Source: Bacteroidales bacterium
GTDB lineage: Bacteria; Bacteroidota; Bacteroidia; Bacteroidales; F082
NCBI GenBank assembly: GCA_017531225.1
Contig: JAFXLL010000003.1
Span: 62,001-126,000 of the forward strand
Direction of reading: 5' to 3'
Length of the DNA stretch: 64,000 nt
Shown here: piece after piece, positions 1 through 64,000 of the stretch
How the letters are laid out: every line of letters begins with the position of its first letter
Numbering within the stretch: position 1 is the stretch's first letter
Notes under the pieces: generated by a model
The model's input: the letters and a program-made list of their open reading frames with translations, nothing else
The model's database searches: none
Told to the model about the DNA's origin: nothing
Translations under genes and position numbers: made by a program

Positions 1-1447
1 GATAGTTCTGCAGACGACCTAAGTAAAGCATGTTGCGCACATCCTTGTACTTGGCGGCGATTTCCTTGACGATACCGCTGTGGTCGAGAGTCCACTGGAT
101 CTTCTCTGGGATGCGGTCAAGCTCTTGGATGAGCTCAGCACGACGCTCGTCGGTGAGTGTGCCTTTCAGCTCAGCCAAACGCAGGGCGAGCATAGCCATC
201 ACGGTCACCTGTGAGGTGAATGCCTTGGTGGAGGCCACACCGATTTCCGGACCTGCGTGAGTGTAGATACCAGCATCGGTAGCTCTCGAGATGGAGGAAC
301 CAATGACGTTGCAGATGCCCAACACGACGGCGCCTTCTTCCTTGGCCAACTTGATGGCGGCCAGCGTATCGGCGGTTTCACCCGACTGTGACACAGCGAT
401 CACCACATCGTGAGGCGTGATGACGGGATGGCGGTAACGGAACTCGGAGGCGTATTCCACTTTCACGCGGATCTTGGCCAGGAACTCGATGAGATAACTG
501 CCCACAAGGCTGGCGTGCCAAGAGGTACCGCAAGCCACGAACACGATATTGTCAGCATAGAGCAGCTGCTTCTCATACTGCAGGATGCCGCCCAAGCTCA
601 CGCTGTTGGTCTCTGTATGCAGACGGCCACGCATGGTGTCACGCACGATGGCGGGCTGTTCATAGATTTCCTTCATCATGAAGTGGTCGAAACCGGCTTT
701 CTCGATGCTGTCGAGGTTCATCTTCAGCTCCTGCACGTAAGGCATGGCTTCCACATCCTGGATGGTCTTGATGTGCAGTTCTTCACCCAATTTAATACGG
801 ACCACTTGCTCATCCTCGATGTAAACCACCTTTTGGGTACGGCCCACGATAGGCGTGGCGTCGGAAGCGATGAAATATTCGTTGTCGCCAATACCGATCA
901 CCATCGGGCTGCCCTTACGAGCGGCGATGATCTCATCCGGATGGTCTTTTTCCACGATAGCGATGGCGTAAGCGCCAATCACGTGGTTGAGGGCGATACG
1001 GACGGCCTCAAACAGGTCGACATGTTCGCTCTGCTGCACATCTTCAATGAGGTTGGTGAGCACCTCGGTATCGGTTGATGACTTAAAGGTGAAGCCACGT
1101 TTCTCAAGCTCCTTGCGGAGGCTCATGTAGTTTTCGATGATGCCGTTGTGGATCAGCGCGATATTGCCAGAGTTGGAAAGGTGAGGGTGGGCGTTGGTCT
1201 GATTGGGCTCGCCGTGGGTGGCCCAACGGGTATGAGCGATGCCAATATGGCCGCTGATATCCTTGGCCGAGGCATATGCTTCCAAATCGGAGACCTTACC
1301 TTTGGCCTTGTAAACATTCAGTTCGTTGTTAGCGTTCAGCAGTGCCACGCCGGCGCTGTCGTAGCCACGATATTCAAGTCGTTTGAGTCCTTCAATGAGG
1401 ATAGGATAGGCATCTTGATGACCTACATAAGCTACAATTCCACACAT
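1..1447 (-). CDS. glmS: Glutamine--fructose-6-phosphate aminotransferase (isomerizing), partial
   Basis: Makes glucosamine-6-phosphate from fructose-6-phosphate and glutamine, the first step of UDP-GlcNAc synthesis for peptidoglycan and LPS. The reverse strand opens with MCGIVAYVG, placing the N-terminal nucleophile Cys right after the initiator Met as in class II glutamine amidotransferases, followed by RLEYRGYDSAG, a GlmS hallmark. About 482 residues are present. The family is usually near 610, so the end of the second SIS isomerase domain lies beyond base 1. A TACTTTTG box at 1469-1476 with an upstream TTG fixes the start and is divergent from the next gene. It supplies the amino sugar that the salvage kinases in this window recycle. 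Confidence 0.96.
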   Translation of the reverse strand, partial: MCGIVAYVGHQDAYPILIEGLKRLEYRGYDSAGVALLNANNELNVYKAKGKVSDLEAYASAKDISGHIGIAHTRWATHGEPNQTNAHPHLSNSGNIALIHNGIIENYMSLRKELEKRGFTFKSSTDTEVLTNLIEDVQQSEHVDLFEAVRIALNHVIGAYAIAIVEKDHPDEIIAARKGSPMVIGIGDNEYFIASDATPIVGRTQKVVYIEDEQVVRIKLGEELHIKTIQDVEAMPYVQELKMNLDSIEKAGFDHFMMKEIYEQPAIVRDTMRGRLHTETNSVSLGGILQYEKQLLYADNIVFVACGTSWHASLVGSYLIEFLAKIRVKVEYASEFRYRHPVITPHDVVIAVSQSGETADTLAAIKLAKEEGAVVLGICNVIGSSISRATDAGIYTHAGPEIGVASTKAFTSQVTVMAMLALRLAELKGTLTDERRAELIQELDRIPEKIQWTLDHSGIVKEIAAKYKDVRNMLYLGRLQNY

Positions 1448-1468
1448 AGTTAAATAGATATTAAAGAG

Positions 1469-1497
1469 CAAAAGTAAGTTTTTTTGAAAAAAGTCAA
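1469..1497 (-). promoter_or_regulatory. Bacteroidetes-type promoter of glmS
   Basis: Reading the minus strand, TTG (1495-1497) is followed 18 nt later by TACTTTTG (1469-1476), matching the -33/-7 pattern TTTG and TAnnTTTG. The glmS ATG lies about 20 nt downstream. It abuts the divergent TAATTTTG box of the plus-strand gene. Confidence 0.6.
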
Positions 1498-1516
1498 GTG
1501 AAAAAAGTGAATTTTT

Positions 1517-1524
1517 TAATTTTG
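1517..1524 (+). promoter_or_regulatory. -7 box of the T9SS cargo gene
   Basis: TAATTTTG matches TAnnTTTG. Transcription should begin near 1531, after the upstream in-frame Met codon at 1498. This makes the Met at 1549 the true start of the gene. Confidence 0.5.
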
Positions 1525-1548
1525 TGTTTTAATTCAACCCCAAGTATT

Positions 1549-2781
1549 ATGAGAAGATTCAGCCTTTTTTTAACCGTTTTTATTTGCTTGAGCGGCATCA
1601 CAGCTTTCGCTCAATATGGCACCCAATTTGACAATAGAGGTTTTGAGAACTGGGCTAACTTTGGCAGCAACTCCAACACCTATGAGCCTGTGCATTGGCA
1701 TTCCGGCATGTCGGCATCGGGCAGTTTTTCGGGATTTTTGTCTCAGCAAATCAATGCGTCCACGACCGTCCGTCCCGGCTCATCAGGGACAAAAAGCGTA
1801 AAGCTTTGGCCCGTTTCGGTGCTTGGCGTCACCGCCAATGGCAACATGACCAACGGCAGGATCAACGCAGGCAGCATGTCGGCCACTGGAACTGGGAATT
1901 ACAACTACACCCAACGTTCCGACAGCCGTTTCAATACGCCCATCAACACTGTTCCCGACTCGTTGGCCATATGGGTATGCTTCCGTTCGGCTAGCGCCAG
2001 CCAAAACGCCCAGGTAAGGGCTTTCATCCATGGCGATGCCGATTTCAAGAGCGTTGCCGACGGATCGCTTGATCCCGCTGACAAACTGGTGGCCACGGCA
2101 GCATGCTCGTTCACGCGCACCAGCACCGCTGGCGGTGACTTTATCTGGCGCAGGCTCTCCATTCCTTTCGTGCACAATGGCCCATGCAACGACCCACGAT
2201 ACATCCTGCTCTGTGTCACTACCAACGAAGTCCCCGGACAAGGAGGCACCAATGACGATATGTACATCGACGACGTGCTTTTGATTTACAATCCTTCCAT
2301 CCAAATGGGAGCCATTGCAAGCAATGAATATCAACCTGGTGATATCCTGAATATTCAATACACCTTGAATGGCACCATGAGTCCTGAGAACCTCAACGGT
2401 GCTGCAAACCAAGTGATTGCCCAACTCTCAGACGCCAATGGCAGCTTTAGCAATCCCGTTGAAATGTGTAGGATCACCACCAACAATAGCGGCAACTTCA
2501 ATGTAGCCCTTCCATCAGATCTTATCGAAGGCGATCATTACCGCATTCGTTTGGTCACCACCAACTATCCCATGGTCTCGAACGACAACGGCTATGACTT
2601 GACTGTTGTGAGTTCCAACGCCGACGTTGCCGAAACCGAGGCGGAGGACGAAATCCTTGGTGTTGAGATATATGACCTCTTAGGAAGACGGATGGAGGAA
2701 GGCGAGCTGACCTCAGGTATTTACATTGTCAGATACCAGACTAAGAACGGTATCGTCGTTAAGAAAATCATGAAGCGATAA
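1549..2781 (+). CDS. Secreted protein with PCMD-like domain and T9SS C-terminal sorting tail
   Basis: Begins MRRFSLFLTVF with a classical signal peptide ending near AFAQ. Residues about 20-250 contain an FENW...PVHWHS stretch and Trp/Gly-rich beta motifs resembling the PCMD (putative carbohydrate metabolism) domain. The last 60 residues include VEIYDLLGRRM and end SGIYIVRYQT...KKIMKR, the type A sorting signal used by the type IX secretion system, so the protein is probably exported across the outer membrane and anchored or released. About 411 residues. The longer reading from 1498 starts upstream of the predicted transcription start. Substrate unknown; a glycan-binding role is inferred only. 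Confidence 0.8.
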   Translation: MRRFSLFLTVFICLSGITAFAQYGTQFDNRGFENWANFGSNSNTYEPVHWHSGMSASGSFSGFLSQQINASTTVRPGSSGTKSVKLWPVSVLGVTANGNMTNGRINAGSMSATGTGNYNYTQRSDSRFNTPINTVPDSLAIWVCFRSASASQNAQVRAFIHGDADFKSVADGSLDPADKLVATAACSFTRTSTAGGDFIWRRLSIPFVHNGPCNDPRYILLCVTTNEVPGQGGTNDDMYIDDVLLIYNPSIQMGAIASNEYQPGDILNIQYTLNGTMSPENLNGAANQVIAQLSDANGSFSNPVEMCRITTNNSGNFNVALPSDLIEGDHYRIRLVTTNYPMVSNDNGYDLTVVSSNADVAETEAEDEILGVEIYDLLGRRMEEGELTSGIYIVRYQTKNGIVVKKIMKR

Positions 2782-2787
2782 AGCCAT

Positions 2788-2904
2788 CGTCATTGCAAGG
2801 AGTGTAAACGACGAAGCAATCCAACATGACTCGAAATGGTCTGGTTGGATTGCTTCGCTTCGCTCAGCGAGCCTTCGGGTTGCTTCGCTTCGCTCGCAAT
2901 GACG
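2788..2904. repeat. 117-nt nested palindromic intergenic repeat
   Basis: CGTCATTGC (2788-2796) pairs with GCAATGACG (2896-2904), and inside it GAAGCAATCCAAC (2813-2825) pairs perfectly with GTTGGATTGCTTC (2844-2856). The interior repeats GCTTCGCTTCGCTC twice. It sits between two convergent genes, so it is either a dispersed palindromic repeat or a shared bidirectional terminator. Confidence 0.7.
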
Positions 2905-2909
2905 AACGT

Positions 2910-5045
2910 TTACTTCTGAGGATAGGTCAGTCCCATGTTGTAAAGGATGAAGGAGTAGATGTCGGCTTGCTCCTCGAGGACCTTGGCAACGGGTTTGCCG
3001 CCACCGTGGCCGGCCTTGCTGTCGATGCGGATGATCTTAGGCTCGGAACCTGTTTGCGCGGCTTGCAGTGCGGCGGCATATTTGAAGCTGTGGGCGGGCA
3101 CCACACGGTCGTCGTGATCGGCAGTAGTCACCATGATGGCAGGATAATGCACGTCATCGCCGCTTTGGATGGTGTGCAGCGGAGAGTAGGCATACAGAGC
3201 CTTGAACATGGCCTCGTCGTCCTCGCTGGTGCCATAGTCGCTGGCCCAGTTCCAACCGATGGTGAACAGATGGTAACGCAACATATCCATCACACCGACT
3301 TGAGGCACAGCCACCCTGAAGAGGTCAGGACGTTGATTCACCACAGCACCCACCAACAAACCACCGTTGGAACCGCCGTTCAAAGCGAGATAATCAGCGG
3401 AAGTGTAGTGGTTGTCAATCAAATATTCAGCGCAGGCGATGCAGTCGTCAAACACATTCTGTTTCTGCAGTTTGGTGCCAGCCTGATGCCATTCCTCACC
3501 ATATTCATTGCCGCCACGAAGGTTCATCTGGGCATAGATGCCACCGTTCTCCAAGAAGGGCAGGCGAGAGGTGCTGAAGCCAGGATTCAAGGTGATGTTG
3601 AAGCCACCGTAGCCATAGAGCAGGGTGGGGTTCTTGCCGTCTTTCTTCAGGTTGGCCTTGTAGGTCAGGAACATCGGCACCTGGGTGCCATCCTTTGAGG
3701 TGACAAACACCTGTTCAGTGGTGAAGTCAGCAGGATTGAAGTCGACCTGAGGCGCACGGAACACGGTTGAGGTGTTGCTCTCAATGTCATATTTGAACAC
3801 GGTCATTGGATAGACGAATGAGGTGAAGCCGTAATACACTTCGGGTTCATCGTAACGGCAGCTGAAGCCGACTTCGCCAAAGGTGGGCAGCTCAATCTCA
3901 TGGATCATGGTGCCGTTCAAGTCATACACGTAGGCATGGTTGGCGGCGTCCTTGTCGTAGGTGACAATCATCTTGCCAGCAGCCATTTGAGCGGCAACCA
4001 GCACATTCTCCGACTCAGGGATCACATCAACCCAGTTCTCAATCTGAGGCTTTTCAACCGGAGCGATCACCACGCGACCCTTAGGTGCATCGTAGTTGGT
4101 CTGGATGTAGATCTTGCCATCAATCACCTTGATCGGATTGTAGAAGTAATCCATATTGTCGGCAATCAGCACAAACTTGCCCTTAGGATCCTGCATATCC
4201 CTGATCCACAGGGTGCTGCCAGCGCCTTGACCACTTTCATAAAGGAACATGTAATGCTCGTCCTCGGTCACCTCAACGGAATGGAAGTAACGAGGCTGCT
4301 TGGGGTTCTCGTAGAACAGTTCATCTTGGTCCTGAGATGTGCCAAGCTTATGGTAATAGATCTTGTGGTTCTCATTCACATTGCTGAATTCCTTGCCTTC
4401 AATAGGTTTGTCGTAAGCGGCATAGAAGAAGCCATCCTTGTACCATGAAGCGCCAGTAAACTTAGCCCATTCGATATGGTCGGGAAGGAGTTCCTTGGTG
4501 GCGATGTCCATCACGAAGATCTCTTGCCAGTCGGAGCCACTGCGCTGGATCAGGTAAGCATAGTACTTGCCGTCGTTTGACTGAGAGCCGCCTCCGAAAG
4601 CCACTGTTCCGTCTTCGGAGAGCTTGTTGGGATCCAACAGAACCTCAGGCTCTTGGTCGGGATACTGAATGTAGATCACACTCTGGTTCTGCAAACCGTC
4701 GTTCTTGCTGTAAACGTAACGTCCGAAGCGTTTGCCAGGCACGCTGTAACGCTCATAGTTCATCACTGCGGTCAAGCGATCCTTGATAGCGCCACGGAAG
4801 GGGATGTGGCTGAGGTAATCATCGGTCACCTTGCGCTCGGCTTCCACCCAAGCGTTAGTCTCGGCTGAAGTGTCGTTCTCCAACCAACGGTAGGGGTCGG
4901 CGACCTCGGTGCCAAAGTAATTGTCAACAACAGTTTCATCCCGGAATGCCTCGGGATACTCTGCCACCTGGTAACGTGGCTGCGGCTTTTCAGTGCAAGC
5001 CGCTAAAGCGATGACGCTTCCCATAATCAATAGTGCTTTTTTCAT
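2910..5045 (-). CDS. Prolyl oligopeptidase family serine peptidase (S9A), lipoprotein
   Basis: Cleaves short peptides after proline. The start MKKALLIMGSVIALAACTE carries a lipobox (LAAC), so the mature protein is probably a periplasm-facing lipoprotein. The N-terminal half is a seven-bladed propeller with typical openings (VADPYRWLE). The C-terminal alpha/beta hydrolase shows the nucleophile motif GGSNGG, an acid region DHDDRV and a His in KAGHGGG. The length of about 711 residues is normal for S9A. A 40-codon upstream extension to 5165 was rejected: it has no signal sequence, and the TATTTTTG box at 5079-5086 lies within it. No operon partners are visible. Confidence 0.95.
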   Translation of the reverse strand: MKKALLIMGSVIALAACTEKPQPRYQVAEYPEAFRDETVVDNYFGTEVADPYRWLENDTSAETNAWVEAERKVTDDYLSHIPFRGAIKDRLTAVMNYERYSVPGKRFGRYVYSKNDGLQNQSVIYIQYPDQEPEVLLDPNKLSEDGTVAFGGGSQSNDGKYYAYLIQRSGSDWQEIFVMDIATKELLPDHIEWAKFTGASWYKDGFFYAAYDKPIEGKEFSNVNENHKIYYHKLGTSQDQDELFYENPKQPRYFHSVEVTEDEHYMFLYESGQGAGSTLWIRDMQDPKGKFVLIADNMDYFYNPIKVIDGKIYIQTNYDAPKGRVVIAPVEKPQIENWVDVIPESENVLVAAQMAAGKMIVTYDKDAANHAYVYDLNGTMIHEIELPTFGEVGFSCRYDEPEVYYGFTSFVYPMTVFKYDIESNTSTVFRAPQVDFNPADFTTEQVFVTSKDGTQVPMFLTYKANLKKDGKNPTLLYGYGGFNITLNPGFSTSRLPFLENGGIYAQMNLRGGNEYGEEWHQAGTKLQKQNVFDDCIACAEYLIDNHYTSADYLALNGGSNGGLLVGAVVNQRPDLFRVAVPQVGVMDMLRYHLFTIGWNWASDYGTSEDDEAMFKALYAYSPLHTIQSGDDVHYPAIMVTTADHDDRVVPAHSFKYAAALQAAQTGSEPKIIRIDSKAGHGGGKPVAKVLEEQADIYSFILYNMGLTYPQK

Positions 5046-5108
5046 TATTCTACAAATTGAAGATTCATTAGTAAGGGGCAAAAATACGTATTTTTTTCGA
5101 TGAAAATG

Positions 5109-5247
5109 TTGCGGAATCAAAAAAAATGATGTATTTTTGCAATGTCCATTTGCCAAAGCCCTCACATCTTGCTATATTGTGTGTTGGGTGGTTAACGGAC
5201 AGGTCGGGCAAGCGGCTTTGGGGGCGTTGTTGGCAACCCCCTTTTTT
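5109..5247 (+). ncRNA. Candidate small RNA gene 1 (about 100 nt) with promoter and terminator
   Basis: TTG (5109-5111) and TATTTTTG (5132-5139) are separated by 20 nt, the ideal Bacteroidetes spacing, predicting a start near 5145. The transcript can pair CCAAAGCC (5153-5160) with GGCTTTGG (5214-5221) and CTTGC (5168-5172) with GCAAG (5208-5212). It ends in a GC hairpin (GGGG 5221-5224 with CCCC 5238-5241, GTTG with CAAC) followed by TTTTTT at 5242-5247. No ORF fits. An SRP RNA was considered, but the CGGAAGGAAGCA apical motif is absent. It could be an unlisted Bacteroidales sRNA. Confidence 0.5.
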
Positions 5248-5541
5248 ATTTCTCCCAAACCAATTCCATTTTCATCAATTGTTTCAGTCTTGCTGAATGG
5301 ATTGATTTAATCAGCCAGAAGTTTTCGTTCTTGTCGAAATATAAGTGAGCGGCAGCTATGTGACTTGTTTCGTCGGTCTTTACAGCTAAATTAAAACGTT
5401 TGAAGGATTGGCTCGTATTGTATTAGCATTGTCTGGTATTTCAAAATACTCACTTATTTTTGTGATTGCCGACTTGGGGATAAAACCAATTTTTCGGTAT
5501 TGTTTTTCGAGCTTGACTCTATTTTTGCTTTGTTTCGCCAT
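5246..5541 (-). pseudogene. Frameshifted remnant of a small hypothetical protein gene
   Basis: From the ATG at 5539-5541 the minus strand reads MAKQSKNRVKLEKQYRKIGF and on for about 50 codons to a stop. The next frame then continues without a break (KRFNLAVKTDETSHIAAAH, later SARLKQLMKMELVWEK) to a TAA at 5246-5248. The two parts join into one protein of about 98 residues, basic at the start with an amphipathic end, if one frameshift near 5390 is repaired. Family not recognised. The AT-rich composition and isolation suggest decayed accessory DNA at the border of the module to the right. Confidence 0.5.
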
Positions 5542-5662
5542 GAGTGATTCTTTGTTTTAGAGTTTTGCTTGCAAAGATAATTATATTTACTCAAAAACGT
5601 GACATCTATTTAATATTACTAATTAATTTAATTAACGCTTTAAGAAAGATTGCGAAAAAGTG

Positions 5663-5693
5663 TTGAATAATTAGGTGAATATCTGTAACTTTG
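5663..5693 (+). promoter_or_regulatory. Strong Bacteroidetes promoter of the structured leader RNA
   Basis: TTG at 5663-5665, a 20-nt spacer and TAACTTTG at 5686-5693 match the consensus in both boxes and spacing. The predicted start at about 5698-5700 coincides with the first base of a hairpin. No other convincing promoter is seen between here and the nuclease gene at 6031. Confidence 0.7.
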
Positions 5694-5697
5694 CAAT

Positions 5698-5966
5698 CTG
5701 CTTTGAACCACCTTTGGTGGTTTTAAGCAGAACTTATTGACAAAGGCGTTTTCTGGACGCTTTGGTTTTGACGGCTTGAGAATCTCGCAAGTTCAGACTG
5801 TTCGTTAAAAACAAGGCAACGGGAACGCCCCATGTAATGATTATACATCCCTGTATATATCATTTGGCGTGGGGTTTTCAGCGTTGCTCGTTTCTACGAA
5901 CAGGGCAATGCGAGATCCTTCAAGCCGTGGAACGGGTGACAGAACTGGCTCCACGTCTTTTTTCTT
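5698..5966 (+). ncRNA. Candidate 270-nt structured RNA upstream of the NurA/HerA operon
   Basis: The RNA begins at a 5' hairpin (CTGCTT/AAGCAG plus AACCACC/GGTGGTT, 5698-5730), then a second hairpin (GCGT/ACGC, 5741-5764). A long rod follows: 5771-5789 pairs with 5909-5928 in 9 and 8 bp blocks, CTGTTCGT (5798-5805) with ACGAACAG (5896-5903), GCAACG (5816-5821) with CGTTGC (5882-5887), and an apical AATGAT-TATACA arm around loop TCCC. It ends in CGTGGA (5926-5931)/TCCACG (5950-5955) and a T-rich run at 5956-5966. The terminator stem shares three bases with the rod base, so it could be either a discrete RNA or an attenuating 5' leader. Not tmRNA or RNase P; resemblance to 6S RNA is only superficial. 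Confidence 0.6.
5926..5966 (+). terminator. Intrinsic terminator or attenuator ahead of the operon
   Basis: CGTGGA and TCCACG flank an 18-nt loop and are followed by TCTTTTTTCTT. Its 5' arm overlaps the closing base of the long rod (5926-5928), making the two partly exclusive. The operon starts 65 nt downstream, after a perfect 14-nt palindrome ACTCCCATGGGAGT at 6000-6013. Confidence 0.5.
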
Positions 5967-6030
5967 GACTTTTTATGGTTGAGGGAGCCAAACCGACACA
6001 CTCCCATGGGAGTCTTGAGAAGAGACACAA

Positions 6031-7206
6031 ATGAAAATATTGGACTTTATAGAGAAAGACGGTGAAGGAAAGTATTCATGCTACAAAACCAAGAAACTAG
6101 TTCTTGACGAAAAAGACCAAGATACTCTCGATTACGACGACAAACCCGCAATACAACTGAATAGTGCCCAAATTGCCGAGTCCGACATGTCTCGAAAAGA
6201 GACCGTCTTAATCAACGCTCAGATGATGAAGCTAGCCAGCACTCCATTATTTTCATACTTTCTTGACGGATCTCGTCATGTGTATCAAGTGGATGACATC
6301 GCTATCGGAAACCGAATCTTCCCCTTTCTTGCCGGTCAAATCGTTGTAGGTTGCTGTGTAAGAAAAGACAGAGATACTTTTAAACGCCATTCCGTTACGC
6401 ACAAAGTGTTACTTTCCTTACCACGAAACTTCAATTATGATGATGACAAAGAGGCAAATTTCTGCCGCATGTATTGTGAAAAGATAAACGAGGAACTAAA
6501 GAAAAATGCTTTCGTCCAAGAACACGGAATTAAGATTGACAAGATTCTTCTCTATCCCACAGACGGCTCACAAAACATCACTGCAGACAAAAATGGATAT
6601 AAAAACAGCGGAACGGCCAAGATACAGAACGAGATGACCGATGAGGAGCAATTGATGGTTGCTCAATTATGCAAAGACAATTGTTTGGACAACGAGCACT
6701 TCCTTATCAAAGATGGTTCAATTGAATACAACTCCAGTTATTCAAACCTGTCAACCACAGAATGGAATCAACTTCGCTCAAACTACAAGCATGTTGTCGG
6801 AGTGTCCAAGCTGTTTAATCCAGATTTATTAAGAGACTTCAAGGGGCAGAGACTCTCAAAAACCATTGCGAATTTAAAACCTTACGAGCGAACTAAAGTG
6901 TATCGTTACCCTGCCTCCGGTAGCCAATCGGAGTTTGCCATGTGGTATCTGCGGCTTCGCAAAAGCGATTTCCGGGAGACGCATTTCTCTGATGTTGTTA
7001 AGTGCGAAATGGTTATAGAAGAAAAGGGCGGCGTTCTCGACACTCAACTTATAGACCTAATTAGTGCCAATCTTATCCGAGAAGCTTACCCCACGTGTTA
7101 CGGAAAAGACAACAGATGGGCAAATCACCTCTATCCTGTTTTCCTAACCGAAAGCTTCTGCAAATCAAATTATATTAATCAGAATATTATTCTTAATCTC
7201 TTTTGA
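6031..7206 (+). CDS. NurA-like nuclease, first gene of the five-gene module
   Basis: 391 residues. NurA enzymes are RNase H-fold nucleases that act with the HerA hexamer to resect or degrade DNA. Visible signs are an early acidic motif FLDGSRHVY (Asp79), a second KDGSIEYN (Asp228), and HVVGVSKLFNP with Lys260, the usual order Asp...Asp...Gly-Val-x-Lys of NurA. A late LYPVFLTESF segment resembles the family's closing motif. The next gene, one base away, encodes a HerA-like ATPase, the classical partner, which strengthens the call. A weak purine stretch GAGAAGAG precedes the ATG. Membership of PF09376 is by eye; another RNase H-like nuclease remains possible. Confidence 0.6.
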   Translation: MKILDFIEKDGEGKYSCYKTKKLVLDEKDQDTLDYDDKPAIQLNSAQIAESDMSRKETVLINAQMMKLASTPLFSYFLDGSRHVYQVDDIAIGNRIFPFLAGQIVVGCCVRKDRDTFKRHSVTHKVLLSLPRNFNYDDDKEANFCRMYCEKINEELKKNAFVQEHGIKIDKILLYPTDGSQNITADKNGYKNSGTAKIQNEMTDEEQLMVAQLCKDNCLDNEHFLIKDGSIEYNSSYSNLSTTEWNQLRSNYKHVVGVSKLFNPDLLRDFKGQRLSKTIANLKPYERTKVYRYPASGSQSEFAMWYLRLRKSDFRETHFSDVVKCEMVIEEKGGVLDTQLIDLISANLIREAYPTCYGKDNRWANHLYPVFLTESFCKSNYINQNIILNLF

Positions 7207-7207
7207 C

Positions 7208-8875
7208 ATGACCAAGATAATCGGCAAAGTATCCGCAACGGAAAGTTCACCATCAACTATCGATGAGTTCTACTTTTGGACAGACAAACGTCAAATACTA
7301 AGTCCTTTCGACATCGTAAAGGTTGAGCACGAATGCAACTCAACAACCTATGGTGTCATAGAAGAGATAAATCACATAACAGATTCGCCCAGCCACTTTA
7401 CAAGCTACATCTCTAGTGATTTTGGGGCTGTTGATGATAATGTCGGGAACATGAACCGACTTGGGATGAATTATGTGAAAGTCCGTGTTTCATGCAATAC
7501 GCAGAACATCTACACCCCAGTGTTGAATGATCGACGAGTCTCGCTGTGTGATGAGAACGATATCAAGGTTGCACTTGGATTAAGCGAAAAAGACGTTCAG
7601 AATCCTTTGGTGTGTGGTTATTTGCAGATGTATCAAGGTGACGCCTCAATAAAAGTACCCGTTGTCCTAAACTCTCATTTTTTATTGGGACCCGACGGAG
7701 CACACATTAACGTGTCAGGCATTTCTGGACTTGCTGCAAAGACATCATTTTCGATGTTCCTTCTGAAAGCAATTCAAGAAAAGTTCTGCACAGAGAATGA
7801 TGAAACGGTCGCATTTGTGTTTTTCAATGTCAAAGGCAGGGATTTGATGGCAATTGACGAACCAAACACTGAATTATCCGCCAAAGACAAAAAAATCTAT
7901 TCAGACCTGGGGCTTTCGACTCAGCCTTTTGACAATGTCAAATACTATTATCCATACAGCAAAGACAAAGTCACAGCCAATGTACAGAGCTATGCCCAAC
8001 CCGAAGATGTAAAAACGCAAATCAAAGCTGGCAAAGCAAAAAAGTACAAATTCACATACGAAAAATGTATCGAGAAGATTGACCTCCTGTTGGCCAACGA
8101 AGATGACTCCAGCGGGACTCTCGAAAGCTGTGTCAATTACATCATTAACCGGCAAGAGCCTTTCAATGCTGTTGATAGTTGGCCAACACTGCTTGAGAAA
8201 ATTGACGAATGCACTAAGACCGAAGCGAATGGCGGCAAAAAGAACGAGATTATGGTGACCAGCTGGCGCAAGTTTAAAAGATGCGTAAAGAAGGCTATCC
8301 AAAGCAATATCTTCATTTCAAATCTAAATGAAAAGAATGGCGAAATCGACTTGACGGACGAAATAGCAAACAACCTAACCAACGGACAGATTATGGTCGT
8401 TGATATCGCCCGCCTTGATGACAACGCCCAAAGCTTCGTGTTTGGCAGTGTAGCACGTGCCATTTATGATATGAAGTTAGGTGCTGAACGTGACAACATA
8501 CCCGATAAGGTTATTTTGTTTGTTGACGAATTGAACAAATATGCTTCAAGTGACGTTCCTAAGAGCTCGCCTATTCTTCAACAACTACTTGATATTGCCG
8601 AACGTGGCCGCTCCTTGGGTATCATACTGTTCTCTGTCGAACAATTCAGAAGTGCCATCCACGACCGGGTGAAGGGTAATTGCGCCACCCAAGCTTATGG
8701 TCGCACTAACGCAATTGAAGTGTCTAAACCCGACTATCGATATATCCCAAAGGTGTATCAGAATATGATGACCCGATTGAGTCCTGGAGAGTATATTATC
8801 TCAAATCCCGCACTTCGTTCCCTCGTTAATATAAGATTCCCTCGTCCAGTCTATAAACAATATCCCAATGGCTAA
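7208..8875 (+). CDS. HerA-like hexameric ATPase (DUF87/FtsK-HerA class)
   Basis: 555 residues. It begins with a HAS-barrel-like beta domain (about 1-150), then an ATPase core. The P-loop region reads VSGISGLAAKTSF near 170-180; the Gly normally before the Lys is Ala and the loop is one residue longer than GxxxxGKT, so this is a variant Walker A. Walker B VILFVDELNKYA lies near 435-446, followed by a sensor-like SLGIILFSVEQF and an arginine-rich C-terminal strand. HerA translocases pump DNA into or through a nuclease ring. The gene starts 1 nt after the NurA-like stop and overlaps the next gene by 8 nt, implying coupled translation. Confidence 0.8.
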   Translation: MTKIIGKVSATESSPSTIDEFYFWTDKRQILSPFDIVKVEHECNSTTYGVIEEINHITDSPSHFTSYISSDFGAVDDNVGNMNRLGMNYVKVRVSCNTQNIYTPVLNDRRVSLCDENDIKVALGLSEKDVQNPLVCGYLQMYQGDASIKVPVVLNSHFLLGPDGAHINVSGISGLAAKTSFSMFLLKAIQEKFCTENDETVAFVFFNVKGRDLMAIDEPNTELSAKDKKIYSDLGLSTQPFDNVKYYYPYSKDKVTANVQSYAQPEDVKTQIKAGKAKKYKFTYEKCIEKIDLLLANEDDSSGTLESCVNYIINRQEPFNAVDSWPTLLEKIDECTKTEANGGKKNEIMVTSWRKFKRCVKKAIQSNIFISNLNEKNGEIDLTDEIANNLTNGQIMVVDIARLDDNAQSFVFGSVARAIYDMKLGAERDNIPDKVILFVDELNKYASSDVPKSSPILQQLLDIAERGRSLGIILFSVEQFRSAIHDRVKGNCATQAYGRTNAIEVSKPDYRYIPKVYQNMMTRLSPGEYIISNPALRSLVNIRFPRPVYKQYPNG

Positions 8876-10622
8876 TACTCAAAACATAGACAATCCTGTC
8901 ATCGGTATTGATCTATTAAAAATGCTGATGCTGCAACTATACAGCAATCCTCGCTGTATATTTAGAGAATATATCCAAAACGCATTAGACTCAATTAATG
9001 AGGCAGTGAAGATTGGCATATTGCCACGGGTAAAAGATGGTCGTGTGTCAATAAGCATTACCAAGAATGATATTTACATTGAGGATAACGGAACGGGCAT
9101 CCGTCGTGACAAAGCCGTAAAAATTCTGACAGACATAGCTAACAGCGTTAAGAATGGCATTGACACTGCAGGCCAGTTTGGTGTCGGTCGCCTTTCTGGT
9201 GGCGGTTATTGTGAGGTGCTGGAATTTGAAACAACCTATCAGGGGGAAGATATCTCGACGATAGTATCGCTCGACACAAGGATCTTACGTCAACTGATAG
9301 ATAAGAAGCAAACGGATATTTCCGCCGAGGAGGCAATGACGAAAATCTGTACTACTCAAGAGAAGTCTGCCCTAAAAGAAGACCATCGCTTCATTGTTCG
9401 TCTTAAAAACGTCATTAATTCGCGTGAGATTTTGCTTGATATCGACGAGATAAAGAACTACATTACGGAATACGCTCCCATTGATTATTCCGTACCTTTT
9501 AATTCGTTAATCAATAGTTGTGAACAGACCGACTTTGTAAAGAGGCACAAAAGCATAGACAAGATTAGGGTTTCGCTCAATGACCTCTCTGATATCGAGA
9601 AGGGTTATGGCTTGAAGATAGCAGGTACTGGCGACCAAATTGAAAAGATAAGGTATTTTGAGCTTCCCCAACACCCAAAATATGGTCCACTTGGATGGGG
9701 TTGGTACGCGGTAACCGAGTTCTCCGTTCAGATTAACGAAGAAAAAGATAGTTGCGCAGGCATCAGACTACGCAAACACAACATCTCACTTGATAAAAAT
9801 ATTTTAAACACGTGCTTCAAGGAAAGCAGAGGCAACAAGTATTTTTATGGAGAGATTTTTATCACCAACGACAATATTGTTCCTGATAGTGGCAGGCAGG
9901 GACTAGCTGCTGGTGAGGAGGCTGATGCTTTAATAAAAGAGATAAAGAGGTATTTTGCCGAGACGTTACGCCCAGTTTACTATAAGGCTAATAAAATGAA
10001 AACGGCCTTAAATAAGGCTGGAGAAGTGATCGGTAAACTCAACAACCCAGAATTTGCTAATGCTGTTGGTCCTCTTACCGACAAACTCAAAGAACACATA
10101 GAAGAATTCAAAAAAGCGACCACCCCAGATAGCAAAGAGGAAATCAACGATGTGATATCCATTTATACGAATAAATACAATTCTGGACTCAAAGCCGATG
10201 TAGAAAAATATCTCGTTCCCAAACAATCTCCCAAAGAGACCGAACCCGATATTCTTGATATGGTTGCGAAACCAACGGTCAACAACCCCACCGAACCTGT
10301 TGCCGCAGGAAAACCACAAAATCCCCACACTCCAGAAACGGAACCGCAAACAACACTCCCCACCAGCAACCCAGCCCCGCAACCCAAAACAAAGAGTTCG
10401 GACACTCAAAAACCCGTTTCTACCCCATCACCAACACAATCAAATCCCAATCGACCTAAATCACAAGTGGACGAAATATTGTCCCCGCTTGAAGGAAAAA
10501 ATATTAGCCCCGAACAGACTGCCATCTTGAAACGGGTATTCAGTACAATGCTTGTTGTTTGTCCTTCTTCCAACAAGAAAAATGTAATCCTGCTTATGGA
10601 AGCAGCTGTGAATAGTCTCTGA
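8868..10622 (+). CDS. Hsp90-like GHKL ATPase (HtpG-related)
   Basis: 584 residues. The N-terminal Bergerat fold has the N box EYIQNALDS (Glu34, Asn38), the G1 motif EDNGTGI (Asp73) and the lid/G2 motif GQFGVG (102-107). A middle domain follows with GIRLRKHNISLDK, equivalent to the HtpG catalytic-loop region. After about residue 440 there is a long Pro/Thr-rich linker (roughly 455-530), then a short helical end, so the normal HtpG dimerisation domain is replaced. GHKL ATPases of this kind (MORC-like, MutL-like) occur with HerA-type motors in phage-defence loci. It overlaps the HerA gene and ends 7 nt before the radical SAM gene. Confidence 0.8.
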   Translation: MANTQNIDNPVIGIDLLKMLMLQLYSNPRCIFREYIQNALDSINEAVKIGILPRVKDGRVSISITKNDIYIEDNGTGIRRDKAVKILTDIANSVKNGIDTAGQFGVGRLSGGGYCEVLEFETTYQGEDISTIVSLDTRILRQLIDKKQTDISAEEAMTKICTTQEKSALKEDHRFIVRLKNVINSREILLDIDEIKNYITEYAPIDYSVPFNSLINSCEQTDFVKRHKSIDKIRVSLNDLSDIEKGYGLKIAGTGDQIEKIRYFELPQHPKYGPLGWGWYAVTEFSVQINEEKDSCAGIRLRKHNISLDKNILNTCFKESRGNKYFYGEIFITNDNIVPDSGRQGLAAGEEADALIKEIKRYFAETLRPVYYKANKMKTALNKAGEVIGKLNNPEFANAVGPLTDKLKEHIEEFKKATTPDSKEEINDVISIYTNKYNSGLKADVEKYLVPKQSPKETEPDILDMVAKPTVNNPTEPVAAGKPQNPHTPETEPQTTLPTSNPAPQPKTKSSDTQKPVSTPSPTQSNPNRPKSQVDEILSPLEGKNISPEQTAILKRVFSTMLVVCPSSNKKNVILLMEAAVNSL

Positions 10623-10629
10623 TATTGTA

Positions 10630-12606
10630 ATGGGAAGACCAAAAGCAAGAAAAAAAGTACTGCTCATAGAGCCCAACTATTCCAACAAGTTTCCACCGAT
10701 AGGGTTGATGAAGCTGGCAACCTATCACAGAAATCTTGGCAACTGGGATGTGGTCTTCTATAAAGGCGATTTGGTCATGTTTGTAATTGACCGTATCACC
10801 GACAGGTGTATTGCCGATCTTCTGCTTATCGACAACTCTATTGATTGGTCTATCAGGAAAGATAAAATCTTTGAGTATATCAAAACTAGAAAGCGAGATG
10901 TGTTTGAATCTATCGGAATTGAAGATTCCGACTTTTCTTTGTTGCTGAGCGGGAAGCTGGACGATTACAAAAACTATTACTGGAAAGGCATTTGGAAAAA
11001 AGAGCCTGAATGGGATAGAGTATGCGTAACAACACTCTTCACTTTCTATTGGGACATCACAGTTGAAACAATCAACTTCGCCAAATTGCTCGTTAAGAAA
11101 AAGAAAGACCTGAATGTCGGCGGGGTATTGGCTTCAATTCAGCCACAACAGCTATATGAAGCCACAGGAATTAAGCCATCTGTAGGTGTGCTCAACAAAC
11201 CTGGACAACTCGACAAGGGCGATACTCAGATAATCGATGAACTTCCTTTAGACTACTCCATTCTCGATGAGATTGATTACAAATACCCCATGTCCAATGC
11301 CTTTTATGGTTATATGTCACGAGGATGTATCCGTCATTGCGCTTTCTGTGCAGTGCCGACATTAGAGCCTGTATACAATCCCTACATTACTTTGACAGAT
11401 AGAGTTAATGGTATCAGAAATCGTTATGGTGACCAAAAGGATTTGCTGCTAATGGATAACAATGTGCTGGCTTCAGAACGCTTTGAAGATATCATTGACG
11501 AAATCAAATCATGTGGTTTTGGCCGTGGAGCCAAGTTTTCTCAACCGAATCTGCTTGAAATTGCAATTAGAAATCTACGTGACGGGTGGAACGATAGAGC
11601 ATACATTCGAAAGACTCAATCGCTGATGAGCGAGTTCTATGAGTGCCTTTCAAACAAAGAGGAATCTTATGCGGTGTATTGCATTCTCGAAAAGTATCAC
11701 ATCAAGAAACTAATCACCTCAAAGAAAGAGAACCTTTTGGCCGCATACGATGAGATTAAACCCTACTATGAAAAGCACTTCCATCCTATTTTAAAGCAAC
11801 GGTATGTGGATTTTAACCAAGGAGTGGATGCGCGTTTGTTTACAGAGAAAAAAGCACGCCTGTTGGCATCAATAGCAATACGGCCTTTGCGCATTGCTTT
11901 TGATGACATAAAGACTCGTCCCGCATACGAAAAGGCAGTGAGATTAAGCGTTAGTGCTGGTATCAAAGACTTTTCTAACTATCTGCTCTATAATTTCAAA
12001 GACGAACCCATAGACCTGTATCGTCGATTAAGAATCAACGTGGATTTATGCGAAGAATTGAACGTGAACATCTATTCGTTCCCAATGAAATATCACCCTT
12101 TGTATGGGGCAAACAGTCATGATAGAGACTATATTGGTCAGCATTGGAACCGGAAATTTATTCGCGCCATTCAAGCTATATTGAATAGCACAAAAGGCAA
12201 AGTAGGCAAAGGTTTTGAGTTCTTTGGTGAAGCTTTTGGCCATACAGAAGAAGAATACCTTGAACTGCTTGAAATGCCAGAAACATTTATACTTTATCGA
12301 TTCTTCTTCAAATGGCTCGATGAGAAAAACGGCCGTGGTACAGAACATTGGCGGAGTTTGTGGCATCACTGCAAAGAGAAAATGACCGAATCGGAGTGGA
12401 ATAGAGTTCAGGAGGTAATACACACAAACGTATTTGATGTCAATGTCATTCATAATTTCTCCGACAATGAAGTAAGAGATTTATTGCAGTGCTATGTAAA
12501 CTACCGAAAAGACATTGTTACCGAAGGCACCGAACTTTATATGTTAAAGAAGGAATACGACCAGCACCCAACAAAAAAGTTGCGGAGAAAGGGGTGTCAT
12601 GGCTGA
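10630..12606 (+). CDS. Radical SAM protein with N-terminal B12-binding-like region
   Basis: 658 residues. The start KVLLIEPNYSNKFPPIGLMK resembles the Rossmann-like N-terminus of B12-dependent radical SAM enzymes, but no clear DxHxxG cobalamin ligand motif is seen. The iron-sulfur triad is CIRHCAFC (Cys233, Cys237, Cys240), preceded by GYMSRG, which is typical of this class. A DNNVLAS strand follows, and the C-terminal 250 residues are helical and unassigned. It could modify nucleic acid, protein or a small molecule; nothing visible picks one. It overlaps the next gene by 8 nt. A radical SAM enzyme inside a nuclease/translocase operon is unusual. Confidence 0.8.
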   Translation: MGRPKARKKVLLIEPNYSNKFPPIGLMKLATYHRNLGNWDVVFYKGDLVMFVIDRITDRCIADLLLIDNSIDWSIRKDKIFEYIKTRKRDVFESIGIEDSDFSLLLSGKLDDYKNYYWKGIWKKEPEWDRVCVTTLFTFYWDITVETINFAKLLVKKKKDLNVGGVLASIQPQQLYEATGIKPSVGVLNKPGQLDKGDTQIIDELPLDYSILDEIDYKYPMSNAFYGYMSRGCIRHCAFCAVPTLEPVYNPYITLTDRVNGIRNRYGDQKDLLLMDNNVLASERFEDIIDEIKSCGFGRGAKFSQPNLLEIAIRNLRDGWNDRAYIRKTQSLMSEFYECLSNKEESYAVYCILEKYHIKKLITSKKENLLAAYDEIKPYYEKHFHPILKQRYVDFNQGVDARLFTEKKARLLASIAIRPLRIAFDDIKTRPAYEKAVRLSVSAGIKDFSNYLLYNFKDEPIDLYRRLRINVDLCEELNVNIYSFPMKYHPLYGANSHDRDYIGQHWNRKFIRAIQAILNSTKGKVGKGFEFFGEAFGHTEEEYLELLEMPETFILYRFFFKWLDEKNGRGTEHWRSLWHHCKEKMTESEWNRVQEVIHTNVFDVNVIHNFSDNEVRDLLQCYVNYRKDIVTEGTELYMLKKEYDQHPTKKLRRKGCHG

Positions 12607-15250
12607 GAGCATTCAAACATATTGCGAAAAAAGGAGAACTGTCACTTATAGTCAGGAAAGCAAGAGGCTATTTGAAATCCTTTTTGATGATTTATCTATA
12701 AGAGCCCAACACACACTAATCAATAATGACATAAACAGCATAGAGGACCTAATGCCATGGATAGAAGGCGAGTTTCAAGGTTTTATGCAATTTAAAAAAT
12801 GTGGCAGACACACTTCGGAGGAACTAATGGCGATGGTTCTCTATTTGAGGAAAACAGTTGAGCTTTTAACGCAACCAATTATTGAAGGCAGCTTGGAAAA
12901 CAAAGAGTCTCATAACTTAGAGAAGGGCGTAGAATTGCACAATGAGGGTAGAGAAGAAGATGCTGTAAAAAGAAATGAATGCGCACTAGTAGAAACAAAA
13001 ACCGATAAATCCGCTGAAAGTGACAGGAAGACATTTGATTTTCTTTTTAATGCCTTATCTATTAGGGCCCAAAATATACTTAGATACCATAACATAAACT
13101 GTATTGAAGATCTCGCTCCTTGGATTAAAGGTGAGTCTAATAGTTTTTTGAAGTTTAGGAATTGCGGAAAACGCACTTCTGAAGAACTTATGGAAATGGT
13201 GCTCTATTTGAGAGCAAAGGTTGACTTATCATGTCAATTTGATAGTGAAAGCGCACTAATGAATCAAGGGAAAAAACAGTCTTTACTTGATACTATAACT
13301 AAAGCTAGCGAAAACAAAATACAATCGCAAAGACAATTTGATAGATTGTTTAATTCGCTAACTGTTAGGACAAGGAATGTACTGTGCATAAATGGAATTT
13401 TAGATTGTGAATCACTCTTAACCCTTGCCTCCAAGCCCGTTTTAGAAATAATGAAATTACGCAAATGCGGAAAGAAAACAGTACAAGAATTGTTGGAAGC
13501 CGCAAACAGACTTCAGAAAATAATTAATGAAGCTGGGCCGGAGGACGAAGTATCGATTTTCCCATTTGATGGTATTATTCAGTTTGATGAAGGCATCCAA
13601 AACTATTTGACTATGTTTAAAAAAGAACACGGTCATTGGCCAATGGTGTTTGTTCTTTTTAGTACAATAAAATCCCTCCTCAAACCTCGTGAATTTGCCG
13701 CATTTGAAGACAGGTATGGAATATGGAAACATGAAGAATTGGAAGAATTATCCAAACAAAGAGTTCATCAGATATTCGAAAGAACTGTCGAGAAGCTTTA
13801 TAAGGATATTGCTCTCAAAAAGCTATGCGAACATGAAGATTGGAGTTTATACAATGTGAATATTATTCCGGTTCCGTTTTCCAACAATGAAGATAATAAT
13901 CGAATATGGTGGGAAGTCGAACAAATGATTGCAAATGAGAAGTGTTTTTTGAAGAATTGTTTTTGTGATAATGTGTCATATGAGAGTCAGTTTAAAACGC
14001 AATTAGAACTATTGTCTCATATCAATATATCATCGTTCAAAGCTTTATTGCTGTTATTTGGACACCTCCCTCTGTGGCAGGGGAGAAATTGCTTGGTTCC
14101 ATATTGCCCACAAGAAAAAAAAGGATATTATGATCCCCTATCTCCAATTGTGATTGATAAACGTTACGTATTTTTCAATTTTAACAAGGCATTTTCAGAA
14201 ATAGGTCGATTGAAAAAAGTTAAGAAAGATAATGATATTATTCTTTCTGTTGAAAAATATTTTGTTGAAAATGAGGATTATTGGAAACGATCTATTTGCT
14301 TATCCGACGTAGATAAAACTGTTTTTGTGTCGTTATTGAAAAAGATATTTAGGAAATTCTTTTCTGCAATTATTGTTGATGACAATTTGATTTTTAAGGC
14401 TAACAGAATTGATTTTAGCGAAAAACTATACGAGATACTATCAATTGAGGGAACAAGATTACACCGTGACGAACTATTCATAAGGCTAAAAAAAGTATGT
14501 AACGAAAATGGGCTTCGTTGCGATTACTCTAAGCCTTCACAAATAATTCCTTTTCTCGTTAAGGATTCACGGATCGTTTCCTATGGAAAGTCATCATATT
14601 GGGGACTAAAAGAGTGGGGTGAAACATACGGCAGTATTCGAGAGCTGGCTCTTCGTATGATGAAAGAATCAACGGAACCCATCCATATTGACGCTCTAAC
14701 CAAACTCATCATGGAAAGCCGACCTGATTCTAATGAAAAAAGCATATCGTCAATCATAAGACAAACAACATCGACTGGGGAACTCCTACTATTTTGGGGT
14801 GATTATATTGGTTATCCTAATGGAAAATTTAATCACGAGTTTATCTTAATGCCTCGTTCATTCGACGAATGGTTAAAGGCATTCAAAGAATTTGTTTTAA
14901 AAAATAAAAGATACCCTAACAATAACAAAGATTTTGAGGGCTTCCTTAACAGGTGGTATCAAAGGGCGATTAAGCTGACAGATCTTTCTGCCGAAGAAAT
15001 ACTTAAAATCGACGCATTAGAAAAAGAACTCACTCATTATCCTCACAATGCTATAGAAAACAATTTCCTTCACAAGTGCAACCTATACAAGAAATTTGTA
15101 GAGGGTAATAATCGTATGCTTGAAGAAACTGATGATCCCAAACTGTTTAAATGGTTTTATAATGCTAGTCTAAACTATATTACATATAAAGATAACCGAA
15201 GTAGTTATTTTAGCCAACTTCTCCAGTTTTTATCAAAAACACTATTATAG
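12599..15250 (+). CDS. Large protein with alpha-CTD-like HhH repeats, sigma-4-like and HARE-HTH-like segments
   Basis: 883 residues. Three related blocks (about 20-92, 144-215, 240-312) share a pattern LSIRAQNIL...IEDLAPW...KCGRHTSEEL, as in the RNA polymerase alpha C-terminal domain that binds DNA. Around 371-405, EELEELSKQRVHQIFER resembles sigma-70 region 4. Near 601-680 and 678-740 are two winged-helix segments with hallmarks of HARE-HTH (TRLHRDELFIRL..., YGKSSYWGL, and a diverged repeat). The remainder is unassigned. The composition implies a DNA-binding or promoter-sensing subunit of the module. Base composition is more AT-rich than the housekeeping genes to the right, suggesting transfer. 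Confidence 0.65.
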   Translation: MAESIQTYCEKRRTVTYSQESKRLFEILFDDLSIRAQHTLINNDINSIEDLMPWIEGEFQGFMQFKKCGRHTSEELMAMVLYLRKTVELLTQPIIEGSLENKESHNLEKGVELHNEGREEDAVKRNECALVETKTDKSAESDRKTFDFLFNALSIRAQNILRYHNINCIEDLAPWIKGESNSFLKFRNCGKRTSEELMEMVLYLRAKVDLSCQFDSESALMNQGKKQSLLDTITKASENKIQSQRQFDRLFNSLTVRTRNVLCINGILDCESLLTLASKPVLEIMKLRKCGKKTVQELLEAANRLQKIINEAGPEDEVSIFPFDGIIQFDEGIQNYLTMFKKEHGHWPMVFVLFSTIKSLLKPREFAAFEDRYGIWKHEELEELSKQRVHQIFERTVEKLYKDIALKKLCEHEDWSLYNVNIIPVPFSNNEDNNRIWWEVEQMIANEKCFLKNCFCDNVSYESQFKTQLELLSHINISSFKALLLLFGHLPLWQGRNCLVPYCPQEKKGYYDPLSPIVIDKRYVFFNFNKAFSEIGRLKKVKKDNDIILSVEKYFVENEDYWKRSICLSDVDKTVFVSLLKKIFRKFFSAIIVDDNLIFKANRIDFSEKLYEILSIEGTRLHRDELFIRLKKVCNENGLRCDYSKPSQIIPFLVKDSRIVSYGKSSYWGLKEWGETYGSIRELALRMMKESTEPIHIDALTKLIMESRPDSNEKSISSIIRQTTSTGELLLFWGDYIGYPNGKFNHEFILMPRSFDEWLKAFKEFVLKNKRYPNNNKDFEGFLNRWYQRAIKLTDLSAEEILKIDALEKELTHYPHNAIENNFLHKCNLYKKFVEGNNRMLEETDDPKLFKWFYNASLNYITYKDNRSSYFSQLLQFLSKTLL

Positions 15251-15294
15251 AAAAAAAACACAATGGTTTCGAATTCGTTTAAGGTATTTGAATC

Positions 15295-15783
15295 ATGAAC
15301 CAACATTTAGAGTTTTACAATTACTTCACCAATTTCTCCCACTACACCGATCGCATCCAAAACCTCCGCCAGGCCAAAATCCGTGGTGAAATCATCGTAG
15401 CCAAGCCGGCTCTACTTCTTGCTTTGATTGATGGTATCGAAGCAGGTGTCTTCCGTGATAATCGCTTCACACTGAACGAATGGCTGGAAAAACACTATCT
15501 GTCACTGATGCGTCAGTATACCCGTCACTCTCAGTTCGACAAACCAACAGACATCAACAATCCTTTCTGGCACCTTGCCACTGACGGTTTCTGGCATCTT
15601 CAACTCAGAACAGAAGCTGGAAGAGGGGAGACCCCTTCAAAAGCATGGCTCAGGGATAATGTTGTGTGTGCTCGTCTTGACGATGACTTGTGGGTGTTGC
15701 TCCAAAGTCTGGAATGGCGGAACCGCCTGCGTGACTTCATTGTGAGCCATAGGCTTCAGGATAATAATCCAAAGAAGGTTTAG
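15295..15783 (+). CDS. Small protein resembling the N-terminal head of ScoMcrA-like HNH endonucleases
   Basis: 162 residues. The pattern KPALLLALIDGIEAGVF, then LEKHYLSLMRQY, then NPFWHLATDGFWHL, matches the domain found ahead of HNH in modification-dependent restriction enzymes such as ScoMcrA. There is no HNH and the protein ends shortly after, so it is either a stand-alone specificity/regulatory subunit or a truncated relic. It lies 44 nt behind the big DNA-binding gene and could belong to the same transcript, but its codon usage is closer to the core genome. The family call is tentative. Confidence 0.5.
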   Translation: MNQHLEFYNYFTNFSHYTDRIQNLRQAKIRGEIIVAKPALLLALIDGIEAGVFRDNRFTLNEWLEKHYLSLMRQYTRHSQFDKPTDINNPFWHLATDGFWHLQLRTEAGRGETPSKAWLRDNVVCARLDDDLWVLLQSLEWRNRLRDFIVSHRLQDNNPKKV

Positions 15784-15786
15784 TGT

Positions 15787-15813
15787 CTTGATGTGCAATT
15801 TTTGCACTTCAAG
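15787..15813. promoter_or_regulatory. 27-bp palindrome upstream of the ORF6N gene (copy 1)
   Basis: CTTGATGTGCA and TGCACTTCAAG face each other across a 5-nt spacer, 10 of 11 positions complementary. A second copy lies inside the ORF6N gene at 16119-16145. It may be an operator for that gene's product or the terminator hairpin of the gene before it; no T-run follows, which favours an operator. Confidence 0.5.
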
Positions 15814-15858
15814 TTTAACGGTTTTCCAAAGAAGTTGAAATTATTCATATTAATTAAT

Positions 15859-15890
15859 TGCTATATATAAAATATTGTTGTTACCTTTGC
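15859..15890 (+). promoter_or_regulatory. Promoter of the ORF6N gene
   Basis: TTG (15859-15861), a 21-nt spacer and TACCTTTG (15883-15890). The ATG at 15913 is 22 nt downstream of the -7 box. This separates the gene transcriptionally from the module before it. Confidence 0.6.
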
Positions 15891-15912
15891 TGACTTAATT
15901 GTTTGCAAGGAT

Positions 15913-16875
15913 ATGGAAGATAACAGTTTGGTGGCTCTAACCGAAGAATACCTGATGTCGAAAATCTACGTCATTAGGGGAGTCCAAGTGATGCTCGATG
16001 TGGATTTGGCAGCTATTTATGGATATACCACAAAAAATTTTAATCGTCAAGTTAAAAACAATATTGATCGTTTCGATGATGATTTTAGATTTCAACTTAC
16101 AGATATAGAAGTGAATATCTTGAGGTGCAAAAACTGCACCTCAAGTTGGGGCGGCGCTAGATACCTTCCTTATGCTTTCACGGAGTTGGGGATTTATGCG
16201 CTTATGATGGTCCTAAAAGGCAATCTTGCTATTGACCAAAGTAAGAAACTCATAAGGTTGTTTAAAAAATTGAAAGATTATGCCTTTCAAATCCAAAATA
16301 TATTGCCTTCTTCCGATATGCGAACGCTCGCAATCCAAACCCAACGTAACACTGAAGACATCCGACAGATACAACAACAGGTCAATGACCTTACCATTGT
16401 GGTCAAGGACTTCACCGATCCCAACATCAAAAAGGACTACCTTTTCTATAATGGCCAAACTGTTGAAGCTGATTTGGCGTATGCCGAGATCTATTCATAC
16501 GCTAAGAAAACGATTCATGTCATCGATAATTACATTAGCCTGAAAACGTTAGTTCTATTGAAATCAGTTTCGGCGGGGGTAAGGGTCGTTGTTTTCAGCG
16601 ACAACGTGAATCATGGTCTCCATCCGACCGAGTTAGCTGATTTTAAACGAGAATATCCAAATGTTGACATTACCCTGAAACCCTCAGGTGGGATTTATCA
16701 CGATCGTTACATATTCATTGATCACGGAACACCAAACGAAATGATTTTTCACTGCGGAGGTTCATCAAAAGATGGAGGTAGACGGATTACCTCCATTAGC
16801 CGAGTCGAGGATGTAAAGCTTTATCAAAACATCATCAGTGATTTGGAGGTTCGTCAATCCACCTTGTCAATGTAA
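15913..16875 (+). CDS. ORF6N-domain protein with C-terminal PLD-like domain
   Basis: 320 residues. Residues 10-110 form an ORF6N (KilA-N-related) DNA-binding domain: [17 protein letters not shown]...[21 protein letters not shown] and the conserved [12 protein letters not shown] short coiled linker follows (120-165). The C-terminal part has [16 protein letters not shown] and CGGSSKDGG, a degenerate phospholipase-D/HKD-like fold common in such fusions. ORF6N proteins are phage- and mobile-element-linked regulators. It has its own promoter and a palindrome upstream that recurs inside the coding sequence. Its 3' end overlaps convergent parE by 22 nt. Confidence 0.85.
16119..16145. repeat. 27-bp palindrome inside the ORF6N gene (copy 2)
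   Basis: CTTGAGGTGCA and TGCACCTCAAG are perfectly complementary across a 5-nt spacer. The arms differ from copy 1 at one base. It encodes the segment [10 protein letters not shown] of the ORF6N domain. Confidence 0.6.
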
Positions 16876-18800
16876 GTGTCGTCTTCAATCCTCAGATTGT
16901 CGATGATAAACCGCTGACGCTCAGGGGTGTTGTTGCCCATGTAGTATTTGAGCAATTCCTTGATGCCAAAGTCGTATTGAAGAATAACAGGCTCCAAGCG
17001 CATGTTGGGGCCGATGAAGGCACGGAACTCGTCAGGGGAGATCTCACCAAGACCTTTAAATCTGGTGATTTCAGCTTGTTTACCGCATTTCAGGATGGAG
17101 TTGACGCGTTCTTCCTCGGTGTAGCAGTAATAGGTCTCTTTTTTGTTTCTCACGCGGAACAGGGGGGTCTGCAGGATGTAAACGTGGCCGTTTTTCACCA
17201 AGTCGGGGTAGAACTGCAGGAAGAAAGTGAGCAGCAGCAGGCGGATGTGCATGCCGTCAACATCGGCATCGGTAGCGATCACGATGTTGTTGTAACGCAG
17301 ATTCTCAATGTCTTCGTCGATGTTCAAAGCTGCTTGCAATAGATTGAACTCTTCGTTTTCATAGCACACCTTTTTTGTCATTCCAAGGCAATTCAGCGGC
17401 TTGCCTCGCAGGCTGAACACGGCCTGGGTCTGCACGTCGCGACTCTTGGTGATGCTTCCCGATGCGGAGTCGCCCTCGGTGATGAAGATGGTGCTCTCCA
17501 AGCGTTTCTCATGATTGGTATTGAGGTGGATACGACAGTCGCGCAACTTCTTGTTGTTTAAACTGACTTTCTTGGCGCTCTCACGGGCTGCTTTCTTGAT
17601 ACCGGCAATCTCCTTGCGTTCTTTCTCGTTGGCTTGGATCTTCGCCTGCAACACGGCAACGGTATCGGGGTTCTTATGCAGGTAATTGTCGAGGTGACGT
17701 TTCAAGATGTCGAAGACATAGGTCTTGAGGAAAGGACTGTCATTGGTGCCGTCAGGATTGTTGGGAGCGAGGTGAGTGGAGCCAAGCTTAGTTTTCGTTT
17801 GCGCCTCAAACACAGGCTCTTGAATCCTCACACATAAAGCACAGATTAAACCTTGGCGGATGTCGGCAGGCTCGTATTCCTTTTGGAAGAACTCACGCAC
17901 CACACGGGCGTAGCCTTCGCGGAAAGCCGACTGGTGGGTACCGCCCTCGGTGGTGTGCTGGCCATTGACAAACGAATAGAAATAGTCGTTTGACTGACCA
18001 TTGACATGGGTGAATGCCGCTTCAAAGTCGCCATCCTTGATGTGGATGATGGGGTAGAGACCTTCGCCTTCCATGTTGTTTTGCAACAGATCAAGCAAGC
18101 CATTCTTCGAGTAATAGCGCTTGTCGTTGTAGACCATGGTGAGGCCGCGGTTCAGATATGCGTAGTTCCAAACGCGTTTCTCCACATAATCGTCCACGTA
18201 ATGGTAATTGCCAAACAAGGCACTGTCGGGGATAAACTCAACCAAAGTGCCGGTCTCGGTGGCGTTTTCGTAATCGATGATGCCCGTGTCGGAAGTCATC
18301 TTGCCTTGGGCGAACTCCACGATGCGGGTCTTGCCGTCACGGATGGACTGTACCTTGAAATAAGAGGAAAGGGCGTTGACAGCTTTGGTACCGACGCCGT
18401 TCAAACCCACGGATTTTTGGAACACCTTGCTGTCATATTTCGCTCCAGTGTTCAACTGCGACACCGCCTCTTTCAACTTTCCTTGCGGGATGCCACGGCC
18501 GTAATCACGGATGGAGACCTTCTTGTCCGCTTTGTCAATCGTCAATTCAATCCTTTTACCAAAACCTGAAGTAAACTCATCTATTGAGTTGTCTATCACC
18601 TCTTTAATCAAAACGTAAATACCGTCATCCTGTGAGGCGCCATCGCCCAATTTACCGATGTACATTCCTGGACGACGACGGATGTGCTCCATATCCTCAA
18701 GATGGATGATGTCATCGTCGGTATACGCCGTGGTTACTGCCGGAGTTTCCTCAGGTTGGTTGAATATATCTTGATTCTCTTCCAAATATTCGTTTTCCAT
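16854..18800 (-). CDS. parE: DNA topoisomerase IV subunit B
   Basis: 648 residues. ATPase subunit that, with ParC, decatenates chromosomes. It opens with the GHKL motifs [23 protein letters not shown] (Asn box) and RDYGRGIP, then [13 protein letters not shown]. The TOPRIM domain shows [10 protein letters not shown] and the metal-binding [21 protein letters not shown] and the overall length mark the ParE rather than GyrB branch in Bacteroidetes. The start overlaps the flippase stop by one base (TGATG), so the two are probably translated together. parC is not in the window. Confidence 0.93.
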
Positions 18801-20098
18801 CAGTTTTTATTTTTTGCAAAGATAGCTAAAAATTCGGCTTTACACCATGTCCAATCTTCTTTCGTCAGCAACAAATCCCTTGTGTTCACCCCAGTGATCT
18901 TCTTGAATTTGAACCATTGGTACAGCATGATGGCTGTGTAGGTGCATGAGAATGAGATGGCTGCGCCGATGATGCCCCAAACGGGGATCATGATGAAGGT
19001 GCAGGGAACCGTCACGGCAAGGCCGGTCAACGAGGCGTAGAGGTTGTATTTCGGTACGCCGGTGCCGGAGAAATAATGCGAGAAGATCATTTGAGCCGAG
19101 AGGAATAGCAATCCGGGCGACATCAGCAAGATGATCTCCTTCACCTGACCAAACTCGTCGGTGAACAGCCATTCGAAGAAACCCACCGGGAGACAGGCGA
19201 TGGCTAACAGCGCTATCAAAGTAAGTATTACAGTGATTTTTAAGAATTTAATAGTTAGTTTTACAATCTCTCCTTGGTCGTTCATGTTGCTGAGTCGGGA
19301 GAACTGCACCATCGAGATGCTCATGCCAAACACCTTCACGCCTTCGCCCACCTGCGAAGCGGCGCCATACACGCCCACCGATTCCTTGGTGCAATGCTGA
19401 CGTAGCAGATAGATGCTCATGCGGCGGTTCAATGTGCTTACCAAATTGGAGAGCTGGATGACGTAGCCATATTTCAGCATCTCCTTAGCAGTCAGGAAGA
19501 AAGGATCGGAGCCGTCGTGTCCGACCATGCGGATCATCAACACAAAACCTACGATGAAGGCCGTGATGTAGCCACACAATAGCGAGTATACAAAGGCATG
19601 CGCATCGCGAATGTCGAACACGTAGATGAACAGCACCATCGAGCACACCTGGACGAAGATTTGAAGCAGGAAGATCCAGTTGAAAGTCCCCACTTTTTCC
19701 TTGCCCAAAAACACGTTGAGGTTGAAATTATGGAAGCTGTAAACCAAGGTCAGTAGTAGCGTAATCACCTCATAACCACGGGGAACGATGCGGTCGAATG
19801 TCGTAGGGTAGTGGGAGAGGACTATGAACAGCAGAACATAAAACGCCATTACCATGGCGATCCAGGCATACGAAACCGCCATCAGGGTGGAAAGCTTCTT
19901 TCTTGGCGTAAAGTACACTAATCCGCTACCGGCCAAGAACTCAACGCCGATCAGCAGGAAGGTCACGTCGGTAAGCACAGTGAATCCGATGCCCCATTCG
20001 GCGGGACCCAACACTTTGGTACCAAGCATCATCGTAATGAATCCGATTAACAGATTCATTATCCTGGTTATGCCTGTGCCAAGTATTTTCTTAAACAT
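18800..20098 (-). CDS. Polysaccharide flippase (Wzx/MATE-like, MOP superfamily)
   Basis: 432 residues with about 12 hydrophobic segments spread over the whole length. The start [20 protein letters not shown] followed by [11 protein letters not shown] is typical of O-antigen and teichoic-acid flippases, which move undecaprenyl-linked glycans across the inner membrane. It overlaps the upstream glycan gene by 8 nt and the downstream parE by one base, forming a three-gene transcript. With the glycosyltransferase cluster to its right it probably serves surface polysaccharide export. Substrate unknown. Confidence 0.85.
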
Positions 20099-21794
20099 GT
20101 GTCTTGTCCCTATGCAGCTTGATTCTTATTTGGTGAAACATGCCGAACAGCGTGAAGCGCCAACGTTTTCCGTCGAAGACGGTGATGGTGTCGTTGCCGT
20201 TCAGGGTATGGAAACCTTGTTTGTACTTTGAATGCGCAAACGGTTTTATGGTATCGTATTGTGCTTCAACGTATTCCTTGTCGGTAAACCTATCCACGTG
20301 GTTGAGGTTGACCGCCATGCCGTAGTATCGGCCACATTGCTGCGCCGGACGGATCAGCTCGCCGTCCAGTTCGAAGAAGGCACCTGCCATGCGGGCATCA
20401 GCGCAGTCCACCTTGACGGGATTGGCATGATGGGGATGGTATTCTCCTTTAAGTTCCTCAGCTACATAGCGATAAAGCTTCACGCTCGGGAAGTCCTTCT
20501 GGGTAAAGAACAGGTTCCAGCATCCATCGCGATAGATCAAGGTGGGGTCGATGGCACGAATATGCTCTATCAGCACGCACTCTTGCTCCAATTTCAGCTC
20601 TTTCTCGTTGAAACGATACAGATTCAGGCGGTTTGCCTCGTTCGACTCAGGGATGCAATACACCTCGCCTTCGTGCTCAAACACAAAAGGATAGGAGAGA
20701 TGGAAAGGCTCCTCCAATGCCACTTTCGGTTTCTTAAAGCCTTTCGACCTCCGAACTACTTCGATATGGCCTTTGCCCGTTTTGTAATTGTAACTTTCGT
20801 AGAAAATATAGGTGTCGTTCTGTGTCGTAATCACAAAAGGATCAGCGAAATAGATGGATCTTTTCTTTCTCTTGAACCATACCACGTTCTCTTCGTTGAT
20901 CTCAGGTGATTTGATGAATTCCTTCAGCGGGACTTCCACATAACCTACGTTCCAGTCTTCCTGACGGAACATGTCGTGAAGATGGAAACGTAAACGCCTT
21001 ATTACACATAAGATCCAGTATTTCAGCATCTTGATATTCACCGGTGGACGGTTGATCTTGGCTTCCGATGCCGATTGATACTCGTTCAGCTTGCCGGTAA
21101 ACTGGATTTCGCGGCACACCTGTAAAGGCATGTCGGCGCTATCCGAAAGTAGTTGGTCAAGATGGGCTTTGTACGAATGTAAAATGGTCGGATACCAGCG
21201 TTTTTTCAGGATGTTGCCCTTGTCGAGCACGTCGGTTAGGCGTTGCAGAATAACGCCATTCCGAGGGTTGTCTTGCATCCATTCCCAGAATCCGGGAGGG
21301 CCGCCTCGATAGGCCATCTCGTCATCATGATGGAAAGACCAGATGCCGTATTTTGCCGCTTGTAAAACTTCGCCTCTGATGATGTCGAAACCAAATCTTA
21401 AAATAAAATCAAGTTGATGATTCTTAATGGATTCAATATCTTTATCTAAAATAAAGGTTGAATTCTTTTTGTGGGTAGGTTCACAGTCCAAAATGGGGAT
21501 GTCCGTCAACGAAAGTCCCAAGGATTTCAGGGCGGGTTCAAGTTCTGTCATCGTTTTTGAGTTGGGCTTGAACCGGTAATGGTTCCAGATTTGGAAGAAT
21601 CCACGGCGGATAGGGTAGTGCATCAACCAATGGAAGAACCCCTTCTTTTGAGTCGCTTCGGTGTTCCTAACGATCAACTCAAGACGCATTCCGCCTTCGA
21701 TGAGTTTCTTCACCGTATCCACTTTCCAGGCCTCAAGGGAGAGGTCGTCGACCATGATGCCGAAGCGTAAAGGGGTCATATGTTGGTCTTCCAT
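20091..21794 (-). CDS. Formyltransferase-like protein fused to a GINT1-like propeller domain
   Basis: 567 residues. The N-terminal half resembles the formyl transferase fold (IILD..PT, then FGFDIIRGEVL and the active-site-like SFHHDDEMAYRGGPPGFWEW), where folate-dependent formyl transfer would need the conserved His and Asp. The second half begins YFADPFVI and continues with blades (IFYESYN, YPFVFEHEGEVYCIPES, FFTQKDF), matching the N-terminal domain of glucosamine inositolphosphorylceramide transferase, a GH43-like propeller. It may add an N-formyl sugar group in the surface glycan. First gene of the flippase-parE transcript, with a TAATTTTG box at 21819-21826. Confidence 0.7.
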   Translation of the reverse strand: MEDQHMTPLRFGIMVDDLSLEAWKVDTVKKLIEGGMRLELIVRNTEATQKKGFFHWLMHYPIRRGFFQIWNHYRFKPNSKTMTELEPALKSLGLSLTDIPILDCEPTHKKNSTFILDKDIESIKNHQLDFILRFGFDIIRGEVLQAAKYGIWSFHHDDEMAYRGGPPGFWEWMQDNPRNGVILQRLTDVLDKGNILKKRWYPTILHSYKAHLDQLLSDSADMPLQVCREIQFTGKLNEYQSASEAKINRPPVNIKMLKYWILCVIRRLRFHLHDMFRQEDWNVGYVEVPLKEFIKSPEINEENVVWFKRKKRSIYFADPFVITTQNDTYIFYESYNYKTGKGHIEVVRRSKGFKKPKVALEEPFHLSYPFVFEHEGEVYCIPESNEANRLNLYRFNEKELKLEQECVLIEHIRAIDPTLIYRDGCWNLFFTQKDFPSVKLYRYVAEELKGEYHPHHANPVKVDCADARMAGAFFELDGELIRPAQQCGRYYGMAVNLNHVDRFTDKEYVEAQYDTIKPFAHSKYKQGFHTLNGNDTITVFDGKRWRFTLFGMFHQIRIKLHRDKTHV

Positions 21795-21879
21795 ACTTTT
21801 TTAACGAAAAAATCGTGTCAAAATTACAATTCTTTTGGAGATTAAACGTTATAAGATTATTACTTGAAGGAAAATTTTC

Positions 21880-21887
21880 TATTTTTG
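21880..21887 (+). promoter_or_regulatory. -7 box of the glycosyltransferase gene
   Basis: TATTTTTG lies 16 nt before the ATG at 21904. It is divergent from the TAATTTTG box (21819-21826) of the formyltransferase-like gene. Confidence 0.45.
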
Positions 21888-21903
21888 CCCGTTTTTTCGC
21901 GGT

Positions 21904-23868
21904 ATGAAGCTATCCATCGTCATCGTCAACTATAACGTAGAGTTCTTCTTGGAACAATGCTTGTATTCGGTACGTAGATCGTTGCAAGGCATTGACGGAG
22001 AAGTGTTTGTGGTTGATAACAACTCGGTGGACGGCTCATTGAAAATGCTTGCCAAGAAGTTCCCCGAGGTGAAAGTCATCGCCAACAAGGAGAACGTGGG
22101 CTTCAGCCGTGCCAACAACCAAGCCATCAGGATTTCCACGGGTGAATATGTATTGTTGCTCAATCCCGACACGGTGGTGGAGGACGATACCTTTGCCAAG
22201 TGCATCGCCTTTATGGATTCCCATCCTGATGCTGGAGGTCTCGGCGTGAAGATGGTGGACGGCAAAGGCAACTTCCTGCCTGAGTCGAAGCGCGGACTGC
22301 CCACGCCGGCTGCTGCGTTTTACAAGATGTTCGGCATTGCCAAGCTGTTTCCGCATAATAAGCGTTTCGCCCATTATTACATGGGACATCTTTCCAACGA
22401 AGAGACCAACGAGGTGGAGATCTTAGCGGGCGCCTTCATGCTGATGCGCCGTGAGACCCTCGACAAGGTTGGACTGTTAGACGAGACTTTCTTTATGTAC
22501 GGCGAGGATATCGACCTATCGTACCGCATCACGCAGGGAGGTTATAAGAACTATTATTTCCCGGAAACCCGAATCATCCACTACAAGGGCGAGAGCACGA
22601 AGAAGACCAGTGTCAACTACGTCCTGGTGTTCTACAAGGCCATGGAGATCTTTGCCAAGAAGCATTTCGGACAGAAACGCGCTTTTTGGTTCTCGTTTTT
22701 CATCAATTTGGCCATCTATTTCAAGGCATTTCTCGCTCTGGTCTCCCAGTTCTTCCACAAAATCGCTATCCCGTTCCTTGATGCCGTGTTGGGTTACGCC
22801 GGACTGGTGGTGATCAGCTATTACTGGGGTAAGATGACCGTTTACGAAGGCGTGGGCAGTTATCCTATGATATTGTTTGCCCTCGTGTTACCGGCATATA
22901 TCTTTATTTGGTTGATAAGCACTTATTTTGCCGGAGGATACGATAAACCCTATAATATCGGAAAGGCTGTGCTTGGCGTCGCCACTGGCAGCGTCTTCGT
23001 GCTGGTGCTTTACGCCCTGCTGCCTGAGTCGCTTCGCTTCTCACGTGCCTTGATTCTCTTCGGCACGTTGTGGCTCGCGCTGGAAATGACGATGACAAGG
23101 CTCATCGGCGTGTGGATGGGGAAGGAGTCCTTCATGTCGAAACGCAACGCCAAGAAGCGTTTCATCCTCATCGGCAGTCCCGATGAGGCCCAGCGCGTTG
23201 AGGCTCTCATCCAAAGTACCTCCATCAAACCCGACTTCATCGGGCTGGTGAGCTCCGACACGAATGAGACCCCCGAGGGTTTCATCGGCCGCATCAGCCA
23301 GGTGCCCGACATCATCACGATATACAAGATCACGGAGATTATCTTCTGTTCCAAGGATGTACCGCATCAGGTCATCATCGACAAGATGGTGGAATGGCAC
23401 GCCTCCAACGTCGACTATAAGATCGCTCCTGAGGACAGTCTCTCTATCATTGGCAGCAATAGCATCAATACTCGCGGTGACCTCTATACTGTCGACATCA
23501 AGGCTATCGACACGGTGGCCAACCGCCGCAACAAACGCCTGTTGGATGTGATCCTTTCAGTCTTCAGCATCGTGTTCTGGCTGCCTTTGATCTTTGTGGT
23601 GAAGAAGCCTTGGCGTTTCTTGAAGGATGCCGTTTTGGTGCTGATTGGAAAGCGTACCTGGGTGGGCTACTGTAAGGCCGATAAGGAAATCCAGAAGCTG
23701 CCTAAGATTCGTCGTGGCATCTATGATCCCTCCACACCAATAGAAAAACTCGGCACCGAAAACGATACCGAGTTTTACAATCAGTTGAATCTGCTTTACG
23801 CCCGCGACTACACCGTTTGGAAAGACGCGGAAATCTTTTTCACTTCACTGCGTGCCGATATCCATTGA
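21904..23868 (+). CDS. GT2 glycosyltransferase fused to a membrane and Rossmann region
   Basis: 654 residues. Residues 1-230 are a GT-A glycosyltransferase of family 2, rhamnosyltransferase-like: LSIVIVNYNV, VVDNNSVDGS, ENVGFSRANN and the DxD-like NPDTVV, then AGAFMLMRRE...GLLDETFFMYGED. After about 250 come several hydrophobic helices (roughly 260-400). A nucleotide-binding-like strand-loop RFILIGSPDEAQRVEAL begins the third part, which looks like the CapD/WbaP-type Rossmann unit. The tail PWRFLKDAVLVLIGKRTWVGY resembles the end of initiating sugar transferases but lacks a catalytic block. Probably an inner-membrane polysaccharide assembly enzyme. Its end overlaps convergent GH109 by 29 nt. 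Confidence 0.85.
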   Translation: MKLSIVIVNYNVEFFLEQCLYSVRRSLQGIDGEVFVVDNNSVDGSLKMLAKKFPEVKVIANKENVGFSRANNQAIRISTGEYVLLLNPDTVVEDDTFAKCIAFMDSHPDAGGLGVKMVDGKGNFLPESKRGLPTPAAAFYKMFGIAKLFPHNKRFAHYYMGHLSNEETNEVEILAGAFMLMRRETLDKVGLLDETFFMYGEDIDLSYRITQGGYKNYYFPETRIIHYKGESTKKTSVNYVLVFYKAMEIFAKKHFGQKRAFWFSFFINLAIYFKAFLALVSQFFHKIAIPFLDAVLGYAGLVVISYYWGKMTVYEGVGSYPMILFALVLPAYIFIWLISTYFAGGYDKPYNIGKAVLGVATGSVFVLVLYALLPESLRFSRALILFGTLWLALEMTMTRLIGVWMGKESFMSKRNAKKRFILIGSPDEAQRVEALIQSTSIKPDFIGLVSSDTNETPEGFIGRISQVPDIITIYKITEIIFCSKDVPHQVIIDKMVEWHASNVDYKIAPEDSLSIIGSNSINTRGDLYTVDIKAIDTVANRRNKRLLDVILSVFSIVFWLPLIFVVKKPWRFLKDAVLVLIGKRTWVGYCKADKEIQKLPKIRRGIYDPSTPIEKLGTENDTEFYNQLNLLYARDYTVWKDAEIFFTSLRADIH

Positions 23869-25252
23869 CCTTGTTCCAGTCACCTCTGGTGAAGTCTGGA
23901 ATGGCAACGGGCATGCCACCATTGGCGATAGAAGCTGCGGTGAGCTCGCCTAAGCAGGACCACTCAGCGGCGTCATAAACGTCTTGGTCGAGCGGCAATC
24001 CATTATGCAGGCAGTAAATCAAACGGTAGTCCATGATGAAGTCCATGCCGCCGTGACCGCCCACTTCCTTGGCCTTTTCCTCAATCTCAACAGCAATGGG
24101 GTGGAGATATTCCTTCAAAATCTTGTCGCGCACCTCAGCCGGAACAAAGCCGTGAGGATTCAGGTGCTGACCTTCAGCCAAAAAGCCCTCTGGCAACTTC
24201 TCTTCAAGAACGGTGAATCCCTCTGAGGGATACTTGTTGGCGAAGCCTTCCGTACCCGTCAACTGATAGAGGCGGTTGTAAGGACGGTAGGTATAGACGT
24301 CATGCTCGATCAGTAGGGTCTTGCCTTGCTCGGTTTGGATCATGGTGGTGGTCATATCACCATTGGCGAAGTCATCCACGCCCATCATTTCCTTGGCTAC
24401 TTTCTTGCCATTATAAGAAGGTGTGCCCATGGAGACCAAGGTCTTCATGCGGTCGCCACGGTGGATGTTAAAGGCTTGGCAGAGAGGTCCGAGGCCGTGG
24501 GTGGGGTAGACGTCACCCGAATGGCTCTGGTTGAAATCCAGGCGCCAGTTCTCATAGTACTCATGCCAATAAGGCTCCAGGTTGTGGATGTAGGCGCCTT
24601 CGCCGTGGATGAGTTCGCCCAGCAAGCCTTGTTGTGCCATGTTCAAGGCAGTTAGCTCGAAGAAGTCGTAGCAGCAGTTCTCAAGCATCATGCAGTGGCG
24701 TTGGGTCTGTTCGGCCACGTCAACGAGTTGCCAGCACTCTTCGATGGAGGTGGCAGCGGGGACTTCCACAGCCACATGCTTGCCGCATTGCATGGCGTAG
24801 GTAGCCATCATCACGTGGGTCTGCCAGTTGGTGGCGATATACACGAGGTCGATGTCGTCGCGTTCGACGAGTTCTCTCCATCCTTCACGGCCGGTATAAG
24901 CTGCAGCGCGGGGCAGTCCTTTGGCTTCCAAGATGTCGGTCTGCACCTTCTCAACGCGGTCAGGCTCGATGTCGCACAAGGCAACCACGGTCACGCCGTC
25001 GATGTAGGTCATGCGATCCACGGCATCCGGGCCACGCATACCGAGGCCGATAAAGCCGATACGCACATTCTCGATGGGATCGACCGCCAACTGCAGGACG
25101 CTCTTTTGGCCTTCCTGACGCTGGGGCTCGTCGAAAACGATGGTGTTATACTTGATAACGTAATTGCCGTTTCGGACTTCCTGAATCTTCATCGTGCAGG
25201 CCGAAAACAGACAGGCCGCCAAGAGTAACGCTAAGTAGAGTTTTGTTTTCAT
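23840..25252 (-). CDS. Gfo/Idh/MocA lipoprotein, GH109-like (alpha-N-acetylgalactosaminidase type)
   Basis: 470 residues. The start MKTKLYLALLLAACLFSAC is a lipoprotein signal. The mature part has an NAD-binding GFIGLGMRG, VVALCDIEP, and the catalytic-domain segments KHVAVEVPA, MLENCCYDFFEL and GELIHGEGAYIHNL that characterise GH109, enzymes that cleave alpha-GalNAc by an NAD-dependent redox mechanism. Surface or periplasmic location would fit removal of terminal GalNAc from mucin-type glycans. The divergent neighbour is a NahK-like kinase, which would phosphorylate the released sugar, so the pair makes metabolic sense. Specificity is inferred from motifs only. Confidence 0.85.
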   Translation of the reverse strand: MKTKLYLALLLAACLFSACTMKIQEVRNGNYVIKYNTIVFDEPQRQEGQKSVLQLAVDPIENVRIGFIGLGMRGPDAVDRMTYIDGVTVVALCDIEPDRVEKVQTDILEAKGLPRAAAYTGREGWRELVERDDIDLVYIATNWQTHVMMATYAMQCGKHVAVEVPAATSIEECWQLVDVAEQTQRHCMMLENCCYDFFELTALNMAQQGLLGELIHGEGAYIHNLEPYWHEYYENWRLDFNQSHSGDVYPTHGLGPLCQAFNIHRGDRMKTLVSMGTPSYNGKKVAKEMMGVDDFANGDMTTTMIQTEQGKTLLIEHDVYTYRPYNRLYQLTGTEGFANKYPSEGFTVLEEKLPEGFLAEGQHLNPHGFVPAEVRDKILKEYLHPIAVEIEEKAKEVGGHGGMDFIMDYRLIYCLHNGLPLDQDVYDAAEWSCLGELTAASIANGGMPVAIPDFTRGDWNKVNGYRHAVK

Positions 25253-25298
25253 AGTGGTTGTTTTATGTGATTGACAGGCAAATATAAGAAAAGTTTTG

Positions 25299-25306
25299 TA
25301 TCTTTG
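25299..25306 (+). promoter_or_regulatory. -7 box of the NahK-like kinase gene, fixes its start
   Basis: TATCTTTG predicts transcription from about 25312, downstream of an in-frame Met codon at 25296. Translation must therefore start at the Met at 25323. Confidence 0.55.
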
Positions 25307-25322
25307 TCAAAAACAAAAAACG

Positions 25323-26411
25323 ATGCACGACAACAACTTACTCATTTCCATCGCCTCACGTTTCATCGACCAGACACAGATCGTCGCTATCCAACCTTTA
25401 GGCAACGGCTTGATCAACGACACCTATAAGATAATGACTGTAGGCCAGGAGCAGCCCAAATACGTCTTGCAGCACATCAACGACAAGGTGTTCACCGACG
25501 TGGAGATGCTGCAGCGCAATATTGAGATTGTCACTGACCACATTCGCCGTAAGTATGAGGCCGCTGGAATGAGCGACATCGACCGTCGTGTGCTGCATTT
25601 CGTGAAGGCCGACACGGGCAAGACCTACGTGAAGGTGGGAGAGGAGTACTGGCGTGTGATGGACTTCATCGCCGACAGCGTGACCCAAGAGGCCGTCACT
25701 CCTCAGTCGGCTTACGATGCGGGGCGTTCCTTTGGCGAGTTTGAGTCGTTGTTGGCCGATGTCCAGGAACCGATAGGGGAGATTATCCCCAATTTCCATA
25801 ACATCGAGTTCCGTTTGCAGCAGCTGGATGAGGCCATTGCTGCCGATCCAGTAGGCAGGATGAAAGACCTTGAAGTTCAAGATTATGTTAAGAAAATCAA
25901 GGACTTAGCTTATGAAATGTGTGTTAGTGAGCGGCTATACCGTGAAGGCAAGCTGCCTAAACGCATCTGCCATTGCGATACCAAGGTCAATAACATGCTT
26001 TTTGATAAGAACGGTAAGGTGCTGTGCATCATTGACTTAGATACGGTCATGCCCAGCTTTGTGTTTTCCGATTTTGGCGATTTCCTGCGTTCGGCTGCCA
26101 ATACTGGAGCTGAGGACGATCCCGATCTTGGCAATATTCACTTTAACATGCAGATTTACAATGCTTTCCTTGAGGGCTATCTAGAGGGAACCAAAGCGTT
26201 CCTGACGTCTTTGGAACGTGATATGTTGCCGTATGCGGCATGTTTGTTCCCATATATGCAGGCTGTACGGTTTTTCGCTGATTATATCAATGGCGATACC
26301 TATTATAAGGTGAAATATACGGAACACAACTTGGTCAGGACAAGAGCCCAATGGAAGCTTTTTGAGGAAGCTAAGGTCTCATTGTCGAAGTACTCCAACG
26401 GCACTGCATAA
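25323..26411 (+). CDS. N-acetylhexosamine 1-kinase-like phosphotransferase
   Basis: About 362 residues of the APH/choline-kinase fold. GNGLINDTYKI corresponds to the nucleotide loop, ICHCDTKVNNMLFD to the catalytic loop (Asp and Asn), and CIIDLDTVMPSFVFSDFGD to the metal-binding segment. This arrangement matches NahK, which phosphorylates GalNAc and GlcNAc at O1 for salvage into UDP-sugars. It is divergent from the GH109-like gene. The stop codon lies inside a 68-nt nested hairpin that reaches to 26453. The start was chosen from the promoter position; the upstream Met at 25296 would lie within it. Confidence 0.85.
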   Translation: MHDNNLLISIASRFIDQTQIVAIQPLGNGLINDTYKIMTVGQEQPKYVLQHINDKVFTDVEMLQRNIEIVTDHIRRKYEAAGMSDIDRRVLHFVKADTGKTYVKVGEEYWRVMDFIADSVTQEAVTPQSAYDAGRSFGEFESLLADVQEPIGEIIPNFHNIEFRLQQLDEAIAADPVGRMKDLEVQDYVKKIKDLAYEMCVSERLYREGKLPKRICHCDTKVNNMLFDKNGKVLCIIDLDTVMPSFVFSDFGDFLRSAANTGAEDDPDLGNIHFNMQIYNAFLEGYLEGTKAFLTSLERDMLPYAACLFPYMQAVRFFADYINGDTYYKVKYTEHNLVRTRAQWKLFEEAKVSLSKYSNGTA

Positions 26412-26453
26412 CTCCCTGTGGGAGTTACGCTAAGTGCCTTATGGAGTACTTCG
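26386..26453. terminator. 68-nt triple-nested hairpin overlapping the end of the kinase gene
   Basis: CGAAGTACTCCA (26386-26397) pairs with TGGAGTACTTCG (26442-26453), GGCACT (26400-26405) with AGTGCC (26433-26438), and TAACTCCC (26409-26416) with GGGAGTTA (26420-26427). All stems are perfect. It separates two convergent genes and could terminate both. No long T-run follows, so it may instead be a dispersed palindromic repeat that has replaced the end of the gene. Confidence 0.6.
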
Positions 26454-26460
26454 CACGATA

Positions 26461-26862
26461 TTAGAACGGTAGGTCGTCGCCGTTGCTGCTTTCGCCGAAA
26501 TAGTCTTCAGGTCCGCCAGTGGGAGCTGCTGCAGGTGGTGTTTGGTGCATGGTTTGGGCAGCGGGCTGTTGTGCAGGCTGTCCGGGAGCGGCAGCGTTGA
26601 TTGGGTCGAAACGCCACACACGCACGTCGGTGTACCATTTGCCATTGAATTCCCTTGAAGAGATGTCGATCTGAGCTTTGATCAGCTGGCCGGGAACCAT
26701 GCTTTGGATTTCGTTGATCTGGTTGGTCCAGCAGGTCAGGCAAACCGTCTTGGGATATTGTTCGTCAGTTTCAATGATTAAATCTTGTTTGCGCCATGGG
26801 CCTTTGGCGCTTGTGCCTTCGGTGAGACCGCCGAGTCTCACGACTTTTCCTGTGATTTCCAT
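26461..26862 (-). CDS. DUF3127 protein, OB-fold-like with SSB-type acidic tip
   Basis: 133 residues. The N-terminal 85 residues (MEITGKVVRLGGLTEGTSAKG..., then DLIIETDEQYPKTVCL and WYTDVRVWRF) form the DUF3127 domain, which has OB-fold-like strand spacing. A Pro/Gln/Ala-rich linker follows and the end is SSNGDDLPF, the same Asp-Asp-Leu-Pro-Phe tip by which single-strand binding proteins recruit repair enzymes. A nucleic-acid-binding role is inferred. A TATATTTG box at 26890-26897 serves it. Confidence 0.85.
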   Translation of the reverse strand: MEITGKVVRLGGLTEGTSAKGPWRKQDLIIETDEQYPKTVCLTCWTNQINEIQSMVPGQLIKAQIDISSREFNGKWYTDVRVWRFDPINAAAPGQPAQQPAAQTMHQTPPAAAPTGGPEDYFGESSNGDDLPF

Positions 26863-27026
26863 ATAGCTTTTATTTTAAATTTTCATTTGCAAATATACGG
26901 CTGAAAAGGCCCAAATTGTTCACTTTGTCGAATAATCTTCCAATAAATTTCATAAGGTTCTCGTTTCCTTTTTGTTATCCATTCTCAAATATAATCAATA
27001 TTATGTTAAATAGCAACACGAAAAGC

Positions 27027-27062
27027 AAAGAAAAAGCCCCGAGGAATCTCCCCCGAGGCTCT
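27027..27062 (-). terminator. Rho-independent terminator of the TPR gene
   Basis: On the minus strand an AGCC-type stem with two mismatches (GAGCCTCGGGG against CCTCGGGGCT) is followed by TTTTTCTTT. It lies about 25 nt after the TPR gene's stop codon. Confidence 0.7.
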
Positions 27063-27087
27063 TTATTCAGTCAACTAATAAATGGGA

Positions 27088-28251
27088 TTATTCAGCGTCC
27101 AATGCCTTGGCTTCATCCATCATCTTCAGCTTCACATAAAGGGTCTTCAGAAGATGCTTCAGATCGTCAGAAGGCTGTGCTTCGTAAGCGGTCTTTGCGT
27201 ATGGCAGACCCTGACGCAGATATTCTGTGGATTCGTCCATCAGTTTGTTGTAGCGCTCGATTTCAGCCATGCTGGCACCAGTGATTTCATTAGCCTCAGT
27301 GATCTTCTGGTTGCTCAGTGTGATGTAAACCATGGCGAGGTTGTAATGTGCATCGTAGTAAGTTGGATCGAGTTCAATGATTCTGGTGTAGTAACCGATA
27401 GCCTTGTCGGCATCGAAAATGTCATGGGTGTCGTCACCGAAGATGCTGCCCAGCGTGAACAGGATTGACACGTTGTTAGGATCCAACTCCTGGAGCTTGT
27501 TGAGGTCGCCAAGGGCTTCTTCACCCTTACCCTGCTTCAGATACAGGTTCACCTTCTCGATGATCATGCCAGCGTCGCCGGGATATTTCTCAAGACCCTC
27601 GTTGATCACCTTCATGCTGTTCTCGTCATCGCCTTTAAGGGTGTAGCAAGCAGCCATGTTCTTGTAGAGATCAACCTTGTCGTAACCGAGGTTCTTCAGG
27701 TCGGTATAGGTAGCGATAGCCTCATCGTAGAGTTCGCCTCTCATAAAAGCCAGACCGGTGTTTTCAAGTGCTGAAGTGTCAGGACGTGAGCCAGTGAGCG
27801 AAATGTCGTATGACTTTCTGAAGCTGGCAGCGGCATCACCGTATGCCTTGTTGTTGAATTGTTCGATACCATCCTGGAAGTAGCACTCACCGATGGCCAC
27901 CACTCTTGAATAGACATCCTGAGCGTTGTCCTTGGTGTAGTCAGCATCCGTGCTGATGCAGTTCTGGAGTGATACGTAAGCGATCTCAAGAGCATCGGGA
28001 TACTTGGCAAGCAACTTCTTGTCTTGATAAATGTTGAGGTAAATCATGCCGCGATACAGCCAAGCCTGAGCCTGGTCTTTTGGCTTCATGCCGAGGAAAC
28101 CCTGGTGATTGACACATTTTTCAATGGATTCAGCGGCTTTCTCATACTGACCGTTCTTGTTGTAGTTGTATGCATTCGTACGGTCCATCTTTTGGGCCAT
28201 CATCACATTGGCTGTGAACAGGACGGCCAGCAAAATCACTAACTTTTTCAT
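27088..28251 (-). CDS. Secreted tetratricopeptide repeat protein
   Basis: 387 residues. The signal peptide MKKLVILLAVLFTANVMMAQ leads into a helical repeat protein with several TPR units (YNYNKNGQYEKAAESIEKC, GLAFMRGELYDEAIATYTDL, ALGDLNKLQELDPNNVSILF, YDAHYNLAMVYITL). Probably periplasmic; TPRs mediate protein-protein contacts. No enzymatic motif is seen. It lies downstream of gyrA with its own spacing and terminator, so it is probably not part of a gyrA operon. Confidence 0.85.
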   Translation of the reverse strand: MKKLVILLAVLFTANVMMAQKMDRTNAYNYNKNGQYEKAAESIEKCVNHQGFLGMKPKDQAQAWLYRGMIYLNIYQDKKLLAKYPDALEIAYVSLQNCISTDADYTKDNAQDVYSRVVAIGECYFQDGIEQFNNKAYGDAAASFRKSYDISLTGSRPDTSALENTGLAFMRGELYDEAIATYTDLKNLGYDKVDLYKNMAACYTLKGDDENSMKVINEGLEKYPGDAGMIIEKVNLYLKQGKGEEALGDLNKLQELDPNNVSILFTLGSIFGDDTHDIFDADKAIGYYTRIIELDPTYYDAHYNLAMVYITLSNQKITEANEITGASMAEIERYNKLMDESTEYLRQGLPYAKTAYEAQPSDDLKHLLKTLYVKLKMMDEAKALDAE

Positions 28252-28325
28252 TTTTCTACTTTGTTATAGTTTTACAATTATTCTCTTAGCGTTTTCTATT
28301 TGTTTATCAAATCTTGTTCCAAAAA

Positions 28326-30911
28326 TTATTCTTCGGTATTTTCGGGTGTTTCGGGAGTTTCAGGAGCCGGAGTTTCGTTTTCAGTTGGTTCTATGACGAT
28401 CGGGTTGCCCTCTTCGTCATACTGGACTTCCTCTTCATCCTCGTCTTCCCTCTTCACCTTGGTGACAGCGGCAATCTCGTCGTTACCACGCAGGTCGATG
28501 AGTTTCACGCCTTGGGTGGCGCGGCCCATCACTCTTAAGGTGTCGGCACCGATTCTGATTAGGATGCCCGACTTATTAATAATAATAAGGTCATCCTCGT
28601 CGGTCACATCCTTGATGGCGATCAGGTCGCCGGTCTTGTCGGTGATGTTCAAGGTCTTGACACCCTTACCGCCACGGTTGGTGATGCGGTAGTCGTCGAT
28701 GTCGCTACGTTTGCCGAAGCCCTTCTCGGAGACCACCAGGACGGTCTGCTCGGGGCTGTGGAGGCAGATCATGCCGATGACTTCGTCTTCCTCAGAAGCC
28801 AAGGTGATACCCTTCACACCGGAGGCGTTACGGCCCATCGGACGGACGGTCTTCTCATTGAAGCGGACGGCCTTACCTGAGCGGAGTGCCATCAGCACCT
28901 CATCCTCGCCGCTGGTCATGTTGGCGGTCAGCAGCTCATCTCCTTCACGGATGTTGATGGCGTTGATGCCGGCCTTACGTGGGCGTGAGTAAGCCTCGAG
29001 GGTGGTCTTCTTGATGATACCCTTCTTGGTGCAGAGGATCACGTAATGGTTGTTGATGAAATCTTCATCCTTCAGATCCCTGACATTCAGTACGGTGATC
29101 ACCTTGTTGTCCTTGTCGACATTCAGCAGGTTTTGGATAGCCCTACCCTTGCTGTTTTTGCCTTCTTCTGGAATCTCAAAGGCGCGCATCCAGTAGCACT
29201 TGCCCTGTTCGGTGAAGAACAGCAGGTAGTTATGGTTGGTGCAGGTGAAGATGTGCTCGATGAAGTCGGTGTCGCGTGTGGAGGAGCCTTTTGAACCCTT
29301 GCCTCCCCTACTCTGTCTGCGGTATTCTCTCAATGGCGTGCGCTTCACGTAGCCGAGGTGTGAGATAGTAACCACCACGGTGTCGTCTGCGATCATGTCC
29401 TCGATGCGGAACTCGCCAGCAGCGGGAACGATCTGGGTACGGCGCTCGTCGCCATATTTATTTTTGATTTCGGTAAGTTCGTCCTTGATGATCTGGAACT
29501 GCATTTCCACATTTTGTAGAACATCGTGGAAATGACGGATCTTTTCCTCAAGTTCCTCAAGTTCGTCCATGATCTTCTTGATTTCGAGACCGGCCAATTG
29601 ACCGAGGCGGTAAGCCACGATAGCGGATGCCTGCGGGTCGTCGAAGTCGAACTTCTCCATGATGGCTTGCTTGGCTTCGGCAGAGCCGCCCTTACAAGCG
29701 CGGATGGTAGCGATGATCTCGTCAACAATGTCGATGGCGCGTGCCAAGCCTTCGAGGATGTGGGCGCGTTCCTCAGCCTTCTTCAGGTCGAACTGGGTGC
29801 GGCGGATCACCACGTTGTGGCGGTGGTCGACGAAGTGCTTGATCAGGTCTTTCAGGTTCAAGGTATAAGGACGGCCGTTGACCAGGGCCACGTTGTTCAC
29901 GTTGAAGGAGCTCTGGAGGGCGGTCATCTGGTAGAGCTTGTTCAGCACCACTTCGGCGTTGGCGTCGCGTTTCAGTTCGTACACGATGCGGATGCCCTTA
30001 CGGTCTGACTCGTCGCGGATATCAGCAATGCCGTCGAGTTTCTTGTCGTTGACCAGGTCGGCAGTCTTCTTGATCATGTCGGCCTTGTTGACCTGATAAG
30101 GAATGGATGTGGCGATGATGCGCTCATGGCCGTTGTGTTCCTCGATGGTGGCTTCACCACGGACCACTATCCTACCCTTTCCGGTTTCAAACGCCTCGCG
30201 GACGCCTTCGTAGCCGTAAATGACGCCAGCGGTCGGGAAATCGGGAGCCTTGATGTATTCCATCAGCTCGGGGACGGTGATATCGTTATTGTCGATATAG
30301 GCAATGATGCCGTCGACGCACTCACTGAGGTTGTGTGGTGCCATGTTGGTGGCCATACCGACGGCGATACCGTTGGAGCCGTTGACAAGCAATGCCGGAA
30401 TCTGTGTAGGCAGTACGGTAGGCTCTTGCAGAGAGTCGTCGAAGTTGTTCTGGAAGTCGACGGTGTCCTTGTCGAGGTCGTCGAGCATCTCCTCGGCGAT
30501 CTTCTTCAGACGGGCTTCGGTGTAACGCATGGCAGCCGGGCTGTCGCCGTCGACGCTACCAAAGTTACCTTGTCCGTCAACCAGAGGATAACGCAATGAC
30601 CAGTTCTGGGCCATACGCACCATGGCGTCGTACACTGACAAGTCGCCGTGTGGGTGGTACTTACCGAGTACCTCACCGACGATTCTCGCCGATTTCTTGT
30701 AGCCACTGTGTGAGGTCACGCCCAAGCCCAGCATGCCGTACAACACACGGCGGTGTACAGGTTTCAAGCCGTCCCTGACATCGGGCAAGGCACGTGAGAT
30801 GATCACCGACATGGAATAGTCGATGTATGCAGACTTCATCTGGTTTTCAAGATTTACCTTGATTATTTTTTCACCAGACTGCATTTCTTCGTTCAGATTA
30901 TTCTCATCCAT
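28326..30911 (-). CDS. gyrA: DNA gyrase subunit A
   Basis: 861 residues. Breakage-reunion subunit of the supercoiling enzyme. The start is followed by [31 protein letters not shown] in sections, the catalytic Tyr in [10 protein letters not shown], and C-terminal beta-pinwheel repeats including a gyrase-box-like [11 protein letters not shown] at the pinwheel start. The tail is acidic (Glu/Pro-rich). The quinolone region reads [10 protein letters not shown]: residue 91, equivalent to E. coli Ser83, is Leu (codon TTG at 30639-30641). The Asp equivalent to Asp87 is intact. A TAAATTTG box lies at 30969-30976. Confidence 0.97.
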
Positions 30912-31069
30912 TCTTATTCAGAGTTCTAAATTCAAAATCTATTTTAAGGGCATTTTTATAAGCAGGCGCAAATTTACAAAAAAAACCTTTAAGAAGTACG
31001 GGGAAGGTGATTTTTTATGAAATTTTGTCAAATTAGCCCAAAAAACGAGCGTGGAGCGATTTTTGTTAT

Positions 31070-31077
31070 TAAATTTG
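31070..31077 (+). promoter_or_regulatory. -7 box of clpC
   Basis: TAAATTTG, 39 nt before the clpC ATG. It is divergent from the gyrA promoter about 95 nt away. No CIRCE-like or other heat-shock operator was recognised between them. Confidence 0.45.
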
Positions 31078-31115
31078 CAACTCGTTTTTGATTCATTATT
31101 CCTTAAATAACCTAT

Positions 31116-33647
31116 ATGGATGCCAAATTTTCTCCCAGAGTACGTGACATTATGTCATTAAGTCATAGTGAAGCGGTAAGATTGGGAAATCCTTATATCG
31201 GTCTGGAACATTTGTTTCTGGGCATTTTGAAGGATGGCGGTAGTTGCGCTATCCAACTGCTGAGCAACCTTAACGTCAATATTGAGATTTTCCAGCAGAA
31301 ACTGGAAGCCTCGGTGCGGACCGTCAATGCCGTTAAGCCGGTGGGCGACAACCTTCCGCTGACTAAGCAGGCCGAGCGGGTGCTGAAATATACCTACATC
31401 ATCGCCAAGGAGTTCCGAAGCGAGATGGTCAGGTCAGAGCATCTCATGCTGGCCATCTTGCATGAACGCAATAACATCATCTCTCAAAACCTGGAATTCG
31501 AGGGTGTTACATACGAAAACTTTAAAGAGGAACTTATTAAGTACAACACCGAAATGGGTCGCAGCCTGCCTAAGGACATCACCCAGCAGCCCGAAACACC
31601 GCAAAATATCTTTAACGAAGATGAGGATGATGACGTGCAGGACGATAGCAAGACCCAAGAAAAGCCCAAGAAAGTCAGCAACATCAAGAGTAAGACGCCG
31701 GTGCTCGACAACTTCGGACGTGACCTTACCCGTGCCGCTGAAGAGAACCGCCTCGACCCCATCGTGGGCCGTGACAAGGAGCTGGAGCGTATTGCCCAGA
31801 TCCTCAGCCGCCGCAAGAAGAACAATCCTATCTTGATTGGCGAGCCTGGCGTGGGTAAATCGGCTATCGCCGAGGGTTTGGCCATCAGAATCACTCAACA
31901 CAAGGTGTCGCGCACACTGTTCAACAAACGTGTGGTGATGCTTGACATCGGCAGCGTGGTGGCCGGAACCAAGTACCGTGGCCAGTTTGAGGAACGCATC
32001 AAGGCCATCCTCAACGAGCTGGAGAAGAACCCTGACATCATCCTGTTCATCGACGAGATCCATACCTTGGTCGGGGCAGGCAATGCCAATGGCTCGCTTG
32101 ATGCTTCCAACATGTTCAAGCCAGCTTTGGCACGCGGCGAGCTGCAGTGCATCGGCTCCACCACCCTCGACGAGTACCGCCAGTACATCGAGAAGGATGG
32201 TGCCTTGGAACGCCGTTTCCAAAAGGTGATCGTCGATCCGACCTCCCCTGAAGAAACCATTGAGATATTAAATAACATCAAGGGAAAATACGAGGATCAC
32301 CACATGGTGACCTATTCTCCTGAAGCTATTGAGGCCTGCGTGAAGCTGACCAACCGCTACATGTCGGACCGCTACTTGCCTGACAAGGCCATCGACGCCT
32401 TGGATGAGGCTGGCGCTCGTGTACACATCCGCAACATCAACGTGCCCAGCGAGATCACTACGCTGGAGCAAGAGATTGAAGAGGTGCGCAAGCAGAAGAA
32501 ACAAGCCATCGTCGAGCAGAAGTTCGAGGATGCCGGAACTTTCCGTGATACTGAGGTGAAGCTCATGGACAGACTTGATATCGCCAAGAAGGAATGGGAT
32601 AAAAACAGCCTCTCAAATAAGATGCCTGTGACCGAGCATGACGTGGCTGAAGTCATCGCCATGATGACCGGCGTGCCAGTACAGCGTATCGCACAAAACG
32701 AAGGCACCCGCCTGATGAACATGGAGAAAGAGCTGGCAGGCACCGTCATCGGTCAGGATGAAGCCATCAGCAAGGTCACCAAGGCCATCCGCCGTAACCG
32801 CGCCGGACTGAAAGACCCGAACAAGCCCATCGGTTCGTTTATCTTCCTCGGTCCCACTGGCGTCGGTAAGACCTATCTTGCCAAGGTGTTAGCCAAGTAT
32901 CTGTTTGATTCAGAGGAGGCTTTGATCCGTATCGACATGAGTGAATACATGGAGAAATTCGCCGTATCACGTCTCGTGGGTGCACCTCCAGGATATGTGG
33001 GTTACGAAGAAGGCGGCCAGCTTACCGAGAAAGTACGCCGTAAGCCCTACTCCATCGTGTTGCTCGATGAGATCGAGAAGGCTCACCCTGATGTGTTCAA
33101 TCTGCTGCTGCAGATGCTTGACGACGGCCAGTTGACTGACAGCTTGGGCCGTAAGGTGGACTTCAAGAATACCATTATTATCATGACGTCCAACATCGGC
33201 AGCCGACAGCTGAAGGAGTTCGGTCAAGGCGTGGGCTTTGGCACCGAGGCCAAGCGCAACTCGGCCAACGAGTACTCGCACAGCGTGATCGAGAATGCCT
33301 TGAAACGCACCTTCGCCCCCGAGTTCCTCAACCGTATCGACGACGTGGTGATGTTCAACTCGTTGAAACGTGAGGACATCCACAAGATCATCGACATCGA
33401 GCTGCGTAACATCTTCAAGCGTGTTGAAGACATGGGCTACACCCTTGAACTCACTGAGAAAGCGAAGGACTTCATCGCCGACAAGGGCTGGGACGACCAG
33501 TTTGGCGCCCGTCCGCTGAAGCGTGCCATCCAGAAGTATGTGGAAGACGCCTTGGCCGAAGAGCTCATCATGAACCCGAAAGAATCTGGAACCAAGATCA
33601 ATATTGACCTCGACGAGGAGACGCAAGAAATCAAAATCACGGTTTGA
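31116..33647 (+). CDS. clpC: ATP-dependent Clp protease ATP-binding subunit ClpC
   Basis: 843 residues. AAA+ unfoldase that feeds substrates to ClpP. The N-domain begins [20 protein letters not shown], with two Clp-N repeats. First AAA module: [13 protein letters not shown] and [14 protein letters not shown]-like ([14 protein letters not shown]). A UVR-type middle segment ([12 protein letters not shown]) distinguishes ClpC from ClpA and ClpB. Second AAA module: [12 protein letters not shown] and [12 protein letters not shown], then a ClpP-loop region GVGFG. First gene of a clpC-cca-miaA run in which each stop overlaps the next start. Confidence 0.93.
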
Positions 33648-35122
33648 TGGAATACGACTTCAAGCGACATATCGACAATCCATTGTTCAGGATGATCTCC
33701 AGGTCATGCAAAGAGCTTGGCGTAAGAGGTTATGTGATTGGTGGTTATGTGCGTGACCTGCTGCTACATCGAAAGTCGAACGACATCGACATTGTGACCA
33801 TCGGCAGCGGCATTGCCCTGGCCAAGAAGGTGGCCTCTCACCTACCCGGCAACAAGGAAGCCAAGTACTATGGCGCCTTTGGCACTGCCATGATCCGTTA
33901 CAGAGGCATTGAGATTGAGTTTGTGGGCGCCCGCCGTGAGTCGTACGACCGCAACAGCCGCAAGCCCGTGGTGGAAGACGGTACCCTCGAGGACGACCAG
34001 AACCGTCGCGACTTCACCATCAACGCCATGGCCATCAGTCTGAACGAAGACGACTTCGGCGCTTTCTTGGATCCCTTCGATGGCATGAGCGACCTTGAGG
34101 AACTGACCATCCGGACGCCTCTGGATCCTGACGTTACCTACTCTGACGACCCGTTGCGCATGATGCGAGCCATCCGCTTTGCCACGCAGCTGCATTTCTA
34201 TATCGAGCCCGAGTCGTTCTACTCCATCGCCCGCAACGCCGAACGCATCAAGATCGTTTCGATGGAGCGAATCACGGAGGAGTTGAACAAGATCATGATG
34301 GCCGACAGGCCTTCAACGGGCTTTGTGTTGCTCGACGAATGTGGACTACTGAAGTATATCCTGCCGCAACTCACCCTGCTGAAAGGCGTTGAGGTGATCC
34401 ACGGCAAGGGACACAAGGACAATTTCTATCACACCATGCAGGTGCTCGACCAGGTGGCCGAGACCAGCGATAACCTCTGGCTGCGCTGGGCGGCGCTGTT
34501 GCACGACATCGCCAAGCCCCAGACCAAACGCTGGGAAGACGGCACCGGATGGACCTTCCACGGCCATGAGTTCAAAGGCTCTAAGATGGTACCTAAGATC
34601 TTCGCCCAGCTGAAGTTGCCGCTGAACGAAAAGATGAAATATGTGGAGAAGCTGGTGCTACTTCACCTCCGCCCCATCGTGCTTTCCGAAGACATCGTGA
34701 CCGACTCGGCTGTCCGCCGGCTGCTGTTCGATGCTGGCGACGACATCGACGACCTGATGTTGCTGTGCCATGCCGACATCACTTCGAAAAACGAGGAAAA
34801 GATCAAGAAATACCACCGCAACTTCGAGATTGTGGAGCAAAAGCTCAAGGAGATCGAGGCCAAGGATCACCTGCGCAACTGGCAGCCGCCTATTGATGGC
34901 AAGGCCATCATGGAGACCTTCGGCATCGCCGAAGGGCGCGAGGTTGGCGTCATCAAGAACGCCATCCGCGAGGCGGTGCTCGACGGCGTCATCGGCAACA
35001 ACTTCGAAGAGGCATACGAGTTCATGAAGAAGATCGGTGCCGAACAAGGCTTGACCGTGGTGAAGGAGGTTGAAGCTCCCGTGGTAGTCAACAATAATGG
35101 ACCAGTGCCAAGTAAGGTATGA
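33647..35122 (+). CDS. cca: CCA tRNA nucleotidyltransferase with HD domain
   Basis: About 491 residues. Adds or repairs the 3' CCA of tRNA. Shows the class II nucleotidyltransferase signature GYVIGGYVRDLLL and the metal-binding DIDIVTIG, then RRDFTINAMA and the arm region DPDVTYSDDPLRMMRAIRFA. The C-terminal half has HD-domain motifs (HTMQVLDQ, AALLHDIAKP, FHGHE) for phosphohydrolase activity. The ATG at 33647 overlaps the clpC stop by one base (TGATG); a TTG at 33644 is also in frame. Its own stop overlaps the miaA start (ATGA). Confidence 0.93.
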   Translation: MEYDFKRHIDNPLFRMISRSCKELGVRGYVIGGYVRDLLLHRKSNDIDIVTIGSGIALAKKVASHLPGNKEAKYYGAFGTAMIRYRGIEIEFVGARRESYDRNSRKPVVEDGTLEDDQNRRDFTINAMAISLNEDDFGAFLDPFDGMSDLEELTIRTPLDPDVTYSDDPLRMMRAIRFATQLHFYIEPESFYSIARNAERIKIVSMERITEELNKIMMADRPSTGFVLLDECGLLKYILPQLTLLKGVEVIHGKGHKDNFYHTMQVLDQVAETSDNLWLRWAALLHDIAKPQTKRWEDGTGWTFHGHEFKGSKMVPKIFAQLKLPLNEKMKYVEKLVLLHLRPIVLSEDIVTDSAVRRLLFDAGDDIDDLMLLCHADITSKNEEKIKKYHRNFEIVEQKLKEIEAKDHLRNWQPPIDGKAIMETFGIAEGREVGVIKNAIREAVLDGVIGNNFEEAYEFMKKIGAEQGLTVVKEVEAPVVVNNNGPVPSKV

Positions 35123-36015
35123 AGACCTTGATTGTCATAGCAGGTCCCACCGCTTCTGGGAAAACCGCCGCCGCCATCAAGGTGGCCAAGGCCCTAAACA
35201 CGGTAATCATTAACGCCGACAGCCGTCAGTTTTACAAGGAAATGAGCATCGGAACCGCCGTTCCGTCACCTAAAGAATTACAGGAAGTAAAGCATTATTT
35301 CGTTCAGAATATCAGTATTTTAAACGATTACGATGTAGCTACTTATGAGCAGGATGTGTTGCTGTTACTAAAGAAACTTTTTTTGGAACACGACCAGGTA
35401 TTGCTGACGGGTGGATCAGGGCTTTTCATAGACGCCGTTTGCAAGGGCATCGACACCATGCCCGACATCGATCAAGCTGTGAGGGAGCGTGTGGATAACC
35501 TGTTTCATGAGGGTGGACTTGCCGCCTTGCAGCAAGAGGTCCAGCGGCTTGACCCTGAATATTGGACCATCGTCGACCAGAAGAACCCACGCCGACTGCA
35601 AAGGGCGTTGGAGGTGTGTTACCAAACAGGCAAGACCTTCACCTCATTCCGCACCAGGTCAAGCGCCAAGCGTGATTTTAACATTGTGAAATATGCCCTG
35701 TTGCGTGAGAAGCAGGATCTATATAACCGCATCAACCTTCGGGTGGAGATCATGCTCTCGAAGGGACTCGTGGACGAAGCACGAAAGCTCTACCCCTACC
35801 GTCGCAGAAATGCACTTAACACCGTGGGTTACAAGGAGTTATTTGACTATTTCGATGGAAAGATCAGCTTAAACGAAGCCGTTGAACAGATCAAACTCAA
35901 CACCCGTCACTACGCCAAAAGACAGATGACGTGGTTAAGAAAAGATACTGAATACCAATGGATTGAGCCATCGTCAATCGAAACAGTGATAACGGATCAA
36001 GCCCTCCATGGGTGA
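35119..36015 (+). CDS. miaA: tRNA dimethylallyltransferase
   Basis: 298 residues. Adds the dimethylallyl group to A37 of tRNAs that read U-starting codons. P-loop IAGPTASGKTAAA, the DSRQFYKEMSIGTA prenyl/tRNA motif, LTGGSGLF and KNPRRLQRALEV are all present, and the length fits the family. It forms a tRNA-maturation pair with the overlapping cca. The C-terminus overlaps the convergent kinase gene by 42 nt. Confidence 0.94.
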   Translation: MKTLIVIAGPTASGKTAAAIKVAKALNTVIINADSRQFYKEMSIGTAVPSPKELQEVKHYFVQNISILNDYDVATYEQDVLLLLKKLFLEHDQVLLTGGSGLFIDAVCKGIDTMPDIDQAVRERVDNLFHEGGLAALQQEVQRLDPEYWTIVDQKNPRRLQRALEVCYQTGKTFTSFRTRSSAKRDFNIVKYALLREKQDLYNRINLRVEIMLSKGLVDEARKLYPYRRRNALNTVGYKELFDYFDGKISLNEAVEQIKLNTRHYAKRQMTWLRKDTEYQWIEPSSIETVITDQALHG

Positions 36016-36816
36016 TTGTATCACACGGCCTAAGGTCAAATCGTTTTCTTCAAGACATTCTTTCAGCAAGTCTTGGAAATGATAGGCCACCGAGCCTACA
36101 AATCCAATGGGCAACGCATGACAATCGGCATAACGCTTCACAAACACCTCGATGAAGTCACGGAAACATCCTTTCACCAGCTGCTTGATGAAAGGATCAT
36201 CCTGATGCTCCCCGGCAAATTTGGTGAATCCCGCAAGGTATTTTGAGGCTTCTTTTTGGTGATATACGTTATCAATGAAATCACTGATATTCAAATGATA
36301 ATATTCTTCAAATTCATGCTTTAGTTGAAGTGGCATCAAATCGTAAAAATAGGCTCTTGTGAGCTTGCGACCGATGTAACAACCACTACCCTCGTCACCT
36401 ACTAGATAGCCTAAGGAGACGGCTCGTTCGCTGATGTCGTTGCCATCGAACAGGCAGGAGTTGGCTCCGGTACCCAAGATGCAGGCAATTCCTTTTTCCT
36501 TGCCCAACACAGCGCGGGTAGCTCCCATCAGGTCGTGGGTCACATAAACCTCCGTTGCTTCTTCAAAATACACCTTGAGAATCTGGTGCATCCTAGCTCG
36601 CGCGGCCTCATTGCCACATCCGGAACCGTAATAATACACGGCATCCACTGCAGGAAAGTCTTCAGGAAACTCTTTGTAGAGAATATCGATAAAGACAATC
36701 ATATCGGCGTAGTTCGGGTTGAAACCTCTCGTAATGAGATGTTTAACTTCTTTTCCGTCTTCCAAAACCATCCACTCTATCTTGGTGGATCCAGCGTCAG
36801 CAATCAGTGTAAGCAT
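35974..36816 (-). CDS. BadF/BadG-type amino-sugar kinase (N-acetylglucosamine kinase-like)
   Basis: 280 residues of the actin-like ASKHA fold. LIADAGSTKIEWMV is the phosphate-1 loop, YYYGSGCGNEAARA and CILGTGANSCLFDG are the later nucleotide loops, and GDEGSGCYIGRKL is diagnostic of the BadF/BcrA GlcNAc-kinase branch. It probably phosphorylates free GlcNAc or a related sugar for recycling. A TAAATTTG box at 36838-36845 lies back-to-back with the speA promoter. Confidence 0.85.
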   Translation of the reverse strand: MLTLIADAGSTKIEWMVLEDGKEVKHLITRGFNPNYADMIVFIDILYKEFPEDFPAVDAVYYYGSGCGNEAARARMHQILKVYFEEATEVYVTHDLMGATRAVLGKEKGIACILGTGANSCLFDGNDISERAVSLGYLVGDEGSGCYIGRKLTRAYFYDLMPLQLKHEFEEYYHLNISDFIDNVYHQKEASKYLAGFTKFAGEHQDDPFIKQLVKGCFRDFIEVFVKRYADCHALPIGFVGSVAYHFQDLLKECLEENDLTLGRVIQSPMEGLIRYHCFD

Positions 36817-36856
36817 GGAATTTCATCATTGAGAGTTCAAATTTACATTTTTTTTA

Positions 36857-36864
36857 TAGATTTG
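36857..36864 (+). promoter_or_regulatory. -7 box of speA
   Basis: TAGATTTG, 31 nt before the speA ATG. It is divergent from the kinase box at 36838-36845, so the two promoters are only about 20 nt apart. Confidence 0.45.
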
Positions 36865-36895
36865 CAGTCCGTTTTATAAAACAAAAAAAGAAAAC

Positions 36896-38785
36896 ATGAG
36901 AAAATGGCGCATTGAAGACTCCGAGGACCTTTACAATGTGAAAGGTTGGGGTGGCAATTATTTTTCCATTAACGAGAAGGGCCACATGACCGTGACACCT
37001 AAGGAAGGCTGTGCATCAGTCGACCTTCCGGAACTTGTTGATGAACTGTCACTTAGGGACGTTTCCGCTCCTATCCTGGTGCGTTTCCCCGACATCCTCG
37101 ACGACCGTATCAACAAGATCGACTCCTGCTTTAAGGAGGCCGCCAAGGAATATGAGTTCAATGGACAGAACTTTGTGGTGATGCCCATCAAGGTGAACCA
37201 GATGCGCCCTGTGGTTGAAGAGATCGTCAGCCACGGTAAGAAGTGCAACATCGGTCTGGAAGCAGGTTCAAAGCCCGAGCTTCACGCCATTATCGCCCTC
37301 GGCACCGATTCCGATTCTTTGATCATCTGCAACGGCTATAAGGATGAGGAATTCATCGAGTTGGCTTTGCTTGCCCAGAAGATGGGTCGTAAGATCATCA
37401 TCGTCATTGAGAAGCTCAACGAGCTGAGAACGGCCACCAAGATCGCCAAGCGTCTGAAAGTCACGCCAAACCTCGGTGTACGCATTAAGTTGGCCAGCTC
37501 TGGTGCCGGCAAATGGGAAGAGTCAGGCGGCGACGGCAGCAAGTTCGGTCTCACCTCCTCAGAGTTGCTCGAAGCCCTCGATTACCTCGAGGAACACGAT
37601 ATGAAGGACTGCCTTAAGCTGGTGCATTACCACATCGGCAGCCAGGTGAGTAAGATCAAGAAGATCAACGTGGCCTTGCGTGAGGCGGCACAGTTCTACG
37701 TGCAGCTTTACAAGATGGGCTACCATATTGAATATGTCGACATGGGCGGCGGCCTCGGCGTGGACTACGACGGAACCAGCTCAAGCAGCGCCAGCTCTGT
37801 GAACTATAGCATCCAGGAGTATGCCAACAACGCCATCTACACCATTGTGGATGCCTGCGACAAGAACGAGCTTCCCCACCCCAACGTCATCTGCGAGTCG
37901 GGACGTGCCCTTACGGCACATCACTCCGTGCTCATTTTCGAAGTGCTGGAGAAGACCTCACTTCCTGAATGGGATGACAACGAGGAACCGGAAGAGGACG
38001 ACCATGAGCTCATCAAGGAACTCTATGAGTCATGGGACGAACTGACCAAGAATTCTTCATTAGAGATCTGGCACGACGCCCAGGAAATCCGCGAAGAGGC
38101 CCTCAACTTGTTCAGCCTTGGACTGCTCGACCTCAGGTCTCGCGCTAAGATTGAACGTCTTTACTGGAGCATCGCCCGTGAGGTGAACCATATCGCCAAT
38201 AGCTTGAAGCGTGTTCCCGAGGACTTCACCTCGCTACCAAAGTTGTTGGCCGATAAATATTTCTGCAACTTCTCGTTGTTCCAGTCCTTGCCCGACCTCT
38301 GGGCTATCGACCAGCTCTTCCCCATCATCCCGATTCAGCGTCTGGATGAGAACCCAACGCATCTGGCCACCTTGCAGGACATCACCTGCGACAGCGATGG
38401 TAAGATCACCAACTTCGTGGCCAAGTCCACTCAGCACACCATCCCGCTGCACGGCTTCAGCGATAAGGAACATTACTACATTGGCGTGTTCCTCGTTGGC
38501 GCTTATCAGGAGATCTTGGGTGACCTGCACAACCTGTTTGGCGACACCAACGCCGTTCACGTCTCAGTGGATGAAAAGGGTTATTACATCGATCAGGTCA
38601 TCGATGGCGAGACCGTTGCCGATGTGCTGGAATACGTTCAGTATAGCCCGAAGAAACTCGTCCGCACCGTGGAGACCTGGGTGACCAAGTGCGTGAAGGA
38701 AGGAAAGATCACAGTTGAAGAAGGAAAAGAATTCCTCTCCAACTATAGATCAGGATTGTACGGGTATACATACCTTGAGAATTAA
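36896..38785 (+). CDS. speA: Biosynthetic arginine decarboxylase
   Basis: 629 residues, PLP-dependent, converts arginine to agmatine for polyamine synthesis. The start WRIEDSEDLYNVKGWG is typical of SpeA. The PLP lysine sits in FVVMPIKVNQMRPV, and VHYHIGSQVSKI and YVDMGGGLGVDYDG form the phosphate-binding region. VICESGRALTAHHS and a C-terminal beta domain complete the enzyme at normal length. A strong terminator follows. Confidence 0.96.
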   Translation: MRKWRIEDSEDLYNVKGWGGNYFSINEKGHMTVTPKEGCASVDLPELVDELSLRDVSAPILVRFPDILDDRINKIDSCFKEAAKEYEFNGQNFVVMPIKVNQMRPVVEEIVSHGKKCNIGLEAGSKPELHAIIALGTDSDSLIICNGYKDEEFIELALLAQKMGRKIIIVIEKLNELRTATKIAKRLKVTPNLGVRIKLASSGAGKWEESGGDGSKFGLTSSELLEALDYLEEHDMKDCLKLVHYHIGSQVSKIKKINVALREAAQFYVQLYKMGYHIEYVDMGGGLGVDYDGTSSSSASSVNYSIQEYANNAIYTIVDACDKNELPHPNVICESGRALTAHHSVLIFEVLEKTSLPEWDDNEEPEEDDHELIKELYESWDELTKNSSLEIWHDAQEIREEALNLFSLGLLDLRSRAKIERLYWSIAREVNHIANSLKRVPEDFTSLPKLLADKYFCNFSLFQSLPDLWAIDQLFPIIPIQRLDENPTHLATLQDITCDSDGKITNFVAKSTQHTIPLHGFSDKEHYYIGVFLVGAYQEILGDLHNLFGDTNAVHVSVDEKGYYIDQVIDGETVADVLEYVQYSPKKLVRTVETWVTKCVKEGKITVEEGKEFLSNYRSGLYGYTYLEN

Positions 38786-38803
38786 AATTTATTAGGTCGG
38801 AAA

Positions 38804-38973
38804 ACGTGCCGAAGGCACGTCATTTAAATAACCCCACACAAAGCGGAGCGTAGTGTGGGGTTTTTTGATGTCACATATATGGCGTGTCGATGACACGCTA
38901 CATTTCGTTTTTCTAAGCCCCACACTACGCTTCGCTAGTGTGGGGTTAATAAGATGGTGTGCCTTTGGCACAC
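38804..38973. repeat. Cluster of five perfect stem-loops
   Basis: Within 170 nt there are five perfect inverted repeats: 38804-38820 (ACGTGCC/GGCACGT), 38830-38862 (AACCCCACAC/GTGTGGGGTT), 38882-38898 (GCGTGTC/GACACGC), 38918-38945 (CCCCACACTA/TAGTGTGGGG) and 38957-38973 (GTGTGCC/GGCACAC). The second and fourth share stem sequence in alternating orientation. This is a palindromic repeat island between convergent genes. Confidence 0.75.
38830..38866 (+). terminator. Rho-independent terminator of speA
   Basis: A 10-bp perfect stem AACCCCACAC/GTGTGGGGTT is followed by TTTTTT. It lies 45 nt after the speA stop codon. Confidence 0.8.
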
Positions 38974-38981
38974 GCTTCACC

Positions 38982-40145
38982 TTATTCCGTAATTCTGGTA
39001 TCGAAATTGCCTACCACTGGAGCGATCTCCTGATCCATGTCAGTGGATAACTCCTGTGGTTCAATGCCGCAAGCCTTAAGAATCTTAGCTTTCACCTCGT
39101 TGTTCTGCATCCAGCCGGTGAAGAGCTCGGCGCCTGGACCGTATGCGTAAATCATGACGGGAAGGCAAGTATGGCTGCCGGTGGAATAGTCGAACTCCAC
39201 ATTGGTGTACTTCCCTTGACGGTCAATCATGGTGAGGCCGCCGGTCTCATGGTCGGCAGTGACCACTACCAAGGTGTTGTCATGTGTCTTGGCATAGTCC
39301 AAAGCTACTTGAACGGCATTGTTGAAATCGATCATCTCGTTGACCATCCAAGCCGAGTCGTGGGCATGGCAGGCAAAGTCGATCTGTGAGCCTTCCACCA
39401 TCAGGAAGAAGCCGTCTTCATCTTGTTCCAAGGTCTTCAGTGCGGTTTTCACGCCATTGGGCAGGAACTCGCCACGCTCAGGATAGTGCGGCATGTGGCC
39501 TTTATTAGCCAACACAGCGTATTTCATGCATGTGGTATCGATGTTGTCCAAGGTGTCATAGACCTTCCAACCCAGTTCTTCCACCATGCGAACGATGAGG
39601 TCGGTGCTATCTGATCGATTGGTGAAGTGTTTGCGGCCGCCGCCGATCATCACGTTGAGTTTCTCACTCTCTGCCATCTGGACGGCGATATCCTCGTACA
39701 TGTTGCGTTTCGGCACTTTGGCGTAGAAGTCGGCCGGTGTGGCGTGACCAGAATAGCATGTCACCACAATGCCCGTGCTCTTTCCTTGATCGGCCAGGGC
39801 TTCCAGGATGGTCTCCATCGCGAGTGTGTCGGAATCCATGCCCACCATACCGTTCTTGGTCTTCTTGTCACAAGCCAAGGCCGTTCCGCCAGCGGCAGAG
39901 TCCGTGATGGTGTTGCTGATGGAGCGGGTGTCCACCACTCCGATATAGGGGAATTGGGTAAATGTCATGTCGTCGCCGGTGGCCAACATCGCGGCAAATA
40001 CCTGTGGCAACGCCATGCCGTCACCGATCATGTAAATCACGTTGGTCGCTTTCGGGGCTTGCTCCTTCTTTTCACTTGTGCAGCTTAAAAAACTTAAGGA
40101 TAAGGTAAATAAAAAAAGCAGTGAGCATGCGATGGTCTTTTTCAT
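38982..40145 (-). CDS. Alkaline phosphatase (PhoA superfamily) lipoprotein
   Basis: 387 residues. The signal MKKTIACSLLFLFTLSLSFLS precedes a lipid-attachment Cys (LSC). Metal ligands appear in IYMIGDGMA, the nucleophile in ITDSAAGGTALACDKKTKNG, then YSGHATPADF, FFLMVEGSQIDFACH and VVVTADHETGGL. This is the full zinc-site set of alkaline phosphatases, which release phosphate from organic esters outside the cytoplasm. The enzyme is shorter than E. coli PhoA but normal for the Bacteroidetes subgroup. Confidence 0.93.
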   Translation of the reverse strand: MKKTIACSLLFLFTLSLSFLSCTSEKKEQAPKATNVIYMIGDGMALPQVFAAMLATGDDMTFTQFPYIGVVDTRSISNTITDSAAGGTALACDKKTKNGMVGMDSDTLAMETILEALADQGKSTGIVVTCYSGHATPADFYAKVPKRNMYEDIAVQMAESEKLNVMIGGGRKHFTNRSDSTDLIVRMVEELGWKVYDTLDNIDTTCMKYAVLANKGHMPHYPERGEFLPNGVKTALKTLEQDEDGFFLMVEGSQIDFACHAHDSAWMVNEMIDFNNAVQVALDYAKTHDNTLVVVTADHETGGLTMIDRQGKYTNVEFDYSTGSHTCLPVMIYAYGPGAELFTGWMQNNEVKAKILKACGIEPQELSTDMDQEIAPVVGNFDTRITE

Positions 40146-40165
40146 ATTACGAATGATTTTGCGAA

Positions 40166-41107
40166 TTATTTCCTTTTGATCACTTTTTTCACTGCTTCCA
40201 CGATGTCGGGAGTGTCGAGGTGATAAGCCTTCAGCAACTCATCGGGAGTGCCGCTTTGTCCGAACATGTCGTTGACGGCGACCATCTCGATAGGTGCAGG
40301 ATTGTTGAGGGCGAGCACTTGAGCGATGCTATCGCCGAGACCGCCGTTGCGCATGTGCTCTTCAGCCGTCACCACGCAGCGGGTCTTGGCCACCGACTTC
40401 AGCACGGCTTCCACATCCAACGGTTTGATGGTGTGGATGTTGATCAACTCTGCCGAGATGCCTTGTCCCTTGAGGATCTCCACAGCCTCGATGGCTTTCC
40501 AAACGAGATGACCGCAGGCGAAGATGGTGACATCCTTGCCTTCCTGGATCATCTGGGCCTTCCCGATCTCAAACTTCTGGTCGGCGGGTGTGAAGTTCGG
40601 CACTTTCGGACGACCAAAACGGAGATAGACCGGGCCTTCGTATTCCGCTGCCGCGATGGTGGCGTTCATGGTCTGGTTGTAGTCGCAGGGCACGATGACC
40701 GTCATGTTGGGCAACATCTTCATCAGGCCGATGTCCTCAAGAATCTGGTGGGTGGCGCCATCCTCGCCAAGGGTCACGCCAGCGTGTGAAGCAGCGATCT
40801 TGACGTTCTTGTTGGAATAGGCCACGCATTGGCGGATCTGGTCGTAGACACGGCCGGTGGCGAAGGCGGCGAAGGTGCCGGTGAAGGGCACGAATCCGCT
40901 GAGGGCCATGCCAGCAGCCATGTTGGTCATATTAGCCTCGGCGATGCCAGTCTGGAAAAACCTTTCGGGGAATTCCTTGGCGAAGTCACCCATCTTGAGT
41001 GAGCCGGTGAGGTCGGCGCAGAAAGCGACGACTTTGGGGTTGCGGCGACCTGCCTCAAGCAAGCCAGCACCGAATCCTGATCTAGTATCTTTTTTTTCGT
41101 ATTCCAT
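40166..41107 (-). CDS. Transketolase, C-terminal (pyrimidine-binding) subunit
   Basis: 313 residues covering the Pyr and C-terminal domains only: [20 protein letters not shown] (cofactor Glu region), [16 protein letters not shown] and [18 protein letters not shown]. It pairs with the separate N-terminal subunit gene upstream. The two replace one long transketolase and act in the non-oxidative pentose phosphate pathway or a similar two-carbon transfer. The gene is preceded by a stretch of palindromic repeats. Confidence 0.92.
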
Positions 41108-41135
41108 ATTATGACGTTTTTGTTTTACAGGGCTA

Positions 41136-41279
41136 GCATCCTACGGATGCGATTTGTTGGAATTCTTTTTTCTACAGGGCTAGCATCCTTCGGATGCTTT
41201 TGCCAAAACCTCGGCATCCGTAGGATGCCAGCTCTGTAGCAAGGATGATCCCCTTCCTTACCCGCATCCCGAGGGATGC
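41136..41279. repeat. Four palindromic repeats between the transketolase subunit genes
   Basis: GCATCCTACGGATGC (41136-41150), GCATCCTTCGGATGC (41183-41197), GGCATCCGTAGGATGCC (41213-41229) and GCATCCCGAGGGATGC (41264-41279). The first two share the lead-in ACAGGGCTA, and the third has its reverse complement form (GCTCTGTA). A dispersed Bacteroidales palindrome has multiplied within an operon. Confidence 0.8.
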
Positions 41280-41283
41280 TAGA

Positions 41284-42126
41284 TTAATAGTCTCCTAAGG
41301 TTTCTTCTAATTGTGACAATGCATTGGCGGCTTGTTCGTCGTTAGGCGGGGTGCCGTGCCATTTGTGGGTGCCCATCATGAAGTCAACGCCCATGCCCAT
41401 CTCGGTGTGAGCCAGCAGCAGTTGAGGTTGCCCCTGCCCTGCTCCCTTGCGGGCTTGGTTGAGGGCGGCTACCACCTGTTCCATGTCGTTGCCGTTGAGT
41501 TCGATGACCTTCCAGCCGAAGGCTTCGTATTTGGCGCGCATGTCGCCGAGGTCCATCACCGCATCGGTGGGACCGTCGATCTGTTTCTTATTATAGTCGA
41601 GGATACCAACGAGGTTGTCGATCTTCTTGGCGCCGGCATACATGGCGGCTTCCCAGATCTGGCCTTCGTCCTGCTCGCCGTCGCCCATCAGCACAAACAC
41701 GAGGTGCTTGTCGTTGTTGAGGCGCTTGGCTTGAGCGGCGCCAACAGCCACGGAGAGACCTTGTCCCAAGGAGCCAGAGGCGATGCGAACACCTGGCAAT
41801 CCCTCGGCGGTCGTCGGGTGACCTTGGAGCCTGGTGCCCAAACGGCGGAAGGTAGCCAATTCGCTCACCGGGAAATAGCCACGGCGGGCCAGAATGCTGT
41901 AGAACATCGGGCTGATGTGGCCGTTGGAGAGGAAGAACATATCCTCGCCCTTGCCGTCCATGCGGAAGTTGGCGGGATCGATCTGCATCTGGTCGAAATA
42001 AAGGGCGGTGACCAAGTCAGTAGCGCCTAAGGAGCCGCCTGGGTGGCCTGACTGGCATCCGTGTACCATACGGATGATGTCACGACGTACCTGCGAGGCA
42101 ATTCGTTTCAATTCGTTGATTTCCAT
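41284..42126 (-). CDS. Transketolase, N-terminal (thiamine diphosphate-binding) subunit
   Basis: 280 residues. HGCQSGHPGGSLGATDLVTALY and FLSNGHISPMFYSIL lead to the TPP/magnesium motif LMGDGEQDEGQIWEAAMYA, with LVGILDYNKKQIDGPT after it. It covers only the PP domain and needs the following gene for the rest. Its promoter is one of the best in the window (TTG then TAACTTTG, 42164-42193). Confidence 0.92.
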   Translation of the reverse strand: MEINELKRIASQVRRDIIRMVHGCQSGHPGGSLGATDLVTALYFDQMQIDPANFRMDGKGEDMFFLSNGHISPMFYSILARRGYFPVSELATFRRLGTRLQGHPTTAEGLPGVRIASGSLGQGLSVAVGAAQAKRLNNDKHLVFVLMGDGEQDEGQIWEAAMYAGAKKIDNLVGILDYNKKQIDGPTDAVMDLGDMRAKYEAFGWKVIELNGNDMEQVVAALNQARKGAGQGQPQLLLAHTEMGMGVDFMMGTHKWHGTPPNDEQAANALSQLEETLGDY

Positions 42127-42163
42127 AATAATATGATGATTTGTTTTATTTTTAACGGATTCG

Positions 42164-42193
42164 CAAAGTTAATCCTTTTTTGAAATAAAACAA
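42164..42193 (-). promoter_or_regulatory. Promoter of the split transketolase operon
   Basis: On the minus strand TTG (42191-42193), a 19-nt spacer and TAACTTTG (42164-42171) match the Bacteroidetes consensus in both boxes. Confidence 0.65.
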
Positions 42194-42223
42194 AAAAAGA
42201 GTGCCGATTACGTCATTGCGTGA

Positions 42224-43117
42224 TCAGTGGAAAGGCTTCTCGAAAACCTTAGGGAATGGCGTCTCAAACTCGAAGTCCTTATCCTTGAGCGGATGATGGA
42301 AGCAGAGCTTGTATGCATGCAGGCAGAGGCGGCCGAGCGAGTTGTCATGGCTGCCATACTTCTCGTCGCCCACGATGGGGTGACCGATATCTTGGGCATG
42401 AACGCGGATCTGGTTCTTGCGGCCGGTCTCCAGATGGAAGTCGACCAGCGAATATCGGCTGTTGCTCACTAAAACCTCGTAATGCGTGACGGCGAACTTG
42501 CCTCCGTTGTCGGTGGGGCTTGAATAGGTCACAAACATTTTGTTGTCCTTAAGCCATGACTCCACAGTGCCTTCGCGGGGAATCACCTTGCCTTCACACA
42601 CGGCCACATAGCGGCGGTCGTACACCTTTTCCTTCCAGTCCTCCTCGAACATCATGGCCACCTTTTTATCTTTAGCAAAAAGCATCAAGCCGGAGGTGTC
42701 GCGATCCAGACGGTGGATGGTATGGGCACGGCAGCGTTGCTGCGATGCGGTGAAGTATTGGTTGAGGATGCTTTGAGCCGTCTCCTGTTCCTTGCCGGGG
42801 CTGTTGGTGAGCAGGCCTTCCTTCTTGTCGATCACCACCAGGTATTTGTCTTCGTAGACGATCTTCAGCCATTTGCTGTAGAAGCGTTCCTTGGCCGAGG
42901 GCTTGCCAATCTCGACGGTCATGCCGGGTTGCAGTTCGAAGTCGAACTGGCTGGTGCGTTCGCCATCGACGGTGACAACGCCGTTGGCGAGCATGTGTTT
43001 CACCTTGGTGCGGCTGATGCCGTCCATCTTTTTCATGATGAACTCCATCAACGGAGCGGGTTCAAGCACCTTGAACTTCAAGGGATTCTCTTTGGAGTGA
43101 GGTTTTCTTTCTTTCAT
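42224..43117 (-). CDS. RluA-family pseudouridine synthase
   Basis: 297 residues. An N-terminal S4 RNA-binding domain (RTKVKHMLANGVVTVDGERT) precedes the catalytic domain with IHRLDRDTSGLML, where the Asp attacks uridine, and RKNQIRVHAQDIGHPIVGDEKYG. Modifies rRNA or tRNA; the exact target (RluC, RluD or TruC type) cannot be told from motifs. It is the last core gene before the integrase. Confidence 0.9.
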   Translation of the reverse strand: MKERKPHSKENPLKFKVLEPAPLMEFIMKKMDGISRTKVKHMLANGVVTVDGERTSQFDFELQPGMTVEIGKPSAKERFYSKWLKIVYEDKYLVVIDKKEGLLTNSPGKEQETAQSILNQYFTASQQRCRAHTIHRLDRDTSGLMLFAKDKKVAMMFEEDWKEKVYDRRYVAVCEGKVIPREGTVESWLKDNKMFVTYSSPTDNGGKFAVTHYEVLVSNSRYSLVDFHLETGRKNQIRVHAQDIGHPIVGDEKYGSHDNSLGRLCLHAYKLCFHHPLKDKDFEFETPFPKVFEKPFH

Positions 43118-43439
43118 ACAAAAAAAGCAACCCGGTTTTAGGTTGCTGATGTGCCCCGAACAGGGGTACTACTTTTAACCTTGATTGATTTTTGTTTGAG
43201 TCATTCGCTTTCACGATGTCTTTATAATTATTTGATTTTCCGCTTCTTACAAATTTGCTTGATTATTTAGACTATTTATAAATTTCTATGATTGCGCACT
43301 TTTTTGGGGTTTGGTTGACACGTCGTTGACACGGATTCAAAAACTTTTCGTATATTTGCACTGCCTTTAATCGGAGGGGTAAAGGGCCCCCGCCGGAGGC
43401 AGTAACAGACAAATAACGTATAACTAAAACTTTTATTTT
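43118..43439 (+). promoter_or_regulatory. Intergenic region with integrase promoter and leader hairpin
   Basis: Contains a stem AGCAACC/GGTTGCT (about 43131-43153) and CCCC/GGGG stems just after it, then AT-rich DNA. TATATTTG at 43351-43358 is the -7 box for the integrase. Directly downstream CTGCC...GGCAG (about 43361-43402) forms a GC-rich leader hairpin before the ATG at 43440. No tRNA gene or obvious attachment repeat was found here. Confidence 0.5.
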
Positions 43440-44930
43440 ATGGCTACAGTCAAATTCTACCTTTCAAGGTACATCAAGAATGATGACGAAAGGGGCGAAA
43501 TCCAACTCCGCTTCAGCGGCAACAGGAATTTCGTGAAAAGAGCGGCCACAGGAATCCACATTTACGCGGGCAACTGGGACGCTGAAAAAGGGATGCCCAA
43601 GGGCAAGAAAATGAACAAGTACGGCGACAAATGCGAGGAAATCAGGGATAGGCTGAATCTCCTTACCTCCTTCCTTCTGCGTTGCTGGGAACAAACCAAG
43701 GAGAGCGAGCTGAAGCCGGACTCCTTGACACAATGGATGAACGACATCGAATGGGGCAGCACGAAAGAGCCTGTCTATATCAATGGGCAGGAAGTCACGG
43801 CCACACGATGGACTATTGACAGCAAAAAGCGCCTTCAGGAGGTCAAGGTTATCCGAAAGAATGAACGCGCCAAGATGGAGAATCGCTATTTCCTCGATGT
43901 CTTCAGCTATTACATTGAAGAGCAGTATAAGATTGGTGTGATTGGCGATTGCAGACACAAGTCTTATTATACGGCTCACGGGCTTTGGGAAAGGATGGAA
44001 AGGTATCAGCACAAGCATTATAAGCTGAACGAGGTCACGACTTCGCTGATGTATGATTACAGGCATTTCATCCTCAACGAGTATGAATTATGGGAGAATC
44101 GCCTGGTTGAAAACGACAAAGGCGAGAAGGTGACCAAGTACCTGCCTAAAAAGAAGTATGATAATCTTTATGATGGCTACGAGTACGTATTGAAGCGCGG
44201 TGTGAACAAACGGAGCCTTAATTATGTAGTGGTCGAAATGAAGTATTTGATTGCTTTTTGGCACTGGCTCCTTAACGTGAAGAAGCTCAACCTTGACGAC
44301 ATTTTCCAGAACTTCAATTTAGACCAGTCGGTTTATGGCACACCTTATTTCTTCACCAATAAGGACAGGGATAAGCTTTTCAAGGCCGATTTAAGCAAGC
44401 GTCCAGAGCTGGCAGTGCAAAGGGATATCTTTGTATTTCAGTCGTTGGTTGGATGCCGCGTTGGTGACTTGAAGCGGCTGAAGCGTTCCAACATTGTGAA
44501 TGGCGAAATGCTTCAGTATGTCGCAGGTAAGACGAAAAACAAGAGCGGCAAAATCGTAACGATTCCCCTCCACCCTACCGCCATCGCCATCCTAAAGAGA
44601 TACGAAGACCGCGACGACGAGAGAATTCTACCCTTCATTTCTGATCAGAAATATAATGAAGCCATCAAGGAAATCTTCAAGCTGTTGCCAAAGCTGGACC
44701 GCGTTGTTACCATATTAGACCCAGTGACCAGGCTGGAAAAGCAGGTGAAATTGTCGGAAGTGGCCAGCAGCCACATGGGACGACGCAACTTCTGCGGCAA
44801 CCTTTATGAGGCAGGTTTCAGAGATTCGGACATCGCATCGATGAGTGGCCATGCAGAAGGCAGTAAGGCAATATCACGATACCGAAAGGTAAGTGATGAG
44901 ACGAAGAAGAAGATGATTAAATCTTTGTAA
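43440..44930 (+). CDS. Tyrosine site-specific recombinase (integrase)
   Basis: 496 residues. The N-terminus MATVKFYLSRYIKNDDERGE with an Arm-type domain is typical of Bacteroidetes mobile-element integrases. A SAM-like core-binding domain lies around 150-310. The catalytic domain shows Arg in LVGCRVGDLKRL, a Lys in AGKTKNKSGK, the box SSHMGRRNF (His, Arg), the second His in MSGHAEGS and the Tyr in ISRYRKV. All catalytic residues are present, so it may be active. It marks the left end of the island to the right. A leader hairpin may regulate it. Confidence 0.92.
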   Translation: MATVKFYLSRYIKNDDERGEIQLRFSGNRNFVKRAATGIHIYAGNWDAEKGMPKGKKMNKYGDKCEEIRDRLNLLTSFLLRCWEQTKESELKPDSLTQWMNDIEWGSTKEPVYINGQEVTATRWTIDSKKRLQEVKVIRKNERAKMENRYFLDVFSYYIEEQYKIGVIGDCRHKSYYTAHGLWERMERYQHKHYKLNEVTTSLMYDYRHFILNEYELWENRLVENDKGEKVTKYLPKKKYDNLYDGYEYVLKRGVNKRSLNYVVVEMKYLIAFWHWLLNVKKLNLDDIFQNFNLDQSVYGTPYFFTNKDRDKLFKADLSKRPELAVQRDIFVFQSLVGCRVGDLKRLKRSNIVNGEMLQYVAGKTKNKSGKIVTIPLHPTAIAILKRYEDRDDERILPFISDQKYNEAIKEIFKLLPKLDRVVTILDPVTRLEKQVKLSEVASSHMGRRNFCGNLYEAGFRDSDIASMSGHAEGSKAISRYRKVSDETKKKMIKSL

Positions 44931-44935
44931 GAACA

Positions 44936-44980
44936 AAGGGGGCGGATGCCAAAGGCACTCGCCCCTTGTTTTTGAAAAAA
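44936..44980 (+). terminator. Terminator of the integrase gene
   Basis: AAGGGGGCG and CGCCCCTT enclose a second small stem GCC/GGC and are followed by GTTTTTG. It starts a few bases after the integrase stop. Confidence 0.65.
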
Positions 44981-45461
44981 AGGAAGCCGAAATAAAAGGG
45001 CGTTCGGCTTCCAAGTAACAGATAACTCCTTTTATGGCTACGGAGTCGGGCGCAAAGATAGGGATTTTCCTGAACACGCTGGGCGGGGCGTATTGATTTT
45101 TTCAGGTATGGGCAGGACAAAGACACGCCTGGTGCCGAAAATCGCGCCACAAGCCCTAAAAATGTGTACCCCTCTGAAGCCTGACTGGATGGCAAAGGCT
45201 GCGGCCATAAAGCTGCCCCACAGGGGACGAGCCTCCTCCGCAGCCTTTGACAGCCAGGCAGCACACCGAATCCCTATCATTGCCAGAGCGAAAGGGAGAA
45301 ACGAAAGCGGGAAAACGGAAACCAACTATTAACCGAAGGCGGACAAAGGATGCGGCCAATGAGCTTCCTAAAAGATGTGAAATCTTCCTCCGCATCGTTT
45401 GGCCGACTGAGGATGAACATTTCACAACGACAGAGCTGCTACACCCACCATCGAGCGACGG
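44981..45461. other. Non-coding gap with a rod-like hairpin
   Basis: About 480 nt without a credible gene. At 45179-45259 a nested rod forms from GCCTG/CAGGC, a perfect 12-bp CAAAGGCTGCGG/CCGCAGCCTTTG (45193-45204 with 45238-45249) and CCCC/GGGG (45216-45219 with 45223-45226). Overlapping ORFs on both strands have odd composition and no family look, so I leave them out. AACAGATAACTCCTTTTATGG at 45017-45037 partly echoes the integrase start region. Confidence 0.5.
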
Positions 45462-45470
45462 GCAAAAAAG

Positions 45471-45494
45471 GAAGGCTCCCATCAGGAAGCCTTC
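45471..45494 (-). terminator. Terminator of the DUF6266/lysis operon
   Basis: The perfect stem GAAGGCTTCC/GGGAGCCTTC with a 4-nt loop (TGAT) is followed on the minus strand by CTTTTTT (45464-45470). It overlaps the last codons of the lipoprotein gene. Confidence 0.8.
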
Positions 45495-45952
45495 ACCATC
45501 TTTATAATAACTACCATCACGAATGCGAGGATGCCAGCCAAGACGATAACCATGCCCAACAACACCCAAAGGAAGTTGGGCGGTTTCTTGGACGGTGGCG
45601 GCTCCTCGATGACGACTTGCGAATAACGCAAGGTGTCTTCGTAATGGATGGGCTCTTGCTCGGCCTCGTAGGTGACTGTGAGGCTGTCGTTGGTGGCCGT
45701 TGCCGTGAAAGTGCCCTGCTCCGTCTGGATCTTGACGGCTTGGCCGTCAAGCAGCGGAGCCAAGGGCATCACGGCAGAATCGGCCACGGGTGGAAGCGGG
45801 ATGAAGGTGTCGATGGGCTGTGCCTGAACGCTCAGCAGCTCGGGGCATCGCTCGACGATGCGACGGATGCGACGCTGGGCGCGGCGCTTTGCGTCGCAGG
45901 CGCATAGCACCATCGACACCGACAACAGGAAGAGGAAACAGCGTGTCTTCAT
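45482..45952 (-). CDS. Lipoprotein with C-terminal membrane anchor, u-spanin-like
   Basis: 156 residues. The N-terminus MKTRCFLFLLSVSMVLCAC has a lipobox-like LCAC. The middle is about 100 periplasmic residues with a Pro-rich stretch (EEPPPSKKPP). The end is one strong transmembrane helix (FLWVLLGMVIVLAGILAFVM) with a short basic tail. A single chain tethered to the outer membrane by lipid and to the inner membrane by a C-terminal helix is the architecture of phage unimolecular spanins, which fuse the membranes during lysis. No sequence match is claimed. It is the last gene of the minus-strand operon; an endolysin-like gene lies nearby. Confidence 0.6.
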   Translation of the reverse strand: MKTRCFLFLLSVSMVLCACDAKRRAQRRIRRIVERCPELLSVQAQPIDTFIPLPPVADSAVMPLAPLLDGQAVKIQTEQGTFTATATNDSLTVTYEAEQEPIHYEDTLRYSQVVIEEPPPSKKPPNFLWVLLGMVIVLAGILAFVMVVIIKMVKAS

Positions 45953-45956
45953 GGCC

Positions 45957-46211
45957 TTACAGGTTTTCGATCAATTGCTTCAGCTCAGCGTTTTCAAGGG
46001 TGAGTTGTGCGACCTGAGCGGACAGCCCGACGATTTCCTTGCGGGCCTCGGTCAGCTCGGCGTAGACGCGCTTGTTTTCCTCAACCAAGTTGAAGATGGT
46101 CTGCTGCATCTCTCGGATGGTGCGGTTCTGGCGGAGCCGCGTAGCGGCGAGCCAGGAGGCCACACCAGTGACAGGAGCCAGCAACATCGAAATCCATTCA
46201 AACGTGGTCAT
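45957..46211 (-). CDS. Small membrane-anchored coiled-coil protein
   Basis: 84 residues. One N-terminal hydrophobic helix (WISMLLAPVTGVASWLAA) is followed by a basic turn and a heptad-rich coiled coil (EMQQTIFNLVEENKRVYAEL, then SAQVAQLTLENAELKQLI). Its position between the DUF6266 array and the spanin-like gene fits a lysis accessory or holin-like partner, but nothing proves it. The codons for RLRQ overlap a GC palindrome (GCCGCGTAGCGGC) also found in the nuclease gene of the island. Confidence 0.6.
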   Translation of the reverse strand: MTTFEWISMLLAPVTGVASWLAATRLRQNRTIREMQQTIFNLVEENKRVYAELTEARKEIVGLSAQVAQLTLENAELKQLIENL

Positions 46212-46216
46212 GGCTG

Positions 46217-46903
46217 TCAGGATTTGTTGATCTTGCGGCCTACCTTTTCGGCGCGGGTCTTGATGATGAACGAGCCGAAGCCACGGAGATAGACGTTTTC
46301 ACCGGATGCGGCATAAGTGAGGTAGAAGCGGACGGAATCGCCCTCTTCTGCCCAATTGCCGACAGGGATTGTCACGCCCTCACTCGTATCGGTGACATCG
46401 GTGTTGAAGACACCGATTTTGCGCTTGGTGACGTTGTAAGCGACCGCGATGAAGTTGGCCTCGGCAGGCTTACCGATGGCCTCGGCTGCGGCAGCTTCAG
46501 CATAGATGGCCAGAGAGCCATCGATTTCCGAAACGAGGCTTTCGAGCATCGGCGAGTCGATGCGCTCGCCGTTGCCGATGCCCTCCAGTTGTGCCAGGTC
46601 GACGGCCTTCACGTCGTCTGTCACGGCAGCGGCAGCGGCCAGCTGGCGCGTGAGCATGTTACGGCGGGTCATGCCGCGCATGACCGTCGGGAAGAGCGAC
46701 TGCAGCTGCTCGTCGGTGAGTTGGCCGACGAGGCCTTGCAGATCCTTGAAGTAGGCGCGCTGCTGCAGCTGCGCAGCCGTCTTCGGGTTCTTTACGGACT
46801 GGGCAAGCCCACGCATGTAGGCGATGCCGTTCCACGAGGCACCGATGACGGTGCCGACTTTACCTTTGAATCCTCCGAGGATTCCTTGCTTGATTTTTCC
46901 CAT
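46217..46903 (-). CDS. DUF6266 paralogue 1
   Basis: 228 residues. It starts MGKIKQGILGGFKGKVGTVI and continues ASWNGIAYMRGL, the highly conserved block of this array. The middle has LTDEQLQSLFP and a MTRRNMLTRQL stretch; the C-terminal half is beta-rich and the most different of the five copies. Function unknown; DUF6266 proteins are found in Bacteroidetes. It ends five bases before the membrane coiled-coil gene. Position in a lysis-type operon suggests a structural or lysis-linked part of a mobile particle, but this is inference. Confidence 0.75.
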   Translation of the reverse strand: MGKIKQGILGGFKGKVGTVIGASWNGIAYMRGLAQSVKNPKTAAQLQQRAYFKDLQGLVGQLTDEQLQSLFPTVMRGMTRRNMLTRQLAAAAAVTDDVKAVDLAQLEGIGNGERIDSPMLESLVSEIDGSLAIYAEAAAAEAIGKPAEANFIAVAYNVTKRKIGVFNTDVTDTSEGVTIPVGNWAEEGDSVRFYLTYAASGENVYLRGFGSFIIKTRAEKVGRKINKS

Positions 46904-46937
46904 AGCTTTACTTGTTTTTAGGGGTTAGAAAATGAGT

Positions 46938-47621
46938 TTATTTGCCCGTGCGAGGGTTGCGACGCTGACGGGCGGGACGATTGATGACACCCAAGGTGCC
47001 GAAGAAGTGAGGCGCAGTGGTTGCGCCTGTGCTGAGCATGAAGCCGTTGAACTCGCTGGAGCCAATGCCAAAGGCATCGCTTTCAAGGCTGAAGGACTGA
47101 GGGCCGGATGCGCCGACCGTCACTGTGGAATGAACCAGGAAGATCTTCTTCTGAGTGACATTGAACACACAGATGGTCGGGTACTCGTCCGCGTGTTGGC
47201 TGCGCCAATCACTGTCGTCATCCCATGCGATGGTGACAGCGGAACGCGAGGCCGTGATGGTTACATCAGGCAGGTCTGCGGTTGGGGCATTGCCGAGAGA
47301 AATGATGTCGGCCAGGTCGGCATGTTTGCCTTCCTCCGTTTCGATTGGATAGGCTGACAGTTGCTTCGTTAGAAGATTGCGGCGGGACATGCCCTTGACC
47401 GAATTGGGGAACAGGAAAGCCAGCTGCTCATCCGAAAGCTGACCGACGAGTTCCTGGACTTCTTTGAAGAAGGCGCGCTGCTGAAGCTGCGCTGCGGTCT
47501 TCGGGTTCTTGTGGGATTGGGCGAGGCCACGCATGTAGCTGATGCCGTTCCACGAGGCACCGATGACGGTGCCGACTTTACCTCTGAATCCACCGAGGAT
47601 TCCTTGCTTGATTTTTCCCAT
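46938..47621 (-). CDS. DUF6266 paralogue 2
   Basis: 227 residues. Same first 60 residues as its neighbours, then SDEQLAFLFPNSVKGMSRRN and DVTITASRSAVTIAWDD, a beta-sandwich-like strand pair. Its closest relative is paralogue 3: both share the SSVTV-type region VGASGPQSFSL / VGASGVQSFSL. The leader before the ATG (CCCCTAAAACAAGTAAAGCT) is nearly the same as that of paralogue 1, so the duplicated unit included the ribosome-binding region. Function unknown. Confidence 0.75.
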   Translation of the reverse strand: MGKIKQGILGGFRGKVGTVIGASWNGISYMRGLAQSHKNPKTAAQLQQRAFFKEVQELVGQLSDEQLAFLFPNSVKGMSRRNLLTKQLSAYPIETEEGKHADLADIISLGNAPTADLPDVTITASRSAVTIAWDDDSDWRSQHADEYPTICVFNVTQKKIFLVHSTVTVGASGPQSFSLESDAFGIGSSEFNGFMLSTGATTAPHFFGTLGVINRPARQRRNPRTGK

Positions 47622-47648
47622 AGCTTTACTTGTTTTAGGGGTTAGACA

Positions 47649-48323
47649 TTAGTTGTTTTTCTTAGGTGGGCGGGCAGGACGTTCATTCACGCTCAAAGTG
47701 GCGAAACCGACGAGCGGAATCTTGCCGCCAGTGCTAAGCATGAAACCGTTGTACTCGTCGGAGCCGACGCCGAAGGCGTCATGGCTGAGGCTGAAGGATT
47801 GCACACCGGATGCGCCGACCGTCACTGTGGAATGCACGAGGAAGATTTTCTTCTGGGTGACATTGAGCACACAGATGGTCGGGTACTCGTCGCCATGTTG
47901 AGTGCGCCAGTCGTTTTCGGCATCCCATGCGATGGTGACAGTGGAACGCGAAGCGGTGATGGTGACATCGGGCAGGTCGGCAGTTGGAGCGTTGCCCAAA
48001 GAGGTGATGCTGGCCAGGTCGACATGCTTGGAGCCTTCGGCGACAAGCGGGTCGGCAGACAGCTGCTTTACCAGAAGGTTACGACGGGACATGCCCTTGG
48101 CTGAGTTGGGGAAAAGGAAAACCAGTTGCTCATAGCTCAGCTGGCCAACGAGATCCTGGACTTCCCTGAAGAAGTCACGCTGCACCAATTGGGCAGCGGA
48201 TTTGCGGTCTTTTGTGGATTGTGGAAGGCCGCGCATGTAGGCGATGCCGTTCCATGAGGAGCCGATGACGGTTCCCACTTTTCCTTTGAATCCTCCGAGG
48301 ATTCCTTGCTTGATTTTTCCCAT
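47649..48323 (-). CDS. DUF6266 paralogue 3
   Basis: 224 residues. MGKIKQGILGGFKGKVGTVI then GSSWNGIAYMRGLPQSTKD. Shares NAPTADLPDVTITASRS with paralogue 2 and KIPLVGFATL with paralogue 5 (KIPLVGFGTM), a mosaic of similarities that suggests recombination among copies. Ends ERPARPPKKNN. Function unknown. Confidence 0.75.
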   Translation of the reverse strand: MGKIKQGILGGFKGKVGTVIGSSWNGIAYMRGLPQSTKDRKSAAQLVQRDFFREVQDLVGQLSYEQLVFLFPNSAKGMSRRNLLVKQLSADPLVAEGSKHVDLASITSLGNAPTADLPDVTITASRSTVTIAWDAENDWRTQHGDEYPTICVLNVTQKKIFLVHSTVTVGASGVQSFSLSHDAFGVGSDEYNGFMLSTGGKIPLVGFATLSVNERPARPPKKNN

Positions 48324-48338
48324 GGTTTTTTACGATTT

Positions 48339-49112
48339 TTAAGGTTGGTTTTCTGACGTTTTAGCTTGCGAACTTGGTAGGGACTTGGTAGGGACTTGGT
48401 CAGGACCGGAATCGGGCTGTTTCTCGTCCTTTTCGTCCTTTGTTTTCTTGGGTGGCTTTTCGGGTCGTTTGGTGACTGACATAGTGCCGAATCCGACCTT
48501 TGAACGGCCTTGGCTTGTGACAAACATGAAGCCTGAGAACTCGTCGCGCTCTCGCCCGTAGGGTTTGAGGTCGACCGCAAAGGATTGCTTGCCTGAGGCT
48601 CCCAGCGGTACGCTGGAGCCGATGAGGAAGAGCCGCTGCTGCGTGGCATTGGCCACCAAGATGACGGGGTAATCGTCGGGATGCTGGTCCCGATAGTAGG
48701 TCACAGCCTCCCAAGAGATTTGCAGATCATCACGGTTGACAGCGACGGCGACCGCAGGAAGGGCGGTCGTCGGAGCGTTGCCAAGGGTGCTGAGGCTGTC
48801 GAGGTCAACGGTCTTGGACTTGCCGACGAAGGCGGCAAGCTCCGAGAGCTGCTTGACCAAAAGGTTACGGCGCGACATGCCTTTGGGCTTGTTCGGGTAG
48901 ATGAACTTTAGATCCTCGTTGGAGAGGGACATGGAGAGAGTGACAAGCTCCTTGAAATAGCCTTGCTGCATCTTTTGTTTGCCCGACTTGCCGCCTTTCC
49001 TTGTAGACTGCGGAAGTGCTTTTATGTAGAAGATGCCATTCCAATAAGAGCCGACCACGGTGCCGACTTTGCCCCTGAATCCTCCGAGGATGCCTTGCTT
49101 GATTTTTCCCAT
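48339..49112 (-). CDS. DUF6266 paralogue 4, with extended tail
   Basis: About 257 residues; the start was set at the Met of MGKIKQGILGGFRGKVGTVV to match the paralogues, eight codons inside the open frame. It is the most diverged in the first half (SYWNGIFYIKALPQSTRKGG) and carries an extra C-terminal tail of about 40 charged residues (PKKTKDEKDEKQ...) not seen in the others. It keeps the MSRRNLLVKQL block. Function unknown. Confidence 0.75.
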   Translation of the reverse strand: MGKIKQGILGGFRGKVGTVVGSYWNGIFYIKALPQSTRKGGKSGKQKMQQGYFKELVTLSMSLSNEDLKFIYPNKPKGMSRRNLLVKQLSELAAFVGKSKTVDLDSLSTLGNAPTTALPAVAVAVNRDDLQISWEAVTYYRDQHPDDYPVILVANATQQRLFLIGSSVPLGASGKQSFAVDLKPYGRERDEFSGFMFVTSQGRSKVGFGTMSVTKRPEKPPKKTKDEKDEKQPDSGPDQVPTKSLPSSQAKTSENQP

Positions 49113-49183
49113 TGCTTTACGTTTTAGCGTTTTCAAAAAAAGCCGCCCGAAGGGACGGCTTTTGACGTATGGCCAAAGATGGT

Positions 49184-49855
49184 TTAGTCGCGCTTCTTGG
49201 GTCTGGCGGGACGCTTGGCGACGCCCATCGTACCGAAGCCCACAAGCGGGATTTTGGAGCCGGAGAGCATCATGTAGCCGCTGAAGGTGTCGCCTTCCTC
49301 GCCGTAGGCGGCCAGGCCGACATTGAAAGACACTTCACCAGTGTTGCCGAGGGCAGCGGTGGAGTTGACCAGGAAGACCTTCTTCTTGGTGACGTTGGCC
49401 ACGAATACCGTCGGGTATTCGTCGGCAGCTTCGGCACGGTTGACCGTGTCGCCATCCCAAGAGATGGTCAGGTTCTCGCCTGCGGCGGTGATGCTGACTT
49501 CAGGCAGCTCAGCCGTCGGGGCGTTGCCGAGGGAATTGATGTTGCCCAGGTCGACGCTCTTGACGTCGCCATCGACGGCGGCGACAGCGGTGAGCTGCTT
49601 GACAAGGGCGTTGTGGCGGGTCATGCCGCTGGGAGCCGTCGGGAACAGGAAGGCCAGCTGCTCTCTGGAGAGTTGGCCAACGATGTCGAGGACTTCCCTG
49701 AAGAAGCCGCGCTGCTTGGTTTGGGCTGCGGTCTTCGGGTTCTTGTGGGACTGGGCGAGGCCACGCATGTAGGCGATGCCGTTCCACGAGGAACCGATGA
49801 CGGTTCCGACTTTACCTTTGAATCCACCGAGGATTCCTTGCTTGATTTTACCCAT
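49184..49855 (-). CDS. DUF6266 paralogue 5, first gene of the operon
   Basis: 223 residues. Starts MGKIKQGILGGFKGKVGTVI, then GSSWNGIAYMRGLAQSHKNP. Contains LSREQLAFLFPTAPSGMTRH, NAPTAELPEVSITAAGENLT and KIPLVGFGTMGVAKRPARP. Being nearest to the promoter box at 49988-49995 it is probably the most transcribed of the five. Function unknown. Confidence 0.75.
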   Translation of the reverse strand: MGKIKQGILGGFKGKVGTVIGSSWNGIAYMRGLAQSHKNPKTAAQTKQRGFFREVLDIVGQLSREQLAFLFPTAPSGMTRHNALVKQLTAVAAVDGDVKSVDLGNINSLGNAPTAELPEVSITAAGENLTISWDGDTVNRAEAADEYPTVFVANVTKKKVFLVNSTAALGNTGEVSFNVGLAAYGEEGDTFSGYMMLSGSKIPLVGFGTMGVAKRPARPKKRD

Positions 49856-49987
49856 GATTTGTAAGTTTTTAGGGGTTAATGAATAGGTGAATTACAGACC
49901 GTCGCCGTCATGGGCTGCGCAGCAGATCATAATCTTTATATTGTTTTTGGAGTGCGGCGTTTCATGCCTTTTTTGACGACAGCAGGG

Positions 49988-49995
49988 CAAAGATA
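49988..49995 (-). promoter_or_regulatory. -7 box of the DUF6266 operon
   Basis: The minus strand reads TATCTTTG about 130 nt before the first DUF6266 start, leaving a long leader. It diverges from the nuclease promoter at 50083-50090. Confidence 0.5.
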
Positions 49996-50028
49996 GAAGA
50001 AAAGGGAAAAAAACGAGCTTAGTCGACT

Positions 50029-50058
50029 GATTTTGACCGATTTTGACCGATTTTGACC
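50029..50058. repeat. Three perfect 10-bp tandem repeats between divergent promoters
   Basis: GATTTTGACC occurs at 50029-50038, 50039-50048 and 50049-50058 with no gap. Ten base pairs is close to one helical turn, so three protein copies would line up on one face. It lies about 35 and 25 nt from the two flanking -7 boxes. Probably an operator controlling both arms of the island. Confidence 0.6.
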
Positions 50059-50082
50059 TTTTCATTTGAAGAATTTTTGTAA

Positions 50083-50090
50083 TATTTTTG
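50083..50090 (+). promoter_or_regulatory. -7 box of the nuclease/endolysin pair
   Basis: TATTTTTG, 25 nt before the ATG at 50115. An in-frame Met codon at 50088 would overlap this box, so 50115 is the start. Confidence 0.5.
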
Positions 50091-50114
50091 CAGGGAACTC
50101 AAAACAATAGGATT

Positions 50115-50735
50115 ATGAAGAAATTTTTGATGTTGGCGGCTGCGCTTCTTATGCTTTTTTGCAGTTGCCAGAACGAAGTGAGAGAAAGCAGACCGCCTGC
50201 GGGCGGGAGCCGCGTAGCGGCGAACGTGACAAAGTGCCTTTCAGGAAGTGACACCGTCGGTGTCATGCTAAAGGTGGAGCGCATCATCGATGGCGACACC
50301 TTTGAAGGGCATGTGATACAGAACCCCAAGACGGCCTACAATCCGGGCGTGAATCCTTGGATGGTGCAGCTGACCAAGATTGTGGTCCGCATCACTGGCA
50401 TCGACGCGCCTGAACGCGGGCAGTTCTACGGGGATGTGGCCACGTTGCACCTGCAGTGGCTCATCAGCGGGAAGGCCGTAGGTCTGAAGCTGAAGCAAAA
50501 AGATATGTACGGGCGATGGATAGCGACGGCGTACTACGACGGCGCAGACATCGGCGCGGAAATGCTGAAGGAGGGTTTAGCCTGGCATTATAAGGAAGTC
50601 GACGGCAATCCCTTATACGCTCAGCTGGAAGCTGAGGCGAAGCTGGCCGGATTGGGTTTGTGGTGCGATGACAGAGCCGTTCCCCCTTGGGAATGGCGAA
50701 GGATGAGCAAGTTTGAGCGTGACGCTTACAGATAA
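50115..50735 (+). CDS. Thermonuclease-family (SNase) lipoprotein
   Basis: About 206 residues. MKKFLMLAAALLMLFCSC is a lipoprotein signal. The SNase fold follows: VERIIDGDTFEG (calcium Asp), VVRITGIDAPERGQ (Arg and Glu of the active site) and MYGRWIATAYYDG (second Arg), then LAWHYKEV. It cuts DNA or RNA outside the cytoplasm. The segment SRPPAGGSRVAANV is encoded by GC-rich palindromic DNA that looks like an in-frame repeat insertion between signal and domain. It is the first gene of a two-gene plus-strand unit with the M15 peptidase. Confidence 0.88.
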   Translation: MKKFLMLAAALLMLFCSCQNEVRESRPPAGGSRVAANVTKCLSGSDTVGVMLKVERIIDGDTFEGHVIQNPKTAYNPGVNPWMVQLTKIVVRITGIDAPERGQFYGDVATLHLQWLISGKAVGLKLKQKDMYGRWIATAYYDGADIGAEMLKEGLAWHYKEVDGNPLYAQLEAEAKLAGLGLWCDDRAVPPWEWRRMSKFERDAYR

Positions 50736-50743
50736 GGAGGTGA
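50734..50743 (+). promoter_or_regulatory. Near-perfect Shine-Dalgarno site of the M15 peptidase gene
   Basis: AAGGAGGTGA lies directly after the nuclease stop and six bases (from the AGGAGG core) before the ATG at 50747. Such strong sites are rare among the genes of this window and suggest the pair came from another source or needs high expression. Confidence 0.7.
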
Positions 50744-50746
50744 GAG

Positions 50747-51109
50747 ATGGAACTATCAAAGTTGTCAATGGAACGGCTGGAAGGCGTCGATGAACGCCTG
50801 AAGGCCATCGTGATAGAGTGCGCTGCTCGATGCCCTTACCCTTTCAACGTGTCGGAAGGGCTGCGAACAAAGGAGCAGCAGCGCGAGTATGTGAGGCAGG
50901 GCAAGTCACGGACGATGAACAGCAAGCACCTCACAGGGAAAGCGGTTGACCTGTACCCGCTGACGATGAATCGGAAGCAGGTGGACTGGTCCAGGTTTGA
51001 GGAGTTGGCCGACCTGATGTTTCAGGTGGCCAGAGACCAGGACACTGAAATCGTCTGGGGTGGCCATTGGAAGACGTTCGTCGACAAGTGCCATTTTGAG
51101 CTGAAATAG
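50747..51109 (+). CDS. M15-family peptidase, endolysin-like
   Basis: 120 residues, a bare catalytic domain of the D-Ala/L-Ala-D-Glu peptidase type (VanY/M15C). Zinc ligands are in SKHLTGKAVDLYP (His, Asp) and DKCHFEL (His), and the fold opens FNVSEGLRTKEQQREYVRQG. Phage endolysins of this size cut peptidoglycan stem peptides. No signal peptide, so release would depend on a holin or the spanin-like system across the divergent operon. Starts 11 nt after the nuclease stop behind an exceptional Shine-Dalgarno. Confidence 0.9.
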   Translation: MELSKLSMERLEGVDERLKAIVIECAARCPYPFNVSEGLRTKEQQREYVRQGKSRTMNSKHLTGKAVDLYPLTMNRKQVDWSRFEELADLMFQVARDQDTEIVWGGHWKTFVDKCHFELK

Positions 51110-51154
51110 ACGGAGTCATCATCAACAAATACATTTTTTTCATTTTTTTCTGGG

Positions 51155-51190
51155 AAGCCCTTACCGTGATGACGGTGGAGGGCTTTTCTA
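51155..51190 (+). terminator. Terminator after the M15 peptidase gene
   Basis: AAGCCCT/AGGGCTT and ACCGT/ACGGT form a nested stem around GATG, followed by TTTTCTATTTCTTC. It lies about 45 nt after the stop codon. Confidence 0.75.
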
Positions 51191-51255
51191 TTTCTTCTCT
51201 CTGAAAAAAATGAGACGATTGCGCCTTTGTACAAAAACGAGGTGGTTAAAAAAGC

Positions 51256-51316
51256 AAGTTCCCTAACGGCAAGCGGAGACCCGCGATAGCGGGGCGGAGT
51301 TTATTTAGGGACTTGG
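51256..51316. repeat. Rod hairpin in the non-coding zone
   Basis: CAAGTTCCCTAA (51256-51267) pairs with TTTAGGGACTTG (51305-51316) with one bulge, and CCCGC (51281-51285) pairs with GCGGG (51290-51294) across GATA inside. It opens the 3-kb zone that has no convincing gene. Confidence 0.55.
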
Positions 51317-51381
51317 CATTTTTTAAGCACCGTACCCATAGAATGAGATATTAAGCCTTTACGACAAACTCATTTCCCTAT

Positions 51382-51690
51382 TTCAGGGTGGTGGCGGGGA
51401 CGATGGTGGTACGGAGCGGAGCGATACCTTTCCGAACTTTCGATTTAGGGTGGCGGTTGGGGACGATGGTGGTACGGAGCGAAGCGACAGCGGAGCGACA
51501 CCTTTCCGAACTCTTAATTTAGGGTGGCGGTTGGGGACGATGGTGGTACCAGAGCGAAGCGATAGCGGAGCGACACCTTTCCGAACTCTCGATTTAGGGC
51601 GGTGGTTGGGGACGACGGTGGTACCAGAGCGAAGCGGTAGCGGAGCGACCTGTTCCAAATTTAGGGGTGGTGGTCGGGGGTGACGGCGGC
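51382..51690. repeat. Tandem repeat, about 75-bp units, four and a half copies
   Basis: Units start with TTAGGG-like boundaries near 51382, 51445, 51519, 51594 and 51661 and share GGGGACGATGGTGGTAC, GAGCGAAGCG and CCTTTCCGAACTC. Units 2 and 3 are 74-75 bp; the first and fourth are shortened. Because most units are near a multiple of three, an ORF runs through on the minus strand with a 25-residue repeat, but its Arg/Pro/Ser composition looks incidental. Confidence 0.75.
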
Positions 51691-52422
51691 ATTGCCTGCG
51701 CGTTGGGAAAAACCGAAAGGGGGAAAAGCGCCTGCGGCCCAATCACGCGGGAGTTTCAGCAGAACGACAAACACTGCGCCCAAGAACTACGACTGCGATG
51801 AGAACGACTGCGCCCCGTTCGCGCCGGGGAGCCCGACCCGCCCGACAGGAGTCCGCGCACGGTTTCAATCCGAAGCGGCGGCGGGCGTGCCTTTTGCGGC
51901 GGCGCACCCGAAGAGGCAGGCACCAGTATGGCCATCGCGGGGAGAGGTGGCAACGATGAGGGGGCGAAACACGATGCGCTTTAGCGCTCCGACAAGGGAA
52001 CCGCCGGGCGGGCGACCAAGCAGGGGCGCAAAACTAAAGGGGCGCGGCTGCACCCGACAAAAAGTTGCGAGGAACGAGAACCGCTTAGGGGGTACGGGGG
52101 CGGCCAAGAAAGCCCCGAGCGAGCAAGGAGCCACGAAAGCGGCTGGCCTTGGAGCCGCTGACGCTCGTCTGGAGCCGCGCCAGTGGAGCGCAGCGGAACG
52201 AGTGTCGCGGGACAGACGAAGGAAGCGGCGGTGTTGCGCAAGGGCGCTGATGAAAGCAAAAGCGCACGGAGCTTGCGGAGCTCAGCATTTTGTTTTCATC
52301 AACGCTCGTTATACCCTTGCGCACACCAAGGCAGGCGCAAGAAGCGGCGACACAGGGAACACCGATTTCCCCCTCGGTTTTTTATTGGGTGGGTTGTGCG
52401 GTGGCAAAGATGCTTTACAATC
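51691..52422. other. GC-rich region without a supportable gene
   Basis: The DNA is far richer in G+C than its surroundings. Open frames exist on both strands (one of about 250 codons on the plus strand), but all have Arg/Ala/Gly-rich, low-information sequence and no family motif, as expected when GC-rich non-coding DNA lacks stops. I see no promoter. It precedes the duplicated structured element. Confidence 0.5.
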
Positions 52423-52829
52423 CGTTAAAGCCTAAAGATAGTAGTTGAGTCAGCCGCTGGCGGGGTTTTTGCCCATCATCAAGCCTAAGAATGTGGGTAA
52501 GGCGCGACGGCCTTTCATTAGATTTCCATAGAAGCAGGGACTTTCAAATAACCATTTGGCCGCTCTGGGCAAGTGTCTCAGCGGAGCAAGGGCCAAAAGA
52601 AAAAATGATGAAGCCCGCGACCGCGAGACTCTTGCCCAGGGCGATTTAGAAGTAGAGGCTGGCCGTCGCGCGGGCTGGGCGGCATTATTGACGGGCAAAA
52701 AGTTGACACGAGGAACGAAGGGGCAACTTTTTGAACGGCAACATTGCCGAACAGCATTGGGGAGGCAGGGTTAAAGCCCAAGCTATGCAAAAACCATGAC
52801 AGCGGCGGCTTGGTCGGTATAAGTTAATA
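52423..52829 (+). ncRNA. Structured 0.4-kb element, copy 1
   Basis: Closing stem GCCGCTG (52453-52459)/CAGCGGC (52800-52806). Long-range 11-bp stem GCGCGACGGCC (52502-52512)/GGCCGTCGCGC (52661-52671). Inside it CTGGGCAAG-T-GTCTC (52565-52579) pairs with GAGAC-T-CTTGCCCAG (52625-52639). A terminal hairpin CAAAAAGTTG (52696-52705)/CAACTTTTTG (52724-52733) carries an 18-nt loop containing GAGGAACGA. Comparison with copy 2 shows compensatory changes, so the conserved feature is the fold. The strand is assigned arbitrarily from downstream direction. Not matched to a known class. Confidence 0.55.
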
Positions 52830-52892
52830 GTTGGTTTTTTTGTACTGACGTGCTTTCGTCCTTTCGTGCTAACGACATGAGGTTTTCAAGTG

Positions 52893-53307
52893 CGTTGAAG
52901 CTTTAAGATAGTAGTTGAGACAGCCGCTGGCGCGGTGTTTTTGCCCATCATAATGCCCAAGCCGTGGGTAAGGCGCGACGGCCTTTCATTAGACTTTCAG
53001 AGAAGTAGAGGCTTTCCAAATAACATGGTGCCGCCCCGGGCATGTGTCGCAGCGGAGCAAGGGCTAAAAGAAAAATACAAGAAGCCCGCGACCGCTGCGA
53101 CTCTTGCCCAGGGCGATTTAGAAGTAGAGGCAGGCCGTCGCGCGGCGCTGGGCGGTGATGTCGCCGAGCAGAGTGGTCTACCGCAGGAACGAGGACAGCC
53201 ACCCTGCTCGGCGGCTTGACCGCACAGCTTTGGGGAGGCAAAGTTAAAGCCCAAGCTTTGCAAAAACCGTGACAGCGGCGGCTTGGTCGGTAGAGGCTAA
53301 TAATAAG
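52893..53307 (+). ncRNA. Structured 0.4-kb element, copy 2
   Basis: Same architecture: GCCGCTG (52923-52929)/CAGCGGC (53273-53279), GCGCGACGGCC (52973-52983)/GGCCGTCGCGC (53133-53143), and GTCGC (53046-53050)/GCGAC (53097-53101), where copy 1 has GTCTC/GAGAC. The terminal hairpin is CGCCGAGCAG-A-GTGG (53162-53176) with CCAC-C-CTGCTCGGCG (53199-53213), unrelated in sequence to copy 1 yet fully paired, around a similar loop with AGGAACGAGG. Spacing between the copies is about 470 nt. Confidence 0.55.
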
Positions 53308-53956
53308 AGCTATAGGACGGATGGGACTTATAGTGATGGGTCGGTGCCCTCTTACGGGGTGCGGCTGCTGTTATTGGCCGCGGAGTGGAGTCCACAGGCG
53401 TTTTTGGGTGGGTGACGGGCGACCGACTGCGGCGGGTGTGGCTTATTCTAATCATAAAGCGTTAAGGCGGTGATGAAGCCAGCGACCTGACGACGGACTG
53501 AAAGCGGAGCGAGCAGACGACGCTGGAGGTACGGAAGCGTCGTCTGCCCGACGGAGCGAAAAGGTAGTTGTCAGGGCGCGGACCTTAGTAGAAGCTGAGG
53601 GAGTTCGTTAGCGTTGGCAACACCTAATCCCCCGCCCTGCGGGCACCCCCTTTTAAGGGGGAAGGCGACCGTAGCGGCGAATGGCAGCAGCTGGCCTTGT
53701 GTGGCTGGCGGGATGAACACGATGTGGAGCCACCTAAGCGATGCGAGCAGGCGAAGGGGACGGCAGCGCGGAGAGGCGTTAATGGAGCGGAGGCCACAGA
53801 GAGGTACGAACCGTGGCCGTAGCGAAATGATAGCCCGTAGCACTGACGGCCACAAGACAAACGCTTCGCTGGGGGCGGAACACCTTGACGGGGATGGGAT
53901 GGTGATGACTTTGAACTTTTTTTTCTTTGAGCCTAAGATTAGTGAAAACTATTGAC
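53308..53956. other. GC-rich tail of the non-coding zone with a 12-bp hairpin
   Basis: No supportable gene. GCAGACGACGCT (53513-53524) pairs perfectly with AGCGTCGTCTGC (53536-53547) around an 11-nt loop, and CCTGAC (about 53496)/GTCAGG (about 53570) can close over it. The remainder is purine-rich repeats. Composition returns to AT-rich near 53915. Confidence 0.5.
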
Positions 53957-53964
53957 TATCTTTG
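53957..53964 (+). promoter_or_regulatory. -7 box upstream of the chaperone/kinase operon
   Basis: TATCTTTG; no good -33 partner at 19-21 nt. Transcription from here would give a leader of about 300 nt that contains the rod hairpin at 54057-54186. Confidence 0.4.
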
Positions 53965-54056
53965 CAGCGAATAAACGGAATAATAACGCAATTTAGATAA
54001 CCACAGAAAAGAATAGCATACAAATAGGCATATTATCATAGCATTGAGCTAATCTT

Positions 54057-54186
54057 GGCGCTTAAAAACTGGACACTTTTAAGTAGTATACTCAAACCAA
54101 GAACAAAGCAAGATGCTCACGTGTAAGCGTGGGCTTTGTTTAGTAATTAGTTGGTTTGAGTAGGTAGTCCAGAATCCTTAAGCGCC
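54057..54186 (+). ncRNA. 130-nt nested rod hairpin ahead of the chaperone/kinase operon
   Basis: GGCGCTTAA (54057-54065) pairs with TTAAGCGCC (54178-54186), TGGAC (54070-54074) with GTCCA (54167-54171), ACTCAAACCAA (54090-54100) with TTGGTTTGAGT (54151-54161), AACAAAGC (54102-54109) with GCTTTGTT (54133-54140), and GCTCACG with CGTGGGC at the tip. All listed stems are perfect apart from one wobble. It could be a structured RNA, a 5' leader element or a small inverted-repeat mobile element. No T-run terminator follows. Confidence 0.5.
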
Positions 54187-54268
54187 GATGAAAGCTAAAG
54201 AAGTTCGCGCTTATCTTTTTGTGTGAAATTGAATAATGAACACCGAGGAACAAAAACACAACTAAAAT

Positions 54269-56302
54269 ATGAAAACAAGGATTATCATCACCATCATTGC
54301 AATGCTGTTTGGGCTACAGGTTTATGCACAAGACGTAAAACGCCCAGACACCTATTATTATAATAGAGGTATTGAATGCCTTCGCGAAGGAAAAGATTCT
54401 GATGCTTATGACTATTTTGAGAATGAAGTGCGTGATAATCCAAAGAATGGATACGCCCATACTTGGATGGCTTATATACTATATAACAATGAACTTTATG
54501 GCGACGCACTAGCATCTTTGGAAAAAGCAGAAAAGAACGTTCCAAGAAAAGACAAGGAATTTGTCGGCTATGTGCTATCACTACGAGGAGATGTATACTA
54601 TGCTTTGGAAGAAAACGACAAAGCATTGGAGTGTTATGGGAAAGCCATTAAGACAAGCCCTAAAGATACAAATCTTTGGGATCGACGAGCTCAACTTTAT
54701 TATGAGATCGGGGAATACGACCTGTCGGACAAAGACTATGACAAAATCATTGAATTAGATCCTTCGGGGGTGATGGGCTATATGGGTAAAGGGCGTAATG
54801 TCAAAATGCAGAATAGATACGAAGATGCCATCGGTTATTTCAATCAAGTGGCAAAACTACATGGCAAAGATTATTCGTCCTGCTACTCTTTCCGAGCTGA
54901 AGCATACGCCGGATTGAAACAATATGAGAAAGCAGCTGACGACATCATTACTGCTTTAAGTATTGATGGCGACGACAAAGCCTTCCATTTATTGGGTAGC
55001 GTAATGGCAGACTCAGCCTCCACTATAATGACTTCAAAGCTTAAAATCCAACAACTGAAAGAGCCAAATAACTATTATTGGCCTTATTGTTCTGGAATTG
55101 TTTATGAAGAGAGTGCCAATTATAACAAAGCCATTGAATGTTACAAAAAATCAAATGAGATAAACACCACGAGCTTGACCTATGGAAGAATAGCATCTTG
55201 TTATGCGGAATTGGGCGACTATCAAAATGCAATACGTTCCATAGACCAAGCAATCCAAATGGAGCCTGACAAGACAATCAACAAATTATACAAATCCAAC
55301 TACGAGTACGATGCAGGCATGACTGACGCTGCTCTTGCCGACATAGACGCATGTATAGTCGAAGTTCCTGATTTTTACTATTTCCATTACCGAAAAGGAT
55401 TCTTTGAAGATAATCTGAACATGACTGACGAAGCTATTGAGGATTATTCGACTGCCATTCTTCTCAACCCTGATTACTTTTACTCAAATCTTGGTCGAGG
55501 AGATATGTATTCAAAAAAAGGAATGCAAAAAGAAGCTATGGATGATTACAGAACTGTTGTAAGCAAAGACACTATACCATCTACTGGTTCCTGCGCACAA
55601 TATGCTTATTTTGCTTTAGGCGAGAAAGACAAAGCTATTGCATTCAACCAACGTATCATTGATTCATTTCCTAATGACCCAAGTAGCTATTATGATGCGG
55701 CATGTCTGTATTCCAGAATGGGAGAAAATGGACAAGCCATTGACTACCTAAGAACTTCGCTTGAAAAAGGTTATCGTCGCATTGCGCACATAGAGCGCGA
55801 TGACGACCTTGACGTTTTACGAGATACGAAGGAATACCAAGATTTGATTTCAGAATATAAGGCAAAATATACTATAAATGATACCCAAGAACACATTTTA
55901 CAAGAGAATATAGAAGTCGAAATACCTTTCACCAAAGCGAATGGCGTTACAGAAGTACAATGCACCATCAATGGATTACCATTGCATTTTGTGTTTGACA
56001 CGGGGGCAAGTGACGTAACCATGTCGATGGTGGAGGCCACTTTCATGCTGAAGAACAAATATCTAACTCCCTTGGATGTGGTCGGAAAGCAAAATTACCT
56101 CACTGCCGACGGAAACGTCAGCGAGGGTACCATCATCAACCTTAAATCTGTGAAGATAGGTGACCTTGAACTGACCAATGTCCGGGCTTCGGTGGTAAAG
56201 AGCCAAAATGCTCCTCTTCTACTCGGCCAAAGTGTGTTGGGCAGGTTGGGAAAGATTGAGATTGACAATGAGAAGAGGGTGATTAAGGTGACGGGAAAAT
56301 GA
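54269..56302 (+). CDS. Periplasmic TPR protein with C-terminal retropepsin-like aspartyl protease
   Basis: 677 residues. Signal peptide MKTRIIITIIAMLFGLQVYAQ. About 12 TPR-like units fill residues 30-540 (for example YYYNRGIECLREGKDSDAYD, DYQNAIRSIDQAI, YFALGEKDKAIAF). From about 550 comes an aspartyl protease domain of clan AA: VEIPFTKANGVTEV, LHFVFDTGASDVTMS (Asp-Thr-Gly), then PLLLGQSVLGRLGKIEIDN. Single-domain retropepsins act as dimers. First gene of the operon. It may sense or cut misfolded envelope proteins; that role is inferred. Confidence 0.8.
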   Translation: MKTRIIITIIAMLFGLQVYAQDVKRPDTYYYNRGIECLREGKDSDAYDYFENEVRDNPKNGYAHTWMAYILYNNELYGDALASLEKAEKNVPRKDKEFVGYVLSLRGDVYYALEENDKALECYGKAIKTSPKDTNLWDRRAQLYYEIGEYDLSDKDYDKIIELDPSGVMGYMGKGRNVKMQNRYEDAIGYFNQVAKLHGKDYSSCYSFRAEAYAGLKQYEKAADDIITALSIDGDDKAFHLLGSVMADSASTIMTSKLKIQQLKEPNNYYWPYCSGIVYEESANYNKAIECYKKSNEINTTSLTYGRIASCYAELGDYQNAIRSIDQAIQMEPDKTINKLYKSNYEYDAGMTDAALADIDACIVEVPDFYYFHYRKGFFEDNLNMTDEAIEDYSTAILLNPDYFYSNLGRGDMYSKKGMQKEAMDDYRTVVSKDTIPSTGSCAQYAYFALGEKDKAIAFNQRIIDSFPNDPSSYYDAACLYSRMGENGQAIDYLRTSLEKGYRRIAHIERDDDLDVLRDTKEYQDLISEYKAKYTINDTQEHILQENIEVEIPFTKANGVTEVQCTINGLPLHFVFDTGASDVTMSMVEATFMLKNKYLTPLDVVGKQNYLTADGNVSEGTIINLKSVKIGDLELTNVRASVVKSQNAPLLLGQSVLGRLGKIEIDNEKRVIKVTGK

Positions 56303-56329
56303 AATTTCGAATGATATACTGTAATTAAC

Positions 56330-57904
56330 ATGCTTAACATAATAACAAACAACCCATTCCGAATACTTGGCGTTTATTCCAACGCCAAACCGGCCGAAAT
56401 TGTGTCGAATTGCGACGATATGGAGGCGTATTTGAGCATAGGGCAAAATGTTGAATTCGACTTGGACTTGAACAACCTGATGCCCAATGTGGTGCGCACC
56501 GTCAAAACCGTTGCCGATGCCAAAAAGCAAATCAACTTGCCGAAGGACAAACTGAAGTACGCGCTGTTTTGGTTTGTGAAAGACAATTCGTCGGCTCATG
56601 CCATGAACTATCTGAAAAGTGGCGATTTCAACAACGCCAACGACGTTTTTGAGATAGAAGACTCATTTGCCACGCGCATTAACAAGGCCGTGATAGCCTT
56701 GATTCGAAACGATTTAGGCGTAGCCATCGCCAATGTGGCCGAATTGATACATGACTTTGATGATTTGGGACTACGTGACAATTTCGTAAAAACCATTTGT
56801 GGCGATGCGTTTTCAATAACAGAAGAGGAGCTTGCGCACCTATATATAGATACACTTCTCGAAGAAGTGGATGCTGCGGAACTGCTCGAACTGTTCAAGG
56901 AGAACAGCGTTTCGCAGGATGATGATGATTATCTGGAAGGAAAAGTTGTTGACAAACCTATTTCCAGAATCAATGCCGAAATTGCTAAAGCGAAATCTGT
57001 ACAACAGGACGATGTCGATGCCAATTATCGGGCAGGCAAAGAACTCATGAAAAACACAAAGGCGGACTTGGCAAAAGTGAAAAGCCTTCTGGTTGCAACC
57101 GATATGCAGTACCAAATGCTTGCCGATGGCTTGGCTAATGCTATTATGCAATGTGGTATAAACTATTACAATGCTTCGGAAGATAACGATAAGATTGAAA
57201 AAGCTTTGGAATTGCTAGAATACGCTAGCAAAATTGCAACTGGAAAAATATGTAAGGAAAGGTGTAATAAGAATATAGAGAGTTTAAAAACAGAGCTGGA
57301 AAATGCTGCACCTTTAAATGTTCGGAAAGAAGATTTCAACATCAAACAAGCTTTGGTTGAATTTAGTAAAAAGCCACATAAGATTTCCCATTCCATTGAA
57401 TTGATAAAGGCTTGTGCGCCAATTTTGTTGAAAATAAAAGAGACGCTTGGTAAAGATGATCCATACTATTTGAAGATGTCAACATTGATAGTTAGTGTAG
57501 CTCTCAGTTATGTGATAGAAGAAGTAAACATAATTCAAAATAGACCTTTTACTAATCCTGACGACATAAGACCTATTGTCCAAAAAGCCTGGTGTGCAAT
57601 GGGTGATATGAATAAACTAGATATGGAGTCTGATTTTAGAAATAATAGATTTAATACCAACTGGAAAACATTGAAGTCATTGGCTATTCGTTATGGAGTA
57701 GTGAGAGAAACAGAAGATTATGGATGGGCTTTCATAATAGGAGCAATATTGATTCATTTGATATATGGTCTGCTGTTTATGAATACAAAAGATGGCTTTT
57801 GGGGCGGGGTCGGTATTGGCCTATTTGGTTGGCTTATTCAAATTAATTTTCTTGTCTTAAAAGGCGTTTTTTGGATAATAGACAAAATTAGAGGAATTAA
57901 ATGA
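56330..57904 (+). CDS. J-like N-terminal domain membrane protein
   Basis: 524 residues. The N-terminal NPFRILGVYSNAKPAEI, followed by helices and KYALFWFV near residue 80, resembles degenerate J-domain proteins of Hsp70 systems, but the HPD tripeptide is missing. The centre (90-430) is helical. Two C-terminal transmembrane helices (AFIIGAILIHLIYGLLF, then GVGIGLFGWLIQINFLVL) anchor it. Probably a membrane partner of the Hsp70 three genes downstream. Overlaps the next gene by 4 nt (ATGATG arrangement). Confidence 0.55.
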   Translation: MLNIITNNPFRILGVYSNAKPAEIVSNCDDMEAYLSIGQNVEFDLDLNNLMPNVVRTVKTVADAKKQINLPKDKLKYALFWFVKDNSSAHAMNYLKSGDFNNANDVFEIEDSFATRINKAVIALIRNDLGVAIANVAELIHDFDDLGLRDNFVKTICGDAFSITEEELAHLYIDTLLEEVDAAELLELFKENSVSQDDDDYLEGKVVDKPISRINAEIAKAKSVQQDDVDANYRAGKELMKNTKADLAKVKSLLVATDMQYQMLADGLANAIMQCGINYYNASEDNDKIEKALELLEYASKIATGKICKERCNKNIESLKTELENAAPLNVRKEDFNIKQALVEFSKKPHKISHSIELIKACAPILLKIKETLGKDDPYYLKMSTLIVSVALSYVIEEVNIIQNRPFTNPDDIRPIVQKAWCAMGDMNKLDMESDFRNNRFNTNWKTLKSLAIRYGVVRETEDYGWAFIIGAILIHLIYGLLFMNTKDGFWGGVGIGLFGWLIQINFLVLKGVFWIIDKIRGIK

Positions 57905-58821
57905 TGAAACGATTACTATTGGTGGTGTTATTGTCAATGTTGATTGACAGCATGTCTGCTCAAACTTCAGACAGTCTTACTTTTTTACAACATCAGATTT
58001 CTGCATTTGAACTTCAATTGCGAAGCATTGAGCAGCGTGATGAGACATTTAATGTTCAATTGAAAGAATTGAAATCACAGGTTGCTAGACTTTCCGATGA
58101 AAACTCCTCGCTTGATGATGCACTTCGGCAAAAGCAAGAATCTTTTGATTCGTTGGCGAGGATTGTTGCTAACAACTCAGCCAATATCAAGACCACGGCT
58201 GATGAATTAGGAGTTAAAATTCAAACTACCGACAAAGCCGTTTCAAATAATGCAAACAGCATACGAACTAAAACCATATGGGGTGCCGTAGCCTTTATGC
58301 TTGCACTTTTGGCATCGGCTATGGTCTGGCTACTCCATATGAGGGCCCAAAAAACCTCAGATGACAAGATTGCCTTATTGAAAAATCAAGCTGACGAATT
58401 GAACGAGAAGATTGTCGGACAGTTCAGCGATGAAATGAGTGAATTGCAGAAGCTCAGTGATGTATTGAGAAATGCAGGTGGCAACGCTTTGACGGAACCA
58501 GACCATTCGTTGGTGAAAACTCTTGCCGACCGCATTACTTTTATGGAAATGACGCTCTACCGAATGGACAGCTCAGTGAAAGGACACAAGCAACTATCGA
58601 AGTCTATTGCGCAGATGAAAGACAACCTTTTGGCTAATGGTTACGAGATCGTGGATATGCTCGGCAAAGAGTATGATGAGGGTATGAAAGTGACAGCCAA
58701 TTTCAATGAAGATGAAAATATTGAGGCTGGTAAGCAGATAATAACAGGTATCGTCAAACCTCAAATCAATTATAAAGGTATAATGATTCAATCAGCACAA
58801 ATAACAGTAAGTCAAAACTAA
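57901..58821 (+). CDS. Membrane coiled-coil protein with GrpE-like C-terminal region
   Basis: 306 residues. A signal-like start MKRLLLVVLLSMLIDSMSAQ, a long coiled coil (30-120), one transmembrane helix WGAVAFMLALLASAMVWLL (near 125-145), then a cytoplasmic helix and beta region. The end NGYEIVDMLGKEYDEGMKV...IITGIVKPQINY...MIQSAQITVS follows the layout of the GrpE beta domain, the nucleotide exchange factor of Hsp70. This call rests on pattern and context, with the Hsp70 gene 16 nt downstream. Confidence 0.5.
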   Translation: MMKRLLLVVLLSMLIDSMSAQTSDSLTFLQHQISAFELQLRSIEQRDETFNVQLKELKSQVARLSDENSSLDDALRQKQESFDSLARIVANNSANIKTTADELGVKIQTTDKAVSNNANSIRTKTIWGAVAFMLALLASAMVWLLHMRAQKTSDDKIALLKNQADELNEKIVGQFSDEMSELQKLSDVLRNAGGNALTEPDHSLVKTLADRITFMEMTLYRMDSSVKGHKQLSKSIAQMKDNLLANGYEIVDMLGKEYDEGMKVTANFNEDENIEAGKQIITGIVKPQINYKGIMIQSAQITVSQN

Positions 58822-58837
58822 AACACAATAAGGAAAC

Positions 58838-61336
58838 ATGGCACAAGTAAAAATGAAATACGGAATCGACCTCGGTACGACCAATTCCGCCATCTGTAGG
58901 ATGGAGAATGGAGAGCCAACCATAAAAAAGGCTGACGACTTGAAAGACACAATGGCTTCGTGCGTGTCGTGGACCAAGAAGCAAGTTATTAGAGTTGGAC
59001 AAGGTGCATACAATGATTTACGTCAAGACAAATCAAGAGCGACGAAAAAGTGGAGTGTTGGAAACGAGAATGTTTTCCTTGAATTCAAGCGTACGATGGG
59101 ACTTGACACAAAATATTCAAGTTCTAATATGGGACGTGATTACAGTTCAGAGGAACTATCTGCTGAGGTATTAAAAGCCTTGAAATCATTTGTGTCGGAG
59201 GATAACGTGAATGCCGCTGTAATAACTATTCCCGCCAAGTTCAAGGCCGATCAGATTGCAGCAACCAAACGTGCGGCCACATTGGCTGGTATTGAGCATT
59301 GTGAATTGTTGCAAGAGCCTATTGCTGCGGCTATGGCGTACGGCTTAAGCGTAGAAAACAAAAACGGTTATTGGCTCGTTTTCGATTTCGGCGGTGGAAC
59401 ATTTGATGCAGCGCTTTTGCGTGTTGAGGATGGCGTTATGCAGGTGTTTGATACAGCAGGAGACAACTATCTTGGCGGAAAGAACCTTGATTTTGCCATT
59501 GTGGATGAAATAATTATTCCGTATCTGCAAGAGAACTACAAAATTGATAATATCCTTGCCGACAATACGAAAAAACAGATTTTGCGTGATGCTATGAAGT
59601 TCTATGCAGAGCAAGCAAAGAATCAGTTATCGTTCAAGGATAAATGTGACATCACCTCGCAACTCGATGAGTTTGGCGTTGATGATGATGACAATGACAT
59701 TGAACTTGACATGATTATCACTCAAGATCAACTGAAGGCGGTTGTTGAACCAATCTTCCAAAAGGCGGTTGACATCTGCAGGGATTTATTGCAACGCAAC
59801 AATCTGAATGGTTCGCAATTAGATTCGTTAGTTTTGGTGGGTGGTCCTACTCATTCGCCTGTTGTTCGTCAGATGCTGAAAGAGCAGATTACGCCCAATG
59901 TGGATACCAGCATCGACCCGATGACAGCTGTGGCAAAGGGCGCAGCCTTGTTCGCTTCCACTATCGACAGTGAAGCAAAAGAGGACGTGAAAGTCGGCAC
60001 TATTCAATTGGATGTCAAATACAAATCGACAGCGGTAAAGAATGATGCTCCTGTTTCGGTGATTATTGCGCCAAACCAGAGAGATGTTCCATCAAAATTA
60101 TATGTGGAACTTGTGCGCGGCGACAAGGCATGGTCGAGCGGCAAAATGGAGATTGGAACTGGTGTAGTAGTCAAATGTAGCCTTAACGAGGGAAAAGCAA
60201 ATGCATTCTCGGTAAATATCTATGATGAAAAAGGTACGGCATACCCTTGTTTCCCTAATGAAATAAACATAATTCAAGGTGTGAATGTGGGCGCGGCAGT
60301 GTTACCGTATAACATCGGTATAGAAGTTACTGACACGGAACAAGACAAGCAAGTGTTTGTTCCTTTGAAAGGTTTGGAAAAGAACCAGCAGATACCAGCT
60401 GTAGGTGTGCGCAATGGGCTGAAAACCATGCGACAACTTCGTCCTGGAATGTCAGAGGACAAATTGGTTATTCCCATTTATCAAGGCGAAAACAACGCGG
60501 AAGGCACCAATGCCATTTACAACGACCATGTATTTGACGTAGAAATAACAGGCGATGATGTGCCGCAACTGGTACCTGCCAATAGTGATATTGACATCAC
60601 AATAAAAGTTGACCGCTCGCAATTATTGAAATTGGAAGCAACATTCCCCGTGATTGGCGAAACAATTGAAAAAGATGTCGATGTAAAGGCACGTCAAGGT
60701 GTTGATGAGAGAGATTTGAAGAGTCGTTTGAGCGAGGCAAAACAAAAAATGTCCGCACTTTGTTCTGCTGATTCTGTATCACAATCGGAGATAGAGGAAG
60801 CAGAAAAAATGCTGAATGATGTGGAAAGCCGTTTTGATGGAGAAAAAAACTCAGAAGATGGCAAGATGCACTTGTTAGCTGATTTGAGGCGTGCGTTCCT
60901 AAAGATGGAGGAGGTTGAAAAACGCCACGAATGGGACACCCTTGAAGCCGAACTACGCCATGAGTTTGACCGTCTTGAAAGAGCCAACAACGATCTTGGT
61001 AACAAACACGACCAAGAAGTGAATGAATTGCGTAGGCAAACCGATGCTGTCATCCGCAGCCGTGATGTGAAAATGGGCCGCAAAGTGCTGAAAATGATTG
61101 ATGAAGTTTTCTTCAAAGTCACATTCATTTACCAACTGATAGGCTTTATTAAGCGACATGAAGAGAACTTCGGACTTTATGCATGGCGCAATGCGAGTCA
61201 AGCTCGTCAACTTCTCAACCAAGGCAAAAGCATGATTGCTAGTGGAAATATCGATGAGCAGCAACTACATGGCATTTGTGTAAGTGTGTTGAATTTGCTG
61301 CCGGAAGATGAGAGAGATGGAGGAATTGGAATGTAA
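58838..61336 (+). CDS. Hsp70-family chaperone (DnaK-like) with long C-terminal coiled region
   Basis: 832 residues, longer than DnaK. The nucleotide-binding domain shows YGIDLGTTNSAICRM (phosphate 1), VFDFGGGTFDAALLRV (phosphate 2), LLQEPIAAAMAYG and LVLVGGPTHSPVV (adenosine). The peptide-binding domain is diverged around residues 395-600. The last 200 residues are charged helices ending without the EEVD-like tail. It is dedicated to this operon rather than the housekeeping dnaK-grpE locus, as its J-like and GrpE-like neighbours suggest. Confidence 0.9.
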   Translation: MAQVKMKYGIDLGTTNSAICRMENGEPTIKKADDLKDTMASCVSWTKKQVIRVGQGAYNDLRQDKSRATKKWSVGNENVFLEFKRTMGLDTKYSSSNMGRDYSSEELSAEVLKALKSFVSEDNVNAAVITIPAKFKADQIAATKRAATLAGIEHCELLQEPIAAAMAYGLSVENKNGYWLVFDFGGGTFDAALLRVEDGVMQVFDTAGDNYLGGKNLDFAIVDEIIIPYLQENYKIDNILADNTKKQILRDAMKFYAEQAKNQLSFKDKCDITSQLDEFGVDDDDNDIELDMIITQDQLKAVVEPIFQKAVDICRDLLQRNNLNGSQLDSLVLVGGPTHSPVVRQMLKEQITPNVDTSIDPMTAVAKGAALFASTIDSEAKEDVKVGTIQLDVKYKSTAVKNDAPVSVIIAPNQRDVPSKLYVELVRGDKAWSSGKMEIGTGVVVKCSLNEGKANAFSVNIYDEKGTAYPCFPNEINIIQGVNVGAAVLPYNIGIEVTDTEQDKQVFVPLKGLEKNQQIPAVGVRNGLKTMRQLRPGMSEDKLVIPIYQGENNAEGTNAIYNDHVFDVEITGDDVPQLVPANSDIDITIKVDRSQLLKLEATFPVIGETIEKDVDVKARQGVDERDLKSRLSEAKQKMSALCSADSVSQSEIEEAEKMLNDVESRFDGEKNSEDGKMHLLADLRRAFLKMEEVEKRHEWDTLEAELRHEFDRLERANNDLGNKHDQEVNELRRQTDAVIRSRDVKMGRKVLKMIDEVFFKVTFIYQLIGFIKRHEENFGLYAWRNASQARQLLNQGKSMIASGNIDEQQLHGICVSVLNLLPEDERDGGIGM

Positions 61337-61970
61337 AAAAAGAGAGAATATTATGGTATCAAAAGGAAGAAGTATGCTTCGGGCTTATATCGAAGATACA
61401 AGTGAATACTTATCGCATCTGTTAAATAGGTATCCAAACCTATTGGATGAGTGGATGTATGATAAAGAAAACGAATGCAGAAACATTGCAAAAGATTCTT
61501 CTGACGGAGATGTTGAAGTTGAAACAAGTATTTATCATTCATTGTTTCAAGGATATGAATCTTTTGGAGAGACGGAAGTACTATTTTATGATGCTATGTT
61601 CATTATGGTATATTCATATTATGAAAGCGTATTGACCAAATTGTCAAAAAAATATGGATGTGATAACAGGCCAAGTGCCATTTGTGAATGTAATCATACT
61701 CAACTGAGCAAAGAAGCACTTGAAAACACGTCATTTCTGTTTCATAAAATATTTATTCTCCGAAATCAGTTCTGCCATAACTTTTTAGGGACAATCGGAG
61801 CAAGAGATGAATCTGATAAACAAATTGTAAACTATTTGATTCATGAATATCCCAATATGATACGCTTTGATGACACTTCAATTCACATTCTAAAAAGAGA
61901 ATTTGTTTCTGAAGTTCTAGAAAAGGAAAGGTTTGTCCTTAATGAACTAATCATAAAACTTAAGTTATAA
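61308..61970 (+). CDS. HEPN-like protein (candidate RNase)
   Basis: About 220 residues, all helical. The segment ILRNQFCHNFLG holds Arg152 and His157, the Rx4H pattern of HEPN ribonucleases, preceded by YYESVLTKLSKKYG, a typical first-helix signature of HEPN and RiboL-PSP families. HEPN RNases are effectors in many defence and abortive-infection systems. The frame overlaps the end of the Hsp70 gene by 29 nt; Met codons at 61317 or 61353 are alternative starts. Another HEPN subfamily or a pure structural domain is possible. Confidence 0.6.
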   Translation: MREMEELECKKRENIMVSKGRSMLRAYIEDTSEYLSHLLNRYPNLLDEWMYDKENECRNIAKDSSDGDVEVETSIYHSLFQGYESFGETEVLFYDAMFIMVYSYYESVLTKLSKKYGCDNRPSAICECNHTQLSKEALENTSFLFHKIFILRNQFCHNFLGTIGARDESDKQIVNYLIHEYPNMIRFDDTSIHILKREFVSEVLEKERFVLNELIIKLKL

Positions 61971-62001
61971 CCAGCCATATAATAGATTAACATGTAATAT
62001 T

Positions 62002-62541
62002 ATGGACATCTCAAATTACGAAACGGAGATTATTAAGGCTACACAAAATGTTTCCCGTGAGGTTCTTTCTTTATACGAAAAATCAGAAGAAATACTTGAC
62101 CAATTAATTGGGGCCAAAGCCTTGACAGATAGTGAGGCTTTGGCTTATACGACATTGGCACTGACGAGAGAATGCGTTCCTATATTGAATCAGATTAAAC
62201 AGGTAATTGGAGCGGAACATCAATTGTACGGGCTCCAATCAGCAAAATTGTTCAATATTGTTATTAATTCCAGCAGTCATTGGACGAAATTATTGACGCT
62301 TCATGTGAAAATGAAAACGGGAAAGACTTCTAGTGATGATACACAAAAGCAAATATCAGCTTATACTCTGTGTATGGAGGAAATGTCTAAATTAACATTC
62401 TTGGGAGAAAACAAAAGTGAATTTGATAGGAAATACAAAGAGATGTGTGGAAAAGAAGTTGGGCCGTCAACAAACAAATCTGGATGCATGACAGATGTAG
62501 CATTTCTTATTGTTTCTATTGTATTATTAAGTTTAATATGA
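62002..62541 (+). CDS. Hypothetical helical protein with C-terminal membrane anchor
   Basis: 179 residues, family not recognised. It has a helical body with acidic and polar heptads (SREVLSLYEKSEEILDQLIG, TLALTRECVPILNQIKQVIG) and ends in one hydrophobic helix (VAFLIVSIVLLSLI) that would tail-anchor it in the inner membrane. It lies between the HEPN-like gene and the CpXC gene, 7 nt before the latter. Role probably linked to the membrane-bound members of this operon. Confidence 0.7.
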   Translation: MDISNYETEIIKATQNVSREVLSLYEKSEEILDQLIGAKALTDSEALAYTTLALTRECVPILNQIKQVIGAEHQLYGLQSAKLFNIVINSSSHWTKLLTLHVKMKTGKTSSDDTQKQISAYTLCMEEMSKLTFLGENKSEFDRKYKEMCGKEVGPSTNKSGCMTDVAFLIVSIVLLSLI

Positions 62542-62548
62542 AACAATC

Positions 62549-63073
62549 ATGAGCAAATTAGTTGACGCAACAATCACATGCCCTCATTGCGGCAAAGAAT
62601 ACCCGACAAAGTTGTTTAGAACCATTTGGGGCGAACATGATTCAAATCGCAATATGGTTTTGAATGACAAAATCAATGTTCCCAAATGCCCTCATTGTGG
62701 CTTCTCATTCAAAGCACCCTATCCATTTATGTATGTAGATGTCCATACAGGGTTTGCCGTTTGGTGGGAGCCTCAATATGATGCTGGGATAGATGCTGAT
62801 GCGCAAGGTTATGCACAAATGTTTGGCGCAAGCAGCTACTATGCAACTGCCCCAAGAATTGCAGACTGGGATGAGTTCAAACAAGTTATTAGAGAGTATT
62901 ATCAAGGAAAGCGTGTTGGCGGCAAAATCGAGAAAATGGACGTCGGTGCATTAAAAAGGAGTATGGAGACACAGAAGAAAAGTGGCTGTTTAGGTTCTTT
63001 CGTGATAATCACCCTTGCTTCGATAGCGGCATTGGGCGGTACGTGCTATGGTTTGTATCACCTTTTAATCTGA
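62549..63073 (+). CDS. CpXC-domain zinc-ribbon protein with C-terminal membrane helix
   Basis: 174 residues. The N-terminal CPHCGKEYPTKLFRTIW and the second pair CPHCGFSF form the CpXC zinc ribbon seen in small sensor or adaptor proteins. A WWEPQYDAGIDADAQGYAQM segment follows. The end has a transmembrane helix (CLGSFVIITLASIAALGGT). Probably membrane-anchored with the ribbon in the cytoplasm. It ends 8 nt before the kinase gene. Confidence 0.75.
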   Translation: MSKLVDATITCPHCGKEYPTKLFRTIWGEHDSNRNMVLNDKINVPKCPHCGFSFKAPYPFMYVDVHTGFAVWWEPQYDAGIDADAQGYAQMFGASSYYATAPRIADWDEFKQVIREYYQGKRVGGKIEKMDVGALKRSMETQKKSGCLGSFVIITLASIAALGGTCYGLYHLLI

Positions 63074-63081
63074 GTTGCCTT

Positions 63082-64000
63082 ATGCCCACCCTCAATAAAC
63101 AGCAATCAATCGGGAGTTACACCGTCGCTTTCCCCATCAAGGATAGCACCTACGCCGAGACGTATCGCGTGAAAGATGTATCGGGAAAGAATTATTTCCT
63201 GAAACTCTTCAACTACGCCAAACTGCACCATACTCAGTTTGACGAGAATGGAAACGTTTTGGAACTCGTCATCTCAAAGCGACTAAACCATCCAAATCTA
63301 ACGCACTACCATGACAACGGAGAATTGGTATTGAACGGACAGAAAATGGCTTACATAGTCTATGACTTTATCAGTGGCGAGACGCTTGCCCAAAAGACAG
63401 GACGCGAAAGAGGTTGCTCCGTATATCAAGCCAAGCAATATGTATTGGGAGTGTTGGAAGGCGTAAAGTTTTTGCACAATCTTCCCGAACCTGTCATTCA
63501 CAATGAACTGACAACGGAGAATGTAATGCTTGACATGAAGGACAATATGCCTAAAATAATTGATTTTGGTTATGCTCGATTTTTGCCACAAAATAGGAGC
63601 ACATTCCAGAAAGAAGGCTTGAATCCCTATTATATGGCGCCAGAGGCATTCAATGGTGTGTTTACTGCACAATCAGACCTCTATTCCGTTGGTGCAATGT
63701 TGTATCATCTGCTGTTTGGTATGCCGCCATATTATGTGAGCATCCCTCAATATCAAGCCGACCGTAGTTCTATGGTTGACATTCTTTTGAAAGAGCGACA
63801 AAAGCCTCTGCCAATGCTTATCAAAGACAAGCCCAACATGGATGAGCAATTAGAAAATACACTGCGGAAAGCTTTGGCATGCAATATTGAAGACCGTTTT
63901 AAAACCGCTGACGAGTTCTTCAAGGCCTTGAACAATGAAATGATGGTGGAGGCATTGCCACACCAAACCAAAGTCAAGCCTAAACGAGAAGAAGTCAAAC
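63082..64000 (+). CDS. Serine/threonine protein kinase, partial at right edge
   Basis: At least 306 residues of a Hanks-type kinase. The nucleotide-binding Lys is in NYFLKLF (Lys41), the hinge YIVYDFISGETL, the catalytic loop HNELTTENVM and the metal motif IDFGYARF (Asp161), then YYMAPEAF and SDLYSVGAMLYHLLFG. The canonical HRD Asp is Glu142, unusual. After about residue 295 a Lys-rich linker begins (VKPKREEVK) and the frame runs off the window, so any extra domain is unseen. It may regulate the chaperone module by phosphorylation. Confidence 0.85.
   Translation, partial: MPTLNKQQSIGSYTVAFPIKDSTYAETYRVKDVSGKNYFLKLFNYAKLHHTQFDENGNVLELVISKRLNHPNLTHYHDNGELVLNGQKMAYIVYDFISGETLAQKTGRERGCSVYQAKQYVLGVLEGVKFLHNLPEPVIHNELTTENVMLDMKDNMPKIIDFGYARFLPQNRSTFQKEGLNPYYMAPEAFNGVFTAQSDLYSVGAMLYHLLFGMPPYYVSIPQYQADRSSMVDILLKERQKPLPMLIKDKPNMDEQLENTLRKALACNIEDRFKTADEFFKALNNEMMVEALPHQTKVKPKREEVK

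Follow-up and report, generated by a model that had tools for sequence, protein, structure and literature searches.

The window, i.e. the whole stretch of 64,000 nucleotides that was analysed, carries a horizontally acquired island which is probably a mobile anti-invader system, most likely directed against phages. At its centre are four genes that encode a NurA-like nuclease, a HerA-like translocase, a GHKL ATPase and a radical SAM (rSAM) enzyme. No named system in PADLOC, NCBIfam or Pfam fits these genes, in line with the first-pass annotation, and judging from the sequence the island probably encodes an unnamed, undescribed antiviral machine. The protein module and the leader RNA in front of it were also undescribed in our literature searches, which covered no preprints and few subscription papers. 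The first-pass annotation had proposed an undescribed defence complex of five genes. Genes of this set do co-occur elsewhere, fit no named system and are located on an acquired island; the five-gene composition did not hold, and the defence role is one that we infer. If this is true, the island represents a type of defence common in Bacteroidota in which a DNA pump-nuclease is joined with a radical enzyme, and it suggests a DNA or protein modification so far unknown in immunity.

The five tightly packed forward-strand genes at 6031-15250 are seen in the list of open reading frames with the spacing that had been claimed for them: in order, a 1-nt gap, an 8-nt overlap, a 7-nt gap and an 8-nt overlap. 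Beyond these the island continues to genes 6 and 7, and a structured RNA lies 5' of gene 1. The features are as follows:

5046..16853, no strand: acquired island, its bounds being the ends of the flanking genes
5686..5693, + strand: promoter element TAACTTTG, presumed Bacteroidota-type -7 element, with a TTG ~20 nt upstream by reading
5694..5963, + strand: structured leader RNA with two hairpins at the 5' end, a long one in the centre and a terminator hairpin
5926..5963, + strand: intrinsic-terminator-like hairpin and T run at the 3' end of the leader, not listed by a simple terminator scan
6031-7206, + strand: gene 1, likely NurA-like nuclease (391 aa)
7208-8875, + strand: gene 2, HerA-like hexameric translocase (555 aa)
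8868-10622, + strand: gene 3, GHKL (Hsp90/MORC-like) ATPase (584 aa)
10630-12606, + strand: gene 4, rSAM enzyme (658 aa)
12599-15250, + strand: gene 5, probable lineage-specific DNA reader (883 aa) with three alphaCTD (HhH) repeats and an HTH-like C-terminal half
15295-15783, + strand: gene 6, stand-alone sulfur-binding domain (SBD)
15913-16875, + strand: gene 7, ORF6N protein assigned to PDC-S05, a candidate family in PADLOC

As single-protein queries, genes 1 and 4 returned nothing from the PDB and nothing or weak matches from Pfam, PADLOC and NCBIfam, and profiles built from their relatives were used. Gene 1 alone had no match at E ≤ 1 in any of these four collections. Its profile reached the NurA chain 7f6d_H weakly (E 0.016, covering 257-347), and D79, E206, D228 and H366 were invariant in all 75 length-filtered copies. 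This weak similarity and the invariant Asp/Glu/Asp/His positions suggest that gene 1 is likely a NurA-like nuclease and may have an RNase H-like fold. Gene 2 matched HerA (1.6e-5) and mad8 (9.5e-8) in PADLOC, and its profile found Deinococcus HerA (7f6d_B) with an E value of 1.5e-53; at E ≤ 0.1 the Deinococcus HerA-NurA complex was the only match of this profile in the PDB. K178, T179, D212, D440 and E441 were invariant in 77 of 77 copies. The Walker A Lys/Thr, the Walker B Asp/Glu and the catalytic Asp are all present and align with K175/T176, D487/E488 and D220 of drHerA, which are named in the available part of PMC9960219. The profiles of both genes thus point to the same solved complex, HerA strongly and NurA weakly, in agreement with the initial assignments.

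For gene 3 the GHKL assignment was confirmed by matches to HATPase_c_3 in Pfam (1.7e-9) and to an HSP90-type model in NCBIfam (4.4e-12). The ATP-site residues were invariant in 76 of 76 copies and the protein is the most divergent core subunit. Gene 4 can be called a radical SAM enzyme, as had been read from the sequence, on the basis of the PHROG family phrog_9298 (4.5e-40), of PF04055, which was found at E ≤ 0.1 in 45 of 45 aligned proteins of the family (the window protein at 0.025, below the curated cut-off), and of a CxxxCxxC motif whose C233, C237 and C240 were invariant in 87 of 87 copies. At the N-terminus 26 of the 45 aligned proteins showed the B12-binding domain PF02310 at E ≤ 0.1 (best 3.9e-7). 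The window's own rSAM gave no match to this domain, which we counted against a defence role, and by eye DxHxxG, the classic B12-binding motif, was not seen in the rSAM consensus. Weak NCBIfam matches (0.011 and 0.045) and the SBD of gene 6 also led us to consider sulfur insertion of the MiaB/RimO type by gene 4. MiaB/RimO methylthiotransferases have three further cysteines for a second cluster; the rSAM family has no invariant Cys besides C233, C237 and C240 (C474 is nearly invariant), and we set this reading aside because the extra invariant cysteines are absent.

A scan for rSAM relatives in a collection of 84,980 species returned 543 stretches, of which the best 80 were examined. NurA, HerA, GHKL and rSAM occurred together in this order, with gaps of a few nucleotides, in 65 of the 66 related loci having enough upstream sequence, and this recurrence indicates that the grouping is more than chance. 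The first-pass annotation had named a lack of co-occurrence elsewhere as one of two findings that would refute its reading; as the four core genes do travel together in other genomes, this objection falls away. The divergences of the core genes are also correlated, with distance-matrix correlations of 0.78-0.97 across 74 loci compared with permutation maxima of at most 0.122. The distribution is patchy: a strong HerA match was found in 5 of 395 genomes, all five of which also have a full-length rSAM, and the rSAM was found in 11 of the 295 genomes of the order (own genome included) and in none of three congeners. We encountered three exceptions, which we counted against the defence reading: one locus (L102) has the rSAM and none of the other three core genes, one genome (G260) has, on a short contig, a fragment of the rSAM but no HerA, and one (G183) has a HerA-NurA pair without rSAM.

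The fifth gene behaves differently from this core. Genes of its type were found in 24 of the 80 loci (the best 80 of 543), and because in most of the 80 other genes take its place or it was not observed, the five-gene module proposed earlier is not supported: the conserved unit comprises four genes and the fifth is an exchangeable, lineage-specific add-on. Its description as an alphaCTD/HARE protein stood for the first part, with three RNA-polymerase alphaCTD stretches in Pfam (4.8e-11), and the HARE part is hinted at by DUF7669 (0.011) and RNAP delta (0.059). In two loci (L037 and L039) the C-terminal domain of the gene 5 relatives resembles a sulfur-binding domain. The genes after the rSAM are exchangeable across loci in general and some are from defence-like families. 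In the window, gene 6 matched NF045808 (2.6e-8, N-terminal part only) and the solved SBDHga1 structure 8h0l (3e-10) and is too short to include an HNH nuclease as well, and gene 7 is an ORF6N protein of the candidate defence family PDC-S05. Genes 1, 4, 5 and 6 had no PADLOC match at E ≤ 1, which we also counted against defence.

The island measures 11.8 kb and is AT-rich, with a GC content of 0.397 compared to 0.52 outside. It lies between an oligopeptidase-like gene and a ParE-like gene (named by eye), and in congener G592 the same two genes are only ~25-35 bp apart. The island is thus horizontally acquired, and the chromosomal site of its insertion is empty in this congener. In the flanks of related loci PADLOC reported, at E ≤ 1e-15, 135 families for 148 proteins compared to 6 for 77 control proteins, where the counts refer to families and not to proteins, PDC-S05 contributes many of them and the sample includes the genes right after the rSAM. 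We favour defence because the core is conserved in order with correlated divergences, the distribution is patchy and the site is empty in a congener, and because the flanks are rich in PADLOC matches, gene 7 belongs to PDC-S05, gene 6 is an SBD and the leader precedes defence-like genes elsewhere. HerA-DUF4297 (available part of PMC11291478) adds to this as a tested HerA-nuclease defence.

We compared the island with the closest known systems. Besides HerA-DUF4297, HerA-SIR2 is a further HerA anti-phage system; the island differs from both in its NurA-like partner and two additional enzymes, and neither DUF4297 nor SIR2 was matched by genes 1-7 in Pfam, PADLOC or NCBIfam. What is shared with HerA-DUF4297 is a HerA hexamer with a nuclease partner (PMC11291478, as far as available). 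In the case of Deinococcus radiodurans HerA-NurA (7f6d) the likeness extends over two stretches of the HerA profile, with the same variant Walker A (GISG..KTSY) and a common DELNKYA Walker B, and next door there is a putative NurA partner with a weak profile match. However, the available part of PMC9960219 describes it as a repair, end-resection complex, a point we counted against defence, and mentions no GHKL or radical SAM partner. The HerA/FtsK and BREX-related capture systems likewise occupy mobile neighbourhoods with HerA, a nuclease and DNA-reading HTH proteins (Rakesh, Aravind and Krishnan 2024 and NAR 2026; available parts of PMC10853773 and PMC12839542), whereas genes 1-7 have no ORC/Cdc6, PglZ, REase or TGT match in Pfam, PADLOC or NCBIfam; in the main texts of both papers, as available, the words NurA and GHKL are absent, and radical SAM in PMC10853773 refers to DndC only. 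Phosphorothioate-dependent restriction enzymes (SBD-HNH) share the SBD, but gene 6 is an SBD alone with no HNH match. We rejected a Dnd-type sulfur mark as what gene 6 reads, the own genome having no DndC (TIGR03183) match at E ≤ 0.001. MADS differs in that among genes 1-7 only gene 2 touched a mad model (mad8, 9.5e-8). Adjacent rSAM and GHKL homologues also occur in an alphaproteobacterial plasmid module for which we found no name, where DGQHR, ParB-like, helicase and PIN-like neighbours replace NurA-HerA.

Spore photoproduct lyase is a radical SAM enzyme that reverses a DNA lesion, and core repair genes are usually not patchy, inserted or found with exchangeable neighbours. A double-strand-break repair operon, with end resection by HerA-NurA, a MutL/Hsp90-like role of the GHKL protein and lesion reversal by the rSAM, would agree with the one PDB match of the HerA profile, an end-resection complex (PMC9960219, in part). 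The patchy occurrence, the absence from three congeners, the AT-rich insert and the exchangeable, partly defence-like genes after the rSAM make this unlikely. We also regard as improbable that the genes are a machine of phages, plasmids or integrative elements for DNA processing, marking of their own DNA or counter-defence. Two IMG/VR contigs and one phage scaffold of unverified status do carry complete operons, HerA and NurA of Marinitoga camini virus 1 have a short homologue of the rSAM next to them, and rSAM-GHKL adjoins a DGQHR protein on all four alphaproteobacterial plasmids examined (of 12 records with a match). However, the IMG/VR contigs may include host DNA, and none of the island's seven genes is a recognised phage-structural, integrase or conjugation gene in the ORF list, Pfam or PADLOC (flanks elsewhere were sampled only). 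A toxin-type or signalling module, with an effector peptide or protein as the substrate of the rSAM and with NurA-HerA as an abortive-infection effector, seems very improbable: a radical SAM domain was proposed to modify a peptide effector in another conflict system (available part of PMC7159879), but the core genes, with gaps of a few nucleotides, lie too close together for a separate small ORF to fit in between.

Under the defence reading, and going by the protein families, the HerA hexamer would, as its Deinococcus counterpart does, pump DNA into a dimer of the NurA nuclease, and the GHKL ATPase may license this nuclease by working as an ATP-gated clamp or switch. The rSAM could chemically alter DNA or a partner in the complex, by methyl transfer if B12 is truly used, and so mark self or arm the complex. 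In this lineage genes 5 (alphaCTD/HTH) and 6 (SBD) might choose the target by reading a DNA sequence or modification, and other lineages would use different add-on genes. Rather doubtful in our view is a more specific scheme of rSAM-based, restriction-modification-like immunity, in which rSAM and GHKL would write a DNA mark, the SBD and alphaCTD would read it, HerA-NurA would destroy DNA lacking or bearing it and an attenuator RNA shared by several unrelated Bacteroidales defence operons would switch the system on.

The leader RNA is newly recognised and belongs to a family without an Rfam match (4227 models, searched with the window and six loci holding leader homologues). It follows TAACTTTG at 5686..5693, which we take to be a Bacteroidota-type -7 element, a promoter type outside the range of the sigma-70 promoter scan. 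The 270-nt leader folds with an MFE of -116.9 (z -9.0). Covariation was strong, with two-sided changes in 28 of 83 pairs and none of 500 shuffles as high; for this count the window fold was mapped onto the alignment, and the share of paired cells leans to that fold. RNAalifold gave a different fold on the gap-rich alignment. An antiterminator pairing of columns 219-230 with 265-276 can form in 97.6% of cells (whole alternative fold 96.3%). We treat it as a candidate since its covariation was not above that of the shuffles, a point counted against the defence reading. The leader may keep the operon mostly off via termination and allow read-through when the central hairpin is disturbed, and would then offer a handle on how Bacteroidales switch such islands on. 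Because the family was found at 9 of 81 rSAM loci, we rejected a leader universal to these loci, and counted this too against defence. Of 69 regions lying upstream of NurA, 13 had very stable folds (best z below -6), compared to 2 of 75 control regions (Fisher p 0.002). The leader also stands 5' of twelve other operons that we read, six with defence-like genes and six without a PADLOC match, with a spacing of 54-74 nt in 7 of the 12; the genes behind it include a restriction-modification pair, two HKD+Snf2 helicases, a GajB-like gene and candidate defence genes.

The first-pass annotation had joined five + strand genes (6031-15250) into one module. The order of the first four (NurA-like, HerA-like, GHKL and radical SAM, rSAM) recurred elsewhere, whereas the fifth was often replaced. 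We scanned an rSAM alignment against genome contigs, obtained 543 stretches with relatives and fetched the best 80 (51-90% identity). Of these, 66 extended 5.3 kb or more beyond the rSAM start and were therefore testable. NurA, HerA and GHKL preceded rSAM in order and on the same strand in 65 of the 66, successive genes being separated by a median of 1, 1 and -4 nt; the exception, L102, carried rSAM alone. All three genes were also present in 4 of the 14 loci with shorter upstream sequence. In a separate check we searched 395 genomes of the phylum twice, for rSAM and for HerA. Full-length rSAM occurred in five (G000, G277, G371, G140 and G185) and strong HerA matches (E < 1e-248) in the same five. 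The rSAM search gave three more matches, two weak ones and a fragment in G260, which lacked HerA; a sixth, weaker HerA match in G183 lay near a NurA-like gene without rSAM. On contig L183 (2486-7074) a 428-aa ORF on the opposite strand, perhaps an insertion element, breaks the HerA gene. L082 and L182 each have GHKL split into two ORFs; being of equal length, they may be one contig.

Gene 5 or a relative was found by BLAST in 23 of the 80 loci, or 24 if we count L039, whose first part aligns to gene 5. The tested alternatives in its place were a Schlafen-AlbA protein, a reverse transcriptase, another GHKL protein or an unknown protein. Gene 5 is thus an add-on to the core. In L016-L018 additional genes lie between the first GHKL and rSAM. 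As the gene-5 relatives in L037 and L039 bear a domain resembling gene 6, the two genes are tied together. A second family of 206-356 aa recurs after rSAM (L068, L070, L071, L074, L076, L081, L085, L089, L090 and L101); its L068 member had no Pfam match at E ≤ 0.01.

Within the window, gene calling reproduced the five ORFs with the positions, gaps and overlaps originally given, and showed gene 3 to encode a GHKL ATPase and gene 5 to contain three RNA-polymerase alphaCTD-type stretches. Searched singly in Pfam, PADLOC, NCBIfam and PDB sequences, gene 1 had no match at E ≤ 1 and gene 4 only weak ones, which is why the locus looks nameless; against PHROG, gene 4 matched a radical SAM family (E 4.5e-40). 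Genes 6 and 7 are part of the same insert. Gene 6 consists of a sulfur-binding domain on its own (NF045808, E 2.6e-8; solved SBDHga1, 8h0l, E 3e-10), and gene 7 encodes an ORF6N protein that falls in the PADLOC candidate family PDC-S05 (E 3.5e-98).

We surveyed residues in length-filtered copies including the window (75 NurA, 77 HerA, 76 GHKL and 87 rSAM), and each tested active-site residue was invariant in all of them. Median pairwise identities were 0.40, 0.54, 0.29 and 0.53, respectively. The distance matrices of the four genes correlated at 0.78-0.97 across 74 loci (permutation maxima ≤0.122); these uncorrected values include a contribution from shared species history. Against PDB sequences, a profile of 28 HerA proteins matched only Deinococcus HerA at E ≤ 0.1 (7f6d, E 1.5e-53), including the unusual Walker A GISG..KTSY, and a profile of 38 NurA proteins matched only the NurA of that complex at E ≤ 1, weakly (E 0.016). 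For Deinococcus HerA, ATP and metal binding is assigned to K175/T176 and D487/E488, and catalysis to D220 (PMC9960219); K178/T179, D440/E441 and D212 of the window protein align with them. All 45 rSAM proteins matched PF04055 at E ≤ 0.1, and 26, the window's not among them, matched PF02310 (B12 binding). Only three cysteines are invariant in the rSAM alignment, which makes a further cluster of the MiaB/RimO type improbable.

The island is flanked by a ParE-like and an oligopeptidase-like gene (named by eye), with 11.8 kb between them in the window and ~25-35 bp in the congener G592. The island has a GC content of 0.397 compared to 0.52 on both sides. Of 295 genomes searched in the order, 11 have rSAM, the window's own genome counted; three congeners lack it. 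At E ≤ 1e-15, 148 of 153 flanking proteins from related loci, genes right after rSAM included, gave 135 PADLOC families, redundant and thus support rather than a rate, compared to six for 77 control proteins drawn from random regions in six genomes. We favour defence over repair because of the patchy distribution, the island location, the exchangeable cargo and the neighbours. A known HerA-nuclease defence pair, DUF4297-HerA, can abort phage infection (PMC11291478). The most likely mechanism starts with HerA pumping DNA into NurA, by analogy with the Deinococcus complex; beyond that, GHKL would act as a gate, rSAM would modify a target, the leader RNA would limit expression and substrate choice would fall to the add-on genes 5 and 6.

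The region before gene 1 contains the following features:

5686: promoter element TAnnTTTG, upstream of the leader RNA
5694-5963: leader RNA, 270 nt, between promoter element and gene 1 (MFE -116.9 kcal/mol, z -9.0)
5926-5963: terminator hairpin and T run, 3' end of the leader RNA

An alignment of 14 leader copies supports the fold, as 28 of 83 pairs showed two-sided changes and the covariation score (0.269) exceeded all 500 shuffles (0.152, sd 0.008); slid folds reached at most 0.097. An antiterminator could form if the terminator's 5' arm paired with the conserved 3' arm of the central hairpin (12 pairs, 97.6% of cells); this pairing showed no covariation above shuffles. The RNA matched no Rfam family. 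Very stable folds also lie upstream of gene 1 in L031, L035, L057, L085, L086 and L099 (best z -6.65 to -15.58), none matching the window's leader family.

By BLAST, 31 of the 295 genomes matched the leader at E ≤ 0.01, its own included and many weakly; among the matches listed, only its own locus lay at an rSAM operon found in those genomes. A leader HMM detected it at 9 of 81 rSAM loci (the window, L024, L028, L030, L037, L039, L048, L049 and L050), some of the 81 ending before the leader point. In all twelve BLAST-matched places away from rSAM operons that were read, in nine genomes (L201-L212), it preceded a same-strand ORF; the distance was 54-74 nt in seven and ranged from -1 to 275 nt elsewhere. 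We scanned twenty proteins 3' of these copies, taking in L208 the methylase rather than the small ORF before it. Six matched PADLOC at E ≤ 1e-15 (an MTase-REase pair, two HKD+Snf2 helicases, PDC-S31 and PDC-M45B) and one further protein was GajB-like (5.6e-15). Six of the twelve operons had no PADLOC match at E ≤ 1e-5. The six control families probably represent three proteins, in which case Fisher's p is 0.002. The leader is common to unrelated Bacteroidales operons, six of the twelve read having PADLOC-like genes.

The nearest surveys (PMC10853773 and PMC12839542) describe HerA/FtsK capture systems. A keyword search of both main texts found neither NurA nor GHKL, and radical SAM only in connection with DndC, in PMC10853773. 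Our incomplete coverage of the literature yielded no published description of the protein module or the leader RNA. On this basis we regard the operon as a new variant among HerA-nuclease systems, one whose radical enzyme is unexplained. The RNA is apparently an undescribed family.

Outside Bacteroidota, among 12 matching records, the four alphaproteobacterial plasmids that we opened all carried rSAM-GHKL homologues together with a DGQHR protein. On viral contigs rSAM adjoined GHKL in 12 of 23 loci examined (50 fetched), a count that includes two full operons (L103, L104) and one locus in reversed order (L106). Plasmid modules of this alphaproteobacterial kind and similar viral-contig loci (L010-L013, L110-L116), for which we found no name, vary in gene set (ParB-like, helicase, DGQHR, rSAM, GHKL, PIN-like). 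A second AT-rich stretch of the window (54269-63073, GC ~0.39-0.43) encodes, all on the + strand and named by eye only, TPR/aspartyl-protease-like, Hsp70-like (58838-61336) and smaller proteins.
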